The position numbers were made by a program, and so were the translations under genes. The notes under the pieces are model-generated. The model was given only the letters and a program-made list of their open reading frames with translations, was not told the DNA's origin and did not search any database. Shown piece after piece: positions 1-64,000 of a DNA stretch of 64,000 nt. How positions within the stretch are numbered: position 1 is the first letter of the stretch; every line of letters begins with the position of its first letter. The DNA comes from Modestobacter sp. VKM Ac-2977 (lineage in GTDB: Bacteria > Actinomycetota > Actinomycetes > Mycobacteriales > Geodermatophilaceae), in assembly GCF_026968045.1 (NCBI RefSeq), contig NZ_JAPVBQ010000002.1:732933-796932 (forward strand), in the 5' to 3' direction.

Positions 1-101
1 GAGGACTGCGCCTCGGCCCGACGGGCCTTCAGCTCCTCCAGGGAGTCCTCGCCGAGCTCGTCGGCCTCGTTGCGCCGGGGGGCGTCGTAGTCCTGGGCCA
101 T
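1..101 (-). CDS. DUF4193 family protein (5' part; 3' end beyond window)
   Basis: The minus strand reads from an ATG at 101 into the window edge, giving about 33 residues that begin MAQDYDAPRRNEADE and continue with a SLEELKARR segment. This opening is characteristic of DUF4193, a short acidic actinobacterial protein family of unknown function. The gene lies upstream of a cei-like gene on the opposite strand, as Rv2699c does in M. tuberculosis. The C-terminal part, including any metal-binding cysteines, is not in the window. Confidence 0.8.
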   Translation of the reverse strand, partial: MAQDYDAPRRNEADELGEDSLEELKARRAEAQS

Positions 102-428
102 GGTGTGCCCCTCACTCTCTCTTCGTCGCGGGCGCACGGCCCGCTCGTCTGCCGTCGGCGGCGGGCGCCGACGGCGGTGGTGCCGGCCGCCAGGAGCGGC
201 CGGGGGTGTCGCGCCGGTCCGGGAGCCACATGGCCCCTGTCCCGGGTCGCTCGGTGGTGCACCCGACTGGTCCGGGTCGACCGGTGGGCGAGCACGCCTC
301 CTGGTCGTCCCGGCGTCCTGCACCCAGCCAGCCGCCCAACGCCGTCCGGCCCCGGTTTGTGCCCGCCTGTCGGAGACCGACACATCGGGACCTCCGGGAG
401 GCCGGCCGAGCCGAGGAGCGGCAGAGGC
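102..428. other. intergenic region without a recognisable gene
   Basis: About 330 bp separate the divergent DUF4193 gene and the phosphotransferase gene. Open frames on both strands here show only composition-driven Arg/Pro/Ala-rich translations. The only signal I recognise is the -10 hexamer at its right end, annotated separately. Confidence 0.6.
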
Positions 429-434
429 TACCCT
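429..434 (+). promoter_or_regulatory. -10 element TACCCT, probable leaderless promoter
   Basis: TACCCT is followed by exactly six bases and then GTG at 441. The same geometry recurs before many genes of this window and would place the transcription start on or next to the start codon. No convincing -35 is visible. Confidence 0.5.
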
Positions 435-440
435 GCCGCC

Positions 441-1487
441 GTGGGGACTCCAGTGGGTGCTGATCCGGGGGTCGTCGGCCCCTATCTGGCGACTGCTCTC
501 GGGCACGAGAAGTGGCGATCGGTCCGGGTCGAGCTGATCGCCGCGGGCATGTCGAACCTCACGTACGTGGTGACGCCGGAGGGCGGCCCGGAGGACGACG
601 CGGTGATCCTGCGCCGGCCGCCGACGGGTGCGGTGCTGGCCACCGCCCACGACATGGTGCGCGAGCACCGGGTCATCTCCGCGCTGGCCGGCACCCCGGT
701 GCCGGTGCCCCGCACGTTGCACCTGGCCACCGACACCTCCGTGCTGGGCGCCCCGTTCTACGTGATGGAACGCGTGGTGGGCGTGCACGTGGCCAGCGAG
801 CTGCCGCCCGGGTACGCCGACGAGCCGGCCCAGCGCGGAGCGGTCGCCGACGGCCTGATGGACACCCTCGCCGCCCTGCACGCCGTCGACCCCACCGCGG
901 TCGGGCTGAGCGACTTCGGCCGGCCCGAGGGCTTCCTGGAGCGACAGGTGCGCCGCTGGACCAAGCAGTGGGACGCCACTCGCGACACCGACCGGCCGGC
1001 GCTGGACGCACTGGCCGCCCGGCTGGCCGAGACGGTGCCCGCCACCCGGCGCACGGGCATCACGCACGGCGACTACCGACTGGACAACTGCCTGCTGGAC
1101 CCCCAGGCACCCGGCCGGGTGCGCGCCGTCCTGGACTGGGAGATGTCCACGCTGGGCGACCCGCTCACCGACCTGGGGATGCTCTTCGTCTACTGGCCGC
1201 AGGCCGGCGAGGAGCGGGCCGTCTCGGTCTCGCAGGTCACCACGCTGCCCGGTTTCCCGACCCGGCTGGAGCTGGCCGAGCGGTACGCCGCGAGCAGCGG
1301 CGCCGACCTGTCGGACCTGAACTGGTACGTGGGCTTCGCCTACTTCAAGTTCGCCGCGATCGTCGCCGGCATCGTGGCCCGGTCGGCGGCCGGCGCGATG
1401 GCCGGCAAGGACACCACCGGCTATGCCGACAAGATCGACCCCTGCGTGGAGCTGGGACGCGCCGCACTCGAGGACGGTGCGCTGTAG
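441..1487 (+). CDS. phosphotransferase family protein (APH/ACAD10-like kinase fold)
   Basis: The 348-residue protein has an aminoglycoside-phosphotransferase-type kinase fold. It carries the catalytic loop HGDYRLDN (H209, D211, N216) and the metal-binding DWE motif (D232-E234), inside a VLDWEMSTLGDPLTDLG-like context typical of the subgroup related to the kinase domain of ACAD10. Members are thought to phosphorylate small hydroxylated or acyl substrates; the substrate here is unknown. The open frame continues upstream to 105, but that part has no family similarity, and GTG 441 fits the -10 hexamer six bases before it. A second in-frame GTG lies at 453. The gene appears inserted between two genes of the conserved sigA neighbourhood. 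Confidence 0.82.
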   Translation: MGTPVGADPGVVGPYLATALGHEKWRSVRVELIAAGMSNLTYVVTPEGGPEDDAVILRRPPTGAVLATAHDMVREHRVISALAGTPVPVPRTLHLATDTSVLGAPFYVMERVVGVHVASELPPGYADEPAQRGAVADGLMDTLAALHAVDPTAVGLSDFGRPEGFLERQVRRWTKQWDATRDTDRPALDALAARLAETVPATRRTGITHGDYRLDNCLLDPQAPGRVRAVLDWEMSTLGDPLTDLGMLFVYWPQAGEERAVSVSQVTTLPGFPTRLELAERYAASSGADLSDLNWYVGFAYFKFAAIVAGIVARSAAGAMAGKDTTGYADKIDPCVELGRAALEDGAL

Positions 1488-1503
1488 CCGCTCCGGACGC
1501 CGC

Positions 1504-1509
1504 TAGGGT
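1504..1509 (+). promoter_or_regulatory. -10 element TAGGGT before the cei leader
   Basis: TAGGGT is followed by seven bases and a GTG at 1517 that opens a ten-codon reading frame ending on the start codon of the next gene. It is the likely promoter of the cei-like gene. Confidence 0.5.
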
Positions 1510-1516
1510 CGACCGC

Positions 1517-1549
1517 GTGTACGTGCCGGCCGCCGTGAGGACCCAGTGA
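1517..1549 (+). CDS. candidate leaderless 10-residue leader peptide
   Basis: A GTG seven bases downstream of the TAGGGT -10 opens a ten-codon frame translating as MYVPAAVRTQ. Its TGA stop (1547-1549) overlaps the GTG start (1546-1548) of the downstream gene by a GTGA junction. A GAGG Shine-Dalgarno lies inside it at 1537-1540. Translation of this peptide from a leaderless message could couple ribosomes to the next gene. It may instead be a chance frame; the evidence is spacing only. Confidence 0.35.
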   Translation: MYVPAAVRTQ

Positions 1550-2094
1550 CCGAGCTCGCCGACGACACCGCCGAGCGCGGACCCGACGCCCCGCGCCGCA
1601 ACCGCCGGCCGGTGCCCGCCCTGGTGTTCCTGCTGGTGCTCGCCCTGGCCGCCATGGGCGTGTGGTGGAACGTGCTCAGTGACGAGCGGGCCCGGGAGCA
1701 GGCCGAGGAAGCGGTCTGCAGCAGCGCCAGCAACGTGCCGACCGAGCTGGACCCGGCCACGGTGTCGCTCCGGGTCTACAACGCCACGGACACCCCGGGA
1801 CTGGCCGGTGAGGTCACCACGACCCTGGAGAGCCGCGGGTTCGTCGTCACCGAGACCGCCAACGACCCCAGCACCGCCGACGTGACCGGGGTCGGGGAGC
1901 TGCGGTTCGCCGGCCCGGGACGGGACGCCGCCAACTTCGTGCGGCTGTACCTGCCCGGCGCCACCAACCGCGTCGACACCCGCTCCACCGGCGTCGTCGA
2001 CCTCGTGATCGGGCCGGACTTCGCCGCCTTGGCCAGCGAGGAGGAGGTCGCCGCCGCACTGCTCGAGGCGGCGAGCGCCGAAGCGGACTGCTGA
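1546..2094 (+). CDS. cei: Cei-like envelope protein with LytR_C domain
   Basis: The 182-residue protein has a short charged cytosolic N-terminus, one membrane segment at about residues 25-45 (LVFLLVLALAAMGVWW) and an extracytoplasmic LytR C-terminal type domain. That domain begins near VSLRVYNATDTPGLA and contains the usual GL..V...L...GF pattern. Position and orientation between DUF4193 and suhB match Rv2700 (cei, cell envelope integrity) of M. tuberculosis. GTG 1546 is preceded by GAGG five bases upstream. A role in the cell envelope is inferred from the homologue; the domain has no known catalysis. Confidence 0.75.
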   Translation: MTELADDTAERGPDAPRRNRRPVPALVFLLVLALAAMGVWWNVLSDERAREQAEEAVCSSASNVPTELDPATVSLRVYNATDTPGLAGEVTTTLESRGFVVTETANDPSTADVTGVGELRFAGPGRDAANFVRLYLPGATNRVDTRSTGVVDLVIGPDFAALASEEEVAAALLEAASAEADC

Positions 2095-2112
2095 CCCGCC
2101 GCGGGTCCCCGG

Positions 2113-2943
2113 TCAGCCGGCGGCGTGCAGCCGGTCCAGCAGCGCGAGCAGGGGCTCGGCGACCGACTCAGCCACCGCGACCGCCATCGGCTCGGCGAAC
2201 GGGCGGCCACCCGTCCCGGTGACGACCAGCCCCGCCTCCGCGGCGATGAGCGCGCCGGCCGCGTGGTCCCAGGGCTTGAGGTCCAGCTCGTAGTACGCGT
2301 CCACCCGGCCTGCCGCTGCCGCGCACAGGTCCAGCGAGGCGCACCCCCAGCGGCGGATGTCCCGCACCTCGGGGAGCAGCTGCGCGACGACCGCACCCTG
2401 GGCCCGGCGCTGCTCCACCCGGTACCCGAAGCCGGTCGCCACCAGGGTCTGCTCCAGCGAGGCCGGTGAGCTGCCGTGCAGCTGCATCGCCGCCGCCCCC
2501 GGGGCGGTGAGCCAGGCGCCCCGACCGCGGACCGCGGTGAACAGCTCGCCGGTGCCGACGTTGAGCACCACGCCGACCTCCGTGCGGCCGTCGACCTCGC
2601 CGGCGATGGAGACGGCGTAGGCGGGCAGGCCGTAGAGGAAGTTCACGGTGCCGTCGATCGGGTCGACCACCCACCGGACGCCGCTGGTGCCCGTACGGGA
2701 CGCGCCCTCCTCCCCCTGCACCCCGTCGTCCGGCCGGGCCTCGAGCAGCCGGCGGACGATGAGCTCCTCGCTGGCGGTGTCGACGGCGGTCACGACGTCG
2801 ACCGGGCTGGACTTGGTGTCGACCTGCTCCGCCGCGCGGCTGCGCCCCGCCCCGACGAGGACCGCCGCCTCCTCGGCGGTGGCCCGGGCCAGCTCCAGCA
2901 GCTCGGTGGACAGGTCGGGCACGGGGGTGCCGGAGGTCATCAC
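2113..2943 (-). CDS. suhB: inositol monophosphatase family protein (SuhB-like)
   Basis: The 276-residue protein is of normal length for a Mg-dependent inositol-1-phosphatase. It has the GEEG metal-site segment (about 77-80), motif DPIDGT (94-99) followed by NF, and the second motif WDHAAG (225-230). Such enzymes dephosphorylate myo-inositol-1-phosphate or related sugar phosphates (3'-phosphoadenosine phosphate in some relatives). The gene is divergent from ppgK as in the mycobacterial sigA region. GTG 2943 and ATG 2940 are alternative starts; a CAGGAT hexamer eight bases before the GTG slightly favours GTG. Confidence 0.85.
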   Translation of the reverse strand: MMTSGTPVPDLSTELLELARATAEEAAVLVGAGRSRAAEQVDTKSSPVDVVTAVDTASEELIVRRLLEARPDDGVQGEEGASRTGTSGVRWVVDPIDGTVNFLYGLPAYAVSIAGEVDGRTEVGVVLNVGTGELFTAVRGRGAWLTAPGAAAMQLHGSSPASLEQTLVATGFGYRVEQRRAQGAVVAQLLPEVRDIRRWGCASLDLCAAAAGRVDAYYELDLKPWDHAAGALIAAEAGLVVTGTGGRPFAEPMAVAVAESVAEPLLALLDRLHAAG

Positions 2944-2990
2944 GGAGAGCGATCCTGCCCGACCTGTGCGCCGTCCGCGGCAGGGGTCGC

Positions 2991-2996
2991 TAGCCT
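2991..2996 (+). promoter_or_regulatory. -10 element TAGCCT, leaderless ppgK promoter
   Basis: TAGCCT is followed by six bases and then the GTG start at 3003, so the message probably begins at the start codon. No Shine-Dalgarno sequence is present. Confidence 0.55.
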
Positions 2997-3002
2997 GCCT
3001 CC

Positions 3003-3746
3003 GTGCAGGGCTTCGGAGTGGACATCGGTGGCAGCGGCATCAAGGGCTGTGTGGTCGACCTGGACAGGGGCGAGCTGGTCGGGGATCGGGTGCGCATCCC
3101 GACCCCGCAGCCGGCCCTGCCCGACCCGGTCTACGGCGTCGTGGCCGACATCGTCGGGCAGTTCGGGTGGGAGGGACGCATCGGCGTCACCTACCCGGGG
3201 GTGATGAAGCACGGGGAGGCCTTCACCGCCGCCAACATGGACAAGAGCTGGATCGGCACCGACATGGCCGCCGGGCTCGAGGCGGTCATCCCCGGCACCG
3301 TCCAGACGCTCAACGACGCCGACGCCGCCGGCATCGCGGAGATGGCCTACGGCGCCGGCCGGGGTGAGCGCGGTCTGGTGCTGATGCTCACCTTCGGCAC
3401 CGGCATCGGCAGCGCGCTGTTCATCGACGGCACCCTCGTGCCCAACACCGAGTTCGGCCACATCGAGGTCGACGGCCAGGACGGCGAGAAGCGTGCGTCG
3501 GCGTCGGCCCGGGAGCGCGAGGAGCTCAGCTACCCGCAGTGGGCCAAGCGCGTGGACCGGTACCTCGACACCCTGGAGGCCAGCCTCTGGCCCGACCTGA
3601 TCATCGTCGGCGGCGGGGTGAGCAAGAAGGCGGAGAAGTGGGTGCCGCTGCTGTCCACCCGCACCCGGGTGGTCGCCGCCGAGCTGCTCAACGACGCCGG
3701 GATCGTCGGGGCGGCACTCGCGGCCGAGCAGCACATCGGTCAGTGA
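3003..3746 (+). CDS. ppgK: polyphosphate glucokinase (ROK family)
   Basis: This 247-residue ROK-fold kinase has the ATP/phosphate loop GVDIGGSGIKG at residues 5-15, the sugar-binding LNDADAAG segment, a second phosphate loop FGTGIGSA, EFGHIE and a C-terminal IIVGGGVSKK. PpgK phosphorylates glucose to glucose-6-phosphate with polyphosphate (or ATP) as donor and is the usual actinobacterial glucokinase next to sigA. Length and motifs are complete. The GTG start at 3003 has a leaderless -10 and no ribosome-binding site. A GC-rich hairpin follows, so the gene is probably monocistronic. Confidence 0.93.
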   Translation: MQGFGVDIGGSGIKGCVVDLDRGELVGDRVRIPTPQPALPDPVYGVVADIVGQFGWEGRIGVTYPGVMKHGEAFTAANMDKSWIGTDMAAGLEAVIPGTVQTLNDADAAGIAEMAYGAGRGERGLVLMLTFGTGIGSALFIDGTLVPNTEFGHIEVDGQDGEKRASASAREREELSYPQWAKRVDRYLDTLEASLWPDLIIVGGGVSKKAEKWVPLLSTRTRVVAAELLNDAGIVGAALAAEQHIGQ

Positions 3747-3766
3747 CGACGGACTGACGTCGGCCG

Positions 3767-3792
3767 CTCCCCTCTCCGCGCGGGGAGGGGAG
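3767..3792 (+). terminator. hairpin terminator after ppgK
   Basis: CTCCCCTCTCC pairs with GGGGAGGGGAG around a four-base loop (11 bp with one wobble), starting 20 bp after the ppgK stop. There is no T tract, as is common for GC-rich actinobacterial terminators. Confidence 0.55.
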
Positions 3793-3850
3793 GGCGGACC
3801 GGTCACCGGGTCGTGTGTACAGAACCTGTGGACCGCCGCGTGCCCGTCGT

Positions 3851-3856
3851 TACAAT
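3851..3856 (+). promoter_or_regulatory. sigA promoter -10 TACAAT
   Basis: TACAAT is the best -10 in the roughly 300 bp before sigA and would leave a transcribed leader of about 190 nt. The -35 is weak (GTGGAC-like, around 3828). The leader has GC-rich inverted segments but no riboswitch that I recognise. Confidence 0.5.
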
Positions 3857-4050
3857 GGGAACGCCCCACTGCGACGCTCCCCCAGCCAGCAGGTCATCCC
3901 CACTCCCAGCCCGGTCGAAACCCCGCACGGCGTGTGTCTCGTCCGGTCCGTCGGTGGGCCCTGTGACCGTCCGAGCATCGTCCGGGCCGCTGCCCGCGGG
4001 CCACCACGGCCCTCCAGGAACGCACTGCAGTAGCACGGGAAGGAACCCGA

Positions 4051-5394
<1,344 letters not shown>

Positions 5395-5497
5395 CGAGGC
5401 GCCCCTCCTCCCCACCCTTCGCACGCTCAGGGCGGGCCCCTGGAGGGGGCCGGGCGAAGCCCTCTCGTCCTGCGGGGGCCGTTCCAGCACGTCGGCT

Positions 5498-5528
5498 GCG
5501 GCCGGTGACCCGAGGGGTCACCGGCCGC
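5498..5528 (+). terminator. perfect hairpin terminator after sigA
   Basis: A perfect 14-bp stem, GCGGCCGGTGACCC with its complement around a GAG loop, begins about 100 bp after the sigA stop. A weaker GGGCCCC...GGGGGCC hairpin precedes it near 5435-5455. Confidence 0.65.
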
Positions 5529-5862
5529 TGGTGCGTCCGGCGCGCGAGCGGGTCGACCGCTCCCAACGGGTGACGGGACGGTGTACGGCGGCACGCATCG
5601 GGTAGACGGCGTAGCGTGGGGGACGTCAGAACAGCAGCGGACCCACACACCGCCAGCCGGTGACAGCACCACCCAGCACGTGCACCATCCGGACCCAGTT
5701 CCGAACCAGTGACGTCCCCTGCTGACCCGCTCCACCCGCACCTCGAGTGTCACGGCCGGATCTCATTCGGCGAGTTCGTGCACGACAGGCGCAGGAACGG
5801 GAACACGAGGGGCCATCCTGGCGCTGTGCAGGAGGCCGATCCGCAGCCGCGGGTCCGTGCGG
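5529..5862. other. intergenic region with a possible promoter
   Basis: No convincing gene is seen between the sigA terminator and the DUF7455 gene; open frames here are compositional. A TAGCGT hexamer at 5612-5617 could be a -10 element but is not followed by a start codon at the usual distance. Confidence 0.4.
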
Positions 5863-5875
5863 TAGAGAGCGAGTG

Positions 5876-6100
5876 ATGAGCCAGATGACCCAGACGCTGA
5901 CGACGACCCCGCCCACCGAAGAACTCGTCGTTCCCTTCCACTGCGACCGTTGCGGTGCTCTGGCCAAGGTGCGAGTGGTCCTCCCGAGTGGGAGCGACCT
6001 CGTCTTCTGTGGACACCACGCACGTGAGTACGAGGACAAGCTCCGCGACATCGCGGCCGACATCATCGAGACCGACGGCGAGGCGCGCCTCTCCAACTGA
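5876..6100 (+). CDS. DUF7455 small zinc-ribbon-like protein
   Basis: The 74-residue protein has a Thr-rich N-terminus, then CDRCGA and CGHHA metal-ligand pairs separated by about 20 residues, and a C-terminal acidic helix. This matches the DUF7455 family of small actinobacterial proteins, function unknown; the two CxxC/CxHH pairs suggest one zinc. The open frame runs upstream, but ATG 5876 starts the conserved part, and a TAGAGA hexamer lies seven bases before it, suggesting a leaderless message. GTG 5873 is an alternative. Confidence 0.75.
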   Translation: MSQMTQTLTTTPPTEELVVPFHCDRCGALAKVRVVLPSGSDLVFCGHHAREYEDKLRDIAADIIETDGEARLSN

Positions 6101-6110
6101 GTGGGCCAAC

Positions 6111-6116
6111 TATCGT
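6111..6116 (+). promoter_or_regulatory. -10 element TATCGT upstream of the VanW gene
   Basis: TATCGT lies ten bases before ATG 6127, predicting a leader of only a few nucleotides. No Shine-Dalgarno is seen. Confidence 0.4.
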
Positions 6117-6126
6117 CGCGCCAGCG

Positions 6127-8736
6127 ATGAAGCCCTCACCCGACGAAGCCGCCGACAGCCCGGACCCGCACCGCGGGACCGGGGGGTCGGCGGCTTCGTC
6201 GTCGTCGGGACCGGCCACCGGTCCCCCGCGATCCGGAGATCGACCGATGCCGCAGGAATCCCGCGGGGTCTCGGACACCGTGCGCCTGCAGCCCGACGGC
6301 ACCGTCGGCAGCAGCCGCCCGGCGCCGCCCGCACCGCCGGCCCCGACCAAGGCCGGGCCCGCCGATGCCGGACCCTCGGCTGCGGCCGAGCCACTGGCAC
6401 CCGCCGACACCGCCGACGGTGCCGACCCCCGACACTCCACGGACGCCGAGCTGCCCGTGGACCCGCCGCGACCCCCGGACCTCGAGCAGCCCGTGGACCC
6501 GCAGCGACCCGCAGACACCCAGCGACCCGCGGACAGCGATCAGTCGGACAGCGATCAGTCAGGGGACACCCCGCAGCCCGGGGACACCCAGGTGATCGGC
6601 CCTCCCGTCGAGGCAGACGGTTCCGCGCCGCCGGCCGCACCGGACCAGCCCCCGGTCCCCGGGGCACTCACACCAGCGCTCGAGACGACCTCGCCGGCCG
6701 ACTCCCCCACGGTCGCGGGCGCCCCGGCGGTCGGGTCCGCGGTCGAGGACACCGCCGTGGTCACCCGCGTCGACACCCCGGCCCCCACGCCCGCGGACAA
6801 CGGCAACGGAAGCGCGGCTCGCCCGATGGCCCCGACCGGCTCCTCGTCCGTCGCCGCTCCGAGCGGGCCTGGCGGGCCGCCGCCGGTGGGCCCCGCCGGT
6901 GGCGGGGACGGCAGCGACGACGGCGACGGGGGCAGCGCGCCCGCGTGGCGCCGACGCAGGGTGCTGGTGCCTGCGGCCGTCCTGCTCACCCTGGGCGTCC
7001 TCTACGGCGCCGACCTGGCCCTCGCCGGAGGCGACGTGCCCCGCGGGACCGTCGTCGGCGGCGTCGACGTGGGTGGGCTCTCCCCCGCTGCTGCCGCACA
7101 GCGGCTGGAGGGCGACCTGGCGCCGAAGGTCGCCGCCGACCACCCGGTGGTGGCCGACGACGTGACGGGCGTGCTGCACCCGGCGACGGCAGGGATCACC
7201 CTGGACGTGCCGGCCACCGTGGACGCCGTCGACGACCAGCCCCTCAACCCGTGGACCCGGCTCACCTCGCTGTTCACCGATCGCGACGTCGACGCCGTCC
7301 TCACCGCCGACGAGACGGCGCTGGCCGCACAACTCGACCAGCTCGCCGCCACCGTCGACCGTGCACCGGTCGACGCCACCATCACCCTCGACGGCACCGA
7401 ACCGTCCCTCGTGGAGCCGGTCGACGGCCGCGCCCTGGACCGGGCCGGCGCCGCCGAGGCGATCACCGCCACGCTGGCCGCGGGTGGCGCGGTCGACGAC
7501 CCGATCGAGCTCCCGGTCGACGTGACCGAGGTGCAGGTGGCGGCCGAGGAGGCAGCCCGGGTGCTGGAGGAGACGGTCGCCCCGGCGCTCTCGGCGCCGG
7601 TCACCGTGGTCGGCCCCGAGTCCGAGTCCGTGGAGATCCCGGTCACCGCGATCGCCGCGTCGCTGACCTTCACCCCCCAGGACGACGGGACCCTCGCCGT
7701 CGCCGTCGACCCGGCGACGCTGCAGGCGCAGATGGGCGAGGCCTTCGGCGTCTTCGGCTCCCCCGCCCAGGACGCCCGGTTCGAGGTCTCCGGTGACACG
7801 ATCGCCGTCGTCCCGTCGGTCGACGGCCAGGGCATCAACCCGGCCCAGCTGGCCGACCAACTGCTCCCGGTGCTCACCGAACCCGCTCCGCGCACGGTCA
7901 CCGGCGAGCTCGGCCCGGTGCCGGCCTCCCTCACGACCGAGCAGGCGCAGGCGCTGGGCATCACCGAGAAGGTCAGCTCCTTCACCACCGAGTTCACCAA
8001 CCAGGCCAGTGGCACGAACATCCGCGTGGTGGCCGAGGAGGTCGACGGCGCCCTGGTCCGGCCGGGCGAGACCTTCAGCCTCAACGGGTACACCGGCCCA
8101 CGCGGCACGGCGCAGGGCTACGTCCCGGCGGCGGTGATCAGCGGCGGTGAACTGTCGCAGGCGGTGGGCGGTGGGATCAGCCAGTTCGCGACCACCATGT
8201 TCAACGCGGTGTTCTTCGCCGGACTGGAGGACGTCCACCACAAGCCGCACAGCTTCTACATCAGCCGCTACCCGGCGGGACGTGAGGCCACGGTCTACGA
8301 GGGTCAGATCGACCTCAAGTGGCGCAACGACACCGACACCGGCATCTACGTGCAGACCGAGTGGACGCCCGGCTCCCTCACGGTCACCTTCTGGGGCACG
8401 AAGTACTACGACATCGAGTCGATCAGCAGCGAGCGCCGCAACATCCGGGAACCCGCCGTCCAGGAGAAGGTGGACGAGGGGAACTGCACGCCCCAGTCGG
8501 GGTCGCGTGGCTTCGACATCACCGTGACCCGGGTGTTCCGCGACCTCGACAGCCAGGCCGAGCTGCGTCGGGAGGACTTCGACACCCGCTACGCGGCCGA
8601 GGCGATCATCCACTGCGTGCCCCCGCCCGAGCCGCCGGTCGACCCGGCTGCCGGGGACCCGGCAGCCGGCGGTACGACGCCGGCTGGCCCACCGGCCACC
8701 ACGCCGACCACCCAGCCGCCCGCCCCGGCCGGCTGA
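6127..8736 (+). CDS. VanW family membrane-anchored envelope protein
   Basis: The 869-residue protein has four parts. Residues 1-275 are a Pro/Asp/Ala-rich disordered cytosolic region with short repeats such as QRPADTQRPADS and SDQSDSDQS. One membrane segment follows at about 279-300 after an Arg-rich stop (RRRRVL). Two YoaR-like peptidoglycan-binding type domains lie at about 310-440 and 470-600. A VanW domain at about 615-745 contains PGETFSLNGYTGPR and GGGISQFATTMFNA. A short Pro/Ala tail ends it. VanW proteins occur with cell-wall functions, but their biochemical role is unknown. The cytosolic tail is unusually long and may be a protein-interaction or phosphorylation region. Confidence 0.85.
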   Translation: MKPSPDEAADSPDPHRGTGGSAASSSSGPATGPPRSGDRPMPQESRGVSDTVRLQPDGTVGSSRPAPPAPPAPTKAGPADAGPSAAAEPLAPADTADGADPRHSTDAELPVDPPRPPDLEQPVDPQRPADTQRPADSDQSDSDQSGDTPQPGDTQVIGPPVEADGSAPPAAPDQPPVPGALTPALETTSPADSPTVAGAPAVGSAVEDTAVVTRVDTPAPTPADNGNGSAARPMAPTGSSSVAAPSGPGGPPPVGPAGGGDGSDDGDGGSAPAWRRRRVLVPAAVLLTLGVLYGADLALAGGDVPRGTVVGGVDVGGLSPAAAAQRLEGDLAPKVAADHPVVADDVTGVLHPATAGITLDVPATVDAVDDQPLNPWTRLTSLFTDRDVDAVLTADETALAAQLDQLAATVDRAPVDATITLDGTEPSLVEPVDGRALDRAGAAEAITATLAAGGAVDDPIELPVDVTEVQVAAEEAARVLEETVAPALSAPVTVVGPESESVEIPVTAIAASLTFTPQDDGTLAVAVDPATLQAQMGEAFGVFGSPAQDARFEVSGDTIAVVPSVDGQGINPAQLADQLLPVLTEPAPRTVTGELGPVPASLTTEQAQALGITEKVSSFTTEFTNQASGTNIRVVAEEVDGALVRPGETFSLNGYTGPRGTAQGYVPAAVISGGELSQAVGGGISQFATTMFNAVFFAGLEDVHHKPHSFYISRYPAGREATVYEGQIDLKWRNDTDTGIYVQTEWTPGSLTVTFWGTKYYDIESISSERRNIREPAVQEKVDEGNCTPQSGSRGFDITVTRVFRDLDSQAELRREDFDTRYAAEAIIHCVPPPEPPVDPAAGDPAAGGTTPAGPPATTPTTQPPAPAG

Positions 8737-8779
8737 CGGCGGGGGCGGACACCGAGGCACTCCGGGCAGCCCGGCCGTG

Positions 8780-8785
8780 CACACT
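8780..8785 (+). promoter_or_regulatory. -10-like CACACT, leaderless YihY promoter
   Basis: CACACT is followed by six bases and GTG 8792, the spacing seen at several other genes here. It supports 8792 over the upstream GTG at 8777. Confidence 0.4.
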
Positions 8786-8791
8786 GGACCC

Positions 8792-9877
8792 GTGGCCTCC
8801 GTCGTCCCCCGCAGCTCACCGGCGCGCGCCGATGACCTGGACGGCGACACCACCGAGGCCCCGCCGGTGACCGACCAGCCCGCCGAGCAGGCGTCCGGAC
8901 GCGCCGAGGAGCCACCCCGGCGGGGGCTGGTCGGCCGGCTGCCGACGCCGCTGCGGGTGCCGCTGCAGGTGCTCGGCCGCACGCTGGCCAAGGCCTGGAA
9001 CGACCGCATCCTGGGGCTGTCCGCGGAGGCGGCCTTCTGGCAGATCCTCTCGGTCCCCCCGCTGCTCATCGGGCTGCTGGGCTCGCTGGGCTACCTCAGC
9101 TCGTGGATCGGCAAGGACGCGGTGGACCAGATCCGGGAGGAGCTGATCAGCGCCTCTTCGGAGGCGCTGACCCCCACCGTGGTGAGCGACCTGGTCCAGC
9201 CGACGCTGGACGACATCCTCAACTCCGGCCGGCTGGAGATCGTGAGCATCGGCTTCGTGATCTCGCTGTGGGCCGGGTCCTCGGCCACGGCGACGTTCCT
9301 CAACACCGTCGTCATCGCCTACGACCAGCGGGACGTACGGGGCCCGATCAGGACCCGGCTCATGGCGCTGTGGCTGTTCATCGTCGGGCTGGTGCTGGCC
9401 GTGCTGACGCTGCCACTGCTGGTGCTCGGCCGCGGGACGCTGGTCGAGCTCATGCCCACCGACTGGCAGGGCACCGCCACGCTGCTGGTCAACGCCGTGT
9501 ACTGGCCGCTGGTGGTCATCGCCCTGGTCCTGGGGCTGACCAGCTTCTACCACGTGATCCTGCCGCGGCGGCTCCCGTGGCACCGGCACCTGTTCGGCGG
9601 GCTGTTCGCCGTCGTCTTCTTCATCGGCGCGGCGGTGGTGCTGCGCAGCTACGTGGCCGACATCCTCACCGTGGCCCTGCCCTACGGTGCGCTGGCCGCG
9701 CCGATCGCCGCGCTGCTGTTCTGCTTCCTGCTCGGCATGTCCCTGCTCCTGGGCGCCGAGCTGAACGCCACCATCGAGGCGTGGTGGCCGGCCCCGCGCC
9801 CCCGGCACGATCGGCGCCGGCAGCGCCGGCGGGCGGCGAAGATCGAGCTCGAGGCGCAGAAGCTCGGCCTGAGGTAG
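8792..9877 (+). CDS. YihY/BrkB family membrane protein
   Basis: The 361-residue integral membrane protein has a charged N-terminal tail (about 70 residues) and six predicted hydrophobic segments. The family signature runs through SAEAAFWQILSVPPLLIGLLG, the Trp-Ala-Gly-Ser-Ser-Ala segment and a final LGAELNATIEAWW. Relatives were once called ribonuclease BN, but most have no proven activity; transport or envelope roles have been proposed. The position after sigA corresponds to Rv2707. The C-terminus is strongly basic (RHDRRRQRRRAAK). A second family member is at 55935-56912. A shared hairpin separates this gene from the convergent DUF3039 gene. Confidence 0.82.
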   Translation: MASVVPRSSPARADDLDGDTTEAPPVTDQPAEQASGRAEEPPRRGLVGRLPTPLRVPLQVLGRTLAKAWNDRILGLSAEAAFWQILSVPPLLIGLLGSLGYLSSWIGKDAVDQIREELISASSEALTPTVVSDLVQPTLDDILNSGRLEIVSIGFVISLWAGSSATATFLNTVVIAYDQRDVRGPIRTRLMALWLFIVGLVLAVLTLPLLVLGRGTLVELMPTDWQGTATLLVNAVYWPLVVIALVLGLTSFYHVILPRRLPWHRHLFGGLFAVVFFIGAAVVLRSYVADILTVALPYGALAAPIAALLFCFLLGMSLLLGAELNATIEAWWPAPRPRHDRRRQRRRAAKIELEAQKLGLR

Positions 9878-9907
9878 CGGGTCGGTCCGCGCAGCACGGA
9901 CTGGACC

Positions 9908-9961
9908 GGCCCCCGTGCAGCGTCCCGGCCCGAGCGGAGCGGGGTCCGGGGCACGGGGGCC
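9908..9961. terminator. bidirectional hairpin between convergent genes
   Basis: GGCCCCCGTGC pairs perfectly with GCACGGGGGCC (11 bp) around a 32-base, partly self-complementary loop. It lies between the stop codons of the YihY and DUF3039 genes. Confidence 0.55.
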
Positions 9962-9966
9962 TCCTG

Positions 9967-10194
9967 CTACTTCTTGAGCTGGTTGTAGACCTCCTTGCAG
10001 GCCGGGCAGACCGGGCTGCCGGGCTTGGGGGTCTTGGTCACCGGGAAGACCTCGCCGCACAGCGCCTCGACCATCGTCCCCATGACCGCACTCTCGGCGA
10101 TCTTGTTCTTCTTGACGTAGTGGAAGACCTCGTTGGCGTTGCCGGTGTCGGACTCGCGGACGTCCGGGCGCTCGAGGATGTCGCTGCTGCTCAC
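9967..10194 (-). CDS. DUF3039 small zinc-binding protein
   Basis: The 75-residue protein has a His near FHYVKK, a Cys in ALCGEVFPV and a CPAC pair near the C-terminus, ending KEVYNQLKK. These are the metal-ligand positions of the DUF3039 family of short actinobacterial proteins, function unknown. The GTG start at 10194 follows a GGGAG ribosome-binding site. Its place beside YihY and DUF3099 genes near sigB repeats the mycobacterial order. Confidence 0.85.
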   Translation of the reverse strand: MSSSDILERPDVRESDTGNANEVFHYVKKNKIAESAVMGTMVEALCGEVFPVTKTPKPGSPVCPACKEVYNQLKK

Positions 10195-10250
10195 GGTCTG
10201 CTCCCTCGGTTCGGGGTCCGGACCGGGGTCCGGTCCGTACGGGGTGCCCC

Positions 10251-10256
10251 CATGAT
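10251..10256 (+). promoter_or_regulatory. -10-like CATGAT, leaderless psuG promoter
   Basis: CATGAT is followed by six bases and GTG 10263. No Shine-Dalgarno is present. Confidence 0.4.
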
Positions 10257-10262
10257 GGCAGG

Positions 10263-11201
10263 GTGCCGTCGACCCCCCGCTCCCCCAGCCCGTCCACCTC
10301 CGTGCTCTCCCCGGAGGTCGCCGACGCGCTCGACGAGGGCCGGCCGGTGGTGGCGCTGGAGAGCACGCTGCTCGCGCACGGTCTCCCCCGCCCGGAGAAC
10401 CGCAGGGCAGCCGACCAGGTCGAGGACGCCGTCCGGGCCGGGGGTGCGGTGCCGGCCACCATCGCCGTCCTGGACGGCGTGCCCCACGTGGGGCTGACCG
10501 CGGCGGAGGTCGACCGGGTCTGCGCCGACCCGGAGCTCGCCAAGCTCGGGGTCCGCGACCTGCCGATCGCCGTGGCGCTGGGGCGCAGCGGAGCCACCAC
10601 GGTCTCCAGCACGGCGCTGCTCGCCGCCCGGGCCGGCATCGGCGTCTTCGCCACCGGCGGGCTGGGCGGGGTGCACCGGCACGCCGCCGACACCTTCGAC
10701 GAGTCCGCGGACCTGGTGGCGCTGGCGCGCACCTCGCTGGTCGTGGTGTGCGCCGGGGTGAAGTCGATCCTCGACGTCCCGGCCACGCTCGAGCGCCTGG
10801 AGTCCCTGTCGGTCAGCGTCGTCGGCTACCGGACGCACCGGTTCCCGGGCTTCTACGTCGCCGACTCGGGTTCCCCGGTCGACTGGTCGGTGGCCTCCGC
10901 CGCTGAGGCGGCCCGGGTGTTCGCCGCCCGGCGTGAGCTCGCCCCCGGCGCGGTGGTCGTGGCCAACCCGCTCCCGGTCGACCAGCAGCTGGACCCGGCG
11001 CTGCACGACCGGGTCATCGCCGACGCGCTGGCTGCGGCCGATGCCGCCGGGGCGCGCGGCAAGGACGTCACGCCGTTCGTCCTCGGGCACCTGCACGCGG
11101 CCAGTGGCGGCGCCAGCCTGGAGGTCAACGTGCGGCTGGTGCTGCGCAACGCCGAGCTGGCCGGGCAGATCGCGGCCGAGCTCGCCGCGCTCCCCCGCTG
11201 A
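10263..11201 (+). CDS. psuG: pseudouridine-5'-phosphate glycosidase
   Basis: The 312-residue protein has PsuG family features. These are PVVALESTLLAHGLPRPEN near the N-terminus (substrate and Mn-site Glu), SGATTVSSTALLA, the conserved GVFATGGLGGVHR and GVKSILD blocks, and GYRTHRFPGFY. PsuG reversibly splits pseudouridine 5'-phosphate into uracil and ribose 5-phosphate. It is followed eight bases later by a PfkB kinase that most likely supplies its substrate, making a two-gene pseudouridine-salvage operon. The start is the leaderless GTG at 10263. All family blocks are intact. Confidence 0.93.
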   Translation: MPSTPRSPSPSTSVLSPEVADALDEGRPVVALESTLLAHGLPRPENRRAADQVEDAVRAGGAVPATIAVLDGVPHVGLTAAEVDRVCADPELAKLGVRDLPIAVALGRSGATTVSSTALLAARAGIGVFATGGLGGVHRHAADTFDESADLVALARTSLVVVCAGVKSILDVPATLERLESLSVSVVGYRTHRFPGFYVADSGSPVDWSVASAAEAARVFAARRELAPGAVVVANPLPVDQQLDPALHDRVIADALAAADAAGARGKDVTPFVLGHLHAASGGASLEVNVRLVLRNAELAGQIAAELAALPR

Positions 11202-11209
11202 TCCCGGCC

Positions 11210-12094
11210 GTGCCCACGCCCCCGGTCGTCGTCGTGGGCGACGTCTGCACCGATGTCGTCGTCCTGCTGGCGGGTGCACCGGCGCCGGGTTCGGACCGGC
11301 CGGCGTCGATCACCACGCGGGGCGGCGGCGCCGCGGCCAACGTGGCGGCACACCTGGCGGCGCTCGGCACCCCGGTGCAGCTCGTCGGCTGCGTGGGCGC
11401 GGACGTCGCCGGCGAGGCACTGCGCCGTGAGCTCGCGGCCGCGGGGGTGGCCCTGGCGGTGCGCGTGGTCGACTCGGCGTCGACCGGGACGATCGTCAGC
11501 CTGGTCGAACCCGGCGGGGAGCGGAGCATGCTGGCCGACCGCGGCGCCAACCTGGCGTTGCGGCCCGCCGACGTACCGTCACCCGTGGCCGGCGGGCACC
11601 TGCACCTGTCGGGCTACACACTGCTGGGTGCCGGTCCGCGCGCCGCCGGGCTGGCTGCCCTGGCGGCGGCGCAGCAGGCCGGCTGCACCATCTCGGTCGA
11701 CCCGGCGTCGACCGGCCCGCTGAGCGACCACGGGATCGACCGGTGGCTCACCGACACCGCGGCGGCGACGCTGCTGTTGCCGAATGCGGAGGAGGCCCGC
11801 CTGCTCAGCGGTCGCGCCGACCTGGACTCGGCCGCGCGGGAGCTGGCGGCCCGGCACCCGGTGGTCGTCGTCAGCCTGGGCGCCGACGGCGCGCTGTGGG
11901 CGGCCGGCGACGTCCTGGTGCACCGGCCGGCGCACCCGGCCACGGCGGTGGACACCACCGGCGCCGGTGACGCCTTCACCGCGGGGGTCCTGGCGGCGTG
12001 GAGGGCGGCGGGCGGGGACCCCGACCCGACGACCGTCCTGGAGGCTGGTCTGGCCCGGGCCGCCACCGTGGTGGGACGGCCCGGCGCCCGCTGA
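11210..12094 (+). CDS. psuK: PfkB family kinase, probable pseudouridine kinase
   Basis: The 294-residue ribokinase-fold protein opens with VVVVGDVCTDVV, has a GGGAAANVAAHLA nucleoside-binding segment and ends with the PfkB signature DTTGAGDAFTAG, which holds the catalytic Asp and anion hole. It starts 8 bp after psuG, so co-transcription is likely. That context points to phosphorylation of pseudouridine to its 5'-phosphate. The family alone cannot exclude another sugar or nucleoside substrate. The gene ends 1 bp before the convergent DUF3099 stop codon. Confidence 0.8.
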   Translation: MPTPPVVVVGDVCTDVVVLLAGAPAPGSDRPASITTRGGGAAANVAAHLAALGTPVQLVGCVGADVAGEALRRELAAAGVALAVRVVDSASTGTIVSLVEPGGERSMLADRGANLALRPADVPSPVAGGHLHLSGYTLLGAGPRAAGLAALAAAQQAGCTISVDPASTGPLSDHGIDRWLTDTAAATLLLPNAEEARLLSGRADLDSAARELAARHPVVVVSLGADGALWAAGDVLVHRPAHPATAVDTTGAGDAFTAGVLAAWRAAGGDPDPTTVLEAGLARAATVVGRPGAR

Positions 12095-12095
12095 C

Positions 12096-12431
12096 TCACA
12101 TGTCGATGACGCGGGCCCTGCTGCTGCCGGACTCCAGGATCCGGTCCGGCGCCGGCGGCCGGTAGCGGTTCATGTCGATCTTCTTCCGCGGCGGCCGGTC
12201 GTTGGCCATGACGACGGCGACCCACGGCAGCACGGTGCCGAGGACGGCGAAGACCGCCATCAACCAGATGGAGTAGGTGTAGGTCATCGCCGCGAGGACG
12301 AGGCTGACGCCACGGATCGCCATGGTGATCGCGTAGCGCTTCTTGCGAGCAGCGTGCTGGTCGACCTGGCTGGGCTCGGCCTCGGTGATGAGGACCGGCT
12401 CGGTGCGGCTGCTGGACTGGCTGGAGGCCAC
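12096..12431 (-). CDS. DUF3099 membrane protein
   Basis: The 111-residue protein has a Ser/Glu-rich N-terminus, a basic AARKKRYAITMAIRG segment, two adjacent membrane helices (about residues 40-80) and a polar basic C-terminus. This is the DUF3099 layout, function unknown; the family sits near sigB in other actinobacteria. GTG 12431 is chosen because GGGAAGGG lies just upstream and the conserved part begins here, although the frame stays open much further. Confidence 0.8.
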   Translation of the reverse strand: MASSQSSSRTEPVLITEAEPSQVDQHAARKKRYAITMAIRGVSLVLAAMTYTYSIWLMAVFAVLGTVLPWVAVVMANDRPPRKKIDMNRYRPPAPDRILESGSSRARVIDM

Positions 12432-12591
12432 GGACGCCCTTCCCTGGACCGGCCGGGGGAAGGGCGGCGGTGGTCGGCTGGATCGCGTCTGGGTCTTGCG
12501 ACCGGCCCCCGGAGCCCCCGGCTCCTGTGCTCCATGGTGCCACTGGATCGTGCGCGATGCAGCGGTCCGGCGAGGCCGTCCGTGCTGCACC

Positions 12592-13191
12592 TCAGTCGGT
12601 GCCGGCCTTCGTGGCACGGGCCTCCTTGGCCGCCTGCTTGGCGGCCTGCTTGAAGCTGCGCACCTCGGCCAGGGACGCCGGGTCGGTGATGTCGGCGACC
12701 GACCGGCGCGCTCCCTCCTGGCCGTAGTCGCCGGCGGCCTCGCGCCAGCCGGGCGGGGTGACGCCGCACTGCTTGCCCAGCAGGGCCAGGAAGATCGCCG
12801 CCTTCTGGGCGCCGAACCCGGGCAGCTCCCGCAGCCGGCGGAGCAGCGTGGCGCCGTCCGGGGCGTCGGCCCAGACCGCATCGGCGCGGCCGTCGTACCG
12901 CTCGACCAGCGCCCGGGCGAGTTCCTGGGTACGGCCGGCCATCGACCCGGGATAGCGGTGCACCGCCGGCGGCCCGGCGAAGTGCCGCTGCAGCACCTCG
13001 GGGTCGCACTCGGCGAGCTGCGCCGCCGCCAACGCCTCCACGCCCAGCCGGTCGGCCAGCAGCCGGGGCCCGGCGAAGGCCCGCTCCATCGGGAACTGCT
13101 GGTCCAGCAGCATGCCGATCAGCAGCGCCAGCGGGTCCCGGCTGAGCAGCTCGTCGGCCGCGGGGTCCTGGGCGATGCGGAGGGTCGGCAC
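12592..13191 (-). CDS. HhH-GPD type base-excision repair protein
   Basis: The 199-residue protein has a helix-hairpin-helix region LRRLRELPGFGAQKAAIFLALLG, which is the HhH-GPD DNA-binding element. A helical N-terminal half includes LLIGMLLDQQFPMERAF. It belongs to a short actinobacterial HhH-GPD family lacking the iron-sulfur cysteines of EndoIII/MutY. DNA glycosylase activity is expected but unproven. The conserved frame begins at GTG 13191, with a CACACT hexamer seven bases upstream and no ribosome-binding site, which suggests a leaderless message. The C-terminus is Lys/Ala-rich. Confidence 0.8.
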   Translation of the reverse strand: MPTLRIAQDPAADELLSRDPLALLIGMLLDQQFPMERAFAGPRLLADRLGVEALAAAQLAECDPEVLQRHFAGPPAVHRYPGSMAGRTQELARALVERYDGRADAVWADAPDGATLLRRLRELPGFGAQKAAIFLALLGKQCGVTPPGWREAAGDYGQEGARRSVADITDPASLAEVRSFKQAAKQAAKEARATKAGTD

Positions 13192-13253
13192 GCCGGGCAG
13201 TGTGCCGCACGGCGGCTCCGCCACGACGATCGATCCGTCGCAGCGCCCGACCG

Positions 13254-13286
13254 GCAGGGGCGGGGCCGCTCGTCCACCGCCCCTGC
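13254..13286 (-). terminator. hairpin terminator after the PepSY gene
   Basis: GCAGGGGCGG pairs perfectly with CCGCCCCTGC (10 bp) around a 13-base loop, just beyond the PepSY stop codon on the minus strand. Confidence 0.55.
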
Positions 13287-13297
13287 GGTCCGCTGCG

Positions 13298-13840
13298 TCA
13301 GTCGTCGTCGTTCTCGACCGCGGTGACGGTGAAGTCCCCGTCGAGGGTGACCTCGACGAACGTCCCGTCGTCCAGTCGGACCTCGACCTCGTAGCCCGTG
13401 GCCTCGTCCGCGATCTCCACCTCGGTGGCGGTCCCGCCACCGGCGGCCTCCGTCGCGGCGGCCGCGGCAAGGTCACGGTCCGGTCCGGCGACCTGCTCGT
13501 CGGCGTCGTCGGACTCCTCGCCGGCTCCGTCGTCGTCACGCTCGTCGCCGAGCACGGTGAAGTCCTCGTCGAGGTGGACGTCGACCTCGGTGCCGTCCTC
13601 GAGGGTGACCTCGACCTCGTACTGGCCCTCCTCGTCGCCGACCTCGGTGTCGGTGACCTGCCCCCCGTCGAGGTGGGCGAGCGCGGCCTCGCTGGCCTGC
13701 TCGAGGACGTCGCCGGTGAGGGCGACGTCGGGGCGGTCGTCCCCGTTGTCGGCGTTGACGGCCAGGGCCACGCCGCCGCCGCCGGCCAGCAGTGCGACGG
13801 TCGCGCCGCCACCGATGATCCACCGGGTGCTGTTCTTCAT
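13298..13840 (-). CDS. exported PepSY-domain protein (two repeats)
   Basis: The 180-residue protein has an N-terminal membrane/signal segment (WIIGGGATVALLAGGGGVALA) and then two PepSY-like units. Each has an A..A....G.V...E....G.YEVEV.L.DGT.V.V.LD..F.V pattern, at about 45-95 and 120-175, joined by an acidic linker. PepSY proteins are often extracytoplasmic and linked to peptidase inhibition or metal stress. ATG 13840 follows AGGAGG. The gene is divergent from a two-component system, the usual arrangement for PepSY genes controlled by the neighbouring regulator. The C-terminus is VENDDD. Confidence 0.82.
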   Translation of the reverse strand: MKNSTRWIIGGGATVALLAGGGGVALAVNADNGDDRPDVALTGDVLEQASEAALAHLDGGQVTDTEVGDEEGQYEVEVTLEDGTEVDVHLDEDFTVLGDERDDDGAGEESDDADEQVAGPDRDLAAAAATEAAGGGTATEVEIADEATGYEVEVRLDDGTFVEVTLDGDFTVTAVENDDD

Positions 13841-13904
13841 GAGTCCTCCTGGGATCGTGGCAACCCCCTGGTCGGGGGCATGTCCCGAGTGTCGGCCGGA
13901 CCAC

Positions 13905-13951
13905 CTGAGGCGATGCTGAGAGCGGACGGGCGCTTCTCAGCTCGTTCTCAG
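13905..13951. promoter_or_regulatory. candidate response-regulator operator: two pairs of CTGAG/CTCAG half-sites
   Basis: CTGAG occurs at 13905 and 13916 (period 11) and its complement CTCAG at 13936 and 13947 (period 11). This gives two head-to-tail pairs in opposite orientation. Direct half-sites one helical turn apart are typical of OmpR/PhoB-family binding. The block lies between the PepSY gene and the response regulator gene. Confidence 0.45.
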
Positions 13952-13955
13952 CCGC

Positions 13956-13993
13956 GACCTGGCAGACACGGACCTGGCAGACACGGACCTGGC
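13956..13993. repeat. 15-bp tandem repeat, 2.5 copies
   Basis: GACCTGGCAGACACG occurs at 13956-13970 and 13971-13985, then a partial third copy to 13993. It lies just upstream of the response regulator ribosome-binding site, so copy-number change would alter the leader. Confidence 0.8.
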
Positions 13994-14009
13994 GACGGAG
14001 GAGGTGGGC

Positions 14010-14683
<674 letters not shown>

Positions 14684-14687
<4 letters not shown>

Positions 14688-16066
14688 GCGCCCACCGACC
14701 ACGCGGCCTGGCCGGGTGGGTGCACCGCCGTTCCCTGCGCGCACGGCTGACCGCAGCCGCGGTCGCGGGCATCGCCGCCGCGATCTCGCTGTCGGCCGTG
14801 CTGCTCGTCGTCCGACTGGAGTCGGCGTTGGTGACCGGGGTCGACGAGGCCGCGCTCGACCGGGCCGAACGCGTCGCCGCGGCGATCAGCTCCGGCCGGT
14901 CGGCGGAGTCGTCGCTCACCGTCACCGACGACGACGAGGTGGTCCAGGTCCTGGACGAGGACCGGACCGTGCTCGCCTCGTCCGCCGGGCTGCCGGGCGG
15001 CCGGCCGCTGCTGCCGGCACCGCGGGGCGCCGGCCCGGAGGTGGTCACCCAGGACGGGCTCCTCGTCCCCGGCGAGCAGGACGAGGCCTACCGCGTGGCC
15101 AGCCTCCCGATCCGTGCACCGGACGGGCAGCGGGTCCTCGTCCAGGTCGCGCTGCCGCTGGACGACGCCGAGGAGAGCGTGGAGGAGCTGACCTCCGCCC
15201 TCGCCGTCGGTGCACCGGCGGTGGTCGTCGTCCTCGCCGTCCTGACCTGGCTGCTGGCGGGCCGGGCGCTGCGCCCGGTCGAGGCACTGCGCCGGCAGGC
15301 CGCGGACATCCCCGGCGATGCCCTCGACCGGCGGCTCGCGGTGCCCGACAGCGGCGACGAGCTCGCCCGGCTGGCCGTCACCTTCAACGCGCTGCTCGGC
15401 CGGGCGGAGGGCGCCACCCGACGGCAGCGGGAGTTCGTCGCCGACGCCGCCCACGAGATCCGCAGCCCGCTGGCCTCCCTGCGCACCCAACTGGAGGTCG
15501 CCGCACTCCACGACGACCCGTCGTGGCGCGACCAGCTCCCCGCGTTGACCGAGGACGCCCAGCGGCTGTCCCGGCTGGTCGACGACCTCCTCCGGCTGGC
15601 CAGGATCGACGCCCGGGTGCCCATCGCCCGGGAGGAGGTCGACCTCGACGACATCGTGCTGGAGACGGCGGGCCGCGTCCGCCGACACACCGCGCTGCAC
15701 GTCGACACCTCCGCGGTGTCCGCTGCCCGGGTCACCGGGGACCGGGACGCGTTCGCGCGTGTCGTGCAGAACCTGCTCGACAACGCGCTGCGGCATGCCC
15801 GCACGACCGTGGCCGTCGGGCTGAGCGCCACCGACCGGGCGGTGCTCACCGTCACCGACGACGGCCCGGGCATCCCTCCGGACCAGCGGGAGCGGGTGTT
15901 CGACCGCTTCACCCGACTCGACGACGCCCGCAGCCGCGACGCCGGCGGGACCGGACTGGGGCTGGCGATCGTCCGCGACGTCGTCCGGCAGCACGGCGGT
16001 GAGGTCGGCGTCGAGGACGCCGATCCGGGTGCCCGGTTCGTCATCCGACTCCCGCTCGCCGACTGA
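14684..16066 (+). CDS. sensor histidine kinase
   Basis: The 460-residue kinase has two membrane segments (about 22-45 and 168-190) flanking an extracytoplasmic sensor of about 120 residues. A HAMP linker follows, then the phospho-acceptor helix with H257 in ADAAHEIRSPL, an N box (NLLDNALRHA), a DDGPGIP G1 box and a GTGLGLAIV G2 box. GTG 14684 overlaps the response regulator stop. The sensed signal is unknown; the linked PepSY gene suggests an envelope or metal stress. Confidence 0.92.
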
Positions 16067-16099
16067 CCACAACGGCCAGATGTCCGGGCCGGCCTCTTT

Positions 16100-16129
16100 C
16101 TTGACTGCTTCAAGGGAGCGGGCCACGAT
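16100..16129 (+). promoter_or_regulatory. furA-katG promoter with overlapping palindrome
   Basis: TTGACT (16101-16106), a 17-base spacer and CACGAT (16124-16129) form a complete promoter, with the GTG start six bases after the -10. A palindrome, CTTGA-ctgct-TCAAG (16100-16114), covers the -35 and is a good candidate operator for autoregulation by FurA. Confidence 0.6.
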
Positions 16130-16135
16130 GACCCC

Positions 16136-16609
16136 GTGCCCGACCCGGCGGAGCTGGAGCGCGACCTGCGGACCGCGGGCCTGCGCGTCACGCGCCCCCG
16201 CCTGGCGGTCCTGGACGCCGTCCACACGCATCCGCACCTCGACACCGAGGCCCTCATCGGCGCCGCCCGCACCCGCCTGGCCTCGATCTCCCACCAGGCC
16301 GTCTACGACGTCCTGCGGGTGCTCACCGACACCGGTCTCGTCCGGCGCATCCAGCCGCAGGGCTCGGTCGCCCGGTACGAGGCGCGGGTCGGCGACAACC
16401 ACCACCACCTGGTCTGCCGCGGCTGCGGCGCCATCGTCGACGTCGACTGCACCGTCGGGGCGGCCTCCTGCCTGACCCCCTCCGACGACGTCGGCTTCGC
16501 CGTCGACGAGGCCGAGGTCGTCTTCTGGGGCCGCTGCCCGAACTGCGCGGCCGACCACCCCACCGCCACTCCCCCGTCCCCGCCCGACGTCCAGAGAGGT
16601 CGACCGTGA
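16136..16609 (+). CDS. furA: Fur family regulator FurA
   Basis: The 157-residue Fur protein has an N-terminal winged helix ([32 protein letters not shown]), the [10 protein letters not shown] metal segment and a C-terminal CPNC pair forming the structural zinc site. Its last codons overlap the katG start by four bases. FurA-KatG pairs are standard in actinobacteria, where FurA senses peroxide/metal status and represses the operon. The leaderless GTG at 16136 is set by the -10 six bases upstream. The C-terminal Thr/Pro-rich tail is not conserved. Confidence 0.9.
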
Positions 16610-18825
16610 CCGACGAGTCCGACAAGATCAACACCGAGAGCACCAGCGAGAGCGAGAACCCGGCGATCTCCTCGCCGACCGCCAAGACCGACCAGCGGCC
16701 GCACACCAACCAGGACTGGTGGCCGAACCAGGTCGACCTGTCGGTGCTGAACAAGCCGTCGAGGGACTCCGACCCGCTCGGTGCGGAGTTCGACTACAGG
16801 ACGGAGTTCGCCAAGCTGGACGTCGAGGAGCTCAAGCGCGACGTCGTCCAGGTGATGCGCACCTCGCAGGACTGGTGGCCGGCGGACTGGGGTCACTACG
16901 GCCCGCTGTTCATCCGCATGTCCTGGCACGCGGCCGGCACCTACCGCAGCGCCGACGGCCGCGGGGGCGGCGGCAGCGGCGAGCAGCGCTTCGCCCCGCT
17001 GAACAGCTGGCCGGACAACGCCAACCTGGACAAGGCGCGGCGCCTGCTGCTGCCGATCAAGCAGAAGTACGGCCGCAAGCTCTCCTGGGCCGACCTGCTC
17101 GTCCTCGCCGGCAACGTCGCGCACGACGACATGGGCCTGAAGACCTTCGGGTTCGGCTTCGGCCGGGAGGACGTCTGGCAGCCCGAGGAGGTCTTCTGGG
17201 GTCCGGAGGACACCTGGCTCGGCGACGAGCGCTACGGCGGCGACGACCCGCTCGACCTCGAGGAGGGCCCGCTCGCCAACGTCACCATGGGCCTCATCTA
17301 CGTCAACCCCGAGGGGCCGCAGGGCCGGCCCGACCCGGTCGCGTCCGCGCACGACATCCGGGTGACGTTCAGCCGCATGGGGATGACCGATGAGGAGACC
17401 GTCGCCCTGATCGCCGGCGGCCACACGTTCGGCAAGACGCACGGCGCCGGTAACCCCGAGCTGGTCGGCACGGAGCCGGAGGGGTGCCCGGTGCACGGCA
17501 ACGGCCTCGGCTGGATCAGCCAACACGGCACCGGCAAGGGCGCCGACACCATCACCAGTGGTCTGGAGGGCGCCTGGACCCCGACGCCCACGACGTGGGA
17601 CAACACGTACTACGAGATGCTGTTCAGCTACGAGTGGGAGCTCACCGAGAGCCCCGCCGGCGCCAAGCAGTGGAAGCCGAAGGACGCCGAGGCGCAGGAG
17701 CTCGTCCCCGACGCCCACATCGAGGGCAAGAAGAACGCGCCGATGATGGCGACCACCGACATGGCCCTGATCATGGACCCCGGTTTCCGCGAGATCTCCG
17801 AGCGCTTCTACGCCGATCCGGAGCACTTCGCCGACTCCTACGCCCGGGCCTGGTTCAAGCTGCTGCACCGCGACATGGGCCCGAAGGCCCGCTACCTCGG
17901 GCCGGACGTGCCGACCGAGGAGCTGGTCTGGCAGGACCCGGTCCCCGCGGTCGACCACGAACTGGTCGACGAGCCCCAGGTCGCCGACCTGAAGCAGCGC
18001 CTGCTCTCCTCCGGGCTGACCGTCCCCCAGCTCGTGCACACCGCCTGGTCGGCGGCCGCGTCCTACCGCGGCACCGACAAGCGCGGGGGTGCCAACGGCG
18101 CCCGGCTCCGGCTGGAGCCGCAGATCAGCTGGGCGGTCAACGAGGGCGTCCGCGACGTGCTGCCGGTGCTGGAGCGGGTGAAGGCCGAGTTCGAGTCGCA
18201 GAGCGGCGCGAAGGTCTCCCTCGCCGACCTCATCGTCCTCGGCGGCGGCGCCGCGGTGGAGAAGGCCGCGGCCGACGCCGGTGTCCAGGTGACCGTGCCG
18301 TTCACCCCCGGCCGCACCGACGCCTCGCAGGAGCAGACGGACGTCGACAACTTCCGCTGGCTCGAGCTGCGGGCCGACGGCTTCCGCAACTGGCTCAAGC
18401 CGGGCAGCAAGCTGGGGCCGGAGACGCTGCTCGTCGACCGGGCCTACATGCTGGAGCTGACGCCCAAGGAGATGACCCTGCTGGTCGGTGGGCTGCGCGT
18501 GCTGGGCGCGACCACCGGCGGGGTGCAGCACGGGGTGTTCACCGACCGGCCGGGCGTGCTGTCGCAGGACTTCTTCCGCAACCTGCTCGACCTCGGCATC
18601 TCCTGGCGCACCTCGGTCGACACCGACGGCGTCTACGAGGGCCTGGACGCCGAGGGCACCGTCGTGCGGACGGCCACCGCAGCCGACCTCGTGTTCAACT
18701 CGAACTCGATCCTGCGCGGCATCGTCGAGGTCTACTCGGCCGACGACGCCCACGAGCAGTTCGCGCGCGACTTCGTCGCGGCCTGGGTCAAGGTGATGGA
18801 GCTCGACCGGTACGACGTGCGGTAG
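16606..18825 (+). CDS. katG: catalase-peroxidase
   Basis: The 739-residue enzyme has both tandem peroxidase-like domains. The active domain shows distal R104, W107 and H108 ([10 protein letters not shown]), proximal haem ligand H273 ([12 protein letters not shown]), and Y232 and M258. The last two form the Met-Tyr-Trp crosslink with W107 that is needed for catalase activity. It detoxifies hydrogen peroxide and has broad peroxidase activity. The GTG start overlaps the furA stop, giving translational coupling, and a GC-rich hairpin follows the stop. All catalytic residues are present, so activity is expected. Confidence 0.97.
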
Positions 18826-18836
18826 GCGTCTCCTGC

Positions 18837-18876
18837 CGGGCGCCCCGGGCCTGCCTCGTGCGGGCCGGGGCGCCCG
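18837..18876 (+). terminator. hairpin terminator after katG
   Basis: CGGGCGCCCCGG pairs with CCGGGGCGCCCG in a stem with one bulged base, 11 bp past the katG stop. Confidence 0.5.
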
Positions 18877-19056
18877 GGCGCCCCACCCCCGCACGGTGAG
18901 CCGACAGGGCACCTCCCGCGTCGTTTATCCGCACGACCGTACGGGAATGCGGCTCGGGAGTGGGTCGACGCAGCGTCGCCACGACGCGGCCGTCTGACGG
19001 TGCGGCCGACGTCCGTGGACCCCCTCCACCGACGACGACAGAACGGAGATCCGGAC

Positions 19057-19722
19057 ATGGCGACGAAGAAGGACGTCGAGGGCACCGAGCAGGAGCACGG
19101 CGGGCAGGAGCACGGCGGACAGGAGCACGGCGAGCAGGAGCACGGCGGCGGGATGTCGCACCAGACGAAGATGTACCTGCGCTTCGCGGCCATGATCCTG
19201 ACGGCCATGGTCGTCATGTACTGGACCATGTTCGCCAGCACGTGGGAGTGGAGCCACGTCCAGTTCAGCGAGAGCCGGGTGCTCATGGCGCTCACCATGG
19301 GCGGCACCATGGGGCTGATCATGCTCGCCTGGATGCTCAACATGTACAAGGACCTGAAGGGCAACATCGCCATCGTGGTGGCGAGCCTGCTGCTGCTGGG
19401 CGGCGGCATCGCCCTCGACCGCAGCCAGGTCACCGTGGACGACCGCAACTGGATGAGCGCGATGATCCCGCACCACTCCCTGGCCATCACCCGCTCCGAG
19501 CGCGCCGACATCGACGACATCCGCGTGTGCCAGCTCGCCGTCGACATCATCGTCGCCCAGGAGAAGGAGATCGCCGAGATGGAGTGGCTGATCGAGGACA
19601 TCGAGGAGAACGGCGAGGCCGAGACGCTGGAGGAGGCGCTGGCCCGGCCCGTCCCGGAGTTCGACGGCTCCGCCCTGCGCGACTGCCCCGACCTCCCCAC
19701 GTCGGGGTCCGACCAGCCCTGA
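19057..19722 (+). CDS. DUF305 membrane protein with His-rich N-terminus
   Basis: The 221-residue protein starts at ATG 19057 after GGAG. An N-terminal repeat of four EQEHG/GQEHG units is followed by three membrane segments (about 40-62, 72-92 and 102-120). A C-terminal extracytoplasmic DUF305 part begins NWMSAMIPHHSLAI and contains AQEKEIAEMEWL. DUF305 proteins carry conserved Met/His positions and are frequently found with copper-handling genes; metal binding here is an inference. The frame is open upstream to GTG 19000, but that part is not conserved. Confidence 0.82.
   Translation: MATKKDVEGTEQEHGGQEHGGQEHGEQEHGGGMSHQTKMYLRFAAMILTAMVVMYWTMFASTWEWSHVQFSESRVLMALTMGGTMGLIMLAWMLNMYKDLKGNIAIVVASLLLLGGGIALDRSQVTVDDRNWMSAMIPHHSLAITRSERADIDDIRVCQLAVDIIVAQEKEIAEMEWLIEDIEENGEAETLEEALARPVPEFDGSALRDCPDLPTSGSDQP
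19087..19146 (+). repeat. 15-bp coding tandem repeat, four copies
   Basis: Four 15-bp units of the form (G/A)(A/G)GCAGGAGCACGGC, differing at one to three bases, encode the repeated Q-E-H-G pentapeptides of the DUF305 protein. Confidence 0.85.
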
Positions 19723-19752
19723 TCGAGCCCCGGAGTCCGACCCGGGATCGGG

Positions 19753-20517
19753 CTAGAGGGCCAGCAGCAAGGCCGTGAAGGCGATGCACGCGCCGCCGAG
19801 CACGGGGAGGTGCGCGCGTCCCGACCCGGGCAGCTGCTGCTTCAGGCTGGTGAGGACGATCGAGCCGACCAGCAGCGCGGAGAAGACGCGCACGGCTGCG
19901 TCGCCGAGGTCCACCGCGGCGCCGATCCCCCAGCCGACGAGGACAGCCGCGGCCAGGACCCACCGCCCCAACCGGTCGTAGGTGCGCGGGTCCTGGTCGC
20001 GCAGCGCGATCTCGCCGACGAGGTACCGGGCGGACAGGGCGACCGTGTAGAGAGCCAGCTCGGTCGGCCCCGGGCGCACCTGGTGCACGAGCAGGTAGCC
20101 GACGAAGAGGTTGAACACCAGGTACAGCGCGCCGCTCGCCCAGAACGGCCACGGGGTCGGGACGCCGCCTCGCTGCTGCTCCTCCCGGGCATCTCGGTCC
20201 TGGGCCCAGTCGAGCACCGCGTAGTACAGCAGCAGGCCGGCCAGCGCGACGAGGAACGGGCGTTCCGCCAGCAGCCCGAGCAGCCCCTGGACCGGACCGA
20301 CCGGAGCCGCGGAGACGGGCTGCCCCAGGTCGGGGAGCAGGCGGACGAAGACGTAGGCGATCGCCAGTCCGCCGGCGAGCGACTGGAACCGAGCGGACCG
20401 GGGCGACACCTCCTGGCACAGCCTCGGCACGAGCACCTGCACGAACATCAACGCGCCGGCGGCCGCGAGGGCGCCGAGCGGCACGCCGCTCGCGCTCACC
20501 TGGGCAGCAGTCAGCAT
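19753..20517 (-). CDS. multi-spanning membrane protein of unknown function
   Basis: The 254-residue protein has about eight hydrophobic segments spread over its whole length, few soluble loops, and acidic or basic short connectors such as DWAQDRDAREEQQRGG. The general layout resembles small ZIP-like or VIT-like membrane proteins, but I see no clear metal-site His pattern and do not name a family. ATG 20517 has a GGAGCGAG stretch upstream. The gene is convergent with the DUF305 gene; whether they act together cannot be told from the sequence. Confidence 0.6.
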   Translation of the reverse strand: MLTAAQVSASGVPLGALAAAGALMFVQVLVPRLCQEVSPRSARFQSLAGGLAIAYVFVRLLPDLGQPVSAAPVGPVQGLLGLLAERPFLVALAGLLLYYAVLDWAQDRDAREEQQRGGVPTPWPFWASGALYLVFNLFVGYLLVHQVRPGPTELALYTVALSARYLVGEIALRDQDPRTYDRLGRWVLAAAVLVGWGIGAAVDLGDAAVRVFSALLVGSIVLTSLKQQLPGSGRAHLPVLGGACIAFTALLLAL

Positions 20518-20686
20518 CGGGTGCGGCTCGCTCCGACGTGAGGACGGGCCCCGACCGGTAGGGACGCCGGGACGGATGAAGCCGGGACGGCACGGGGCTC
20601 TGGCATCCCGGCAGTCTCCCGCACGAGCACGCGTGCGGATCGTCCTGCCCGGCGACGGCCGGCCGCCGCCGGGTCCGAGGGCTGGC

Positions 20687-22054
20687 TCAGCCGGCGGGGA
20701 TCGTCAGCTGCTGACCGACCTGGATGAGATCCGGGTTCGGGCCGATGGTGGCGCGGTTGGCCTGGTAGATCTCCCGCCACGTCGCGCTGTACCCCGATGC
20801 GATCGAGCCCAGGGTGTCCCCCGACTGCACGACGTAGGTCGTCGTCCCGCCGTCGGGCGGCGCCGGCGTACCGCCACCGCCGCCGGAGCTGCCGCCGGCA
20901 CCGGGGATGGTCAGCCGCTGACCGACCTGGATGAGATCCGGGTTCGGGCCGATGGTGGCGCGGTTGGCCTGGTAGATCTCCCGCCACGTCGCGCTGTACC
21001 CCGACGCGATCGAGCCCAGGGTGTCACCCGACTGCACGACGTAGGTCGTCGTCCCGCCGTCGGGCGGCGCCGGCGTACCGCCACCGCCGCCGCCACCGCC
21101 ACCGGAGCTGCCGCCGGCACCGGGGATGGTCAGCCGCTGACCGACCTGGATGAGATCCGGGTTCGGGCCGATGGTGGCGCGGTTGGCCTGGTAGATCTCC
21201 CGCCACGTCGCGCTGTACCCCGACGCGATCGAGCCCAGGGTGTCACCGGGCTGCACCACGTAGGTGCCGCCCTGGCCCGACCCCGACGGGAACGCGCGGC
21301 CCGCCGGATCGGTGAAGGTGTAGCCGCGGGAGGCGTAGTAGGAGATGACGTCGTCCAGCGCGGCCACGGTGTTCTGCCGGTATCCGCCGCCGTCGTGCAT
21401 GAGCACGATCGGGTGCGCGCTGCGCGGCGACGTGGCGCGGTCGATGATCTGCTGCTGGAACGACGAGCTCCAGCTCGCCGGGGTCGACCAGTCCCGGGTG
21501 TCCAGCGACCAGTCGACGACGGTCATCCCCCGGTCCCAGGCCAGGCCGGCGATCGCGGGATCGCGGTGGATGCCGAACGGGCCGCGGAAGAAGCACGGGG
21601 TCGTTCCGCTGGCGTTCTCGATCGTCTGCGTCGCCCGCTCGATCTGGGCCACCCGGGCCGCCGGGGCGAGTTGGCTGAGGTCGGGGTGCGACCAGGTGTG
21701 GTTCCCGATGGCGTGCCCCTCGGCGACGATCCGCTGCACCAGGTCCGGGTGGGCGGCGGCCTGGTCCCCGCGCACGAAGAACGTGGCCTTGACGCCGGCG
21801 GACCGCAGCACGTCCAGCACATCCGGGGTGTTCTGCGGCAGCGGGCCGTCGTCGAACGTCAGTGCGACGGTGCGGTCGGCCGTGGCCGGCGTGGTGTCCA
21901 GCACGGTGCGGATCGGTGCCGGGCACTCGGCCGCCTGCGCGGCGTGGCCGCCGAGCACCTGCCCGGTGCAGAGCAGGGCCGCTGCGGCGACCACCCCCGC
22001 CAGCCGGGCTCCCCGTCGCCGTCCGTCGGTCCTCGTCGCCCCCATGGCGTCCAC
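20687..22054 (-). CDS. secreted polysaccharide deacetylase with three LysM repeats
   Basis: The 455-residue protein has a signal peptide ending near AAQAAE. A NodB-type deacetylase domain carries the TFDDGP metal/base motif, HTWSHPDL, the GPFG segment and the C-terminal HDGGG. Three LysM modules of about 45 residues follow, each starting TYVVQ.GDTLGSIASGYSATW and separated by Gly/Ser and TPAPPDGG linkers. It probably deacetylates peptidoglycan or chitin-like glycan while LysM binds the wall. The three LysM units are almost identical even at DNA level. GTG 22054 is chosen because GAGGGGG precedes it; ATG 22045 is an alternative. Confidence 0.88.
   Translation of the reverse strand: MDAMGATRTDGRRRGARLAGVVAAAALLCTGQVLGGHAAQAAECPAPIRTVLDTTPATADRTVALTFDDGPLPQNTPDVLDVLRSAGVKATFFVRGDQAAAHPDLVQRIVAEGHAIGNHTWSHPDLSQLAPAARVAQIERATQTIENASGTTPCFFRGPFGIHRDPAIAGLAWDRGMTVVDWSLDTRDWSTPASWSSSFQQQIIDRATSPRSAHPIVLMHDGGGYRQNTVAALDDVISYYASRGYTFTDPAGRAFPSGSGQGGTYVVQPGDTLGSIASGYSATWREIYQANRATIGPNPDLIQVGQRLTIPGAGGSSGGGGGGGGGTPAPPDGGTTTYVVQSGDTLGSIASGYSATWREIYQANRATIGPNPDLIQVGQRLTIPGAGGSSGGGGGTPAPPDGGTTTYVVQSGDTLGSIASGYSATWREIYQANRATIGPNPDLIQVGQQLTIPAG
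20690..21260 (-). repeat. near-identical LysM-coding tandem repeats (periods 207 and 219 bp)
   Basis: The LysM-plus-linker unit occurs three times at nucleotide level with only a few substitutions. The spacing differs by 12 bp because one Gly linker is four codons longer. Such identity implies recent duplication or gene conversion. Confidence 0.85.
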
Positions 22055-22214
22055 GTCGTCGTCCCCCTCGTGATCAACGTCCTCCCAGGCTCGCACGGAC
22101 GTCTCACAGGTCAAGGGCAGCGGATCGACACCGGACGGATCGTCACGAGACCGTCATCGCGCCAGGTCGCCGGACGCCGGACGCCGCCGGCCCACCGGTG
22201 CAGGCGGGCACCCG

Positions 22215-23171
22215 CTAGTGCGTCCCGCGCTCGCTCGCCGACTCTGCCTTCCGGCGGTGCAGCGTGAGGGTCAGGACGGCCACCACCACGGCCCCGACGG
22301 CGAGCCCGAGGACGGCGCTGCCGAGGGTGTTGACCAGCCACCCCACGACCGACCCGAGGGCCCCGGTCGCCTCCGCGGCGGCCTCCTCCAGGTGGTGCAC
22401 GACGTCGTAGAGGAAGGTCAGACCCAGCTCGTCGGTGCCGACGAGCAGGATGTGCCCACCCACCCACAGCATCGCGGCGGTCCCGACCACGGTGAGCGCG
22501 CTGAGCAGCTTCGGCATCCCCTTGACCAGCCCGCGACCGAACCGGGCGACGCCCTTGCCGGGACGCTGGGAGAGGTGCAGGCCGACGTCGTCCATCTTCA
22601 CGATGAGGCCGACGACGCCGTACACCAGCACGGTGATCCCCACGGCGACGACGGCGAGGATGACCGCGCGGGACCAGAAGCCCTGGTCGACCACCTCGTT
22701 CAGCGAGATGACCATGATCTCGGCCGACAGGATGAAGTCGGTGCGCACGGCCCCGGACACGATGGTCTTCTCGTCCGGCAGCGCGTCCTCCACCGTGGCG
22801 TGGGTCTCCTCGTGCGGCCGCAGCCGGTGCCAGATCTTCTCCGCCCCCTCGTAGCAGAGGTAGGCGCCGCCGACCATGAGGATCGGGGTGAGGAGGAAGG
22901 GCAGGAACTCGCTGAGTAGCAGCACCGCGGGCAGGATGATCAGCAGCTTGTTGCGCAGCGACCCGAGGGCGATCTTCCGGATGATCGGCAGCTCGCGCTC
23001 GGCGTTCAGCCCGTGCACGTACTGCGGCGTCACCGCGGTGTCGTCGACGACGACACCGGCGGCCTTCATGCTCGCCCGCCCGGCCGCCGCCCCGATGTCG
23101 TCGATCGAGGCCGCGGCGGCACGCGCCAGCACGGCCACGTCGTCGAGGAGAGCTACGAGTCCACCCGCCAC
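22215..23171 (-). CDS. DUF808 family membrane protein
   Basis: The 318-residue protein begins MAGGLVALLDDVAVLARAAAAS, the diagnostic DUF808 (E. coli YedI-like) opening. It continues with KAAGVVVDDTAVTPQYV, SLRNKLLIILPAVLLLS and TDFILSAEIMVISL, and has about six membrane segments. Its function is unknown. GTG 23171 follows GGAAGGA by six bases. The gene is divergent from dtd. Confidence 0.88.
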   Translation of the reverse strand: MAGGLVALLDDVAVLARAAAASIDDIGAAAGRASMKAAGVVVDDTAVTPQYVHGLNAERELPIIRKIALGSLRNKLLIILPAVLLLSEFLPFLLTPILMVGGAYLCYEGAEKIWHRLRPHEETHATVEDALPDEKTIVSGAVRTDFILSAEIMVISLNEVVDQGFWSRAVILAVVAVGITVLVYGVVGLIVKMDDVGLHLSQRPGKGVARFGRGLVKGMPKLLSALTVVGTAAMLWVGGHILLVGTDELGLTFLYDVVHHLEEAAAEATGALGSVVGWLVNTLGSAVLGLAVGAVVVAVLTLTLHRRKAESASERGTH

Positions 23172-23346
23172 GGGAGGTCCTTCCGGTCGGTCGGCACGCG
23201 CGTGCCGTCTGGGTGGTCATGGTGACTGGTGCGGCCGGACGGCGCACCACGCGACGTCCCGCGCCGAGAGCAGTGTGGAGCACCCGCTCGGCCCAGCGGG
23301 CGCACCCGGCCGCGACCGGCGCGGACCGTCGGTCGAGGATCATGCC

Positions 23347-23778
23347 GTGCGTGCGGTGGTGAGCCGGGTCAGCCGGGCATCGGTGACGGTGGCCGACGAG
23401 GTGGTCGGCAGGATCGGCCCGGGCCTGCTGGCCCTGGTGGGGGTCGGCCGGGACGACGACGCCGACCGGGCACGCGCCATGGCCCGGAAGCTGCACGAAC
23501 TCCGGGTGTTCCCCACCGACGACGGTGCCCGCTCGGTCGGCGACCTCGGGCTGCCGGTGCTCGTGGTCAGCCAGTTCACCCTCTACGCCGACACCCGCAA
23601 GGGTCGCCGCCCGTCCTGGGCGGACGCCGCCCCGGGCGAGCTGGCCGAGCCGCTGGTCGAGGAGGTGGTGGCCGACCTCCGCCGACGCGGCACCGAGGTC
23701 GCCACCCGGCGGTTCGGGGCGCGGATGGCGGTCGCCTCGGTGAACGAGGGCCCGATGACCTTGCAGTTGGAGGTCTAG
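23347..23778 (+). CDS. dtd: D-aminoacyl-tRNA deacylase
   Basis: The 143-residue protein has the Dtd hallmark motifs SQFTLYADTRKGRRPS (active-site Thr) and NEGPMT (cross-subunit Gly-Pro). It hydrolyses D-amino acids from mischarged tRNA, for example D-Tyr-tRNA(Tyr). The frame is open far upstream, but the conserved N-terminus MRAVVSRVSRASV begins at GTG 23347, six bases after a GAGGAT hexamer. A short GC hairpin follows the stop. Confidence 0.93.
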   Translation: MRAVVSRVSRASVTVADEVVGRIGPGLLALVGVGRDDDADRARAMARKLHELRVFPTDDGARSVGDLGLPVLVVSQFTLYADTRKGRRPSWADAAPGELAEPLVEEVVADLRRRGTEVATRRFGARMAVASVNEGPMTLQLEV

Positions 23779-23779
23779 C

Positions 23780-23794
23780 CCCGGCGTCGCCGGG
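23780..23794 (+). terminator. short hairpin after dtd
   Basis: CCCGGC pairs with GCCGGG around a three-base loop immediately after the dtd stop codon. The stem is short, so termination is uncertain. Confidence 0.35.
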
Positions 23795-23876
23795 TACCCC
23801 TCCGTCGTCCCCCGCGTGCTCGGCACCCGCCCGCGGAGCGCCACACCTGGACGTTCCCTGTGAGTTGAGCCGCTCC

Positions 23877-23902
23877 GGAACACCGACCCACCCGGGTCCG
23901 TT
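23877..23902 (+). promoter_or_regulatory. ECF-type promoter (GGAAC-N18-GTT) upstream of sigB
   Basis: GGAAC at 23877-23881 is followed by exactly 18 bases and GTT at 23900-23902. This matches the SigH/SigR/SigE class of stress promoters (GGAA-N18-GTT). It lies about 140 bp before the sigB start. Mycobacterial sigB is likewise transcribed by ECF sigma factors. Confidence 0.55.
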
Positions 23903-24041
23903 GCACACGATGTACCACACGGACAGAAACGGCTGGAGAGCCACCCGGTGACGCCGGGCCGACGCTCTGACCTCCACCGGGGTGTACCGCACATCGACGA
24001 CGCGGCGCATCCGGACCCCGAAGCAAGGACGAAGACTCATC

Positions 24042-25025
24042 GTGACCGTGCTGCAGTCCTCCCCCACCGACACCCTCGAGGTGCGCTCCCCGCGCCGTGC
24101 CCCGGACACCAGTGGCCTGGTGTCGACGGACCTGGTGCGCGTCTACCTCAACACCATCGGCAAGACCGCGCTGCTGACCGCCGAGCAGGAGGTCGAGCTG
24201 GCCAAGCGGATCGAGGCCGGGCTCTACGCCGACCGCCTGCTGGGCGAGCGGCAGCTGACCCCCGCCGTGAAGCGGGACTACAAGCTGCTGGCCGCTGACG
24301 GCAAGGCGGCCAAGGCCCACCTGCTGGAGGCCAACCTGCGCCTGGTCGTCTCGGTGGCCAAGCGCTACACCGGCCACGGCATGACGTTCCTGGACCTGAT
24401 CCAGGAGGGCAACGTCGGGCTGATCCGGGCCGTCGAGAAGTTCGACTACACCAAGGGCTTCAAGTTCTCGACCTACGCGACGTGGTGGATCCGTCAGGCC
24501 ATCACCCGCGCCATGGCCGACTCCGGCCGGACGATCCGGCTGCCCGTCCACCTGGCCGAGCAGGTCAACAAGGTGGTGCGCACCCGCCGCCGGATCCACC
24601 AGGAGCTGGAGCGCGAGCCCACCGCCGAGGAGCTGGGTCTCGAGCTCGACCTGACGCCCGAGCGGATCACCGAGCTGCTGGAGTACTCCCGCGACCTGGT
24701 CTCCCTCGACCAGACCGTCGGTGCCGACGAGGAGTCCCGGCTCGGTGACTTCATCGAGGACGCCGACGCCGCGGTCGCCGAGGACGCCGTCGCGTTCCAG
24801 ATGATGAAGGGCGACGTGCGCAACGTCCTGAAGACCCTGGAGGACCGCGAGCGGGACGTCGTCATCATGCGGTTCGGCCTGGACGGCGAGCAGCCGCGGA
24901 CGCTCGAGCAGATCGGCAAGCGCTTCGGGCTCTCCCGCGAGCGGGTGCGCCAGATCGAGCGCGAGACGATGACCAAGCTGCGGGCCCCGCAGCGCGCCGA
25001 CGCCCTCCGGGACTACCTGGGCTGA
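24042..25025 (+). CDS. sigB: group 2 sigma factor SigB
   Basis: The 327-residue sigma factor lacks the long N-terminal region of SigA but has complete region 1.2 ([16 protein letters not shown]), region 2 ([28 protein letters not shown]), region 3 ([11 protein letters not shown]) and region 4 (MRFGL...RTLEQIG...RERVRQIE). Group 2 factors share promoter specificity with SigA but serve stress or stationary phase. GTG 24042 follows AAGGAC. An ECF-like promoter upstream and the nearby DtxR gene match the M. tuberculosis sigB-ideR arrangement. A 16-bp perfect hairpin follows. Confidence 0.92.
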
Positions 25026-25059
25026 GCAGTGCGCAGCGTCGTCGCCCCGCGATGACACC

Positions 25060-25105
25060 GACGCGGAGAGCCGGGTCGCCTCACGGCGGCCCGGCTCTCC
25101 GCGTC
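25060..25105 (+). terminator. perfect 16-bp hairpin after sigB
   Basis: GACGCGGAGAGCCGGG pairs perfectly with its complement at 25090-25105 around a 14-base loop, 34 bp beyond the sigB stop. It may also stop the convergent patA-like transcript. Confidence 0.65.
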
Positions 25106-25128
25106 TCGACGGTCGGGTGGCCGGAGGA

Positions 25129-27837
25129 TCACGGGGTGGCCGGGCGGAACATCCGGCGTGGGCCGGTGTCCACCCGCGCCGTCGGCTGGCCGATCCGGAC
25201 GGTCGCACCGGCGACCACGAGCGACCGGCCACCGTGCCAGGCGTCCGCGGGGCCGACGATCACCGGCTCCAGGGTGAGCGACAGCACCTCGGGCAGGTCG
25301 TCGCCGAGCCGGGCGACCCGCAGCAGCAGCTCCTCCAACGCGGCGGTGTCGACCGGCGTGCTCCCGCGGTAGCCGTTCAGCAGCGGCCAGGCCCGCGGCT
25401 CGCGGACCAGCTCGGCGGCGTCCAGGTCGGTCAGCGGCAGCGTGCGGTAGGCCCGGTCGCCGAGCAGGTCGGTGGCGACCCCGCCCACCCCGAAGCTCAC
25501 CAGCGCACCGAAGGACGGGTCGTCGACGATGTCGACGACGGTGGCCACCCCCGGAGCCGACTGCTCCTGCACGATGACCGGGTCACCGGCTGGGATGGCG
25601 GCGAACGCACTGCGCACGTCCTCGGCATCGGCCAGGTCGAACCGCATGCCGCCGAGGTCGCGGCGGTCCCGCAGCCACGGCGCCGTCGACTTCAGCACCA
25701 CCGGGTAGCCGATCTCCTCGGCGGCCGCGACGGCCGCCTCGACGTCCTCGACCCGGCGCGTGCCCAGCATCGGCACCCCGTAGGCACCCAGCAGCGCCAT
25801 CGTCTCCTCGTCGGAGAGAGCGCGGCCCTCCGGTGCCGCGCCGAGCGCGGACTCGACCACCTCCCGGGCGGCTGCCTCGTCGATGCCCCCGAGCTCGGGG
25901 ACGACGCCGAGGGGGCGCCGACGCCAGCGGGCGTACTCGCTGATCTTCGCCAGCGCCATGACGGCCCGCTCGGGAGTGGAGAACGACGGCACCGAGCCAC
26001 GGCCCGGCATGCCGTGCTCGTCCCGGACGACCAGCTCGGCGGGGATGCCCTCGGTGGACAGGAAGTTGGCCACCAGCGGCTTCTCCGCCGTGCGGGAGAC
26101 CTCGCGGAGGACCCGGCCGAAGGGCTGCTCGCCCTGCAGCAGCGGCGGCAGGAAGACCGCCACCACCGAGTCGACGCCCTCGTCGTCCAGCGCGGCCTGC
26201 AGTGCGGCCCGGAAGTCCTCCGGCGCGGCCTGGGTGCCGATGTCGACGGGCCGCTCGTGGGCCAGCTCCAGCCCCTGCTCCAGGACGGCGTCGGCGACGA
26301 GCACCCCCATGGCGGTGGAGTTGCCGACGATGGCGACCCGGTCGCCGGCCGGCAGCGGCTGATGGGCCAGCAGCGTGCCCACGTCGAAGAGCTGGGCGAG
26401 CGTCTCGACCCGGATGACGCCGGCGGAGGCGAACAGCGCGGCCACCGACTGCTCGGGAACGGCGACGCTGGTGCCGGCCAGCCCGGCGGTCATGCCCACG
26501 TGCCGGCCGCTCTTGACCGCCACCACCGGCTTGGTGCGGCCGACCCCGCGCGCGAGCCGGGCGAACTTGCGCGGGTTGCCGAAGCTCTCCAGGTGCAGCA
26601 GCACGACCTCGGTGCCGGGGTCGCTCGCCCAGTACTGGAGCATGTCGTTGCCGCTGACGTCGGCCCGGTTGCCCGCGGAGACGAAGCTGGACAGCCCGAT
26701 CCCCCGGGCGCGGGCGCGCTCCAGCAGCGCGACGCCCAGCGCACCGGACTGGGCGAAGAAGCCCACCCGCCCGCGGCCGGGCACGTCGGGGGCCAGGCTG
26801 GCGTTCAGCCGGACGTCCGGGTCGGTGTTCACGATCCCCAGGCAGTTGGGGCCGACCACCCGCATCCCGGACGCCCGGGCCGAGGCGACCAGGGCGCGCT
26901 CGGCAGCCCGGCCCTCGGGCCCGGTCTCCCCGAAGCCACCGGAGATGACCACCAGCCCGTGCACGTTCTTGCGCCGGCAGGCCTCGACCACCGCGGCCAC
27001 CTCGTCGGCCGGCACGGCCAGGACGGCGAGGTCCACGTCGTCGGGGATGGCCTCGATGGACGCGTGCGCGGGCACCCCGCGGACGTGCCGCACCGCCGGG
27101 TTCACCGGGTAGATCGGCCCGGCGAACCCGTACTCGAGCAGGTTGTGCAGCACCGCGTGGCCGACCTTGGCCGGGTCGTTGCTGGCGCCCACGACGGCCA
27201 CGGAGCCGGGGTTTAGCAGCCGGCCGATGGAGCGGGACTCGCTGCGCTGCTCGCGTTCGTGCGCCACCGCGAGGGACTGCTCGGTGGGGGCGATCGGGAA
27301 GGTCAGGTGCACCACGCCGTCCTCGTAGGACCGCTTGGCCGAGTACCCGGCGTCGAGGAAGACCCGCACCATCTGGCTGTTCTGGCTGAGCACCTCGGCG
27401 ACGAACCGCTTGATCCCCCGCTCCCGGGCGGCCGCGGCCAGGTGTTCCAGCAGCACCGACCCGAGCCCGCGCCGCTGGTGGGTGTCCTCGATCAGGAAGG
27501 CGACCTCGGCGTCGTCGGTGCCCGGGTAGCGGTCGTACCGGCCGACGCCGACCAGCCGGTCGCCCAGCAGCACCACGAACGCCACCCGGGCGTCGTGGTC
27601 GACGTGGGTGAAGCGGTGCAGGTCCTTGTCCGACAGCCGCCGCATCGGCCCGAAGAACCGGTAGTAGCGGGTCTGGTCGGAGCTGCGGTCCATCAGCCCG
27701 ACGATCCCGTCGGCGTCGTCGGGGGTGATCGGGCGCAGGTGCACGGTGCCACCGTCGGCGGCCACCACGTCGGCCTCCCAGTGCGGAGGCGGAGGAGGCG
27801 GCGGCGGCGCGGTCAGTTCCTCAGTCACGGGGGTCAT
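25129..27837 (-). CDS. GNAT acetyltransferase fused to NDP-forming acyl-CoA synthetase-like domain (PatA type)
   Basis: This 902-residue fusion starts with a Pro-rich linker and a GNAT domain (about 20-190, with acetyl-CoA loop QRRGLGSVLL). A CoA-binding and CoA-ligase region follows (SVAVVGASNDPAKVGHAV, VVGPNCLGI, FFAQSGALG), then a C-terminal ATP-grasp (GYPVVLKSTAP). This matches actinobacterial PatA/Pat protein-lysine acetyltransferases that inactivate acyl-CoA synthetases. The phosphohistidine motif SHTG of active ADP-forming synthetases is missing: KSGRHVGMTAGLAGTSVAVP stands in its place. The synthetase half is therefore probably regulatory. ATG 27837 lies within the end of acuC (17-base overlap), so expression is coupled. 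Confidence 0.85.
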   Translation of the reverse strand: MTPVTEELTAPPPPPPPPHWEADVVAADGGTVHLRPITPDDADGIVGLMDRSSDQTRYYRFFGPMRRLSDKDLHRFTHVDHDARVAFVVLLGDRLVGVGRYDRYPGTDDAEVAFLIEDTHQRRGLGSVLLEHLAAAARERGIKRFVAEVLSQNSQMVRVFLDAGYSAKRSYEDGVVHLTFPIAPTEQSLAVAHEREQRSESRSIGRLLNPGSVAVVGASNDPAKVGHAVLHNLLEYGFAGPIYPVNPAVRHVRGVPAHASIEAIPDDVDLAVLAVPADEVAAVVEACRRKNVHGLVVISGGFGETGPEGRAAERALVASARASGMRVVGPNCLGIVNTDPDVRLNASLAPDVPGRGRVGFFAQSGALGVALLERARARGIGLSSFVSAGNRADVSGNDMLQYWASDPGTEVVLLHLESFGNPRKFARLARGVGRTKPVVAVKSGRHVGMTAGLAGTSVAVPEQSVAALFASAGVIRVETLAQLFDVGTLLAHQPLPAGDRVAIVGNSTAMGVLVADAVLEQGLELAHERPVDIGTQAAPEDFRAALQAALDDEGVDSVVAVFLPPLLQGEQPFGRVLREVSRTAEKPLVANFLSTEGIPAELVVRDEHGMPGRGSVPSFSTPERAVMALAKISEYARWRRRPLGVVPELGGIDEAAAREVVESALGAAPEGRALSDEETMALLGAYGVPMLGTRRVEDVEAAVAAAEEIGYPVVLKSTAPWLRDRRDLGGMRFDLADAEDVRSAFAAIPAGDPVIVQEQSAPGVATVVDIVDDPSFGALVSFGVGGVATDLLGDRAYRTLPLTDLDAAELVREPRAWPLLNGYRGSTPVDTAALEELLLRVARLGDDLPEVLSLTLEPVIVGPADAWHGGRSLVVAGATVRIGQPTARVDTGPRRMFRPATP

Positions 27838-29005
27838 CCGGGTCGAGTCCGAAGTAGGGGAAGGAGGCGGTGCGGGTGCGCAGGACGGCGCGGTCGACCC
27901 GGTTCTCGGTGAACGGGTCCCAGCGGTGGAAGCCGACGTAGCCGCCCTCGGTCATCGAGCCCGGCGGCGGGGTGCGCAGACCCCGGCGCCGGACGTCGTC
28001 CTGCCAGCTCTGCGGGATCTCGGTGTCCGGCGCCAACCGGTCACCGCCGGCCTCGGCGAGGAGGTGGGTCCAGGCCCGCGGCACGCAGCGGACCAGGCCG
28101 TAGCCGCCGCCGCCCAGGGCGATCCACCGGCCGTCGCACACCTCGTGCGCCAGGTCGTGCACGGCGCGGTAGGAGGCCCGCTGCCCGTCGACGGTCAGCC
28201 CGAGGTCGGCCAGCGGGTCCTCGTGGTGGGCGTCGCAGCCGCACTGGGTGATGAGGATCTGCGGGTCGAACGCGCGCACCACGCTGGGCACCACGGCGGT
28301 GAACGCCCGCAGCCAGCCGGAGTCGTCGGTGCCGTTGGGCAGCGCCAGGTTGACCGCGCTGCCCAGCGCCTTCCCCGGGCCGCCGGTCTCCTCGGGGAAG
28401 CCGGTGCCGGGGAAGATGGTGAGCGGGGTCTGGTGGATGCTGACGGTGAGCACCCGGGGGTCGTCGTAGAACGCGGCCTGGACGCCGTCGCCGTGGTGCA
28501 CGTCGAGGTCGACGTAGGCGATCCGCTCCCAGCCCTGACCCAGCAGCCAGGCGATGGCCACCGCGGCGTCGTTGAAGACGCAGAAGCCCGAGGCCTGGTC
28601 GCGCATGGCGTGGTGGAGACCCCCGGCGATGTTGACCGCGTGCTGGGCCCGACCGCTGGAGACCAGCTCGGCGGCGAGCACGCTGCCCCCGGTGATCAGG
28701 GCCGCCGCCTCGTACATGCCCGGGAACACCGGGTTGTCCGGGGTGCCCAGGCCGTGGCCGACGCCGTACGGGTCGTCCGGGGCGCGGCGCACGGCCTCCA
28801 GGTAGGCCGGGTCGTGCGCGAGCGTGAGCAGCTCCGGGCCCGCCGGCTCGGGCGTGACCACCTCGATCCGCGAGGAGTCCAGGACGCCGAGGGAGTCGGC
28901 CAGCCGCATGGTCAGGTCCAACCGCACCGGGTGCATGGGGTGGTCACCGCCCATGGTGTAGCCGAGCAGGGCGTCGTCCCAGACCACGGTCACGGCGTCG
29001 CTCAC
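27821..29005 (-). CDS. acuC: AcuC-type protein deacetylase (class I HDAC fold)
   Basis: The 394-residue arginase/deacetylase-fold protein has the histone-deacetylase Zn and catalytic elements. These are GGLHHAM (paired catalytic His), YVDLDVHHGDG (Zn ligands Asp/His), ITQCGCDAHHEDPLA (Zn Asp) and LGGGGYG with the usual catalytic Tyr region. AcuC removes acetyl groups from acetyl-CoA synthetase and other proteins. It is co-transcribed with the downstream GNAT fusion and overlaps it, so writer and eraser of lysine acetylation are made together. GTG 29005 has a GAGGGGAG site; a candidate leader peptide ends on it. Confidence 0.9.
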   Translation of the reverse strand: MSDAVTVVWDDALLGYTMGGDHPMHPVRLDLTMRLADSLGVLDSSRIEVVTPEPAGPELLTLAHDPAYLEAVRRAPDDPYGVGHGLGTPDNPVFPGMYEAAALITGGSVLAAELVSSGRAQHAVNIAGGLHHAMRDQASGFCVFNDAAVAIAWLLGQGWERIAYVDLDVHHGDGVQAAFYDDPRVLTVSIHQTPLTIFPGTGFPEETGGPGKALGSAVNLALPNGTDDSGWLRAFTAVVPSVVRAFDPQILITQCGCDAHHEDPLADLGLTVDGQRASYRAVHDLAHEVCDGRWIALGGGGYGLVRCVPRAWTHLLAEAGGDRLAPDTEIPQSWQDDVRRRGLRTPPPGSMTEGGYVGFHRWDPFTENRVDRAVLRTRTASFPYFGLDPDDPRD

Positions 29006-29079
29006 GGGCGCTCCCCTCGCCGGGGCGGGCCGGGGCGCGGCGCTGCGGTGCTCCTCGTCGAGCGGGCGAGCTCCATCAC
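29002..29079 (-). CDS. candidate leaderless 25-residue leader peptide of acuC
   Basis: Seven bases after a TAGCGT -10, GTG 29079 (followed directly by ATG) opens a 25-codon Arg/Pro-rich frame (MMELARSTRSTAAPRPGPP...). Its TGA stop overlaps the acuC GTG by a GTGA junction. The same design is seen before cei. It could couple or tune translation of acuC-patA. No homologue is known to me and the frame may be fortuitous. Confidence 0.35.
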   Translation of the reverse strand: MMELARSTRSTAAPRPGPPRRGERP

Positions 29080-29086
29080 CTGCCCG

Positions 29087-29092
29087 ACGCTA
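29087..29092 (-). promoter_or_regulatory. -10 element TAGCGT of the acuC-patA operon
   Basis: On the minus strand TAGCGT is followed by seven bases and the GTG of the candidate leader peptide, the usual leaderless spacing. Confidence 0.45.
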
Positions 29093-29164
29093 CCGCTGCG
29101 GCCCTGGCAGCGCGCCCGCCGACCCGAACGCATGAGATCCGCCCGTCCAGTGGCCCGACCCTCG

Positions 29165-29170
29165 TAGGAT
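29165..29170 (+). promoter_or_regulatory. -10 element TAGGAT of the dtxR-like gene
   Basis: TAGGAT lies 30 bases before the GTG start, giving a short leader that includes GGAGGAG. The -35 is not clear. Confidence 0.45.
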
Positions 29171-29199
29171 CGGGGCGAACCTGACGGAGGAGTGTGGAC

Positions 29200-29919
29200 G
29201 TGAACGACCTCATCGACACCACGGAGATGTACCTCCGGACCATCTTCGAGCTCGAGGAAGAGGGGATCGTCCCGCTGCGGGCCCGGATCGCCGAGCGCCT
29301 GCACCAGAGCGGCCCGACCGTGAGCCAGACGGTGGCCCGGATGGAGCGGGACGGCCTGCTCTCGGTCCAGGGCGACCGGCACCTCCAGCTCTCCGACGAG
29401 GGCCGCGAGCTCGCCACGGCCGTGATGCGCAAGCACCGGCTGGCCGAGTGCCTGCTGGTCGACGTCATCGGGCTCGACTACGCCGACGTGCACGAAGAGG
29501 CCTGCCGCTGGGAGCACGTGATGAGCGAGGCGGTGGAGCGCAAGCTGCTCAGCCTGCTCGGCAACCCGACGGTCTCGCCGTTCGGCAACCCGATCCCCGG
29601 CCTGGACGCCCTGGGCGGCGACACCTCGGCGGTGCTCGACGCGCTGACCCTGCTGTCAGCGACCGCGACCCCCGAGGGCCGGCAGGTCGTCGTCCGGCGG
29701 ATCAGCGAGCAGCTGCAGGAGGACGCCCCGCTGCTGCGCTCGCTGGCCGACCACGGCGTGCGGCCGGGCTCGACGGTCACCGCCACGCTGACCGACGGTG
29801 CGGTGCTGGTCGACGGCGTCGCCCTGCAGCCCGGGGTCGCCCAGCACGTCTTCGTCAGCGCGGTCGACGAGGAGCTGTCCCCGGTCGAGGCGGCCGAGGC
29901 GACCGCCGGGGTCGGCTGA
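29200..29919 (+). CDS. DtxR/IdeR-type metal-dependent regulator
   Basis: The 239-residue protein has the DtxR winged helix ([42 protein letters not shown]), a dimerisation domain with the metal ligands in [31 protein letters not shown] and [12 protein letters not shown], and a C-terminal SH3-like domain. It probably binds Fe(II) and represses iron-uptake genes like IdeR; a Mn-sensing role cannot be excluded. GTG 29200 is chosen because GGAGGAG ends seven bases upstream. Linkage to sigB is as in mycobacteria. Confidence 0.88.
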
Positions 29920-29966
29920 CCGCAGGGAGGTCGTTCGCTGGGCTCACGACCTCGCGCCCTTCTCAC

Positions 29967-29972
29967 TAGGCT
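29967..29972 (+). promoter_or_regulatory. -10 element TAGGCT of the S9 peptidase gene
   Basis: TAGGCT stands 39 bases before GTG 30012; the leader contains GAGAAGG as ribosome-binding site. Confidence 0.4.
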
Positions 29973-30011
29973 CCGGTGCGACCTGTCCGGACGCGCAGAG
30001 AGAAGGCCCCG

Positions 30012-32093
30012 GTGAGCGACACCGCAGCTCCGCTCGAGCAGAGCGACGACACCCCGCCCAGCCCGTTCCACCGGATCGCGGACTTCGTCGCTCTCCCCCG
30101 GCTCGGCGGCCTGGCCCTCTCTCCCGACGGCAGCCGGCTGGTCACCTCGGTGGCCACGCTGGACGCCGAGAGCAAGAAGTGGCAGTCCGCGCTCTGGGAG
30201 GTCGACCCGGCCGGGCAGCGGGACGCCCGGCGGCTGACCCGCGGGGCGAGCGGTGAGTCCTCGCCGGTGTTCGCCCCCGCCGGCGACCTGCTGTTCACCT
30301 CGACCCGGCCCGATCCCACCGCGGCCAAGGACGGCGGCGACCCGAAGCCGGCCCTGTGGGCGCTGCCTGCCGACGGCGGTGAGGCCCGGCTGGTGCTGCA
30401 GCGGAGCGCCGGCGTGACCGGTGTCGCGGTCGCCGCCGACACCGGTGACGTGGTCGTCGTCGCCAGCACGATGCCCGGCGCCCCGGATGCCGAGGCCGAC
30501 GAGGAGCTCCGCACCCGGCGCAAGGACGCGGGCGTCAGCGCACTGCTGCACGAGAGCTACCCGGTGCGCTACTGGGACCACGACCTGGGCCCTGCGGTGC
30601 CGCACGTGTACTGGATCGGCCAGCTGCCGGCGGAGACCGTCCCGGGCACGCCGGCGGCCACGCCGCAGTGGCGGGACCTGACCCCGGAGGCGGGCCCGCC
30701 GCTGGGCTCGGGCACCGACCTGGCCGTCTCGCCCGACGGCCGGTGGGTGGCGCGCAGCGAGGAGCTGCCCGACGGCCCGGCCGGACGACGATCCCGGCTG
30801 GTGCTCATCGAGGTGGCGACCGGGGAGACCCGGGTCCTCGTCGACGACCCGCTGGCCGACATCTCCGCCGCCCACTTCTCCCCCGACTCCCGGCGGGTGG
30901 TGTGCGACCGGGAGTCCGCCTCCACCTACGCCGAGCCGCCGGACCACACGCTGCTGCTGGTCGACGTCACCACCGCCGAGACCCGGGAGCTGACCCCCGG
31001 GTTCGACCGCTGGCCCAGCGCGCCGCAGTTCTCCGCCGACGGCACGGCCGTGTACTTCCTGGCCGACGACGACGGCCGGCACGCGGTCTTCCGGGCCGCG
31101 CTGGACGGCAGCCCACCGGTGCGGCTGAGCGACCAGGGCGCCTACAGCGACCTGCAGGTCGCCCGGGACGGCAGTGCGCTCTACGCCCTGCGTTCCGGCT
31201 ACGACACCCCGCCGGTGCCGGTGCGGCTGGACCCGCACGCCCCGGGGCAGGACCCGGCCGCGCTGCCGAACCCGGGCACGATCAGCAGCTTCCCCGGGAC
31301 GCTGCGCGAGCTGGACGCCACCGCGGCCGACGGCACCCGGGTCCAGTCGTGGCTGGTGCTCCCCGAGGGCGCCGACGCGACCAACCCGGCGCCGCTGGTG
31401 CTGTGGGTGCACGGCGGCCCGCTGATGAGCTGGAACTCCTGGTCCTGGCGCTGGACGCCGTGGGTGCTCGCCGCCCGGGGGTACGCCGTGCTGCTGCCCA
31501 ACCCGGCGCTGTCGCAGGGGTTCGGTCAGGACTTCGTGCGTCGCGGCTGGGGTGAGTGGGGCGACGCGCCGTACACCGACCTGATGGCGGCGGTGGACGC
31601 CGCGGAGGCGCTCCCGGAGATCGACCAGACCCGGACAGCGGCCATGGGCGGCTCGTTCGGCGGGTACATGGCCAACTGGATCGCCACCCAGACCGACCGC
31701 TTCCGGGCGATCGTCACCCACGCCAGCCTGTGGCACCTGGACGGGTTCATCGGGGCGACCGACGCTGCGTACTACTGGGAGAAGGAGTTCGGCGACCCGC
31801 TGACCGAGCCGAAGCGGTACGAGCAGAACTCCCCGCACCGCTACGCCGACGCGATCCGGACGCCGATGCTGGTCATCCACGGCGACAAGGACTACCGCGT
31901 GCCGATCGGCGAGGGCCTGCGGCTCTGGTACGACCTGCAGAAGCGTGGGGTGCCGTCGAAGTTCCTGTACTTCCCGGACGAGAACCACTGGGTGCTCACC
32001 CCGGGGAACGCGGCGGTCTGGTACGAGACCGTGCTGGCCTTCCTCGCCGAGCACGTGCTCGGCGAGGAGTGGCGGCGTCCGGAGCTGCTCTGA
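30012..32093 (+). CDS. S9 family (prolyl oligopeptidase-like) serine peptidase
   Basis: The 693-residue protein has an N-terminal beta-propeller of PD40/TolB-type repeats (LALSPDGSRLV, AVSPDGRWVAR, FSPDSRRVV, FSADGTAVYF). A C-terminal alpha/beta-hydrolase domain follows, with nucleophile S548 in GGSFGGYM, Asp in HGDKDYRVP and His in DENHWVL. No signal peptide is visible, so it is probably a cytosolic acylaminoacyl- or oligopeptidase. GTG 30012 has GAGAAGG five bases upstream; the frame could extend to GTG 29976, which is too near the -10. Confidence 0.9.
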   Translation: MSDTAAPLEQSDDTPPSPFHRIADFVALPRLGGLALSPDGSRLVTSVATLDAESKKWQSALWEVDPAGQRDARRLTRGASGESSPVFAPAGDLLFTSTRPDPTAAKDGGDPKPALWALPADGGEARLVLQRSAGVTGVAVAADTGDVVVVASTMPGAPDAEADEELRTRRKDAGVSALLHESYPVRYWDHDLGPAVPHVYWIGQLPAETVPGTPAATPQWRDLTPEAGPPLGSGTDLAVSPDGRWVARSEELPDGPAGRRSRLVLIEVATGETRVLVDDPLADISAAHFSPDSRRVVCDRESASTYAEPPDHTLLLVDVTTAETRELTPGFDRWPSAPQFSADGTAVYFLADDDGRHAVFRAALDGSPPVRLSDQGAYSDLQVARDGSALYALRSGYDTPPVPVRLDPHAPGQDPAALPNPGTISSFPGTLRELDATAADGTRVQSWLVLPEGADATNPAPLVLWVHGGPLMSWNSWSWRWTPWVLAARGYAVLLPNPALSQGFGQDFVRRGWGEWGDAPYTDLMAAVDAAEALPEIDQTRTAAMGGSFGGYMANWIATQTDRFRAIVTHASLWHLDGFIGATDAAYYWEKEFGDPLTEPKRYEQNSPHRYADAIRTPMLVIHGDKDYRVPIGEGLRLWYDLQKRGVPSKFLYFPDENHWVLTPGNAAVWYETVLAFLAEHVLGEEWRRPELL

Positions 32094-32108
32094 GGGCACC
32101 GTGGCCGC

Positions 32109-33209
32109 TCACCACCGGGTGTCGAGCGGCGCGCTGGCCTGCCGGATGAGCCGGCGCATCTCGGCCGGGGCGAGGCAGGCGTCCAGCGCCGAACGCAGCA
32201 ACCCGGCGAAGGTGTAGCTGGGCTCGCTGCGCAGGGCTCGCTCCAGCGCGACGTTGGCCAGCGCCCCGCCGCCGCGCACCCATGCGCTGACCGCCAGCAG
32301 GGTCGCCGGCGCCGCGTCCAGCGGCGCCGGCGACCGACGGGTCAGCTCGGTCCACAGCGCCTCGGCGGCCGCCGCGGACTCCCCCAGCGCGAGGGTGAGG
32401 GCCCGGTCCCGCAGGTCGTGGTCACGCAGTCCCCAGGCCAGCCGGGCCACCTCGTGGTCCGACAGCCGCGCGCCCGCACCCCCGTGCTCGCCGGGGCCGG
32501 CTGCCTCGACCGCCGCCAGCACGGCCGCCCAGCCCTCCTCCACGAGGACGTCCCAGCCCAGCTCGGCCGTCCGCTGCGCCAGCGCGTCGCCCACCTCGTC
32601 GCAGGCCCGGGCCATCGCCTCCGCCGCCAGGAAGCCGACCGGTGCGATCCGCCGGACCAGCGCTGCCCGCTCCTCCTCCACCACCTGCCCGTCGACCACG
32701 CTGGCCACGGCGAGCTCGCTGGTGCCGGTGGGCAGCGGGGTGCCCGCCTCCGGCGCGCAGCACGCCGCCGGGCAGTCGTAGGACCACCAGCGCTCCCGCC
32801 GGACCAGGAGGGCCTGACGGAGCGGGACGCCCACGGCGTCCAGCGCCAGCACGACCTCGTGGACGAGCTCCCGGTGCGCGAGGTCCTCGGCCGGGGCCGG
32901 CTGGAGGGCGTCAGGCCAGCCGCCCGGGGTCGCCGGCTCGTCGGCGGCCTCGGAGACGACCACCAGGAGCGCTGCCGTCGGCCCGTCGGTGAGCAGCGAG
33001 CGCACCAGGCCGGAGACGACCTGGCTGCGGTGCTCGGGCGGCGGCAGGTCGACCCGGGCGGTGAGCCCCACCCGCTGGCCCGGCGACTCGCGCAGGCTCA
33101 ACAGCACCAGCGACTCGCGCGGCCGGAAGCCGAGCAGGTGCGGCAGCGCCGAGACCACCTCCCCGGGGTCGGAGAGACGGATGGTCAGGGGCTCCTGCGG
33201 ATCGGTCAT
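32109..33209 (-). CDS. DUF4192 family protein
   Basis: The 366-residue protein opens with LTIRLSDPGEVVSALPHLLGFRPRES, the diagnostic DUF4192 start. It contains the conserved SYDCPAACCAPEAGTPLP cysteine segment in the middle and a helical Ala-rich C-terminal half. The function is unknown; the family is widespread and usually single-copy in actinobacteria. ATG 33209 has a CAGGGT hexamer seven bases before it and no ribosome-binding site, suggesting a leaderless transcript. It converges with the S9 peptidase gene. Confidence 0.88.
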   Translation of the reverse strand: MTDPQEPLTIRLSDPGEVVSALPHLLGFRPRESLVLLSLRESPGQRVGLTARVDLPPPEHRSQVVSGLVRSLLTDGPTAALLVVVSEAADEPATPGGWPDALQPAPAEDLAHRELVHEVVLALDAVGVPLRQALLVRRERWWSYDCPAACCAPEAGTPLPTGTSELAVASVVDGQVVEEERAALVRRIAPVGFLAAEAMARACDEVGDALAQRTAELGWDVLVEEGWAAVLAAVEAAGPGEHGGAGARLSDHEVARLAWGLRDHDLRDRALTLALGESAAAAEALWTELTRRSPAPLDAAPATLLAVSAWVRGGGALANVALERALRSEPSYTFAGLLRSALDACLAPAEMRRLIRQASAPLDTRW

Positions 33210-33361
33210 GGGCTCGACCCTGGTTCGCCCGGTGCCGATCCGGGCCCGCCGGAGCGACGTTGTGGACAGCGGCGCCGGCTGTGGACGGCGGCCGGCAGAG
33301 CGGTCACCGCCTGGCGCACCCTCCCGGCGTGCACCCCACCCGAGTGGCCGGTCTCCCGGCC

Positions 33362-33655
33362 TCAGACCTCGTACTGGACCGCCGACCGGCTCGCCAGGTG
33401 CGGCTTCACGTGCTCGGCGATCACCGCCAGGTGCCGGGGGTCGGCGGCGTAGGCACGGAACGCCTCGACGTCGGGGAAGTCGGCCACCAGTGCGGTGTGC
33501 GCGTTCCCGTCCACGAGCCCGGCGTCGGGACCGACCGCGAAGGAGGTCATCCCACCGACCTCCTCGGGCAGCCGGCCGAGCGCGGCGACCGTGGCCTCGC
33601 GCGTCTGCGGGGAGGTGTCCTCGGTCCAGGTGAACAGCACGACGTGGCGCAGCAT
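33362..33655 (-). CDS. Dabb (stress-responsive A/B barrel) protein
   Basis: The 97-residue ferredoxin-like protein opens MLRHVVLFTW and contains GPDAGLVDGNAHTALVADFPD and an H.AVIAEHVKP segment, the Dabb pattern of dimeric alpha-beta barrels. Dabb proteins are small dimers of mostly unknown role; some are monooxygenase- or cyclase-like. ATG 33655 is six bases after a CAGGGT hexamer on the minus strand, so a leaderless transcript is likely. It is divergent from the GT4 gene across only 64 bp. Confidence 0.85.
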   Translation of the reverse strand: MLRHVVLFTWTEDTSPQTREATVAALGRLPEEVGGMTSFAVGPDAGLVDGNAHTALVADFPDVEAFRAYAADPRHLAVIAEHVKPHLASRSAVQYEV

Positions 33656-33707
33656 GAGCGCACCCTGCCAGGCCGGTCCGGGCACCGGCCAACCGGAGCG
33701 CCCTCGT

Positions 33708-33713
33708 TACAGT
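33708..33713 (+). promoter_or_regulatory. -10 element TACAGT, leaderless glycan-cluster promoter
   Basis: TACAGT is followed by six bases and ATG 33720, the first gene of the five-gene glycan-type cluster. Confidence 0.5.
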
Positions 33714-33719
33714 CCGGTC

Positions 33720-34994
33720 ATGGGACGGTCGTTGCGGGTCGCACTGCTGTCCTACCGCAGCAAGCCGCACAGTGGCGGGCAGGGCGTGTACGTCCGGGCG
33801 CTGTCACGGGAGCTGCGCGAGCTCGGGCACCGGGTCGAGGTGTTCAGCGGCCAGCCCTACCCGGAGCTGGCCGACGGCGTGCCGCTCACCCGGGTGCCCA
33901 GCCTGGACCTGTACCGCGAGCCCGACCCGTTCCGCACTCCTCGGCCCAGCGAGTTCACCAGCCCGATCGACGTGGCCGAGTGGCTGGCCATGTGCACGGC
34001 CGGCTTCCCCGAGCCGATGACCTTCAGCCTGCGTGCCGCCCGGCTCCTGGGCCGCCGCACCGCGGACTTCGACCTGGTGCACGACAACCAGTCGCTGGGC
34101 TACGGGTTGCTGCAGCTGCGTCGCCGAGGGCTGCCCACCGTCGCCACGGTGCACCACCCGGTCGCCATCGACCGCGACCTCGACCTCGCCGCGGCGCCCG
34201 GCCTGCGCCGGCGGCTGACGCTGCACCGCTGGTACGGCTTCACCACCATGCAGGGCCGGGTGGCCCAGCGGCTCAACGGCCTCACCACCGTCTCGGAGAG
34301 CTCCCGCCGGGACATCACCCGGCACATGGGCGTCCCGGCCGCCGACGTCGAGGTCATCCCCGTGGGCATCGACCCCGACGTGTTCCGGCCCCCGGCCGAG
34401 CCCGCCGTCCGGGAGGCCGCCCGGATCGTGGTGACCACCAGCGCCGACGTCCCGCTCAAGGGCCTGGTCCACCTGCTGGAGGCACTGGCCAAGCTGCGCA
34501 CCGAGCAGGACGTGCGGCTCACCGTGGTCGGCACTGCCCGGCCCGGCGGGCCCGCGGCCGCCGCGCTGGACCGGCTGTGCCTGACCGATGCGGTCCACTT
34601 CACCGGGTCGATCCCGACCGAGGAGCTGGTACGGCTGTTGCAGACCGCCACCGTGGTGGCCATCCCGTCGCTGTACGAGGGCTTCTCCCTCCCGGCGATC
34701 GAGGCGATGGCCTGCGGCACGCCACTGGTGACGACCGACGCAGGTGCCCTCCCGGAGGTCGTCGGGTCGCACGCCGGGGTGCAGGTGCCGGCGGGTGACG
34801 TCGGCCGGCTCGCCGAGGCGTTGCGGCTGGTCCTGGACCACCCGTCGCTGTGCGACCAGCTGGGCCGCGCGGGGCGGTCCCGGGTGCTGAGCTCCTACAC
34901 CTGGCGGCGTACCGCCGAGCGCACGGCCGAGTGGTACGGCGAGGTGCTCGACCGCCGGGCGGTCTCGACCACCCGGGGAGGCCGTCCGTGCTGA
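33720..34994 (+). CDS. GT4-type glycosyltransferase
   Basis: The 424-residue GT-B protein has an N-terminal acceptor half opening VALLSYRSKPHSGGQGVYVRAL (Gly-rich loop) and DLVHDNQSLGYG. A C-terminal donor half has a GLTTVSESSRRD hinge, VIPVGIDPDVF, and the nucleotide-sugar EX7E motif in PSLYEGFSLPAIEAMACGTPLV. It transfers a sugar from an NDP-sugar with retention; donor and acceptor are unknown. It starts a tight operon with a methyltransferase (7-base overlap), a toroid protein and two GT2 enzymes, suggesting synthesis of a methylated glycan or glycolipid. Confidence 0.85.
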   Translation: MGRSLRVALLSYRSKPHSGGQGVYVRALSRELRELGHRVEVFSGQPYPELADGVPLTRVPSLDLYREPDPFRTPRPSEFTSPIDVAEWLAMCTAGFPEPMTFSLRAARLLGRRTADFDLVHDNQSLGYGLLQLRRRGLPTVATVHHPVAIDRDLDLAAAPGLRRRLTLHRWYGFTTMQGRVAQRLNGLTTVSESSRRDITRHMGVPAADVEVIPVGIDPDVFRPPAEPAVREAARIVVTTSADVPLKGLVHLLEALAKLRTEQDVRLTVVGTARPGGPAAAALDRLCLTDAVHFTGSIPTEELVRLLQTATVVAIPSLYEGFSLPAIEAMACGTPLVTTDAGALPEVVGSHAGVQVPAGDVGRLAEALRLVLDHPSLCDQLGRAGRSRVLSSYTWRRTAERTAEWYGEVLDRRAVSTTRGGRPC

Positions 34995-35761
34995 CCGTCG
35001 ACTACGACCTGCTCGACGTCCGGCCGGGCATGCGGGTGCTGGACCTTGGCTGCGGCGAGGGCCGGCACGCGTTCGAGGCCTACCGGCGCGGGGCGAGCGT
35101 CCTCGCCGTCGACTGGGGGCAGCAGGAGGTGGCCACCACCGCGGAGTGGCTGGGTGCGATCGCCGCCGCCGGCGAGGCCCCGGCGGGCGCGTCCGCGGGG
35201 GTGGCGCGCGGCGACCTCCGCTGCCTGCCGGTCCCCGACGCCAGCGTCGACCGGGTGATCGCCTCCGAGGTGCTCGAGCACATCGTCGACGACCGCACGG
35301 CCCTGGCCGAGATCGCCCGGGTGCTCAGGCCCGGTGGCCGGGTCGCGGTGAGCGTGCCCCGGTACGGCCCCGAGCGGATCTGTTGGGCACTGTCGGACGG
35401 CTATCACGCCAACGAGGGCGGGCACATCCGCATCTACCGGGGCGACCAGCTGTGGGAACGGCTCGCCGGGGCCGGGCTGCGGCCGACCGACACCCACCAC
35501 GCCCACGCGCTGCACGCCCCGTACTGGTGGCTCAAGTGCGCGGTCGGGGTCGACCGGGACACCGCACTCGTCCGCGGCTACCACCGCCTGCTGGTCTGGG
35601 ACCTGGTGCGCCGCCCCTGGCTGACGCGGACCGCCGAACGGCTCCTGGACCCGCTGATCGGCAAGAGCCTCGTCCTCTACGCCGACAAGCCGGCAGTCGC
35701 CGCAGCGAGGCCGACCGCGGGAGAGGCCGCCGCCACCGGCGAGGCCCTCGCGAGTGCCTGA
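34988..35761 (+). CDS. class I SAM-dependent methyltransferase
   Basis: The 257-residue protein has the SAM-binding motif VLDLGCGEGRHAFEAYRRG (motif I), an acidic VDWG strand end, DLRCLPVPDASVDRVIASEVLEHI (motif II/III region) and a VLRPGGRVAVSVP post-motif, as in Methyltransf_11 enzymes. The substrate is unknown, but the position between glycosyltransferase genes suggests methylation of a sugar or lipid carrier intermediate. GTG 34988 overlaps the GT4 stop, and its own end overlaps the next start, so the three are translationally coupled. The C-terminal 25 residues are Ala-rich and unconserved. Confidence 0.82.
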   Translation: MLTVDYDLLDVRPGMRVLDLGCGEGRHAFEAYRRGASVLAVDWGQQEVATTAEWLGAIAAAGEAPAGASAGVARGDLRCLPVPDASVDRVIASEVLEHIVDDRTALAEIARVLRPGGRVAVSVPRYGPERICWALSDGYHANEGGHIRIYRGDQLWERLAGAGLRPTDTHHAHALHAPYWWLKCAVGVDRDTALVRGYHRLLVWDLVRRPWLTRTAERLLDPLIGKSLVLYADKPAVAAARPTAGEAAATGEALASA

Positions 35762-36815
35762 GGGCACGCCGGCGCTGCCCGAGGTCCCCGGCGTGCTCAC
35801 CGCCGACCAGGTGCGCCGGACCGTGGCGGCGATCGCCGCCGAGCAGTCCGCCGACGGCGCCCTGCCGTGGTTCCGCGGTGGGCAGCTGGACGCCTGGGAC
35901 TCCGTCGAGGCGGCGATGGCGCTCGACGTCGGCGGGGAGCACGACCGGGCACGCGCCGCCTACGACTGGCTGGCCGGGCGGCAGCGCGCCGACGGCTCCT
36001 GGGCCGCCGAGTACCGGGACGGCGCCGTCGTCGCCCCGGCGATGGAGAGCAACCACGCGGGCTACCTCGCCGTCGGGGCGTGGCACTCCTGGCTGTGCAC
36101 CGGCGACGCCGAGGTGGTCGACCGGTTGTGGCCCACCGTGCGCCGGGCGCTGGACCTCGTCACGACGATGCAGCTGGCCACCGGGGCGATCAGCTGGGCG
36201 CTGCGCCCGGACGGGACGCCGGACGACACGGCCCTGCTCACCGGGAACGCGAGCCTGTTCCAGGCGCTGCGCGCCGGGATCGCCCTGGCCGACCTGGTCG
36301 GCGCGGCCCGGCCGGACTGGGAGCTGGCCGCCGCCGACCTCGGCCGGGCACTGCGGCACCAGCCCGCTGCGTTCGCCGACCGGTCGCGGTACTCGATGGA
36401 CTGGTACTACCCGGTGCTGGCCGGCGCGCTCACCGGTCCGGCGGCCGAGGCGCGGCTGTCCGCCGGGTGGGACACCTTCGTCGTCCCCGGGCTCGGCGTG
36501 CGGTGCGTCGCCGACCGGCCCTGGGTGACCGGCGCAGAGACCTGCGAGCTGGCGCTGGCGCTCGCCGCCGCCGGCCGGCCGGCCGACGCGACGGAGCAGC
36601 TGGCCGCGATGCAGCACCTGCGGGCCGAGGACGGCTCGTACTGGACCGGCCTGGTCTACGCCGACGACGCCCGCTGGCCGGTCGAGCGCACCACCTGGAC
36701 GGCGGCCGCCGTGGTGCTGGCCGCGGACGCCATCGCCGGCACCGGCCCGGCCGCCGCACTGTTCGCCGACCCGACTGCGCTGGACGGCGCCGCGGTGACG
36801 GAGGTCCTGGGTTGA
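35754..36815 (+). CDS. alpha/alpha-toroid protein (prenyltransferase/terpenoid-cyclase-like fold)
   Basis: The 353-residue protein has repeated Trp/Asp/Gly helix-pair units (LPWFRGGQLDAWDSVEAAMAL, WLAGRQRADGSW, MESNHAGYLAVGAWH, SMDWYYPVLAGAL, HLRAEDGSYWTG). These are typical of (alpha/alpha)6 toroids shared by prenyltransferase beta-like, squalene-cyclase-like and six-hairpin glycosidase proteins. I find no DxDD cyclase motif. The context (glycosyl- and methyltransferases, 8-base overlap with the preceding gene) suggests a role on a glycan or its lipid carrier. Activity is unknown. Confidence 0.65.
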   Translation: MPEGTPALPEVPGVLTADQVRRTVAAIAAEQSADGALPWFRGGQLDAWDSVEAAMALDVGGEHDRARAAYDWLAGRQRADGSWAAEYRDGAVVAPAMESNHAGYLAVGAWHSWLCTGDAEVVDRLWPTVRRALDLVTTMQLATGAISWALRPDGTPDDTALLTGNASLFQALRAGIALADLVGAARPDWELAAADLGRALRHQPAAFADRSRYSMDWYYPVLAGALTGPAAEARLSAGWDTFVVPGLGVRCVADRPWVTGAETCELALALAAAGRPADATEQLAAMQHLRAEDGSYWTGLVYADDARWPVERTTWTAAAVVLAADAIAGTGPAAALFADPTALDGAAVTEVLG

Positions 36816-36832
36816 CGCTCCGACCGGTCGGG

Positions 36833-36838
36833 CACGAT
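36833..36838 (+). promoter_or_regulatory. -10-like CACGAT before the GT2 pair
   Basis: CACGAT is followed by six bases and GTG 36845; TTGACG at 36812-36817 could be a -35, though the spacer is only 15. The two GT2 genes may therefore also be transcribed separately. Confidence 0.35.
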
Positions 36839-36844
36839 CACCCG

Positions 36845-37696
36845 GTGCGCACAGAGCCCAGGACCTCGGCGGTGACCTGCGTGGTGGCCAGCCGCAACCG
36901 CCGCGACGACCTCCTGGCCAGCCTGCCCCGGCACGAGGCCCCGGTGGTGCTGGTCGACAACGCCTCGACCGACGACACGGTGGCCGCGGTGCGGGCCGCG
37001 CACCCGGAGGTGACCGTCGTCCCGCTGGACCGCAACACCGGCGCCGTCGCCCGCACGCTCGGCGTCGCCCGCGCCGGTACGCCCTTCGTCGCCTTCACCG
37101 ACGACGACTCCTGGTGGGCGCCCGGCGACCTGGCGCGCGGGGTGGAGATCATGCGCGCGCACCCGCGCCTGGGGTTGCTGGCCGCCCGGATCCTGGTGGG
37201 CGACGCCGAGGAGCTCGACCCGGTCTGCACCGAGATGGCCGACAGTCCGCTGGGCAGCGAGCCCGACCTGCCCGGCCCGTCGCTGCTCGGCTTCGTCGCC
37301 TGCGCCGCGCTGGTGCGGACCGAGGCGTTCACCGCGGTCGGCGGGTTCGACCGGGTCGTCCGCTTCCCCGGCGAGGAGGAGCGGCTGGCGCTGGACCTCG
37401 CAGCGGCCGGCTGGGGCCTGGCCTACGTCGACGAGGTCACCGTGCACCACCACCCCTCCACCCACCGGGAGACCAGCACCGCCCGGCAGGCGGGCATCTG
37501 GCGCAGCCGCGTGCTCACCGCACTCATGCGCTACCCGCTGCGCGACGTCGCCGGCCAGCTGGTCCGGACCGCGCGCGCCGGCCGTCCGGGCTGGCGGGGA
37601 CTCGCCGGGGCGGTCCCCCGGGTCCCGGCCGCCCTGCGCAACCGGCGGGTGCTCCCCCGGCACGTGATGGCCGGGGTCCGGGAGCTCGCGGCATGA
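36845..37696 (+). CDS. GT2-type glycosyltransferase (first of a pair)
   Basis: The 283-residue GT-A enzyme has VVASRNRRDDLLASL, the nucleotide-binding VDNASTDDT, the metal-binding FTDDDSWW (DxD), and a catalytic-region motif GGFDRVVRFPGEEERLALDLAAAGW. Inverting transfer from an NDP-sugar is expected; the acceptor is unknown. Its stop overlaps the next GT2 gene by ATGA. The two are clear paralogues with matching DDDxWW and GGF motifs, so they may add successive similar sugars. Confidence 0.83.
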   Translation: MRTEPRTSAVTCVVASRNRRDDLLASLPRHEAPVVLVDNASTDDTVAAVRAAHPEVTVVPLDRNTGAVARTLGVARAGTPFVAFTDDDSWWAPGDLARGVEIMRAHPRLGLLAARILVGDAEELDPVCTEMADSPLGSEPDLPGPSLLGFVACAALVRTEAFTAVGGFDRVVRFPGEEERLALDLAAAGWGLAYVDEVTVHHHPSTHRETSTARQAGIWRSRVLTALMRYPLRDVAGQLVRTARAGRPGWRGLAGAVPRVPAALRNRRVLPRHVMAGVRELAA

Positions 37697-38628
37697 TGAG
37701 CGAGCCGACCGGACCGGTGGCCGCGGACAGCGGCCGGGACCTCCGCGTCGCCGTCGTCGTCATCACCCACGACCGCCGGGACGAGCTGTTGCTGGCGCTG
37801 TCCCGGCTGCACGAACTGCCCGAGCAGCCGCACGTGGTCGTCGTGGACAACGGCTCGACCGACGGCACCGCCGACGCGGTGCGCACCCAGCACGCCTGGG
37901 TCGAGCTGATCGCCAGCCCGGAGAACCTGGGTGCGGTCGGCCGCAACCTGGGCGTGGCCCGGCTGGACACCCCGTACGTCGCCTTCTGCGACGACGACAC
38001 GTGGTGGGACCCGGGCTCGCTGCGCACCGCGGCCGACGCGCTGGACGCCCACCCGCGGCTGGCCGTGGTCACCGCCCGGATCCTGGTCGAGCCTGGCGGT
38101 GTCGAGGACCCGATCGTCGCCGAGCTGCGCGACTCCCCCGTGGTCGGCGCCGACTGGCTGCCCGGACCTGCGTTGGGCAGTTTCCTGGCCGGTGCCAGCG
38201 TGCTGCGCCGGGAGGCCTTCACCGAGGTCGGCGGCTTCTCCGAGCGCCTGTGGCTCGGGGGTGAGGAGGAGCTGATGGCCGGGGACCTGGCCGCGGCCGG
38301 CTGGGAGCTCTGCTACCTGTCCACGATCGCGATCCACCACCAGGCCAGCACCGCCCGCGACCCGCACAAACGGCGGCAGGACGGCATCCGCAACACGCTG
38401 TGGACGACGTGGCTGCGCCGCCCGTTCCGGCCCGCACTGCGACGGACCGTGCACCTGCTGCGCACCGTCCCCCGCGACCGGGTCACCGCCCGGGGGCTGC
38501 TCGCTGCGGCCCGCGGCCTGCCCTGGGTGTTGCGCGAGCGGCGGGTGCTGCCCCCGCACGCGGAGGCCCGGTTCGCTGCCCTGGAACACGCCCAGCGCGG
38601 TTCCTCCGCCCGCCGTTACGTGAGCTGA
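37693..38628 (+). CDS. GT2-type glycosyltransferase (second of a pair)
   Basis: The 311-residue paralogue of the preceding protein has VVVITHDRRDELL, VDNGSTDGT, the DxD motif FCDDDTWWDPG and GGFSERLWLGGEEELMAGDLAAAGW. A basic C-terminal region of about 80 residues (LRRPFRPALRRTVHLLRT) may contact the membrane. ATG 37693 overlaps the previous stop; a second ATG follows directly. It is the last gene of the glycan-type cluster. Confidence 0.83.
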   Translation: MMSEPTGPVAADSGRDLRVAVVVITHDRRDELLLALSRLHELPEQPHVVVVDNGSTDGTADAVRTQHAWVELIASPENLGAVGRNLGVARLDTPYVAFCDDDTWWDPGSLRTAADALDAHPRLAVVTARILVEPGGVEDPIVAELRDSPVVGADWLPGPALGSFLAGASVLRREAFTEVGGFSERLWLGGEEELMAGDLAAAGWELCYLSTIAIHHQASTARDPHKRRQDGIRNTLWTTWLRRPFRPALRRTVHLLRTVPRDRVTARGLLAAARGLPWVLRERRVLPPHAEARFAALEHAQRGSSARRYVS

Positions 38629-38647
38629 GCCCGGCCGGGGTCGCCAC

Positions 38648-39256
38648 TCAGCCCTGCTGCGCTCGGGCGGGACCGGACTCCCGGTTCGCCGGGGAGCTGC
38701 GACGGGAGACGAGGTAGAGCGCGGTCAGCACGCCGGTCAGGACGACCACGACCACCGCCGTCCTCGCCCCCGACCACGACGGCATGGCCGGGTCGACGAC
38801 GTCGGTGGACTGCAGCCCGTCGGCCAGCGCCACCACCGCGCCGGACCAGTCCTCGTCCACGACGGCGGGCTCGACGTCCTCGTCGATCAGGGCCTCGACG
38901 GCGCCCGGCTGCAGGGTGGACTCGTCCCCGATCCACCACTCGTACGCGGCCTCGTCCGTCGCGACGGTCAGCAGGACCTCCTCGGGGCCGAGCTCGGACC
39001 GCATCGCGGTCAGCTCGGCCCAGTCGGCGTCGTCGGTCTCGCCGTCGAAGGAGGGCACGAAGACCGCGGACAGGGCGATGCCGGCTTCGCGGCGGAGCTC
39101 GGCCACGGCGCGTTCGGCTGCTCCCACATCCGCGCCGAGCACGCCGGCCTCGTCCGTGATCGCTGCGTCGATCACCATCGGCTGCTCGGCCATCGCGATC
39201 CCTGCGGGCAACGACCCGGTGATCAGGACGACCAACAACGCGATACGCGTGCGCAC
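38648..39256 (-). CDS. exported TPM-like domain protein with C-terminal membrane anchor
   Basis: The 202-residue protein has a signal peptide (IALLVVLITGSLPAGIAMA). A TPM/TLP18.3-like domain of about 120 residues follows (VLGADVGAAERAVAELRREAGIALSAVFVPSFDG, VLLTVATDEAAYEWW), and one membrane segment near 170-190 precedes a short basic tail. TPM-domain proteins are membrane-anchored and mostly of unknown function. GTG 39256 follows AGAGGAAG by five bases. The family call rests on the overall pattern only. Confidence 0.65.
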   Translation of the reverse strand: MRTRIALLVVLITGSLPAGIAMAEQPMVIDAAITDEAGVLGADVGAAERAVAELRREAGIALSAVFVPSFDGETDDADWAELTAMRSELGPEEVLLTVATDEAAYEWWIGDESTLQPGAVEALIDEDVEPAVVDEDWSGAVVALADGLQSTDVVDPAMPSWSGARTAVVVVVLTGVLTALYLVSRRSSPANRESGPARAQQG

Positions 39257-39479
39257 ACACACTTCCTCTGGATCGATGGAACGGACAACCGGGTGGACGA
39301 CGGCTCTCTGGTGACTGCGGCCGGAGTGGTCGTTCTCCTGTCGGCGAGCATGATCGACTGCGGAGTGCCCCGCAGCGAATGGTCGTCCATTCCGCGAACA
39401 CGCGGAGGGTCCCGACAATTGCGTCAGTGATCGGTGACGACCAGTGAGCGAGAAGTTCCGGGAATGTGTTCGCGCTCAC

Positions 39480-40214
39480 TCAGCGCCGGATTGACCCTTT
39501 CCGGTTCACCGCGGCCAGATCGGTGGATGAACGGACCACGGGGACGCCCGCCCCCGCGACGGCCACCAACGCCCGTCGCGCCGGGTCGCACCAGTCGACC
39601 AGGCGCAGGCCGTGGTACCGACTCACCGACCGTCCGGCCCGGTCGTGGCGCTCGACCACCCGGGAGAGGTCGATCCGGTGCGCCCCGTCCAGCGTCGCCG
39701 CTCCGGCCTTCACCAGACACTCCTTGCGGACCCAGTGGCGGAGGGCCAGCAGGGACGGGTCCGCCGCAGACCGCAACTGCCACTGCTCGGCCGGGGCGAG
39801 CCCGGGGAACCCGCCGGCCCCGGACCCGTTCGGCGGCAGCGTCTCGACGTCCACCCCGACCGGGTGCCACGACGCAGCCGCGACGACGGCACCACGACTG
39901 TGCGCCCAGCTGACGTGGACGTCCGGGGAGCCCGCGATCGAGGGGCGCCCGTGCCCCACCGCCCCACAGTCGGCGCACCACTGGTGCACGGCCAGGTCGG
40001 CCACCGGCCGTCCGCTGAGCGCAGCAGCGCACCGGCGGACCAGCAGGTGCGCGGCGACGTAGGCAGCCCGGTCCGCCGGGTCTCGCAGGGACGCGCTGCG
40101 CTGTCGTTCGGTGGCGCCGAGCAGGCCGACGTCGGTGTCGGCGAGGACCTCGGCGGGGGTGGCCACCGCGACCAGGGGTCGCCGGGCAGGCGCCCAGCGC
40201 ATGCGTGCGAACAC
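39480..40214 (-). CDS. Sfp-type 4'-phosphopantetheinyl transferase
   Basis: The 244-residue protein has the PPTase Mg-site motif PVGVDVETL (G120-E124) and the second motif WVRKECLVKAG (W161, K164-E165, K169), with VSWAHSRG before them. It transfers phosphopantetheine from CoA to a carrier-protein Ser. It is divergent from the single-module Pls-type synthetase, whose carrier Ser (S587) is the obvious substrate. GTG 40214 is chosen because a strong GGAAGGAGGG lies just upstream; the frame is open to ATG 40280. The distance between the divergent starts is 246 bp. Confidence 0.88.
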   Translation of the reverse strand: MFARMRWAPARRPLVAVATPAEVLADTDVGLLGATERQRSASLRDPADRAAYVAAHLLVRRCAAALSGRPVADLAVHQWCADCGAVGHGRPSIAGSPDVHVSWAHSRGAVVAAASWHPVGVDVETLPPNGSGAGGFPGLAPAEQWQLRSAADPSLLALRHWVRKECLVKAGAATLDGAHRIDLSRVVERHDRAGRSVSRYHGLRLVDWCDPARRALVAVAGAGVPVVRSSTDLAAVNRKGSIRR

Positions 40215-40280
40215 CGGGCCCTCCTTCCGGCACCTCGTCGACGCGACGGCGCGTGCGGTGACTGTCCGAACACGATCCAT

Positions 40281-40380
40281 TGCAGAAAGAATTGATCATT
40301 GAGTTAGTGTTTGGCGCATGTGAACGCTCGGAAATTAACTGCGCACAGTGAGTCATGAACGCCAAAACAAATGTGAGTTC
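40281..40380. promoter_or_regulatory. AT-rich divergent control region between PPTase and Pls genes
   Basis: These 100 bases contain only 43 G+C, against over 70 percent in the flanking genes. TGTTTGGCG at 40308-40316 faces CGCCAAAACA at 40360-40369 as an inverted repeat, and a near-palindromic GTGAGTTCAC lies at about 40374-40383. It is the likely site of regulation of both genes. Confidence 0.5.
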
Positions 40381-40415
40381 ACCCGGAATTAGTGGCAGGA
40401 CCCTGTGCTTCTCCC

Positions 40416-40421
40416 TAGCGT
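40416..40421 (+). promoter_or_regulatory. -10 element TAGCGT of the Pls gene
   Basis: TAGCGT lies 39 bases before ATG 40461, giving a short leader with a GAGAGCGAG ribosome-binding region. The -35 is poor, which fits a need for an activator. Confidence 0.45.
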
Positions 40422-40460
40422 CGGACAAGATCCTTGATTGTCAACTTTGAGAGCGAGTCG

Positions 40461-43400
40461 ATGGCGACGGAGAGCGACAGCCGGGAGTTCATCCCAGGCT
40501 TCACCACCCCCGGGGACCCCGGACTCGACACCGCGGACCGACGATTCTCCTTCTCGGAGAACGTCGCCGGGGCTCCGTCCCGACCGCAGCACGACACGAC
40601 CCGGCTGTCGCAGTACTTCGAGCGGACCTCCGACGAGCGGCCCTCGGCGACCGCGCTGGAGTGCGACGGCGAGCGCCTGAGCTACACCGATCTCGACCAG
40701 CGGGCCAACCGGCTGGCGAACCACCTGCTCGGCCTCGGTGTCCGGTCCGGCGTCCGGGTCGGCATCCTGCTGGACCGCTCGGTCAACACCTACGTCGCCC
40801 TGCTCGCGGTGACGAAGACCGAGGCGACGTTCGTCCCGATCGACCCGGCGGCGCCGGCGGACCGGGTGCAGTTCATCGCCGAGGACTCCGACCTCGGCCT
40901 GGTGGTCACGACCTCCTCCTTCACCGCGACCTGCAGCGGGCTGCCCTGCCCGCCGTTGTTCCTGGACGAGCTGGGCGGCGACCTCGCGGCCGCCCCGAGC
41001 TGGCGCCCCGAACTGGAGACCGGCGGCGACCCGGTCGCCTACATCATCTACACCTCGGGCTCCAGCGGCCGCCCCAAGGGCGTCGAGATCGCCCAGTCGA
41101 GCATCTGCAACTTCATCGGCATCGTGCCGGTCCTGTACGGCGTCGAGCCGACCGACCGGGTCTACCAGGGCATGACGATCGCGTTCGACTTCTCCATCGA
41201 GGAGATCTGGCCGACCTGGGCGGTGGGCGCGACCCTGGTCGCCGGGCCCACCGACGGGCGCCGGGTGGGCTCGGGGCTGGCCGACTTCCTGGCCGAGCAG
41301 GAGATCACGATGATCTACTGCGTCCCCACCGTGCTGGCCACCCTCGACCGCACCCTCCCGCTGATCCGCACGGTGAACGTCGGCGGCGAGGCCTGCCCGC
41401 GGGAGCTCGTCGACCGCTGGGGTCCGGGCCGCCGCATCCTGAACACCTACGGCCCGACGGAGACCACGGTCACCTGCACGATGGCCGAGCTGTACCCCGG
41501 CAAGCCGGTGACGATCGGGCGCCCGCTGCCGACCTACCGCGTCACCCTGCTGGACGACGAGCGCCGGCCGGTGGCCAACGGCGAGGTCGGCGAGATCTGC
41601 GTCGGCGGCCCCGGGGTGGCCCTCGGGTACGTCAACCGTCCCGACCTGACCGCCGACCGCTTCCTCCCCGACCCGAACGGCTTCCCCGGTGAGCGGCTGT
41701 ACCGCACCGGCGACCTGGGGCGTTTCCTGCCCGACGGCGAGCTGGAGTACCTCGGCCGCGCCGACAGCGAGGTCAAGGTCCGTGGCCACCGCGTCGACCT
41801 CCAGGAGATCGAGGGGATGCTGCTGCAGCACGACCGGGTCACCGCCGCGGTCGTCACGCTGCTGGAGGCGCCGGAGACCGGCGGAGAGCTCGCCGCCTAC
41901 GTGATCCCCCGCCCTGGGGACGATGCCGAGGGCCTCGTCGTCGAGCTGCACGACCTGGTCCTGGAGCAGCTGCCGCCCTACATGGTCCCGGCGTTCCTCG
42001 ACGTCGTCTCGACCATCCCGATGCTGCCGAGCGGCAAGGCCGACCGGAAGGCGCTGCCGGAGCCGCAGGGCCCGCGCCTGATGCGGGACACCGGGGCCCA
42101 CGTGCCCCCGGACTCCCCCACCGAGGCGTGGGTGGCCGGGATCTGGGAAGAAGCGTTCGGTCTGCCTGGCGGATCGGTGTCGGTGGAGGCCAACTTCTTC
42201 GACGCGCTCGGTGGCCACTCGCTGCTCGCCGCGCGGATCATCTCCACGATGCGCTCCAGCGACCTGGGCGCCGGGCTGTCCATCCTCGAGCTCTACCGGC
42301 ACCCGACGGTCCGTTCGCTCGCCGCGCACCTGGAGGAGGACGCCCGGGCCGGTGAGGCCATCGCCGAGCCGCACCTGCGCCGCCCCGTGCAGTCCTCCCG
42401 CCGCCGGGTCGCCGCCTTCGGCTCGGCCCAGCTCGCCACCTTCTACGCCATCGTCCTGCTCTTCCTGTTCCCGGCTGCGGTGGTCTACGCGCTGAACGAC
42501 GGCGAGCCCTCGGTCACCCTCGTCCTCCAGCTGGCCCTCGCGCTGCCGGCGTTCTTCCTCGTCGTCCGCTGGGTGCTGCCGGTCGTCGGCTCCCGGCTGC
42601 TGTCCCGGGGCCTGCAACCCGGTGACCACCCGCTGTGGAGCTGGACCCACCTGCGGGTCTGGACGATCCAGAAGCTGATGGTGATCTCCCCGCTCACGGT
42701 CCTGAGCGGATCACCGTGGGCAGCCACCTACCTGCGCCTCGCCGGAGCACGGATCGACGACGACTGCCACATCGGGACGTCGGAGATCAGCCTCCCCGCG
42801 ATGCTGGACGTGGGCCCCGGGGCGACCCTCGGCTACGGCACCCAGTTGCACGGCCACCGCATCGCCGACGGCGTCCTCTCCCTCGGGGTCGTCTCCGTGG
42901 GTGCCGGTGCGACCCTCGGCTCGCAGTCCCTGCTGGAGGCCGGCTCGGCGGTCGAGGACCGCGGCGTGCTGCGTGAGCAGTCGCTGCTGCCCGCCGGCCA
43001 GGTCGTCCCCGCCGGGGCTACCTGGGCCGGGTCACCGGCCCAGGCCTCGACCGAGCCGACCGACCCGGTGCTCGCGCTGATGACCGGCTGCACCGCGGCA
43101 CCGACCACCTGGTCGCGTCAGCTGCGGACCGGTTTCGCCGCCGGCATCGGGCTCCTGGAGCTGCTGCCCTTCCTCGTGCTGCTGCCGGTGGTGGCGCTGG
43201 TCTGGTGGGTGCTGCTCACCTTCGGCCTCGGCGCCGCCGTCCTCGCCACCGCGCTGTCGGGGCCGGTCTTCGTGGCAGCCTCCTGCGCGCTCATCCTGGG
43301 CTCCCGTCGGCTCGCCCTGACGGAGACGCCGCCGGGGGTGCACCACGTGCGCTCCAAGCTCGGGCTGGAGAAGTGGCTGGGCGACAAGCTCCTCGAGATG

Positions 43401-44615
43401 AGCCTGATGCTCAACAACAGCATGTACGCGACGCTGTACACCTCCATCTGGCTGCGGGCCATGGGCACCAAGGTCGGTCGTGGCGCCGAGGTCTCCACGA
43501 TCGCCAACATCGACCCCGACCTGCTCACCCTCGGCGAGGGCAGCTTCGTCGCCGACATGGCCAGCGTCGGCAGCGCCACCTACGCCAACGGGCACGTGGC
43601 CTTCCAGGTCACCGAGGTCGGCGCGCGCGCCTTCGTCGGCAACGCCGCCTTCATCCCCTCCGGTTCACACCTGGGCGAGGGCTCGCTGATCGGCGTGCGC
43701 AGCGTGCCGCCGACCACCGGCGTCGAGGCGAACAGCTCCTGGCTGGGCTCCCCGCCGATCAACCTGCCGCGCCGGGAGATGTTCGAGGAGTACACCGAGG
43801 CGGAGACCTTCACGCCCAGCCGCCGCCGGGTCCGCGCTCGGTACGCCATCGAGTTCCTGCGGATCGTGCTGCCCAGCTCGATCCTCGCGTTGGCGATGTT
43901 CGCCACGCTGTACGGGGTCTCCCTGCTCGCGGCGAACCAGAACGCGTTCGTCACCGTGGTGGTGGCACCGCTGATCGCGCTGCTGTCCAGCCTCACCGTC
44001 GTGGTGGCGGTGGCCCTGCTCAAGTGGGCCATGGTCGGCCGGTACAAGCCGCGGGTCCGTCCCCTGTGGAGCGGGTTCGTGCGCCGCACCGAGTTCGTCA
44101 CCGGCATCTACGAGGCGGCCGCCGTCCCGGCGCTGCTGACCTGGCTGACCGGCACCCCGTTGCTCGGCCCGCTGCTGCGGCTCTACGGGGCGAAGATCGG
44201 CCGGCGGACGCTGATCGACACCACCTACCTCACCGAGTTCGACCTGGTGACACTGGGCGACGACGTCTCCGTGGGCACCAACGCCTCGCTGCAGACCCAC
44301 CTGTTCGAGGACCGGGTGATGAAGATGGACCACGTCATCATCCGGGACCGGGCCAGCGTCGGGGACAAGTCCGTGGTCCTCTACGGCTCCACCGTCGAGG
44401 AGGACGCCACGATCGCCGACCTCTCCCTGGTGATGAAGGGCGAGGTGCTGCCCGCCGGCACCGCGTGGAGCGGCATCCCCGCCCAGAAGGTCGGCCGCGC
44501 GCCGGCCAGCACGCTGCCGGTGCGGGACGACCCGTCCCTCGACAGCCCGGCGGTCGACAACCCGACCACCGAGAGCCGTCAGCTCAGCACCGCGTCGAAC
44601 AGCCGGGAGGTGTGA
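40461..44615 (+). CDS. Pls/PosA-type single-module NRPS (epsilon-poly-lysine synthetase-like)
   Basis: The 1384-residue protein has an adenylation domain (about 60-545) with core motifs IIYTSGSSGRPKG, FDFS (D243), NTYGPTET, YRTGDL and LPSGKADRKAL. A carrier domain (GGHS, S587) follows. Then come three pairs of membrane segments (about 655-710, 895-945, 1135-1195), with hexapeptide-repeat-like soluble domains after each pair. There is no condensation or thioesterase domain. This layout is that of poly-amino-acid synthetases such as S. albulus Pls, which makes epsilon-poly-L-lysine, and of family TIGR02353. The product here is unknown; E247 next to the FDFS motif (hand-aligned position 239) favours a cationic amino acid. 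TTG 40434 is an alternative start. Confidence 0.88.
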   Translation: MATESDSREFIPGFTTPGDPGLDTADRRFSFSENVAGAPSRPQHDTTRLSQYFERTSDERPSATALECDGERLSYTDLDQRANRLANHLLGLGVRSGVRVGILLDRSVNTYVALLAVTKTEATFVPIDPAAPADRVQFIAEDSDLGLVVTTSSFTATCSGLPCPPLFLDELGGDLAAAPSWRPELETGGDPVAYIIYTSGSSGRPKGVEIAQSSICNFIGIVPVLYGVEPTDRVYQGMTIAFDFSIEEIWPTWAVGATLVAGPTDGRRVGSGLADFLAEQEITMIYCVPTVLATLDRTLPLIRTVNVGGEACPRELVDRWGPGRRILNTYGPTETTVTCTMAELYPGKPVTIGRPLPTYRVTLLDDERRPVANGEVGEICVGGPGVALGYVNRPDLTADRFLPDPNGFPGERLYRTGDLGRFLPDGELEYLGRADSEVKVRGHRVDLQEIEGMLLQHDRVTAAVVTLLEAPETGGELAAYVIPRPGDDAEGLVVELHDLVLEQLPPYMVPAFLDVVSTIPMLPSGKADRKALPEPQGPRLMRDTGAHVPPDSPTEAWVAGIWEEAFGLPGGSVSVEANFFDALGGHSLLAARIISTMRSSDLGAGLSILELYRHPTVRSLAAHLEEDARAGEAIAEPHLRRPVQSSRRRVAAFGSAQLATFYAIVLLFLFPAAVVYALNDGEPSVTLVLQLALALPAFFLVVRWVLPVVGSRLLSRGLQPGDHPLWSWTHLRVWTIQKLMVISPLTVLSGSPWAATYLRLAGARIDDDCHIGTSEISLPAMLDVGPGATLGYGTQLHGHRIADGVLSLGVVSVGAGATLGSQSLLEAGSAVEDRGVLREQSLLPAGQVVPAGATWAGSPAQASTEPTDPVLALMTGCTAAPTTWSRQLRTGFAAGIGLLELLPFLVLLPVVALVWWVLLTFGLGAAVLATALSGPVFVAASCALILGSRRLALTETPPGVHHVRSKLGLEKWLGDKLLEMSLMLNNSMYATLYTSIWLRAMGTKVGRGAEVSTIANIDPDLLTLGEGSFVADMASVGSATYANGHVAFQVTEVGARAFVGNAAFIPSGSHLGEGSLIGVRSVPPTTGVEANSSWLGSPPINLPRREMFEEYTEAETFTPSRRRVRARYAIEFLRIVLPSSILALAMFATLYGVSLLAANQNAFVTVVVAPLIALLSSLTVVVAVALLKWAMVGRYKPRVRPLWSGFVRRTEFVTGIYEAAAVPALLTWLTGTPLLGPLLRLYGAKIGRRTLIDTTYLTEFDLVTLGDDVSVGTNASLQTHLFEDRVMKMDHVIIRDRASVGDKSVVLYGSTVEEDATIADLSLVMKGEVLPAGTAWSGIPAQKVGRAPASTLPVRDDPSLDSPAVDNPTTESRQLSTASNSREV

Positions 44616-44617
44616 CC

Positions 44618-45970
44618 GTGTCGCAGACCAGCGCGCACCAGAACATCGTGGCCCCGCTGCCGCCGGAGCTCCCGACCGCGACGGCAGCGGCCCTGCCGCA
44701 CAGCTGTGCCCCCACGCAGCCGGGTGACGTCGCCGGCACCCCGGCCGAGGGCACCCCCGCGGGTCCGTCGGCCGCGGCGCCCCGGCGCCCGAAGGCGCGC
44801 CTGGTCGGGATCGACGCCGCCCGCGGCGTCGCCCTGGTGGGCATGATGTCGGTCCACCTGATCCCCGCGGCCACCACCGACGGGGACGTGTCGTGGGCCT
44901 GGCTGCTGTCCAACGGCAAGGCCTCGGCGTTGTTCGCCCTGCTCGCCGGCGTCGGCATCGCCTTCTCCACCGGTGGGCGCCGGCCGCCGAGTGGCCTGGC
45001 CTGGCGGGCCGGCGCACTGTCGCTGCTGACCCGGGCCGTGATCATCGCGGCGATCGGCCTCGCCCTCGGCTACGTCGTCGGCACCGGCGACGCCGCGGTG
45101 ATCCTCACCTACTACGGCGTGCTGTTCGCCCTGGCCATCCCGTTCCTGCGGCTGTCCACCCGCGGCCTGGTGGTGGCGGCCTCCGTTGCGGCGCTCGTCA
45201 TGCCGCTGGTCAGCTACGGGCTGCGCAGTGAGATGGCGCCAGTCGCCTGGGCCAACCCGACGCTGACCGACCTGGTCACCGACCCGCTGGGGCTGCTGTC
45301 GCGGCTGACCCTCACCGGGGTGTTCCCCGCCCTGGTCTGGATCGCCTACCTGCTGGCCGGCATGGCAGTGGGTCGGGCGGTGCTCGCCTCGCGGCGGGTC
45401 GTCGGCCAGCTCACCCTGATCGGACTGGGACTCGCGCTGGCGGCCAGCCTGCTGTCCATGCTGCTGCTGACCGTCGGCGGTCTGGGCAGCCGCCTGCGCG
45501 TGGACGCGCTGCAGACCATGGAGTTCGAGCTCTACCAGGACACCCTGACCTGGGGGCCTTCCGGGGCGACGCCGACCAACAGCCCGTGGTGGCTGGCGGC
45601 CATGGCACCGCACAGCGGCAGCCCGCTCGACCTGGCCTTCACCATCGGGGTGGCGCTGGCGGTGCTGGGCGCCTGCCTGCTGCTCGGCCGGGGTCTGCAG
45701 CCGCTGCTGCGCCCGTTGGCCGCCGCCGGCAGCATGACGCTGACCCTCTACAGCGTCCACCTGCTGCTGGTCGCCGCGCCGCTGCCCCGCGGCGTCCTCA
45801 ACCTGGTCGTGCAGGTCGTCGTGCTGGTGGCCTTCGCCCTGGTCTGGAACCGGAGCCACCTGCGCGGGCCGCTGGAGGAGCTCGTCTGGCAGGTCACCGA
45901 CGCCGTGCGACGGAAGGTGCTGGGGTCCTCGGGCGCCCACCGGGCGCCGGTCGCCACGACCGGCAGCTGA
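44618..45970 (+). CDS. multi-spanning acyltransferase-like membrane protein (DUF418/HGSNAT-like)
   Basis: The 450-residue protein has a Pro/Ala-rich cytosolic N-terminus (about 65 residues). About ten membrane segments then begin with RLVGIDAARGVALVGMMSVH. This opening, with an early Asp and a membrane His, is shared by HGSNAT-type N-acetyltransferases and DUF418/DUF1624 proteins. GTG 44618 follows GGGAGG and lies 2 bp after the Pls stop, so co-expression is nearly certain. It could acetylate, export or immunise against the Pls product; this is inference from context. Confidence 0.72.
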   Translation: MSQTSAHQNIVAPLPPELPTATAAALPHSCAPTQPGDVAGTPAEGTPAGPSAAAPRRPKARLVGIDAARGVALVGMMSVHLIPAATTDGDVSWAWLLSNGKASALFALLAGVGIAFSTGGRRPPSGLAWRAGALSLLTRAVIIAAIGLALGYVVGTGDAAVILTYYGVLFALAIPFLRLSTRGLVVAASVAALVMPLVSYGLRSEMAPVAWANPTLTDLVTDPLGLLSRLTLTGVFPALVWIAYLLAGMAVGRAVLASRRVVGQLTLIGLGLALAASLLSMLLLTVGGLGSRLRVDALQTMEFELYQDTLTWGPSGATPTNSPWWLAAMAPHSGSPLDLAFTIGVALAVLGACLLLGRGLQPLLRPLAAAGSMTLTLYSVHLLLVAAPLPRGVLNLVVQVVVLVAFALVWNRSHLRGPLEELVWQVTDAVRRKVLGSSGAHRAPVATTGS

Positions 45971-45972
45971 TC

Positions 45973-46692
45973 GTGTTCGGGCGGGGCACGTTCGGGCGGG
46001 GCGGTGACCGGCGCCTGGCGCTGGTCTACCGGGGCCCGGCCTCCACGGCTGGGTGCCCCGAGGCGGTGGCCGGTGCGCTGGCGAGGAGCCGGTGGGACCT
46101 CGACGTCCGGTTCGTCGGGCCCAAGGAGCGCCTCGCGGTGGAGCCGGCGGTGCTCGCCTCCGCCGTCCTGTACGCCCAGCCCGGCGGCGGCGAGCTCGAC
46201 AAGGCCTGGCGCAAACTCCGCCGCCAGGCCCCGGCGGTCCGTGACTACGTCGCCGGCGGGGGCCGCTACCTGGGCTTCTGCCTGGGCGGTTACCTCGCCG
46301 GGGAGACCCCCGGTTTCGGGCTCCTGCCCGGGGACACCGACCAGTTCATCACCTCCCCGGGGGCGTGGCCGACGCACACCGACGACACGGTGGCGACCGT
46401 GATCTGGGACGGCCGCCGCCGAGAGGTGTTCTTCCAGGACGGCGCCTGGTTCGACCTCGACCCCACCCGGGGGCCGGCCGAGGTGCTGGCCACCTACGAG
46501 AACGGGCTGCCCGCCGCGGTGGTCGCGCCCTTCGGAGCCGGTGCGGTCGGCGTCGTGGGGCCGCATCCGGAGGCGACGCCGGACTGGTTCACCGACTGCG
46601 GCCTGCCCGTACCGGCGGACCTGCGGGCCGACCTCACCCAGGACCTCGTCGACCGGGTGATGCAGCTCGGTCAGGTCGCCCCGGCTCACTGA
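45973..46692 (+). CDS. BPL_N-domain, glutamine-amidotransferase-like protein
   Basis: The 239-residue protein resembles the biotin-protein-ligase N-terminal (BPL_N) class-I amidotransferase fold. It has LYAQPGGGELDKAWR, a nucleophile-elbow FCLGGYLAG (Cys) and a late GPHPEA with the His position. It lacks any biotin ligase catalytic domain. It starts 2 bp after the preceding gene, so it is the third gene of the Pls operon. Its reaction is unknown; hydrolysis or amide chemistry on the peptide product is possible but speculative. A long hairpin follows. Confidence 0.7.
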   Translation: MFGRGTFGRGGDRRLALVYRGPASTAGCPEAVAGALARSRWDLDVRFVGPKERLAVEPAVLASAVLYAQPGGGELDKAWRKLRRQAPAVRDYVAGGGRYLGFCLGGYLAGETPGFGLLPGDTDQFITSPGAWPTHTDDTVATVIWDGRRREVFFQDGAWFDLDPTRGPAEVLATYENGLPAAVVAPFGAGAVGVVGPHPEATPDWFTDCGLPVPADLRADLTQDLVDRVMQLGQVAPAH

Positions 46693-46708
46693 GCACGCCC
46701 AGCACAGC

Positions 46709-46754
46709 ACACAGGCCACCGCGGGGAGCCCGAGCTCCCTGCGGTGGCCTGTGT
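46709..46754. terminator. 21-bp hairpin ending the Pls operon
   Basis: Bases 46709-46729 pair with 46734-46754 over 21 bp with one G-T pair around a CCGA loop. It is the strongest hairpin in the window and lies between convergent genes, so it probably acts both ways. Confidence 0.75.
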
Positions 46755-46780
46755 CGTGCGGCGTGGCCGGAGCTGCCGGC

Positions 46781-47968
46781 TCAGCCCTCGTCGAGGAAGG
46801 CGGCCACGATGGCGCCGAACTGCCCGTTCCGGCTGTGGCCGACCCCGGCGGGGGCGACCAGTCGGGTGTCGAGGCCCTGGGCCGCGTACCACCGCTCCCC
46901 GGCCTGCGCACCGTAGGGACCGGAGAGCGCGTTGAACCCGCCGTTGCCCCCGGTGTCGTTGGCCCCGGTGTCCCAGCGCAGGACGACCTTGCCCTTCACG
47001 TCGGCAGGGATGCTGACGCGACCCGCCGGTGCGCCACCGCCACCGATCGCGATGACACCACCGCCGCCGGACCACAGGCCCGGGTGGGCGGGGAAGACGA
47101 AGCGGGTCGCCGCCTGCGCACCCGAGGAGTAGCCAGAGAACCACAGCTCACCGGCGCCGTACTGGGCCTTCGTCTCGGCGATCAGCGCTGCGAGGTACTT
47201 CGCGTACCCGGCGGCGTCCCCCCGCTCCCAGCACTTGCAGGAGCGGTTCGGGCTGAACGGCGCCACGAGCACCATGTTGCGCGCCTTGGCCACGGCAGCC
47301 AGCCCGTTCGGCCCGCCGATCGCGTAGGACTGGGTCGGGTTCTCGACGCCGTACTCGCCGGTGCCGTCGGCGTACACCAGCAGGCCGATCGGCTTCGCCG
47401 GATTGATGCCCTCGGCGAAGACCCGGTAGTCGGCGGTGTACCCCGCGGCACTGAAGGACGTCGTCCGGTTGGTCAACGGCACGGTGGGAGCCGTGTTCGT
47501 CGGGGCGGTGACGGCCGGTGCCGGGGCGGGTGCCGGGGCGGGTGCCGGAGCGGGGGCGGGAGCCGGGGCGGGGGCGGGAGCCGGGGCCGGAGCCGGGGCC
47601 GGAGCCGGGGCCGGCGCCGGAGCCGGGGCGGGAGCCGGAGCCGGAGCCGGAGCGGTTGCCGTGGGCGCCGGCTTCTGGGTGCCCCGACGGGCCCGCTCGC
47701 TGTGCCGCGCGAGCTTCTCGGCCCGGGCGGCCTCGAGCTGGACCGCGGTCTCCGCCTGCGGCTGGACGTTGCTCACCGGTGACGCGACGGGCGAGGTGTC
47801 AGCGACGCTGGTGGCGCCGAACGTGGCGGTCACGCAGAGGAAGGCAGCGGCGATGCCCGTCCGCGCACGCCGGCCGCGGCGGGTGGAGAGGGCGGACAGG
47901 AAGCGGCGGCCATGGCCACTCCGGGTGTGACGTCTGGACAAGAAGAGACCCCTCCGAGCGTCCGTCAC
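46781..47968 (-). CDS. secreted alpha/beta hydrolase with Pro-Ala linker
   Basis: The 395-residue protein has a basic N-terminus and signal segment (TGIAAAFLCVTATFGATSV). A Gln/Glu/Ala helix follows, then a (Pro-Ala)n linker of about 50 residues. The C-terminal alpha/beta-hydrolase domain has the nucleophile elbow GYSSGAQAA and a late His in GVGHSRNGQFG. The fold resembles secreted esterases or PHB-depolymerase-like proteins; the substrate is unknown. The PA linker suggests passage through the cell wall. GTG 47968 is the start of the open frame; later starts before the signal segment cannot be excluded. Confidence 0.75.
   Translation of the reverse strand: MTDARRGLFLSRRHTRSGHGRRFLSALSTRRGRRARTGIAAAFLCVTATFGATSVADTSPVASPVSNVQPQAETAVQLEAARAEKLARHSERARRGTQKPAPTATAPAPAPAPAPAPAPAPAPAPAPAPAPAPAPAPAPAPAPAPAPAPAPAVTAPTNTAPTVPLTNRTTSFSAAGYTADYRVFAEGINPAKPIGLLVYADGTGEYGVENPTQSYAIGGPNGLAAVAKARNMVLVAPFSPNRSCKCWERGDAAGYAKYLAALIAETKAQYGAGELWFSGYSSGAQAATRFVFPAHPGLWSGGGGVIAIGGGGAPAGRVSIPADVKGKVVLRWDTGANDTGGNGGFNALSGPYGAQAGERWYAAQGLDTRLVAPAGVGHSRNGQFGAIVAAFLDEG
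47517..47660 (-). repeat. low-complexity Pro-Ala coding repeat
   Basis: A run built from GGAGCCGGGGCC-like 6- and 12-base units encodes the alternating Pro-Ala linker of the hydrolase. Slippage could change its length. Confidence 0.8.
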
Positions 47969-48204
47969 CGGGGTGCGGACGGTGTGCGGTGATTACGGAA
48001 CTGATCGTTACACGCACTTTCTGCATCCGTAAGGTCACGCTCGGTCCACAGTTGACTCGTTCGTCACAGCAGTAACAGCCGCCTCGCGAGTGTGGTTTCC
48101 CGGCCCGCCGGGACTGCCGAGGACTCGTGGGTGGCCCGAGTTGCACACAACCGAGACAATGGGAGGCGACGGGACGATCCCGTCGTCCATCTCGAAGGGC
48201 AGTG

Positions 48205-49644
48205 ATGCGCGCGGGTCGTCGTCGGGCCGCGGCCGCCGCGCTCACCGGAGCCGTGCTGCTCGGTGGCTGTTCCACGAGCGACTCCCCCGACCCCGCGCCC
48301 CAGCCCACGTCCGCCCCGGAGGCCGCAGGCTGGCCCGGACCCCGGGCCGACCGGCCGGTGGTCGACCTGCGCTTCGACGTCGCCGAGGACCTGGAGACGA
48401 TCGCCGGTGCGGAACGGGTGGTCTTCACCCCTGACCTCGACACCTGCGTGCTGGTCTTCCGGTCCTGGCCCAACAAGCCGGCCACCGCACGGGCGGGCAG
48501 CGGGCTGACCGTGTCCGAGGTCCGGGTCGACGGCGAACCGGCCGAGGTGCGCGACGTGCCGGCCGGAGCCCCGGAGAGCGCGCCCGCCGGCACGCTGCAG
48601 GAGGTGCCGTTGACCACGTGCGCGGAGGCCGGCGAGGAGATCATCGTCGACCTCGAGTTCGAGGTCGAGCTCGGCCCCGACGTCAACGAGCGGGTGGGCA
48701 CCGCCGACGACGTCGACGTCGCCTGGTTCGCCACCGCCTTCCCGTTGCTCGCCTGGGAGCGCGGGCGGGGGTGGGACCGCAGCCCCGCCGTCGCCGTCGC
48801 CGGCGAGATGACGGTGAGCGAGGACTTCGAGCTGGCCTCGCTGGAAGTGGTCGCGGACTCCCGGTACGAGGTGCTCGGCACCGGCCAGGCGGTCGGCACC
48901 TCCGACGGGCCCGGCGACACCACGGTCCACGAGTTCACCGCCCCGTCCGTCCGGGACGTCGCGGTGACCGTCGGGGAGCTCGACGTGCAGTCGGCGGAGG
49001 TCGGCGGCGTCCGGGTGCACGTGGGCCTGGACGAGGGCGTGGACAAGGCCACCCCGCAGGAGTGGCTGGCCCAGCTCGAGGAGTCGATGGACGCCCTCGT
49101 CGCGTTGCTCGGTCCCTTCCCCTATGACGACCTCTGGGTCTCGGTGCTGTCCAGCCAGACGAGCGGCATCGAGTTCCCCGGGGCGATCCAGTTCGGCGAC
49201 GCCGACCCCGACTTCCGCCGGGCGCTGGTGACCCACGAACTGGCGCACATGTGGTTCTACGGCCTGGTCGGCAACAACCAGGCCGTGCACCCCTGGCTCG
49301 ACGAGTCGTTCGCGACCTTCGTGCAGATGGTCGTCCACGGAGAGGGCTCGGCCAGCATGGCCGACCTGCCGGGGTCCCGCCGGCACGGCGTGGGCGAGCC
49401 GATCCAGTACTGGGAGCAGTTCCGCCGGCCGAGCGCCACGTACTACGACACCGTCTACACCGTCGGCGGGGCGACCCTGGTCGCCGCCCGGAACCGGGTG
49501 GGCGCCGAGGCATTCGACGCCGCGCTGCAGGACTACCTCCGCGCGAACGCCTGGTCGATCGCCACCCCGGACGACGTCCAGGAGGCCTTCGCCGAGCTGC
49601 CCGAGGTGCTCACCGAGCTGGAACGGGTCGGCGCGCTCCCCTGA
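48205..49644 (+). CDS. M1 family metallopeptidase lipoprotein
   Basis: The 479-residue protein has a lipoprotein signal (ALTGAVLLGGC, modified Cys at about 21), an M1-type N-terminal beta domain and a gluzincin catalytic domain. The domain has H344-E345-x-x-H348 and, 18 residues later, E367 in WLDESFATF. It is a membrane-anchored, Zn-dependent aminopeptidase facing outside. The C-terminal helical domain is short compared with full-length M1 enzymes. ATG 48205 follows GAAGGGCAG. A GACAAT -10 is at 48156-48161. Confidence 0.85.
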   Translation: MRAGRRRAAAAALTGAVLLGGCSTSDSPDPAPQPTSAPEAAGWPGPRADRPVVDLRFDVAEDLETIAGAERVVFTPDLDTCVLVFRSWPNKPATARAGSGLTVSEVRVDGEPAEVRDVPAGAPESAPAGTLQEVPLTTCAEAGEEIIVDLEFEVELGPDVNERVGTADDVDVAWFATAFPLLAWERGRGWDRSPAVAVAGEMTVSEDFELASLEVVADSRYEVLGTGQAVGTSDGPGDTTVHEFTAPSVRDVAVTVGELDVQSAEVGGVRVHVGLDEGVDKATPQEWLAQLEESMDALVALLGPFPYDDLWVSVLSSQTSGIEFPGAIQFGDADPDFRRALVTHELAHMWFYGLVGNNQAVHPWLDESFATFVQMVVHGEGSASMADLPGSRRHGVGEPIQYWEQFRRPSATYYDTVYTVGGATLVAARNRVGAEAFDAALQDYLRANAWSIATPDDVQEAFAELPEVLTELERVGALP

Positions 49645-49657
49645 CCGGCGCCGTGGC

Positions 49658-49990
49658 TCAGTGGGCGCAGGCGATGCAGGTGCGGGCCTGCGGGCGGGCA
49701 GCCAGCCGCTCCGGGGCGATCGGCTGCCCGCAGTCGGCGCACCGGCCGTAGTCCCCGGTCTCCGCGCGGGCCAGGGCGTCGTCGACGTCGGCCAGCCGGC
49801 GGCGGGCCTGGTCCAGCAGCGCCGCGACCTGCTGGCGCTCGAAGGCGATGGTCGCACCCTCCGGGTCGTGCTCGTCGTCGGCATTGGACGACCGGGACGC
49901 GGCGACCACCTCGTCGAACTCCCGGGTCAGCGCGTCGATCTGCGCGAGCGTCTCGGCCCGGGCGCGGGTCAACTCGTCGGTCACCGTCAT
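49658..49990 (-). CDS. DksA/TraR-type zinc-finger protein
   Basis: The 110-residue protein has an N-terminal coiled coil with DEHDPEGATIAFERQQVAALL and a C-terminal Cys4 zinc finger YGRCADCGQPI...ARTCIACA. Members bind the RNA polymerase secondary channel or are small regulators in actinobacteria. The coiled-coil tip lacks the DxxDxA signature of E. coli DksA, so the effect on polymerase is uncertain. ATG 49990 is the start of the conserved part. Confidence 0.83.
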   Translation of the reverse strand: MTVTDELTRARAETLAQIDALTREFDEVVAASRSSNADDEHDPEGATIAFERQQVAALLDQARRRLADVDDALARAETGDYGRCADCGQPIAPERLAARPQARTCIACAH

Positions 49991-50033
49991 CGCGCCATCG
50001 TCGCGCACCGTGGCCCGTCGGGACGCGGCCCCG

Positions 50034-50657
50034 TCAGGACGACGTGCGCTGGAGCAGCCGCAGCGAGCCGGTGCCGGGCAGCTCGGTGAACTCCCCCGAC
50101 CCCAGCACCCGCTGATAGACCCCGAACGGCGCCTGCCCGCCCTCGGCCGGGTCGGGGAAGACGTCGTGGATGGCCAGCGTGCCGCCGACGGCGAGCTTCG
50201 CCACCCAGGCGTCCTGGTCGCGGCGCGCGGACTCCTCGGTGTGGCTGCCGTCCAGGAACAGCAGGGCCAGCGGGGTCGACCACAGCGGTGCCAGCACCTC
50301 CGACCGGGTGACGACGGCGACCACGACGTCCTCTGCACCGGCGGCAGCGACGGTGCGCCGGAAGCCCGGGAGGGTGTCGATCCGCCCGACCAGCGGGTCG
50401 ACCAGCGACGGGTCGTGGTACTCCCAGCCGGGCTGGTGCTCCTCGGAGCCGCGGTGGTGGTCGACGGTGACCACCTGCCGGCCGGTCTCCCGGGCGGCGG
50501 CGGCCAGGTACAGCGCCGACTTGCCCAGCCAGCTGCCGATCTCCAGCAGCGGCCCGGGCACCTGCACCGCCTGCGCCGCGGCGTAGAGCGCCCGGCCCTC
50601 CTCCGGTGGCATGAAGCCGGGTGCGGCGGCCGCGGCGGCCAGCAGGTCGGAGGTCAT
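50034..50657 (-). CDS. class I SAM-dependent methyltransferase (Methyltransf_24-like)
   Basis: The 207-residue protein has LLEIGSWLGKSALYLAAAA (SAM motif I), VVTVDHHRGSEEHQPG (acidic motif), ALLFLDGSHTEESARRD and GGTLAIHDVFPDP, the pattern of Methyltransf_24/CmcI-like enzymes. The DGSHTEES and HDVFPD segments suggest a metal-assisted O-methyltransferase. ATG 50657 overlaps the stop of the upstream YibE/F gene by ATGA, so the two are coupled. The substrate is unknown. Confidence 0.8.
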   Translation of the reverse strand: MTSDLLAAAAAAPGFMPPEEGRALYAAAQAVQVPGPLLEIGSWLGKSALYLAAAARETGRQVVTVDHHRGSEEHQPGWEYHDPSLVDPLVGRIDTLPGFRRTVAAAGAEDVVVAVVTRSEVLAPLWSTPLALLFLDGSHTEESARRDQDAWVAKLAVGGTLAIHDVFPDPAEGGQAPFGVYQRVLGSGEFTELPGTGSLRLLQRTSS

Positions 50658-51928
50658 CGGGCGGCTCCCTCGGTGCGGTCGGCCGGCAGCTCGGCGGGTG
50701 CGGGGGTCGCCGACGTCGCCGCGGCCGCCACCAGTGCGCCGATCAGCGTGGTCACCGGGACGGCGAGCACGAGCGCGATCCCACCGACCAGCGTGCGGAC
50801 GACCTCCTCGCCCACCACCGAGCCGGTCAGCGTCGTCCAGAACGGACGCTCGTAGATGTCGAAGAGCAGCAGCAGCGGCAGCGCGGCGCCGGCGTAGGCG
50901 AAGACGATCGTGTAGATCGTGGAGGCGATGTGGTCGCGCCCGATCGCCATGCCGCGCTGGAACAGCTGCACCCAGCCCATCTCCGGTGACACCTCGTGCA
51001 GCTGCCAGACCGCGGACGCCTGGGTGATGGTGACGTCGTTGAGGATGCCCAGCCCGGCGACGACGAGGGCGGCCAGCACCAGGCCGGAGAAGTCCAGGGT
51101 CGGGTCGAACTGGAGCAGTTGCACGGCCTCCTCGTTGGCCAGGCCGGTGAGGTGCGCGGCGGCGACGGCGATCGTCCCGAGCACCGCGCTGAGCGCGAGC
51201 CCGAACAGGGTGCCCAGCAGCGCCGTCGTCGTCCGGGCGTTGAAGCCGTGCGCCAGGTACAGGACGACGTACATGATCGCCGACGAGCCGACCAGGCTGA
51301 CCCATATCGGCGAGGACCCGGCCAGCAGGCCGGGCAGCATGAACTGCAGCAGGACGAAGAACGCGAACACCAGGCCGAGCAGCGCGAGCAGCCCGCGCAG
51401 CCGGGCCACCGCGCCCACCACCAGCGTGAACGCGAGCGCGAGGGTGATGATCGGGGTGCTGCGCGGGAAGTCCTGGAACGAGTACGTGACCTGCCCGGTG
51501 TCGATGCCGGGGTCGCGGTTGAGCACCAGCTCGTCGCCCACCTCGATGCCCTCGGCCACCACCTCCGAGGACAGCTCGACCTGCACGTAGTCCCCGGAGC
51601 TGTCGCCCTCGGCGACGACCAGGACCGCCCGGGCACAGACCTGCGCGGGCGCATTGCCGGTCGCCGCGGCGCACTCGTAGGTCTCCAGCGAGACGATGGT
51701 CGCCTCCGGGTAGGTCGTGCCCGGCGGCTGGAACGACTCCGCCGCCCGCTGCGCCGCGGTCTGCTCGCTGCTGGGCCACAGCACCAGCAGGCCGACCAGC
51801 GTGGCGATGCCCACCGGCACCAGCACGAGCAGCATCAGCCGGACGGCGGTGCGGCGACGTGCGACCGCGGCCGGGTCGGGTGGGCGGACCTCGCCCTCGG
51901 GTCCGTGGACGTGGGAGTGGGCCGACAC
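50654..51928 (-). CDS. YibE/F family membrane protein
   Basis: The 424-residue protein has a first membrane segment (about 30-50), an extracytoplasmic beta-rich part of about 90 residues, and seven or so membrane segments. It carries the YibE/F pattern (ITLALAFTLVVGAVARLRGLLALLGL, GLGILNDVTITQASAVWQL, GRDHIASTIYTIVFAYAGA). Function is unproven; transport has been suggested. GTG 51928 is six bases after TAGCCT on the minus strand and has no ribosome-binding site, so it is probably leaderless. Confidence 0.88.
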   Translation of the reverse strand: MSAHSHVHGPEGEVRPPDPAAVARRRTAVRLMLLVLVPVGIATLVGLLVLWPSSEQTAAQRAAESFQPPGTTYPEATIVSLETYECAAATGNAPAQVCARAVLVVAEGDSSGDYVQVELSSEVVAEGIEVGDELVLNRDPGIDTGQVTYSFQDFPRSTPIITLALAFTLVVGAVARLRGLLALLGLVFAFFVLLQFMLPGLLAGSSPIWVSLVGSSAIMYVVLYLAHGFNARTTTALLGTLFGLALSAVLGTIAVAAAHLTGLANEEAVQLLQFDPTLDFSGLVLAALVVAGLGILNDVTITQASAVWQLHEVSPEMGWVQLFQRGMAIGRDHIASTIYTIVFAYAGAALPLLLLFDIYERPFWTTLTGSVVGEEVVRTLVGGIALVLAVPVTTLIGALVAAAATSATPAPAELPADRTEGAAR

Positions 51929-51934
51929 CCGGAC

Positions 51935-51940
51935 AGGCTA
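51935..51940 (-). promoter_or_regulatory. -10 element TAGCCT, leaderless YibE/F promoter
   Basis: On the minus strand TAGCCT is followed by six bases and GTG 51928. Confidence 0.5.
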
Positions 51941-52028
51941 GGTGGCCGGACGGCCGATCCACGGCCGGACGGCCGGACGGCGTCGCACCCGCCCCTCGCC
52001 TCCCGGGCGTCCCCCGCGGCGCCGCAGG

Positions 52029-53153
52029 TCAGCCGAGCCGGTAGGCCCGCTCGGCGTTGCCGGCGCCGATGAGACCGGCGATCCGGACGGCGTCGGCCGT
52101 CGTCCAGGCGTCCTCGGCGACCCCCTCGGTCAGGTACCGGCCCAGCCCACGGCGGAACAGCAGCGTGCCCAGCAGGTAGAGCTCGGCCAGGCCGAAGGCG
52201 TCGGAGGAGAACAGCACCTTCCCGAACGGCGCCAGCTCGAGCAGCTCGCGCAGCACCGCCCCCGACCGGTGCCCGACGTTGTGGGTGGCCAGCCCGACGT
52301 CGACGAAGACGTGGCCGAAGACCTGGGCGAGGAAGCCGGCGTGCCGGTGGAACGGGTAGTTGTGCAGCAGCATCACCGGCACCCCGGCTGGCTCGGTGGC
52401 CCGCAGCAGGTCGGTGAGCAGCAGCGGGTCGCAGCGGTGCAGGTCGACGTCGGCGTCGCCGTACCCGACGTGGAACTGCACGGGCATCCCGAGGTCGATG
52501 CCGGACCAGACCAGGAAACGGTGCAGCACCGGGTCGGCGACCCGGAACGGGCTCCCACCGGCCAGCAGCCGGTCGGCGGCCCGCGCCACCTCGGTGTCGT
52601 CCGGCCGGGCGCCCTCCAGGGCCAGCCCCACCCGGTAGGCGGCGATCGACTTCACCCCGGCGGCCTCGGCGGTGCGGGCGGCCAGCCGGGTGCGGAACCG
52701 CGCGGGGAAGTCCCCGGCCGCGCCGCCGGCGGCGAGCACCTCCTCGGCGAGCGCCTCCAGCCGCACGATCTCCCGAGCCTGCCCCCCGGCCAGGGTGGCC
52801 AGCTCGGCCGGGGAGGTGATCGGCTCGGGCAGGTACCCGGTGTCGACCAGGAACGTGGCGGTGCCGGTCGCCGCGAGCATCCGGCGGTTCACCTCGTCGG
52901 CGCCGAGCTCGGCGCGGCGGTCGAGGTACTCCTCGGCCGGGGCGTGCGCGGGCAGGTCGAGCACCGGTGGGCACCACCGGCGGACGGCGAGGCCGACCTG
53001 GGAGTCGAACAGCGAGCCACCGAGCGCGCTCGGCCCGGCCGCCTCGGTCAGCATCGACTCGAACCCGGCCCGGTTGAGATCCCGGCGGACCAGGCCGTGG
53101 CAGTGGTGGTCGACCAGCGGCAGGCCGGCCAGGTCGGGGTCCAGGTCGCTCAC
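52029..53153 (-). CDS. amidohydrolase family protein (FluG N-terminal-like)
   Basis: The 374-residue TIM-barrel hydrolase begins PLVDHHCHGL (metal-binding HxH), has QFHVGYGDADVDLHRCDPLLL and MLLHNYPFHRHAGFL with further His ligands, and LFSSDAFGLAELYLLG with the terminal Asp. This is an amidohydrolase-2 enzyme like the N-terminal domain of fungal FluG. A glutamine synthetase homologue corresponding to the other FluG half lies at 56957-58351. GTG 53153 is six bases after CAGACT (minus strand), so a leaderless message is likely. The substrate is unknown. Confidence 0.8.
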   Translation of the reverse strand: MSDLDPDLAGLPLVDHHCHGLVRRDLNRAGFESMLTEAAGPSALGGSLFDSQVGLAVRRWCPPVLDLPAHAPAEEYLDRRAELGADEVNRRMLAATGTATFLVDTGYLPEPITSPAELATLAGGQAREIVRLEALAEEVLAAGGAAGDFPARFRTRLAARTAEAAGVKSIAAYRVGLALEGARPDDTEVARAADRLLAGGSPFRVADPVLHRFLVWSGIDLGMPVQFHVGYGDADVDLHRCDPLLLTDLLRATEPAGVPVMLLHNYPFHRHAGFLAQVFGHVFVDVGLATHNVGHRSGAVLRELLELAPFGKVLFSSDAFGLAELYLLGTLLFRRGLGRYLTEGVAEDAWTTADAVRIAGLIGAGNAERAYRLG

Positions 53154-53159
53154 CGGGCC

Positions 53160-53200
53160 AGTCTGGACCGCGCGCCGGCCGGGCGCCGCCTGCCTACAGT
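53160..53200. promoter_or_regulatory. back-to-back leaderless promoters
   Basis: CAGACT (minus strand, 53165-53160) serves the amidohydrolase and TACAGT (plus strand, 53195-53200) the SDR gene. Each is six bases from its start codon, and only 53 bp separate the two starts. Confidence 0.5.
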
Positions 53201-53206
53201 CGGGGC

Positions 53207-54082
53207 ATGCCCTCCTGGAGCACCGCGGACATCCCCTCCCAGACCGGTCGCACCGTCGTGGTGACCGGCGCGAACAGCGGCCTGGGCCTGGAGACCGCCC
53301 GGGCCCTGGCCGTGGCCGGGGCCCGCGTGGTGCTGGCCGTGCGGGACACCGCCCGCGGCACCCAGGCTGCGGCGAACCTGCCGGGTGAGGTGGAGGTGCG
53401 CCGGCTCGACCTGGCCGACCTCGCCTCGGTGCGCGAGTTCGCCGCGGGGTGGACCGGCGACCTCGACGTCCTGGTCAACAACGCCGGCATCATGCAGGTG
53501 CCGGCCGGGCGCACCGCCGATGGCTTCGAGCTGCAGTTCGGCACCAACCACCTCGGTCACTTCGCGCTGACCGACCTGCTGCTGCCGCACGTGACCGACC
53601 GGGTGGTCACGGTCTCCTCGATGCTGCACCGGTCGGGGCAGATCGTGCTCGACGACCTCAACTGGGAGCGCCGGACGTACTCGGCCACCGGCGCCTACGG
53701 GCAGTCCAAGCTGGCCAACCTGCTGTTCACCCTGGAGCTGCAGCGCCGGCTGACCGCGGCGGGCTCGACGGTGCGCGCCCTCGCGGCACACCCGGGCTGG
53801 GCAGCCACCAACCTGCAGGGCCGAACGGGCAACCGGGTGAAGGACGCCGCGATGGCGGTCGCCAACCGCGCACTGGCCACCAGCGCCCAGCAGGGCGCGC
53901 TGCCGACGCTGTTCGCCGCCGTCGCCGACCTGCCGGGTGGGAGCTTCGCCGGGCCGGACGGCACCACCATGCGGGGTGCGCCGACGCTGGCCGGCCGCAG
54001 CCCCGCCGCCTCGGACCCGGTGATGGCCGGCCGGCTGTGGGCTGCGTCCGTCGAGCTCACCGGCGTCGACTCCCCGGCCTGA
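53207..54082 (+). CDS. short-chain dehydrogenase/reductase
   Basis: The 291-residue classical-type SDR has cofactor motif TGANSGLGLETA, DLADLASV, NNAG, the catalytic Ser in VVTVSSMLHR and the YGQSK motif (catalytic Tyr/Lys). Arg at VLAVRDTARG suggests NADP(H). It resembles retinol-dehydrogenase/WW-domain oxidoreductase-like bacterial SDRs; the substrate is unknown. ATG 53207 is leaderless. Its last 26 bp overlap the tail of the convergent MFS gene. Confidence 0.87.
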   Translation: MPSWSTADIPSQTGRTVVVTGANSGLGLETARALAVAGARVVLAVRDTARGTQAAANLPGEVEVRRLDLADLASVREFAAGWTGDLDVLVNNAGIMQVPAGRTADGFELQFGTNHLGHFALTDLLLPHVTDRVVTVSSMLHRSGQIVLDDLNWERRTYSATGAYGQSKLANLLFTLELQRRLTAAGSTVRALAAHPGWAATNLQGRTGNRVKDAAMAVANRALATSAQQGALPTLFAAVADLPGGSFAGPDGTTMRGAPTLAGRSPAASDPVMAGRLWAASVELTGVDSPA

Positions 54083-55223
54083 GCACCGCCCGTTCCGCGG
54101 CCGGCGCCGCCGCGAGGACCAGGGCCGCGGCCACCACGAAGGCGGTCCGGGTGCTCGTCGCATCCGCGACGGCGCCGAGCACCAGGGCACCGGCGGCCTG
54201 GCCCACGGTGAGGCCGATGAACAGCACCGCCGCGGCCTGCGGCGCTGCGGCGGGCAGCCGGTGAGCACCCCAGACGATGAGCACGCCGCTGAGCGCGACG
54301 AACGCGGCACCGAACCCGGCGAGCGCGAGCGCCACGACGGCGGGTGAACCGGGCAGGACGGCGAGTGCCAGGGTGGCGGCCGCCGCGGTCCCGGCCGAGC
54401 ACGCCCAGGCCCGGCGCAGCCCGACCCGCAGCACCAGGTCGCCGCTGAGCCCACCGATCAGGCCGGCACCGCCGAGCACGCACCAGAGCAGCCCGGTGGT
54501 GCCGGCGGACAGCCCGCCGGCGACGGTCATCAGGTCCCGCCCGAAGGTCCACACGGCGGCGCCGCCCGCGCCCGCCAGTCCGGCGGCGACCAGGGGCCGG
54601 ACGAGGTCGCGCAACGGCGCCTCGGGGCGGGCCTCCGGGACGGTGGGCCAGCGGCTGTTCCGGTCGGCCCACGCGGTGACCAGCACGGCCACGAGGGCGA
54701 ACCCGGCCCACGCCGCCCGCCACGCGTCCGGCACGGCGAGCACGAGCAGCCCACCGACGACGACGCCGGCCCCGGTGCCGCTGTTGACCAGGGCCTGGGC
54801 GCGCGGCTGCACCTCCGGCCGCACGGTCGAGGCCACGGCAGCGACCAGTGCCGGGCTGGCCGCCCCGGCTCCGCTGCCCGCGACGAGCGCCCCGACCGCC
54901 AGGGCCGGGACCGACCAGGAGGCAGCCACGAGCAGCGAGCCCAGGGCAGCGGTACCGCCGGCCAGCCACAGTGCCTGTCGCGCGCGGGCGCGCCCGGCCA
55001 GTCGCTGGCTGACATGGGCGGCGAGGCAGTACGCCAGATAGCTGGCCGCCGCGATGGCCCCCGCGGTGCCCGGGGAGAGCCCGAAGGCGGCACGGAACTG
55101 CGGCAGGTAGAGGCCGAAGCCGTAGCGGGCCAGCCCGTAGGTGACGGCGATGACCGCCAGCCCGGGCACGACCAGAGCGGCCGACCGGTACTGCGACGGT
55201 GACTGTAACGATCGTTTCATCAT
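54057..55223 (-). CDS. MFS transporter
   Basis: The 388-residue protein has about 12 membrane segments and a conserved early region VIAVTYGLARYGFGLYLPQFRAAFGLSPGTAG, typical of the YbfB/MFS_1-like efflux group. It is divergent from a TetR regulator, with a palindromic operator between them, which is the usual layout for an inducible exporter. The drug or metabolite is unknown. ATG 55223 (second ATG at 55220) lies inside the operator region, so repressor binding would block its short leader. Confidence 0.85.
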   Translation of the reverse strand: MMKRSLQSPSQYRSAALVVPGLAVIAVTYGLARYGFGLYLPQFRAAFGLSPGTAGAIAAASYLAYCLAAHVSQRLAGRARARQALWLAGGTAALGSLLVAASWSVPALAVGALVAGSGAGAASPALVAAVASTVRPEVQPRAQALVNSGTGAGVVVGGLLVLAVPDAWRAAWAGFALVAVLVTAWADRNSRWPTVPEARPEAPLRDLVRPLVAAGLAGAGGAAVWTFGRDLMTVAGGLSAGTTGLLWCVLGGAGLIGGLSGDLVLRVGLRRAWACSAGTAAAATLALAVLPGSPAVVALALAGFGAAFVALSGVLIVWGAHRLPAAAPQAAAVLFIGLTVGQAAGALVLGAVADATSTRTAFVVAAALVLAAAPAAERAVLRPGSRRR

Positions 55224-55237
55224 AACGAGCGTTACAG
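55203..55237. promoter_or_regulatory. TetR operator between MFS and tetR genes
   Basis: Bases 55203-55216 and 55224-55237 form an inverted repeat with 13 of 14 positions matching. Each half itself contains a palindrome (AACGATCGTT at 55207; AACGAGCGTT at 55224). The -10 TACAGT of tetR (55233-55238) overlaps the right half, so autoregulation is likely. Confidence 0.7.
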
Positions 55238-55244
55238 TAGACGC

Positions 55245-55850
55245 ATGACCCCACGTCCCGCGACCCAGCCGGCTCGCGAGCGGTTGCTCACCGCCGCCGG
55301 CGAGCTCTTCTACGAGTCCGGCATCGCCGCGACCGGGGTCGACGCGGTGCTCGCCCGCGCACAGGTCGCCCCGGCGACGATGTACGCGCACTTCGCCGGC
55401 AAGGACGGGCTGGTGGCGGCCTACCTGGAGCAGCGGTACGAGGTGTGGGGCCGGACCTGGGACGAGGTGCTCGCCGAGCGCACCGACCCGGTCGACCGGC
55501 TGCTGTCGCTCTTCGACGCCGTGGTCCGGTACCGCGAACGCGAGGGCAGCAGGCGCGGGTGCGGGTTCCTCGCCGCGGCAACCGAACTACCGGCCGACCA
55601 CCCGGGCCAGGCGTGGTTGCAGGCGGACTCCCGGCTGCTGACCGACCGACTGCGGGAGCTGTCCGTCGCCGCCGACCTGACCGACCCGGACGAGGCCGCC
55701 GCCACCCTGATGCTCTGCTACGACGGCGCACTGGCCCGCTCGGCGCGGGAGTGGACCACCCCGGAGCTCCACGCGGGAGACGCGATCCAGCGAGCCCGCG
55801 AGCTCGCCGCCGCCTGGCTCGCGATGCGCGGGCACACCCCGGCGAGCTGA
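55245..55850 (+). CDS. TetR/AcrR family repressor
   Basis: The 201-residue protein has an N-terminal TetR helix-turn-helix (RERLLTAAGELFYESGIAATGVDAVLARAQVAPATMYAHFAGKDGLVAAYLEQRY in pattern) and a C-terminal ligand domain with GCGFLAAATELP. It probably represses itself and the divergent MFS exporter gene. ATG 55245 lies six bases after TACAGT, so the transcript is leaderless and starts inside the operator. Confidence 0.9.
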   Translation: MTPRPATQPARERLLTAAGELFYESGIAATGVDAVLARAQVAPATMYAHFAGKDGLVAAYLEQRYEVWGRTWDEVLAERTDPVDRLLSLFDAVVRYREREGSRRGCGFLAAATELPADHPGQAWLQADSRLLTDRLRELSVAADLTDPDEAAATLMLCYDGALARSAREWTTPELHAGDAIQRARELAAAWLAMRGHTPAS

Positions 55851-55934
55851 GCCACGCCGTCACCTCGTGGCCGGGGTGCACGCACGGCCGACTTCGCGTG
55901 GTGCGCAACCAGGATGCCGTGATCCACTGCCGCG

Positions 55935-56912
55935 GTGTCCGTTGTCGAGAAGCTCGACCGGCTGCAGCGCCGGCGCCGCGCGGCTGGGTTCCCCATCGCC
56001 GTCATCTACAAGTACGTCGACGACTCCGGCCCCTACCTCGCCGCGCTGATCACCTACTACGCCTTCGTCTCGCTGTTCCCGCTGCTGCTGCTGTTCTCGA
56101 CCATCCTGAGCAACGTCCTGGTGAACGACCCCGAGCTGCAGCAGCAGCTGCTCGAGTCGGCAGTGAGCCAGTTCCCCGTGGTCGGCCAGCAGATCGGGGA
56201 GCCACGGGGCCTCAGCGGCGGCGTGCTCGGGGTGGTCGTCGGCATCCTGGGCTCGCTGTACGGGGCCCTCGGAGTCGCCCAGGCGATCCAGTACGCGATG
56301 AACACCGCCTGGGCAGTGCCGCGCAACAGCCGGCCGAACCCGTTCCTGGCCCGCGGCCTCAGCCTGCTGCTGGTCGCGACCGCCGGGCTCGCGGTGATCG
56401 GGACGACGGCGTTGGCGACCTTCACCGCCGGCCACGCCGGCTCGATGGGCGGGACGTCCCGGGTCCTGACCGTCGTCGGGTCGGTGCTGATCAACGCCGC
56501 CGTCTTCGTGTTCGCCTTCCGACTGGCCACCGCCCGACCCCTGACGATCCGCCAGGTGCTCCCGGGGGCGTTCATCGCCGCCGTGCTGTGGCAGCTGCTG
56601 CAGACCTTCGGGGTCACCTACGTCAGCCGGGTCATGACCACGGCGAGCGCCACCAACGGCGTCTTCGCCCTGGTCCTCGGCCTGCTCGCGTTCCTGTACC
56701 TGGCCGCGGTGGTCGGCGTCCTGTGCGTGGAGATCAACGTGGTGCGGGTCAACCGGCTCTGGCCGCGGGCACTGCTCACCCCGTTCACCGACGACGTCGA
56801 CCTCACCCCCGGCGACCGGCGCAGCTACACCGGCATGGCCAAGGCCCAGCGGACCAAGGGCTTCGAGACGGTGCACGTCTCCTTCGACCCACCCGACCGC
56901 AGCACGGACTGA
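55935..56912 (+). CDS. YihY/BrkB family membrane protein (second copy)
   Basis: The 325-residue protein is the more canonical family member of the two in this window. It has AVIYKYVDDSGPYLAALITYYAFVSLFPLLLLFSTIL near the N-terminus, then six membrane segments and VLCVEINVVRVNRLWPR at the end. GTG 55935 is six bases after a TCCACT hexamer. Its function is unknown (historically ribonuclease BN-like). It is followed 44 bp later by the glutamine synthetase homologue, in the same direction. Confidence 0.88.
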   Translation: MSVVEKLDRLQRRRRAAGFPIAVIYKYVDDSGPYLAALITYYAFVSLFPLLLLFSTILSNVLVNDPELQQQLLESAVSQFPVVGQQIGEPRGLSGGVLGVVVGILGSLYGALGVAQAIQYAMNTAWAVPRNSRPNPFLARGLSLLLVATAGLAVIGTTALATFTAGHAGSMGGTSRVLTVVGSVLINAAVFVFAFRLATARPLTIRQVLPGAFIAAVLWQLLQTFGVTYVSRVMTTASATNGVFALVLGLLAFLYLAAVVGVLCVEINVVRVNRLWPRALLTPFTDDVDLTPGDRRSYTGMAKAQRTKGFETVHVSFDPPDRSTD

Positions 56913-56956
56913 GCACAGCACGGACCGAGCGCGACCCGACCGACACCGGAGGGCAC

Positions 56957-58351
56957 ATGGAACTGCACGAGCGGGACGAGCGACGGGCCGCGGCCGAGGC
57001 GGTGCTGGACGACCTGGCGAGTGCGGGGGTGGTCGGCGTCGTCCTGCCCTGGGTCGACACCAGCGGCATCACCCGGATGAAGTCCGTGCCGCTGGCGAAG
57101 CTGCCCAGCGCCGCCCAGTGGGGCGCGGGCATGAGCCAGGTCTTCGACGGCTTCCTGGTCGACGACTCCATCGTCGCGGGCACCCACGCCGGCAGTGCGA
57201 TCGGCGACCTGCGGCTGCACCCCGACCTGTCCGGACTCCGGGTGCTTGCCGCTCAGGACGGCTGGGCGTGGGCGCCGGTCGACCGGTACACGCAGGACGG
57301 CGCACCGCACGTGCAGTGCTCGCGTTCGCTGCTGCGCCGGCTGGTCGGTGAGCTCGCCGAGGAGGGGCTGAGCGTGCAGGCCGCCATCGAGGTCGAGTGG
57401 GCGCTCGGCGAGGGTGCGGGGCCACCTGGCTCCGACCCCCGCACCTTCCGGCCGGCGCTCGCCGGGCCCGCCTACGGCATGACCCGGCACATCGAGGTCT
57501 CCGACTACGCGCGGGACCTGCTGGAGGCACTGGAGGCCCAGGGTGTCGCGGTCGACCAGTTCCACCCGGAGTACGCCGCCGGTCAGCTGGAGGTGTCGGT
57601 GGCCGCGCAGGACCCGGTCGCCGCCGCCGACACCTCGCTCCTGGTGCGCAGCACCATCCAGGCGGTCAGCATCGCGCACGGGCTGCGCGCGTCGTTCTCC
57701 CCCAAGGTGACCGCCGACGGGGTGGGCAACGGCGGCCACGTGCACCTGTCGCTGTGGCGCGGGACGGAGAACCTGATGAACGGCGGGCCCGGGACCTTCG
57801 GGTTGACCGAGGACGGCGAGGGGTTCACGGCCGGGATGCTCGCCCACCTGCCCGCGCTGCTCGCCGTCGGCTGCCCGAGCGTCGCCTCCTACCTGCGCCT
57901 GGTGCCCTCGCACTGGGCCGGCGCCTACGCCGTGTGGGGTCTGGAGAACCGGGAGGCCGCCGTCCGCTTCGTCACCGGGCCGAGCGGCAACCGACAGGCC
58001 GCGGCCAACGTCGAGGTCAAGTGCGTCGACAGCGCGGCCAACCCGTACCTGCTGCTGGCCGGGCTGCTCGCCGCCGGCCAGGCGGGACTGCGGGCCGGCT
58101 CCGTCCTCCCCGACCCGGTCGCCATCGACCCCGGCACGCTGACCCAGGAGGGACGACGGGAGGCGGGGATCGTCGCACTGCCGACCTCGCTGGAGGAGGC
58201 GGTGACCGCCTTCGAGGGGGACGGCGTGCTCCTCACCGCCTTCGGTCCGGAGCTGGCGACCACGATCGCCGAGGTGCGGCGAGGGGAGATCGCCCTCTTC
58301 GCGGGGACGTCGCCGGAAGAGCTCACCGCCGCCGTCCGCTGGCAGTACTGA
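56957..58351 (+). CDS. glutamine synthetase family protein (GlnA3/4, FluG C-terminal-like)
   Basis: The 464-residue protein has a GS beta-grasp start (VVLPWVDTSGITRMKSVPL), metal and substrate motifs IEVEW, QFHPEYAAGQLEVS, GNGGHVHLSLW and a variant NRQAAANVEVKCVDSAANPYL in place of the usual arginine motif. There is no adenylylation Tyr loop. It is more likely a gamma-glutamyl-polyamine/ethanolamine-type ligase or FluG-like enzyme than the assimilatory GlnA. ATG 56957 follows GGAGGGC. A long hairpin closes the gene. Confidence 0.85.
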   Translation: MELHERDERRAAAEAVLDDLASAGVVGVVLPWVDTSGITRMKSVPLAKLPSAAQWGAGMSQVFDGFLVDDSIVAGTHAGSAIGDLRLHPDLSGLRVLAAQDGWAWAPVDRYTQDGAPHVQCSRSLLRRLVGELAEEGLSVQAAIEVEWALGEGAGPPGSDPRTFRPALAGPAYGMTRHIEVSDYARDLLEALEAQGVAVDQFHPEYAAGQLEVSVAAQDPVAAADTSLLVRSTIQAVSIAHGLRASFSPKVTADGVGNGGHVHLSLWRGTENLMNGGPGTFGLTEDGEGFTAGMLAHLPALLAVGCPSVASYLRLVPSHWAGAYAVWGLENREAAVRFVTGPSGNRQAAANVEVKCVDSAANPYLLLAGLLAAGQAGLRAGSVLPDPVAIDPGTLTQEGRREAGIVALPTSLEEAVTAFEGDGVLLTAFGPELATTIAEVRRGEIALFAGTSPEELTAAVRWQY

Positions 58352-58368
58352 GGGTCACCCGCCCAGTT

Positions 58369-58425
58369 GATCATCGGCGAACGGCTGCCCCCTGCGGCGG
58401 GTCGGGCAGCCACTCGCCGATGATC
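58369..58425. terminator. 20-bp interrupted hairpin between convergent genes
   Basis: GATCATCGGCGA then GGCTGCCC pair with GGGCAGCC then TCGCCGATGATC, with a symmetric two-base internal loop and a 13-base end loop. It lies between the glutamine synthetase and sigma-factor stop codons. Confidence 0.65.
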
Positions 58426-58435
58426 GACCTGATCG

Positions 58436-58993
58436 TCAGGCCCGGACCGATCCGGTGGTCAGCGGTGCAGGCACGGCAGGCGACCCGCCGTCCGGGTCGT
58501 CGAGCAACTCCTGCAAGCGCGGGTGGCGGGCCAGCCGGCTGCGGGCCCGGTGCAGTCGCACCCGCGCCGTCCCCGCAGTGATGCCGACGACGCTCGCGGC
58601 CTCCGCCGGGCTCAGCCCCTCCCAGGTCGTCAGCGTGACCAGCTCCCGATCCAGGTCGCTGAGGGTCTCCAGGACCAGCCGCACCACCTCGGCCCGCCGG
58701 TCGTCGGACGTCGGGCCGCTCGGGTGTTGCTCCTCGAGGACGTCAGCCCCCGACTCGGCCGACCGCAGGACGGCGCGGTGATGGGCAGCGATCAGTCGCC
58801 GGGCCACCCCGTACAGCCACAGCCGGCGCTCGCCCCCGGAAGGCAGGTCGGTACGACGCCGCCAGGCGATCAGGTAGACCTCGGCGAGCAGGTCGGCGGC
58901 GTCCTCGGCCGGCGCACGCCGGGTCAGGTAGCCCAGCAACGGTGCGCGGGTGTCGAGGAACAGCGTCTCGAACTGCGCCTGCTCGTCGCTCAT
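58436..58993 (-). CDS. sigma-70 family (ECF-like) RNA polymerase sigma factor
   Basis: The 185-residue protein has region 2 (FETLFLDTRAPLLGYLTRR, AADLLAEVYLIAWRRR) and region 4 (LSDLDRELVTLTTWEGLSPAEAASVVGITAGTARVRLHRARSRL). This is the pattern of ECF sigma factors with a two-domain structure. ATG 58993 overlaps the stop of the upstream membrane-protein gene by ATGA. The unusual gene order (partner first, sigma second) is noted. Its promoter targets are unknown. Confidence 0.88.
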   Translation of the reverse strand: MSDEQAQFETLFLDTRAPLLGYLTRRAPAEDAADLLAEVYLIAWRRRTDLPSGGERRLWLYGVARRLIAAHHRAVLRSAESGADVLEEQHPSGPTSDDRRAEVVRLVLETLSDLDRELVTLTTWEGLSPAEAASVVGITAGTARVRLHRARSRLARHPRLQELLDDPDGGSPAVPAPLTTGSVRA

Positions 58994-59835
58994 CGCACAC
59001 CGTGGTAGCGGTAGCCGGGGTCCGCGTCGATGACCGGCAGGACGTCGTAGGAGCACGCGTGGGATTCCGCCACCGTGTCCAGCACGGCCTGGCGATCCCC
59101 CGAATCAGCGGCTTCGGCGAGCGGACGGAGCCACCACCGGTAGGAGGTGGACCGATCTGGCGCCGAGTCCGCCGGGCGGGGCTCGCCGTGGTCCTCCGCG
59201 AAGGTGAGAAAGGGCTCCCAGGACACCGCGTCGGCGAGCACCTCCGCCGTCGCCGCGCGCGCCGCGGCGTCACCGGTGTCGTCGGCGGCCACCCACGCAT
59301 CGGCCCACGTGCAGACCGCGGCGCCGGCGATCGACGAGCGCAGATGGCTCTCCGTGATGGCTGCGCCGGGTTCCGCACGACCGTGGAAGTCCAGCGCCAG
59401 GCCGCGCTGGGCTTCGTAGCCGGGTGCGAAGGCGATGTCGGCGGTGACCTCCTCGACCACCTGCCGCAGATCCGCGCCTCCTCGGTCGAGCATCTCGCCC
59501 GACCCCCCGGCCCCCACCTCCCAGCCGGTCAGCTCCTCGCCGGTCCTGGTCGAGAGGAACTCGGCTGCTGCCGCGGTGCCACCGCCGGCCACCGCGACGA
59601 CCAGCGCTGCGGTCGCCAGGCGGGTCGCCCGGCGCCGACGGCGGGCGGCCACCTGCCGGTCACCGATCAGCGCCAGTCGTCGCTGCTGCAGGTCGTCGCC
59701 GGTAGACGTGCCGGCACGCATCGCCGTCTGCACCCTCGACCACGCCTCGGCGAAGAGCTGCTCGTCGTTCCCCGGGTCCTCCGCCGCGGCGGAGCGCAGC
59801 AGTGCGTCCAGCCGCCCGTCGTCCTGGTGGTTCAT
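58990..59835 (-). CDS. membrane-anchored protein, possible partner of the downstream sigma factor
   Basis: The 281-residue protein has a cytosolic helical N-terminus of about 70 residues (LDALLRSAAAEDPGNDEQLFAEAW), a very basic stop (ARRRRRATR), one membrane segment (about 73-92) and an extracytoplasmic domain of about 190 residues with conserved Trp/Cys/His. I do not recognise a named family. The topology and translational coupling to a sigma-factor gene fit an anti-sigma or CU044-type partner, but no ZAS zinc motif is present. ATG 59835 follows GGAGGG. Confidence 0.6.
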   Translation of the reverse strand: MNHQDDGRLDALLRSAAAEDPGNDEQLFAEAWSRVQTAMRAGTSTGDDLQQRRLALIGDRQVAARRRRRATRLATAALVVAVAGGGTAAAAEFLSTRTGEELTGWEVGAGGSGEMLDRGGADLRQVVEEVTADIAFAPGYEAQRGLALDFHGRAEPGAAITESHLRSSIAGAAVCTWADAWVAADDTGDAAARAATAEVLADAVSWEPFLTFAEDHGEPRPADSAPDRSTSYRWWLRPLAEAADSGDRQAVLDTVAESHACSYDVLPVIDADPGYRYHGVR

Positions 59836-60036
59836 CCTGTCGCCCTCCGGATCGGGGTCCGCGGTGCGCGACCCTCTCACCGCAGACATGTCCGGGCGTT
59901 ACAACCGACCGAAACCCTGTGGCCCTCGGGTCGAACGCCGCGACACGTGCGCACTGCACGTGGTCCGGACGCATTGCACGGTCTGCAGCCCTTGCAGAGC
60001 GACCACAAGCCGTGCACTGCGACCTCACCCGGCCAG

Positions 60037-60059
60037 ATCTTCAGCGGCCGCTGGAAGAT
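60037..60059. promoter_or_regulatory. palindrome followed by T5 upstream of hsp20
   Basis: ATCTTCAGCGGC faces GCCGCTGGAAGAT with one extra base, and TTTTT follows directly (60059-60063). GCAGCGGCTGC at 60064-60074 is a second palindrome, and GCCGCTGGA recurs at 60111. These are candidate repressor sites around the hsp20 promoter; a short terminator-like RNA is the alternative. Confidence 0.4.
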
Positions 60060-60075
60060 TTTTGCAGCGGCTGCG

Positions 60076-60104
60076 TTCACTCTCCTGCGCAGCCGAGGTA
60101 ATCT
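60076..60104 (+). promoter_or_regulatory. hsp20 promoter (TTCACT-N17-TAATCT)
   Basis: TTCACT at 60076-60081 and TAATCT at 60099-60104 are separated by 17 bases, the optimal spacing, about 80 bp before the hsp20 start. The rest of the 346-bp gap to the upstream divergent gene shows no gene. Confidence 0.55.
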
Positions 60105-60181
60105 CCACTTGCCGCTGGAGGTTCGTCAGAGGCGGCGACATCAGAAGACCGAACCAGCACGACATCCGGAGGTACACAGCC

Positions 60182-60667
60182 ATGATGCTGACTTCCTACG
60201 ACCCCTTCGCCGCGACGTCCGCCGCCTTCCGCGCGCTGGACCAGCTGACCGGCCGATCCGGCACGACCACCGCCCGCCCGCTGGCCGGCATGCCGATGGA
60301 CGCCTACCGGGTGGGCGACAACTTCGTGGCCCACTTCGACCTGCCCGGCGTCGACCCCGGCTCGATCGACCTGTCGGTCGAGGGCACCACGCTGACCATC
60401 AGCGCCGAGCGGTCGGTGCCGCAGATCGAGGGCGCGCAGTGGCAGGTCGCCGAGCGTCCGTTCGGCAGCTACACCCGGCAGCTGGTCCTCGGCCGCAGCC
60501 TGGACACCGACCGGCTCGAGGCGAGCTACCACGACGGCGTGCTCACGGTGAGCATCCCGGTCGCCGAGAAGGCCAAGGCCCGCAAGATCACGGTGACCCG
60601 CGCGGACACCCCGGCCGCGGTGGAGGCGCACACCATCGAGGGTGAGCAGCCCTCCGTCGAGAGCTGA
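60182..60667 (+). CDS. Hsp20/alpha-crystallin family small heat-shock protein
   Basis: The 161-residue protein has a short N-terminal arm and an alpha-crystallin domain of about 95 residues (PMDAYRVGDNFVAHFDLPGVDPGSI, LTISAERS, RPFGSYTRQLVLGRSLDTDRLEASYHDGVLTVSIPVAE). The C-terminal extension lacks a clear I-x-I motif. It holds unfolding proteins in an ATP-independent way. ATG 60182 follows GGAGGT by eight bases (a second ATG follows directly). A perfect 14-bp hairpin separates it from a MerR gene read in the same direction. Confidence 0.93.
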   Translation: MMLTSYDPFAATSAAFRALDQLTGRSGTTTARPLAGMPMDAYRVGDNFVAHFDLPGVDPGSIDLSVEGTTLTISAERSVPQIEGAQWQVAERPFGSYTRQLVLGRSLDTDRLEASYHDGVLTVSIPVAEKAKARKITVTRADTPAAVEAHTIEGEQPSVES

Positions 60668-60681
60668 TCGACAGCAACCCG

Positions 60682-60713
60682 GGAGGGGCGGGACCCAGCG
60701 GTCCCGCCCCTCC
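60682..60713 (+). terminator. perfect 14-bp hairpin after hsp20
   Basis: GGAGGGGCGGGACC pairs perfectly with GGTCCCGCCCCTCC around a CAGC loop, directly between hsp20 and the merR-like gene. It may only attenuate readthrough. Confidence 0.65.
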
Positions 60714-60732
60714 GGCGTCTTCCGGAGGACCC

Positions 60733-61077
60733 ATGAGCACCGACCCGCTCCAGCCCCTGGACGACCCCGACCACCCGGTGCTCACCATGAGCCAGGCGGC
60801 CGACCTGCTCGGCGTCCAGGCGGCCTTCCTGCGCAGCCTGGACTCCTCCGGCGTGCTGCACCCGCACCGCTCCCCCGGCGGGCACCGGCGCTACTCCCGG
60901 CACCAGCTCCAGCTGGCCGCCCGGGTGCGGGTGCTCCTCGACGACGGCCACCTGCTCGGCTCGGCCCAGGTCATCGTGCAGCTGCAGGACGACCTGGCCG
61001 AGGCCGTCGCCGACGCCGAGCACGCCCGCGACGAACGGGACGCCGTCCGTCAGGAGCTCCGCGACCGGCGCCGCTGA
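60733..61077 (+). CDS. small MerR-type regulator
   Basis: The 114-residue protein has a MerR-like winged helix (LTMSQAADLLGVQAAFLRSLDSSGVLHPHRSPGGHRRYSRHQL) and a C-terminal coiled coil (LQDDLAEAVADAEHARDERDAVRQEL). No Cys effector site is present. The position 65 bp after hsp20, with GGAGGA as ribosome-binding site, suggests an HspR-like autorepressor of the hsp20-merR pair. The palindromes around the hsp20 promoter are its candidate sites, though they do not match the HAIR consensus of HspR. Confidence 0.82.
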   Translation: MSTDPLQPLDDPDHPVLTMSQAADLLGVQAAFLRSLDSSGVLHPHRSPGGHRRYSRHQLQLAARVRVLLDDGHLLGSAQVIVQLQDDLAEAVADAEHARDERDAVRQELRDRRR

Positions 61078-61086
61078 GCCGGTGGA

Positions 61087-62025
61087 TCAGGGCTCGAGCA
61101 CCAGCTTGCGGTGGGCGAAGGAGGTCTGCCGCTGCCAGACCGCGGCCACGTCGGCCAACGGTGCCCGCTCGACCTCCACGGCGATCCGGCCGTCGGCGGC
61201 GTGCCCGGTGAGCTCGGCCCAGCCCCGGGCGACGACGTCCTGCGGCACGTGCCGGGTCGTGTAGCCGAGCAGGTCGACCATCGCCTCCCGGAAGCCGCCC
61301 GCGACCACCTCCGCCGCCGGCGCCGCCGAGTGCCCGATCTGCACGTGCCGCATCCCCATCCGGGCAGCCGCCATGGCCGCCAGCGCAGGCTGACCCCAGA
61401 CCGGGTCGATGGTCACGTCGACCCCGCCACCGGCCGCATCCCGGATCCGCTCGCCGAGTGCTGCGGTGGACTCGTCGCCGGTGAGCTCGACGGTGGCGTC
61501 GGCACCCAGGTCGGTCAGCCGCCGGAGCGACTCGGCGTCCCGGGCAGCCGCGACCACCCGGCCGGCACCGAGCACCTTCGCCGCCTGGACGGCGATCGTG
61601 CCGAGCACCCCGCTGGCCCCCAGCACGAGCACCGTCTCCCCCGGCTGCAGCCGGGCCCGCCACTGCAGCGGCAGCCACGCTGCCAGCCCGGCGATGCCGA
61701 GGGCGACCGCGAGCCCGTCGTCGAGCCCCTCGGGCACGTCGAACAGCGAGTCGGCCGGTACCAGCGTGCGCTGCGCCATCGAGCCGAACGGAGCGACGCA
61801 GCCGTTGAAGTACACCCGCCGGCCCTCGACCGTGCCGACGCCCTCGCGCCCGGCGACGGACGGGAACGGTGGCTTGGTGACGAAGGCGCCGGCGGCGATG
61901 GCGACGTCGACCGGGTTGACCCCGGCGACCCGGACGTCCACCACCACCTGCCCGGGGCCGGCGGCGGGCTCGTCGAACGAGTCGAAGGTGGGGGTGCCGG
62001 GCTCGGTGAGCACTGCTGCGTCCAT
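61087..62025 (-). CDS. MDR/quinone oxidoreductase-like NAD(P)-dependent enzyme
   Basis: The 312-residue medium-chain reductase has an N-terminal GroES-like domain (VDVRVAGVNPVDVAIAAG, PFPSVAGREGVGTV). Its Rossmann domain has VLVLGASGVLGTIAVQAAKVLGAGRVVAAARD. It lacks the structural-zinc cysteines of alcohol dehydrogenases, as do quinone reductases. It probably reduces a quinone or enone with NADPH. ATG 62025 is seven bases after TAGCGT on the minus strand, so it is probably leaderless. It converges with the merR-like gene. Confidence 0.85.
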   Translation of the reverse strand: MDAAVLTEPGTPTFDSFDEPAAGPGQVVVDVRVAGVNPVDVAIAAGAFVTKPPFPSVAGREGVGTVEGRRVYFNGCVAPFGSMAQRTLVPADSLFDVPEGLDDGLAVALGIAGLAAWLPLQWRARLQPGETVLVLGASGVLGTIAVQAAKVLGAGRVVAAARDAESLRRLTDLGADATVELTGDESTAALGERIRDAAGGGVDVTIDPVWGQPALAAMAAARMGMRHVQIGHSAAPAAEVVAGGFREAMVDLLGYTTRHVPQDVVARGWAELTGHAADGRIAVEVERAPLADVAAVWQRQTSFAHRKLVLEP

Positions 62026-62067
62026 CGAGCTGACGCTAGGCGAGCGGAGGCCGCTGCGCGCTCCGGC

Positions 62068-63018
62068 TCAGAGCAGCGCGGGGAGCAGCAACAGCAGGGT
62101 GGGCACCAGGAGCAGGGCGACCGCGCTGGCGAGTGCGGCCCAGCGGGCCCGGGTGGGCAGCGGGTCCGCTGGTGCGAGCAGCCGGCGCACCCGGACCGCG
62201 ACCGGTCCCCCGGTGACCGCGAGCGCCCCCTCCGGCACCTGGCCCCCTGCCCCACCGGCGGCGGCCACGATCGCGACGGCGAGGGTCCGCCGCGGGTCCG
62301 GCCCGGAGAGCGAGCGCAGGGCGACGTCGTCGGCGCGCATCTCGACCAGGTCGCGCACCCCGTCGTGCGCCCGGTCGGCCGCCGGCAGCACCGGCAGCGC
62401 CGCCCGCCAGGCGACGAAGGGCAGCAGCAGCAGGTGGTGGTGCTCGCGCAGGTGCGCCCGTTCGTGGGCCACGACGGCGTCCAGCTGCGCACCGTCCAGC
62501 TCGGCCACCATGCCGGAGGAGAGCACCAGCAACGGGCGCGCCCCGGGGATGCAGAACGCCACCGGTGCGGGGTGGTCGAGCAGCAGCGTCTCCTCCGCCG
62601 ACGCCCGCTCCCCCGACGACGCGCCGGGCCGGACGAGCAGTTCCAGCAGCGCGCGGTGCCGCCGCCGGGTGCGCGCGGTGCGGACGCCGGAGAGCGCGAG
62701 CACCCCCAGCAGCTCCAGCGTCAGCACCGCGGCGAGGGTCTGGGCGACCCAGTGGTCACCGCGCACCGGTTCGGCGCTGGGCTGCCGGGTCACCCAGTGC
62801 CACCACGCCTCGGGGAGCGAGTGCCCCCAGGGCGCGAGCCCGTGCACCAGCAGCGCGCCGATGATCGCCAGGCCACCGGCCAGGCCGATCGCCTGCCAGC
62901 AGACCAGGGCCGCGAGCGGGTCACGCCGGGGCCAGCGGGCCCGGGCCAGCGCGGCCGGCACCGGCCAGGCGAGGAGCGCGGCGAGGACGCCGAGCGCCAG
63001 GGCGGTCGCCGGGAGCAC
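62068..63018 (-). CDS. M56 family membrane metallopeptidase (BlaR1-like without sensor)
   Basis: The 316-residue protein has about five membrane segments and a cytosolic gluzincin site VVAHERAHLREHHH (HExxH), with EMRADDVAL supplying the third ligand region. No extracellular penicillin-binding sensor domain follows. M56 peptidases of this type are thought to inactivate the partner BlaI-type repressor. It starts 2 bp after the blaI-like stop, so the two form an operon. The signal it senses is unknown. Confidence 0.85.
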   Translation of the reverse strand: MLPATALALGVLAALLAWPVPAALARARWPRRDPLAALVCWQAIGLAGGLAIIGALLVHGLAPWGHSLPEAWWHWVTRQPSAEPVRGDHWVAQTLAAVLTLELLGVLALSGVRTARTRRRHRALLELLVRPGASSGERASAEETLLLDHPAPVAFCIPGARPLLVLSSGMVAELDGAQLDAVVAHERAHLREHHHLLLLPFVAWRAALPVLPAADRAHDGVRDLVEMRADDVALRSLSGPDPRRTLAVAIVAAAGGAGGQVPEGALAVTGGPVAVRVRRLLAPADPLPTRARWAALASAVALLLVPTLLLLLPALL

Positions 63019-63020
63019 GC

Positions 63021-63398
63021 TCAGCGAACGCCGGTGGCGTCCGGACCGGCCGCTGTGCCGCCGCCGAGCAGTTCACGGAGCATGGCGGCGTCCTCGGCGT
63101 CGACGCTGCCGACGAACCGGGCCAGCGCTGCTTGCCGGTCACCCGCCTGGCCGAGCACCTCGTGCATGAGCTCGGCCGCGTGCGCCTCGCGCGTGGCCCG
63201 GGGGGCGAAGCGCCGGGGGCGCCGGTCGTCGTGGACGACGAAGCCCTTCTGCTCCAGCCGGCTGAGCACGGTGTGCACCGTGGTCAGCGCGAGCCCGCGG
63301 TCGGCCAGCTCGGCCTGCAGTTCGGGCGCGCTGATCGGACCGGCGGCCGCCCACAGCCGGTCCATGAGTGTGCGCTCCAACTCACCAAGTGAGGCCAT
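63021..63398 (-). CDS. BlaI/MecI/CopY family repressor
   Basis: The 125-residue winged-helix protein opens MASLGELERTLMDRLW. It has PISAPELQAELADRGLALTTVHTVLSRLEQKGFV (recognition helix), a wing with DDRRPRRFAP, and a dimerisation helix DRQAALARFV. ATG 63398 follows GAGGAGGGAC. It is divergent from cydA across an array of GTAGAA/TTCTAC half-sites, so it probably represses itself, the M56 gene and possibly the cytochrome bd operon. Confidence 0.9.
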   Translation of the reverse strand: MASLGELERTLMDRLWAAAGPISAPELQAELADRGLALTTVHTVLSRLEQKGFVVHDDRRPRRFAPRATREAHAAELMHEVLGQAGDRQAALARFVGSVDAEDAAMLRELLGGGTAAGPDATGVR

Positions 63399-63445
63399 TG
63401 GTCCCTCCTCTGTCCGGTGTCTCACAGCCGATGGTCTCTGCGGGT

Positions 63446-63504
63446 CGTAGACGAGAAGTTCTACGAAGCGTAGAAATGAGTTCTACGACATGTAGAAGAC
63501 TACG
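63446..63504. promoter_or_regulatory. BlaI-type operator array between blaI and cydA
   Basis: Half-sites GTAGA/TCTAC alternate at 63446, 63459, 63469, 63481 and 63491, with a CTACG at 63500. Perfect pairs include CGTAGAA-N5-TTCTACG (63469-63487) and TTCTA-N7-TAGAA (63481-63497). BlaI/MecI repressors bind related GTAG/CTAC dyads. Confidence 0.65.
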
Positions 63505-63535
63505 CGCCGTCGTAGGAGACAGGGAGGCAACAGTC

Positions 63536-64000
63536 GTGGACGTCCTGGACGTAGCGCGCTGGCAGTTCGGGATCACCACCGTCTACCACTTCATGATGGT
63601 CCCGCTGACCATCGGGCTCGGGATCCTGCTGGTGGTCATGCACACGATGTGGGTGCGCACCGACAACCCCGAGTGGCTGCGGATGACCCGGTTCTGGGGT
63701 CGCATCTACCTGATCAACTTCGTCCTCGGGGTGGCCACCGGGCTGGTCCAGGAGTTCCAGTTCGGGCTCGCCTGGAGCGAGTACAGCCGGTTCGTCGGCG
63801 ACGTCTTCGGGTCGCTGCTCGCCCTCGAGGCCCTGCTGGCCTTCTTCCTCGAGTCGACCTTCCTCGGCCTGTGGATCTTCGGCTGGGGCCGGATCCCGAA
63901 GAAGGTGCACCTCGCCGCGCTCTGGGCGGCGGTGATCGGCTCGATCGTCAGCGCGTACTTCATCATCGCGGCCAACTCGTGGATGCAGCACCCGGTCGGG
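63536..64000 (+). CDS. cydA: cytochrome bd ubiquinol oxidase subunit I (5' part)
   Basis: The first 155 residues (VDVLDVARWQFGITTVYHFMMVPLTIGL) show the CydA N-terminus, including the His of helix I (YHFMMVPLTIG) and the second-helix NFVLGVATGLVQEFQFGLAW signature. The gene runs beyond the window end. CydA binds haems b558, b595 and d and reduces oxygen with high affinity. GTG 63536 follows GGGAGG. The divergent BlaI/M56 pair is a plausible regulator. Confidence 0.93.
   Translation, partial: MDVLDVARWQFGITTVYHFMMVPLTIGLGILLVVMHTMWVRTDNPEWLRMTRFWGRIYLINFVLGVATGLVQEFQFGLAWSEYSRFVGDVFGSLLALEALLAFFLESTFLGLWIFGWGRIPKKVHLAALWAAVIGSIVSAYFIIAANSWMQHPVG

Follow-up and report, generated by a model that had tools for sequence, protein, structure and literature searches.

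Conserved linkage of HGSNAT-type and BPL_N genes to a Pls/PosA-family synthetase in Modestobacter and its relatives

Described systems and the Modestobacter locus

The Pls synthetase of Streptomyces albulus, which makes epsilon-poly-L-lysine, combines an adenylation (A) and a carrier (T) domain with a membrane region (C1-C3), has no condensation or thioesterase domain, and has a peptidase gene, pldII, directly downstream. PosA of Acinetobacter baumannii makes delta-poly-L-ornithine. In the available part of PMC10522769, the natural polymers of this family number about seven, one of them of Dap-Dap units, and no acylated one is reported. A further comparator is a synthetase locus, L145, which is itself uncharacterised and in which dat and ask indicate a gamma-poly-diaminobutyrate (poly-Dab) context. 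The usual acceptors of transmembrane acyltransferases (TmAT superfamily: HGSNAT, AT3 and DUF418/YeiB) are carbohydrates, according to the available text of PMC12423673.

The locus studied here lies in a contig of Modestobacter, a soil actinobacterium, within an analysed stretch of 64,000 nucleotides (the window). The original prediction had described a four-gene set at 39480-46692, and this observation was confirmed. The synthetase, HGSNAT-type and BPL_N genes are co-directional and separated by 2-bp gaps, an Sfp-type phosphopantetheinyl transferase (PPTase) gene is divergent from them, and a 21-bp hairpin follows, all as had been described. The features, with window coordinates, are as follows.

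38648-39418, minus strand: TPM-domain membrane protein (PF04536, 43.9 bits); upstream neighbour in 14 of the 29 clade loci described below
39480-40280, minus strand: Sfp-type 4'-phosphopantetheinyl transferase, divergent from the synthetase (PF01648, 26.3 bits, just over the cut-off of 25)
40281-40460, no strand: divergent intergenic region, read from the sequence, with one weak promoter-like match
40461-44615, plus strand: Pls/PosA-family synthetase, 1384 aa (TIGR02353, PF00501, PF13193, PF00550, PF00132)
40617-42038, plus strand: adenylation domain (Pfam; pocket code read from the sequence)
42129-42332, plus strand: carrier (T) domain with LGGHS, Ser587 (PF00550, 45.2 bits)
42477-44483, plus strand: membrane polymerisation region with hexapeptide-repeat stretches, C1-C3 (TIGR02353 positions 26-695 of 695)
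44618-45970, plus strand: predicted HGSNAT-type transmembrane acyltransferase (PF07786 HGSNAT_cat, 38.2 bits, cut-off 22)
44813-44857, plus strand: DxxRx10H motif, Asp66, Arg69 and His80 (alignment)
45973-46692, plus strand: BPL_N protein (PF09825, 48.8 bits, cut-off 24.2; covers only profile positions 4-98 of 283)
46709-46754, no strand: hairpin of 21 pairs with a loop of 4, lying between convergent genes
46781-47968, minus strand: exported hydrolase-like protein (GYSSG; one N-terminal hydrophobic segment)
48127-49644, plus strand: PldII-like M1 metallopeptidase lipoprotein (PF01433, 47.1 bits; LGGC lipobox; HELAH-x18-E, E393)

The synthetase is a clear member of the Pls/PosA (CHPA synthetase) family, scoring 565.3 bits against TIGR02353 (cut-off 423.1). 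As predicted, it carries one A domain (AMP-binding, AMP-binding_C) and one T domain (PP-binding), and no condensation or thioesterase domain was found with Pfam at E 0.001. Its C1-C3 region gave gamma-carbonic-anhydrase/hexapeptide matches, and its hydropathy profile had three paired peaks (about residues 658/690, 901/936 and 1140/1170) and two marginal peaks (210-228 and 801-819). The 86-nt stretch containing the hairpin folded with a z-score of -7.0 against 200 shuffles; the hairpin was not scored as a terminator by a pattern scan requiring a T-run.

Linkage of the partner genes to the synthetase

A sample of 396 genomes drawn from the host's order yielded 29 synthetases of the same clade. 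HGSNAT was downstream on the same strand in 27 of these 29 loci and BPL_N in 26; both were present in 26 and neither in two. Further clade loci outside the order sample had both partners in seven of nine cases. Neither gene was found at L144 or L172; an HGSNAT match in L144 was a shadow frame, an over-long frame overlapping the synthetase gene, and was discarded. The tight linkage of the two partners claimed earlier was supported and is conserved, and a chance neighbourhood was rejected on these counts. Neither finding named as counting against the original prediction, an ordinary condensation domain or a lack of conserved linkage, was obtained. Two gene orders (Pls-HGSNAT-BPL_N and Pls-BPL_N-HGSNAT) occur in several families, so the linkage has survived rearrangement. 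Partner-synthetase distance correlations gave r values of 0.93 and 0.93 (32 loci; 0 of 2000 permutations), with L176 omitted, its best HGSNAT match being a paralogue. Repeated loci were counted once (L135 with the polylysine-type L077, and L027 with L169). No description of this combination was found in the open-licence literature searched, in line with the original prediction.

In contrast, HGSNAT and BPL_N were absent from all 43 polylysine-type loci searched, of which 41 had a PldII-like M1 peptidase. Neither partner was present at the PosA locus L149 or at L145. HGSNAT adjoined two of ten split Pls systems. At a Sphingomonas PosA-like synthetase, a GNAT acetyltransferase gene overlapped the PPTase gene that follows the synthetase.

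The recurrent set is larger than the four genes described earlier and includes a hydrolase-like gene and an M1 peptidase gene that had been overlooked. Homologues of the hydrolase-like protein were encoded close to the synthetase in 14 of the 29 clade loci, and also on three Rhodococcus plasmids. This protein matched no Pfam family and, judged by eye from its GYSSG motif, is a putative alpha/beta hydrolase. The PldII-like peptidase was present in 17 of the 29 loci. In the Modestobacter protein both HEXXH-x18-E and the LGGC lipobox, which indicates a location outside the membrane, are present, and polymer hydrolysis is its predicted activity. The PPTase, earlier called dedicated, adjoined the synthetase in 12 of the 15 loci compared; this did not hold in Georgenia, in genome G038 or in genome G004, where the locus meets a contig edge. 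In G004, HGSNAT and BPL_N lie at the contig end and a synthetase was not found, so this genome was excluded from every synthetase count.

Substrate pocket and partner proteins

The pocket code of the synthetase was DFEYNGTVT (residues 243, 244, 247, 286, 306, 308, 329, 337 and 338). The same extraction applied to the A. baumannii row gave DMEHNGTVS, which is the published PosA code (PMC10522769, available part). Asp243 and Glu247 occupy positions 1 and 3, which in PosA bind the alpha-amine and the side-chain amine. The two codes share D, E, N, G, T and V, and both end in a hydroxyl residue, Thr here and Ser in PosA. The PosA code was nevertheless not matched, as three of nine positions differ (Phe, Tyr and Thr against Met, His and Ser), and identity to the A. 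baumannii row in the C-terminal region was 34%. The polylysine-type code DAESIGTVV differs from the one found here, and epsilon-polylysine was rejected as the main reading; that product, named in the original prediction, is unlikely. Across the clade, the codes of 36 of 38 loci began with DFEY and ended with GTVT, with N, L or V in between; the other two loci had DFECLGTVT. In quick tree searches run without bootstrap, the clade fell beside the poly-Dab-context type (dat-ask) and PosA was further away; the nearest outside relative was L145, which has Phe at position 2 but the code DFECLSAVT. By its letters, DFEYNGTVT reads as intermediate between the PosA and poly-Dab types.

Phe at pocket position 2 is proposed, in the available text of PMC10522769, to accompany substrates of 3-4 carbons, and so speaks for diaminobutyrate (Dab) or diaminopropionate (Dap). 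This genome, however, had no Dat match at E 1e-50, no SbnA over cut-off and no SbnB match at 1e-10. In a set of 59 genomes, SbnA was over cut-off in none of the 12 clade genomes and Dat in one (G038). When dat and ask of L145 were compared with stretches of 14-20 kb around 38 clade loci, no ask and a single 32-bit dat fragment (L168) were found; both were also unmatched in the window at 34001-54000. Since the known Dab/Dap pathway genes were not found in this genome, L-ornithine is our best guess for the substrate. A DDAH-type gene lies inside the operon in 8 of the 29 clade loci, and none at the Modestobacter locus. Their best relatives of solved structure are AgrE and ArgZ, both arginine dihydrolases, and ArgZ converts arginine to ornithine (PMC9952445, available part). 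The DDAH-type genes scored under the NCBIfam cut-offs for both dimethylargininase and arginine dihydrolase, and were nearer to dimethylargininase.

The HGSNAT-type protein resembles the TmAT superfamily in its Pfam match and its DxxRx10H motif, which lies in the first core helix; Asp66, Arg69, His80 and His332 were invariant in 24 aligned rows. The motif is described in the available parts of PMC12423673 and PMC7448272, and the latter reports it as essential in an AT3 enzyme. Unlike other TmAT enzymes, this one is linked to a poly-amino-acid synthetase, and its proposed acceptor is an amino-acid polymer. Paralogues of the same subtype exist outside any Pls locus, one of them adjoining a TPM gene in this genome.

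The 'amidotransferase-like' label given earlier to the BPL_N protein holds for its fold, and an activity is predicted only. A structure model and fold match gave a class I glutamine-amidotransferase fold, and Cys103, His198 and Glu200 were invariant in 17 aligned rows, consistent with the Cys and His-x-Glu of those enzymes; unlike them, the protein has no synthase partner domain. The best VIA matches were glutaminases, while the first Foldseek rows were GH42 galactosidases and not amidotransferases, which makes the fold a poor guide to the reaction. The Pfam name points to a likeness of the family to the N-terminus of yeast biotin ligase. That BPL_N is exclusive to Pls loci was rejected, as relatives were found beside TerD in a Streptomyces and on plasmids of Agrobacterium, Burkholderia and R. 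ruber. With relatives of both partners outside Pls loci, neither family is exclusive to the polymer.

A possible modified polymer and its alternatives

The two linked partners of the synthetase, one a membrane acyltransferase and the other hydrolase-like, suggest that the polymer is chemically modified. An exported and modified poly(diamino acid) as the product of the locus is a real possibility, somewhat short of an even chance, in which the product, its acylation and the BPL_N reaction are all inferred. The synthetase would join units of one basic diamino acid, most likely L-ornithine, through isopeptide bonds, so that each residue keeps one free amine. The HGSNAT-type protein might then move acyl groups from cytosolic acyl-CoA across the membrane onto the free amines of the emerging polymer, by analogy with human HGSNAT acting on glucosamine. 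In the cytosol, the BPL_N protein would most likely act as an amidase or isopeptidase on intracellular chains, to trim, release or detoxify them, and the M1 lipoprotein outside may do what PldII does and break down polymer close to the cell. More specifically, we tentatively propose a new class of natural poly(diamino acid), delta-poly-ornithine or near kin, acylated on its amines by the dedicated transmembrane acyltransferase during export, with HGSNAT, BPL_N and the outer-surface peptidase setting charge and chain length; this full version is possible rather than probable.

It is rather unlikely that the product is plain poly-diaminobutyrate or poly-diaminopropionate and that the two partners serve self-protection, by acylation and intracellular hydrolysis of stray polycation, instead of tailoring. 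Phe at position 2 and the dat-ask context of the nearest outside relative would fit such a polymer, and PldII beside pls has been postulated to be self-protective (PMC8117764, available part). Against this stand the lack of Dat, SbnA and SbnB matches in the genome at the thresholds given above and the near absence of dat and ask from the clade stretches compared. Polylysine-type loci, moreover, make do with a peptidase (41/43) and have HGSNAT or BPL_N in 0/43.

The partners might also act on the cell envelope or on a different metabolite, being simply co-transcribed with the synthetase, as the occurrence of both families elsewhere (the TerD neighbour, the plasmids and the TPM-linked paralogue) would allow; linkage in 26/29 loci, with either gene order and in several families, the HGSNAT genes beside split Pls systems and the Sphingomonas GNAT gene make this unlikely. 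Quite improbable, finally, is a role for BPL_N as a trans-acting chain-release thioesterase or terminal amidase replacing the missing thioesterase domain. Its invariant Cys, its position at a 2-bp gap or overlap and the lack of any noted signal or membrane segment are compatible with that role, and the available text of PMC4668381 calls the release step of the PDAP enzyme unresolved; yet 43 polylysine-type loci manage without BPL_N, and its glutaminase and galactosidase matches give little guidance on the reaction.

If the modified-polymer reading is true, TmAT enzymes, known for carbohydrates and, in TraX, for a pilin protein, would extend to a nonribosomal amino-acid polymer, and a family without acylated members reported in the literature examined would gain one. 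BPL_N, a family known by fold only, would become testable on a defined substrate, and Modestobacter, Geodermatophilus and Rhodococcus are indicated as culturable hosts with clear knock-out targets. From the conservation of an acyltransferase partner it would follow that bacteria adjust the charge of the polymer once it has been made, with a bearing on its antimicrobial activity, on how toxic it is to the producer, and on its use as a carrier or preservative.

Gene content of the locus

The window spans positions 732933-796932 of contig C9 of Modestobacter sp. VKM Ac-2977 (G000), and its locus was read as follows:

40461-44615: synthetase with AMP-binding, AMP-binding_C and PP-binding domains and a terminal TIGR02353 domain (565 bits, cut-off 423)
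Divergent from the synthetase: PPTase gene
3' of the synthetase, at 2-bp gaps: HGSNAT_cat and BPL_N genes
Between these and the two genes that follow: 21-bp hairpin
Beyond the hairpin, convergent: exported hydrolase-like gene
Beyond the hairpin: M1 peptidase lipoprotein gene (HELAH-x18-E)

The membrane part of the synthetase matched hexapeptide-repeat proteins. For PosA, the delta-poly-L-ornithine synthetase of Acinetobacter baumannii, passages of PMC10522769 describe AlphaFold and RoseTTAFold models in which six bent membrane helices carry three left-handed beta-helices. The BPL_N protein was 97% identical to that of M. caceresii and 90-92% identical to those of three Modestobacter strains.

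A TPM-domain gene is located near the locus (38648-39418). TPM and HGSNAT genes were also noted together in L072, L074 and L176: a TPM gene adjoins an HGSNAT paralogue elsewhere in this genome and in genome G014, and L176 has a second HGSNAT beyond the TPM gene of its own locus. Upstream (35867-38628) are two family-2 glycosyltransferase-like genes, one weakly MftF-like (mycofactocin; 67.6 bits, cut-off 280).

Conservation of the synthetase, HGSNAT and BPL_N genes

The operon type is genuine and conserved, and varies on a kind already known; its gene set, the families and motifs of its proteins, the conserved linkage and the pocket code are all established. Among 59 relatives (E 1e-10), BPL_N was matched in 13 genomes, HGSNAT in 18 and the synthetase C-terminal region in 23. 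By coordinates, the HGSNAT and BPL_N pair adjoined the synthetase in all 12 genomes where the latter had at least 49% identity; in the thirteenth BPL_N genome, G004, the pair is at a contig end. When 396 genomes were sampled evenly from the order, BPL_N was matched at 38 places in 31 genomes (E 1e-40) and the synthetase at 32 places in 31 genomes (E 1e-100). A synthetase was at most 3.3 kb from 33 of the 38 BPL_N places, the others being in G004 (contig end), G488, G499, G707 and G760. For the 29 synthetase places of at least 49% identity, same-strand downstream partners were HGSNAT in 27, BPL_N in 26 and both in 26; two (G707, G760) had neither and one (G705, contig C13) had HGSNAT alone. The latter locus, L168, holds that genome's second clade synthetase, with no BPL_N in the fetched stretch. 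The genomes of the three synthetase places at 36-46% identity had no BPL_N match. Nine additional clade loci included seven with both partners (L029, L068, L069, Georgenia L030, Rhodococcus L141, L142 and L150) and two with neither (S. cattleyicolor L144, and L172), giving both partners in 33/38.

The order was Pls-HGSNAT-BPL_N in the Geodermatophilaceae loci and in that of Georgenia. Rhodococcus and other families showed Pls-BPL_N-HGSNAT; here BPL_N was often present twice, and an M1 or DDAH-type gene sometimes intervened. In L166 and L167 the M1 peptidase gene is between BPL_N and HGSNAT, which argues that the peptidase belongs to the system. Pairwise distances over 32 loci correlated at 0.93 for synthetase-HGSNAT, 0.93 for synthetase-BPL_N and 0.86 for the third pair, values reached by none of 2000 permutations, shared descent accounting for part of the correlation.

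Public annotation of the Rhodococcus loci already carries the TIGR02353, HGSNAT and BPL_N labels, and no description of the joint system was found in the open-licence literature searched.

Comparison with other synthetase loci

In 43 polylysine-type loci (pocket code DAESIGTVV, one DAESVGTVV), an M1 peptidase was close downstream in 41, the arrangement published for pls with pldII in parts of PMC8117764 and PMC9223678. The fetched stretches of these 43 loci had no HGSNAT or BPL_N match at E 1e-3. In a phylum draw of 396 genomes the BPL_N profile matched three, and only the window's genome had it next to a synthetase; outside the clade, BPL_N was also found alone, without a synthetase.

Ten split Pls systems (L076 in G024, L075 in G012, L080, L091-L095, L103 and L117) divide the synthetase between a T-TIGR02353 protein and, after it, an A-T protein whose code is DIWQST..; HGSNAT was present in 2/10, directly upstream as HGSNAT_cat in L092 and L095, and BPL_N in 0/10. 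An SbnA gene over cut-off adjoins the system in G024, suggesting diaminopropionate (Dap) as building block. On a Sphingomonas plasmid (L148), PPTase and GNAT acetyltransferase genes come after the gene for a PosA-like synthetase (DMEHNGTVT), with 4-bp overlaps; the GNAT gene is a further acyltransferase gene beside a Pls/PosA-family synthetase.

Substrate and product

The clade pocket code was DFEY(N/L/V)GTVT in 36/38 loci and DFECLGTVT in two. The same script returned DMEHNGTVS, the published PosA code, for an A. baumannii sequence. A Streptomyces locus that carries dat and ask, the context published for poly-diaminobutyrate (poly-Dab), gave DFECLSAVT. In the full-length tree the clade neighbours this Streptomyces sequence (SH-aLRT 100), PosA being more distant. 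Sections of PMC10522769 link short substrates to Phe at pocket position 2. In G000 no Dat (E 1e-50), no SbnA over cut-off and no SbnB were found, so Dab and Dap are disfavoured at these thresholds. Ornithine is favoured by Thr and Thr at the equivalents of PosA Thr304 and Ser313, together with a DDAH/arginine-dihydrolase-like gene at variable position within the Pls-BPL_N-HGSNAT operon in 8/29 loci (L071, L157-L160, L163-L165). Among solved structures, AgrE and ArgZ best matched the one example compared; NCBIfam models ranked dimethylargininase first in 6/6 scanned examples (212-224 bits, under cut-off 300) and arginine dihydrolase second (130-160 bits, under cut-off 450). Ornithine is the tentative choice, with a chance somewhat short of even; Dab appears unlikely, a further substrate slightly more so, and Dap improbable.

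Export and acylation at this locus are putative, as is the reaction of BPL_N, and the peptidase may act in self-protection. The product of the locus is plausibly a modified polymer, as the original prediction proposed.
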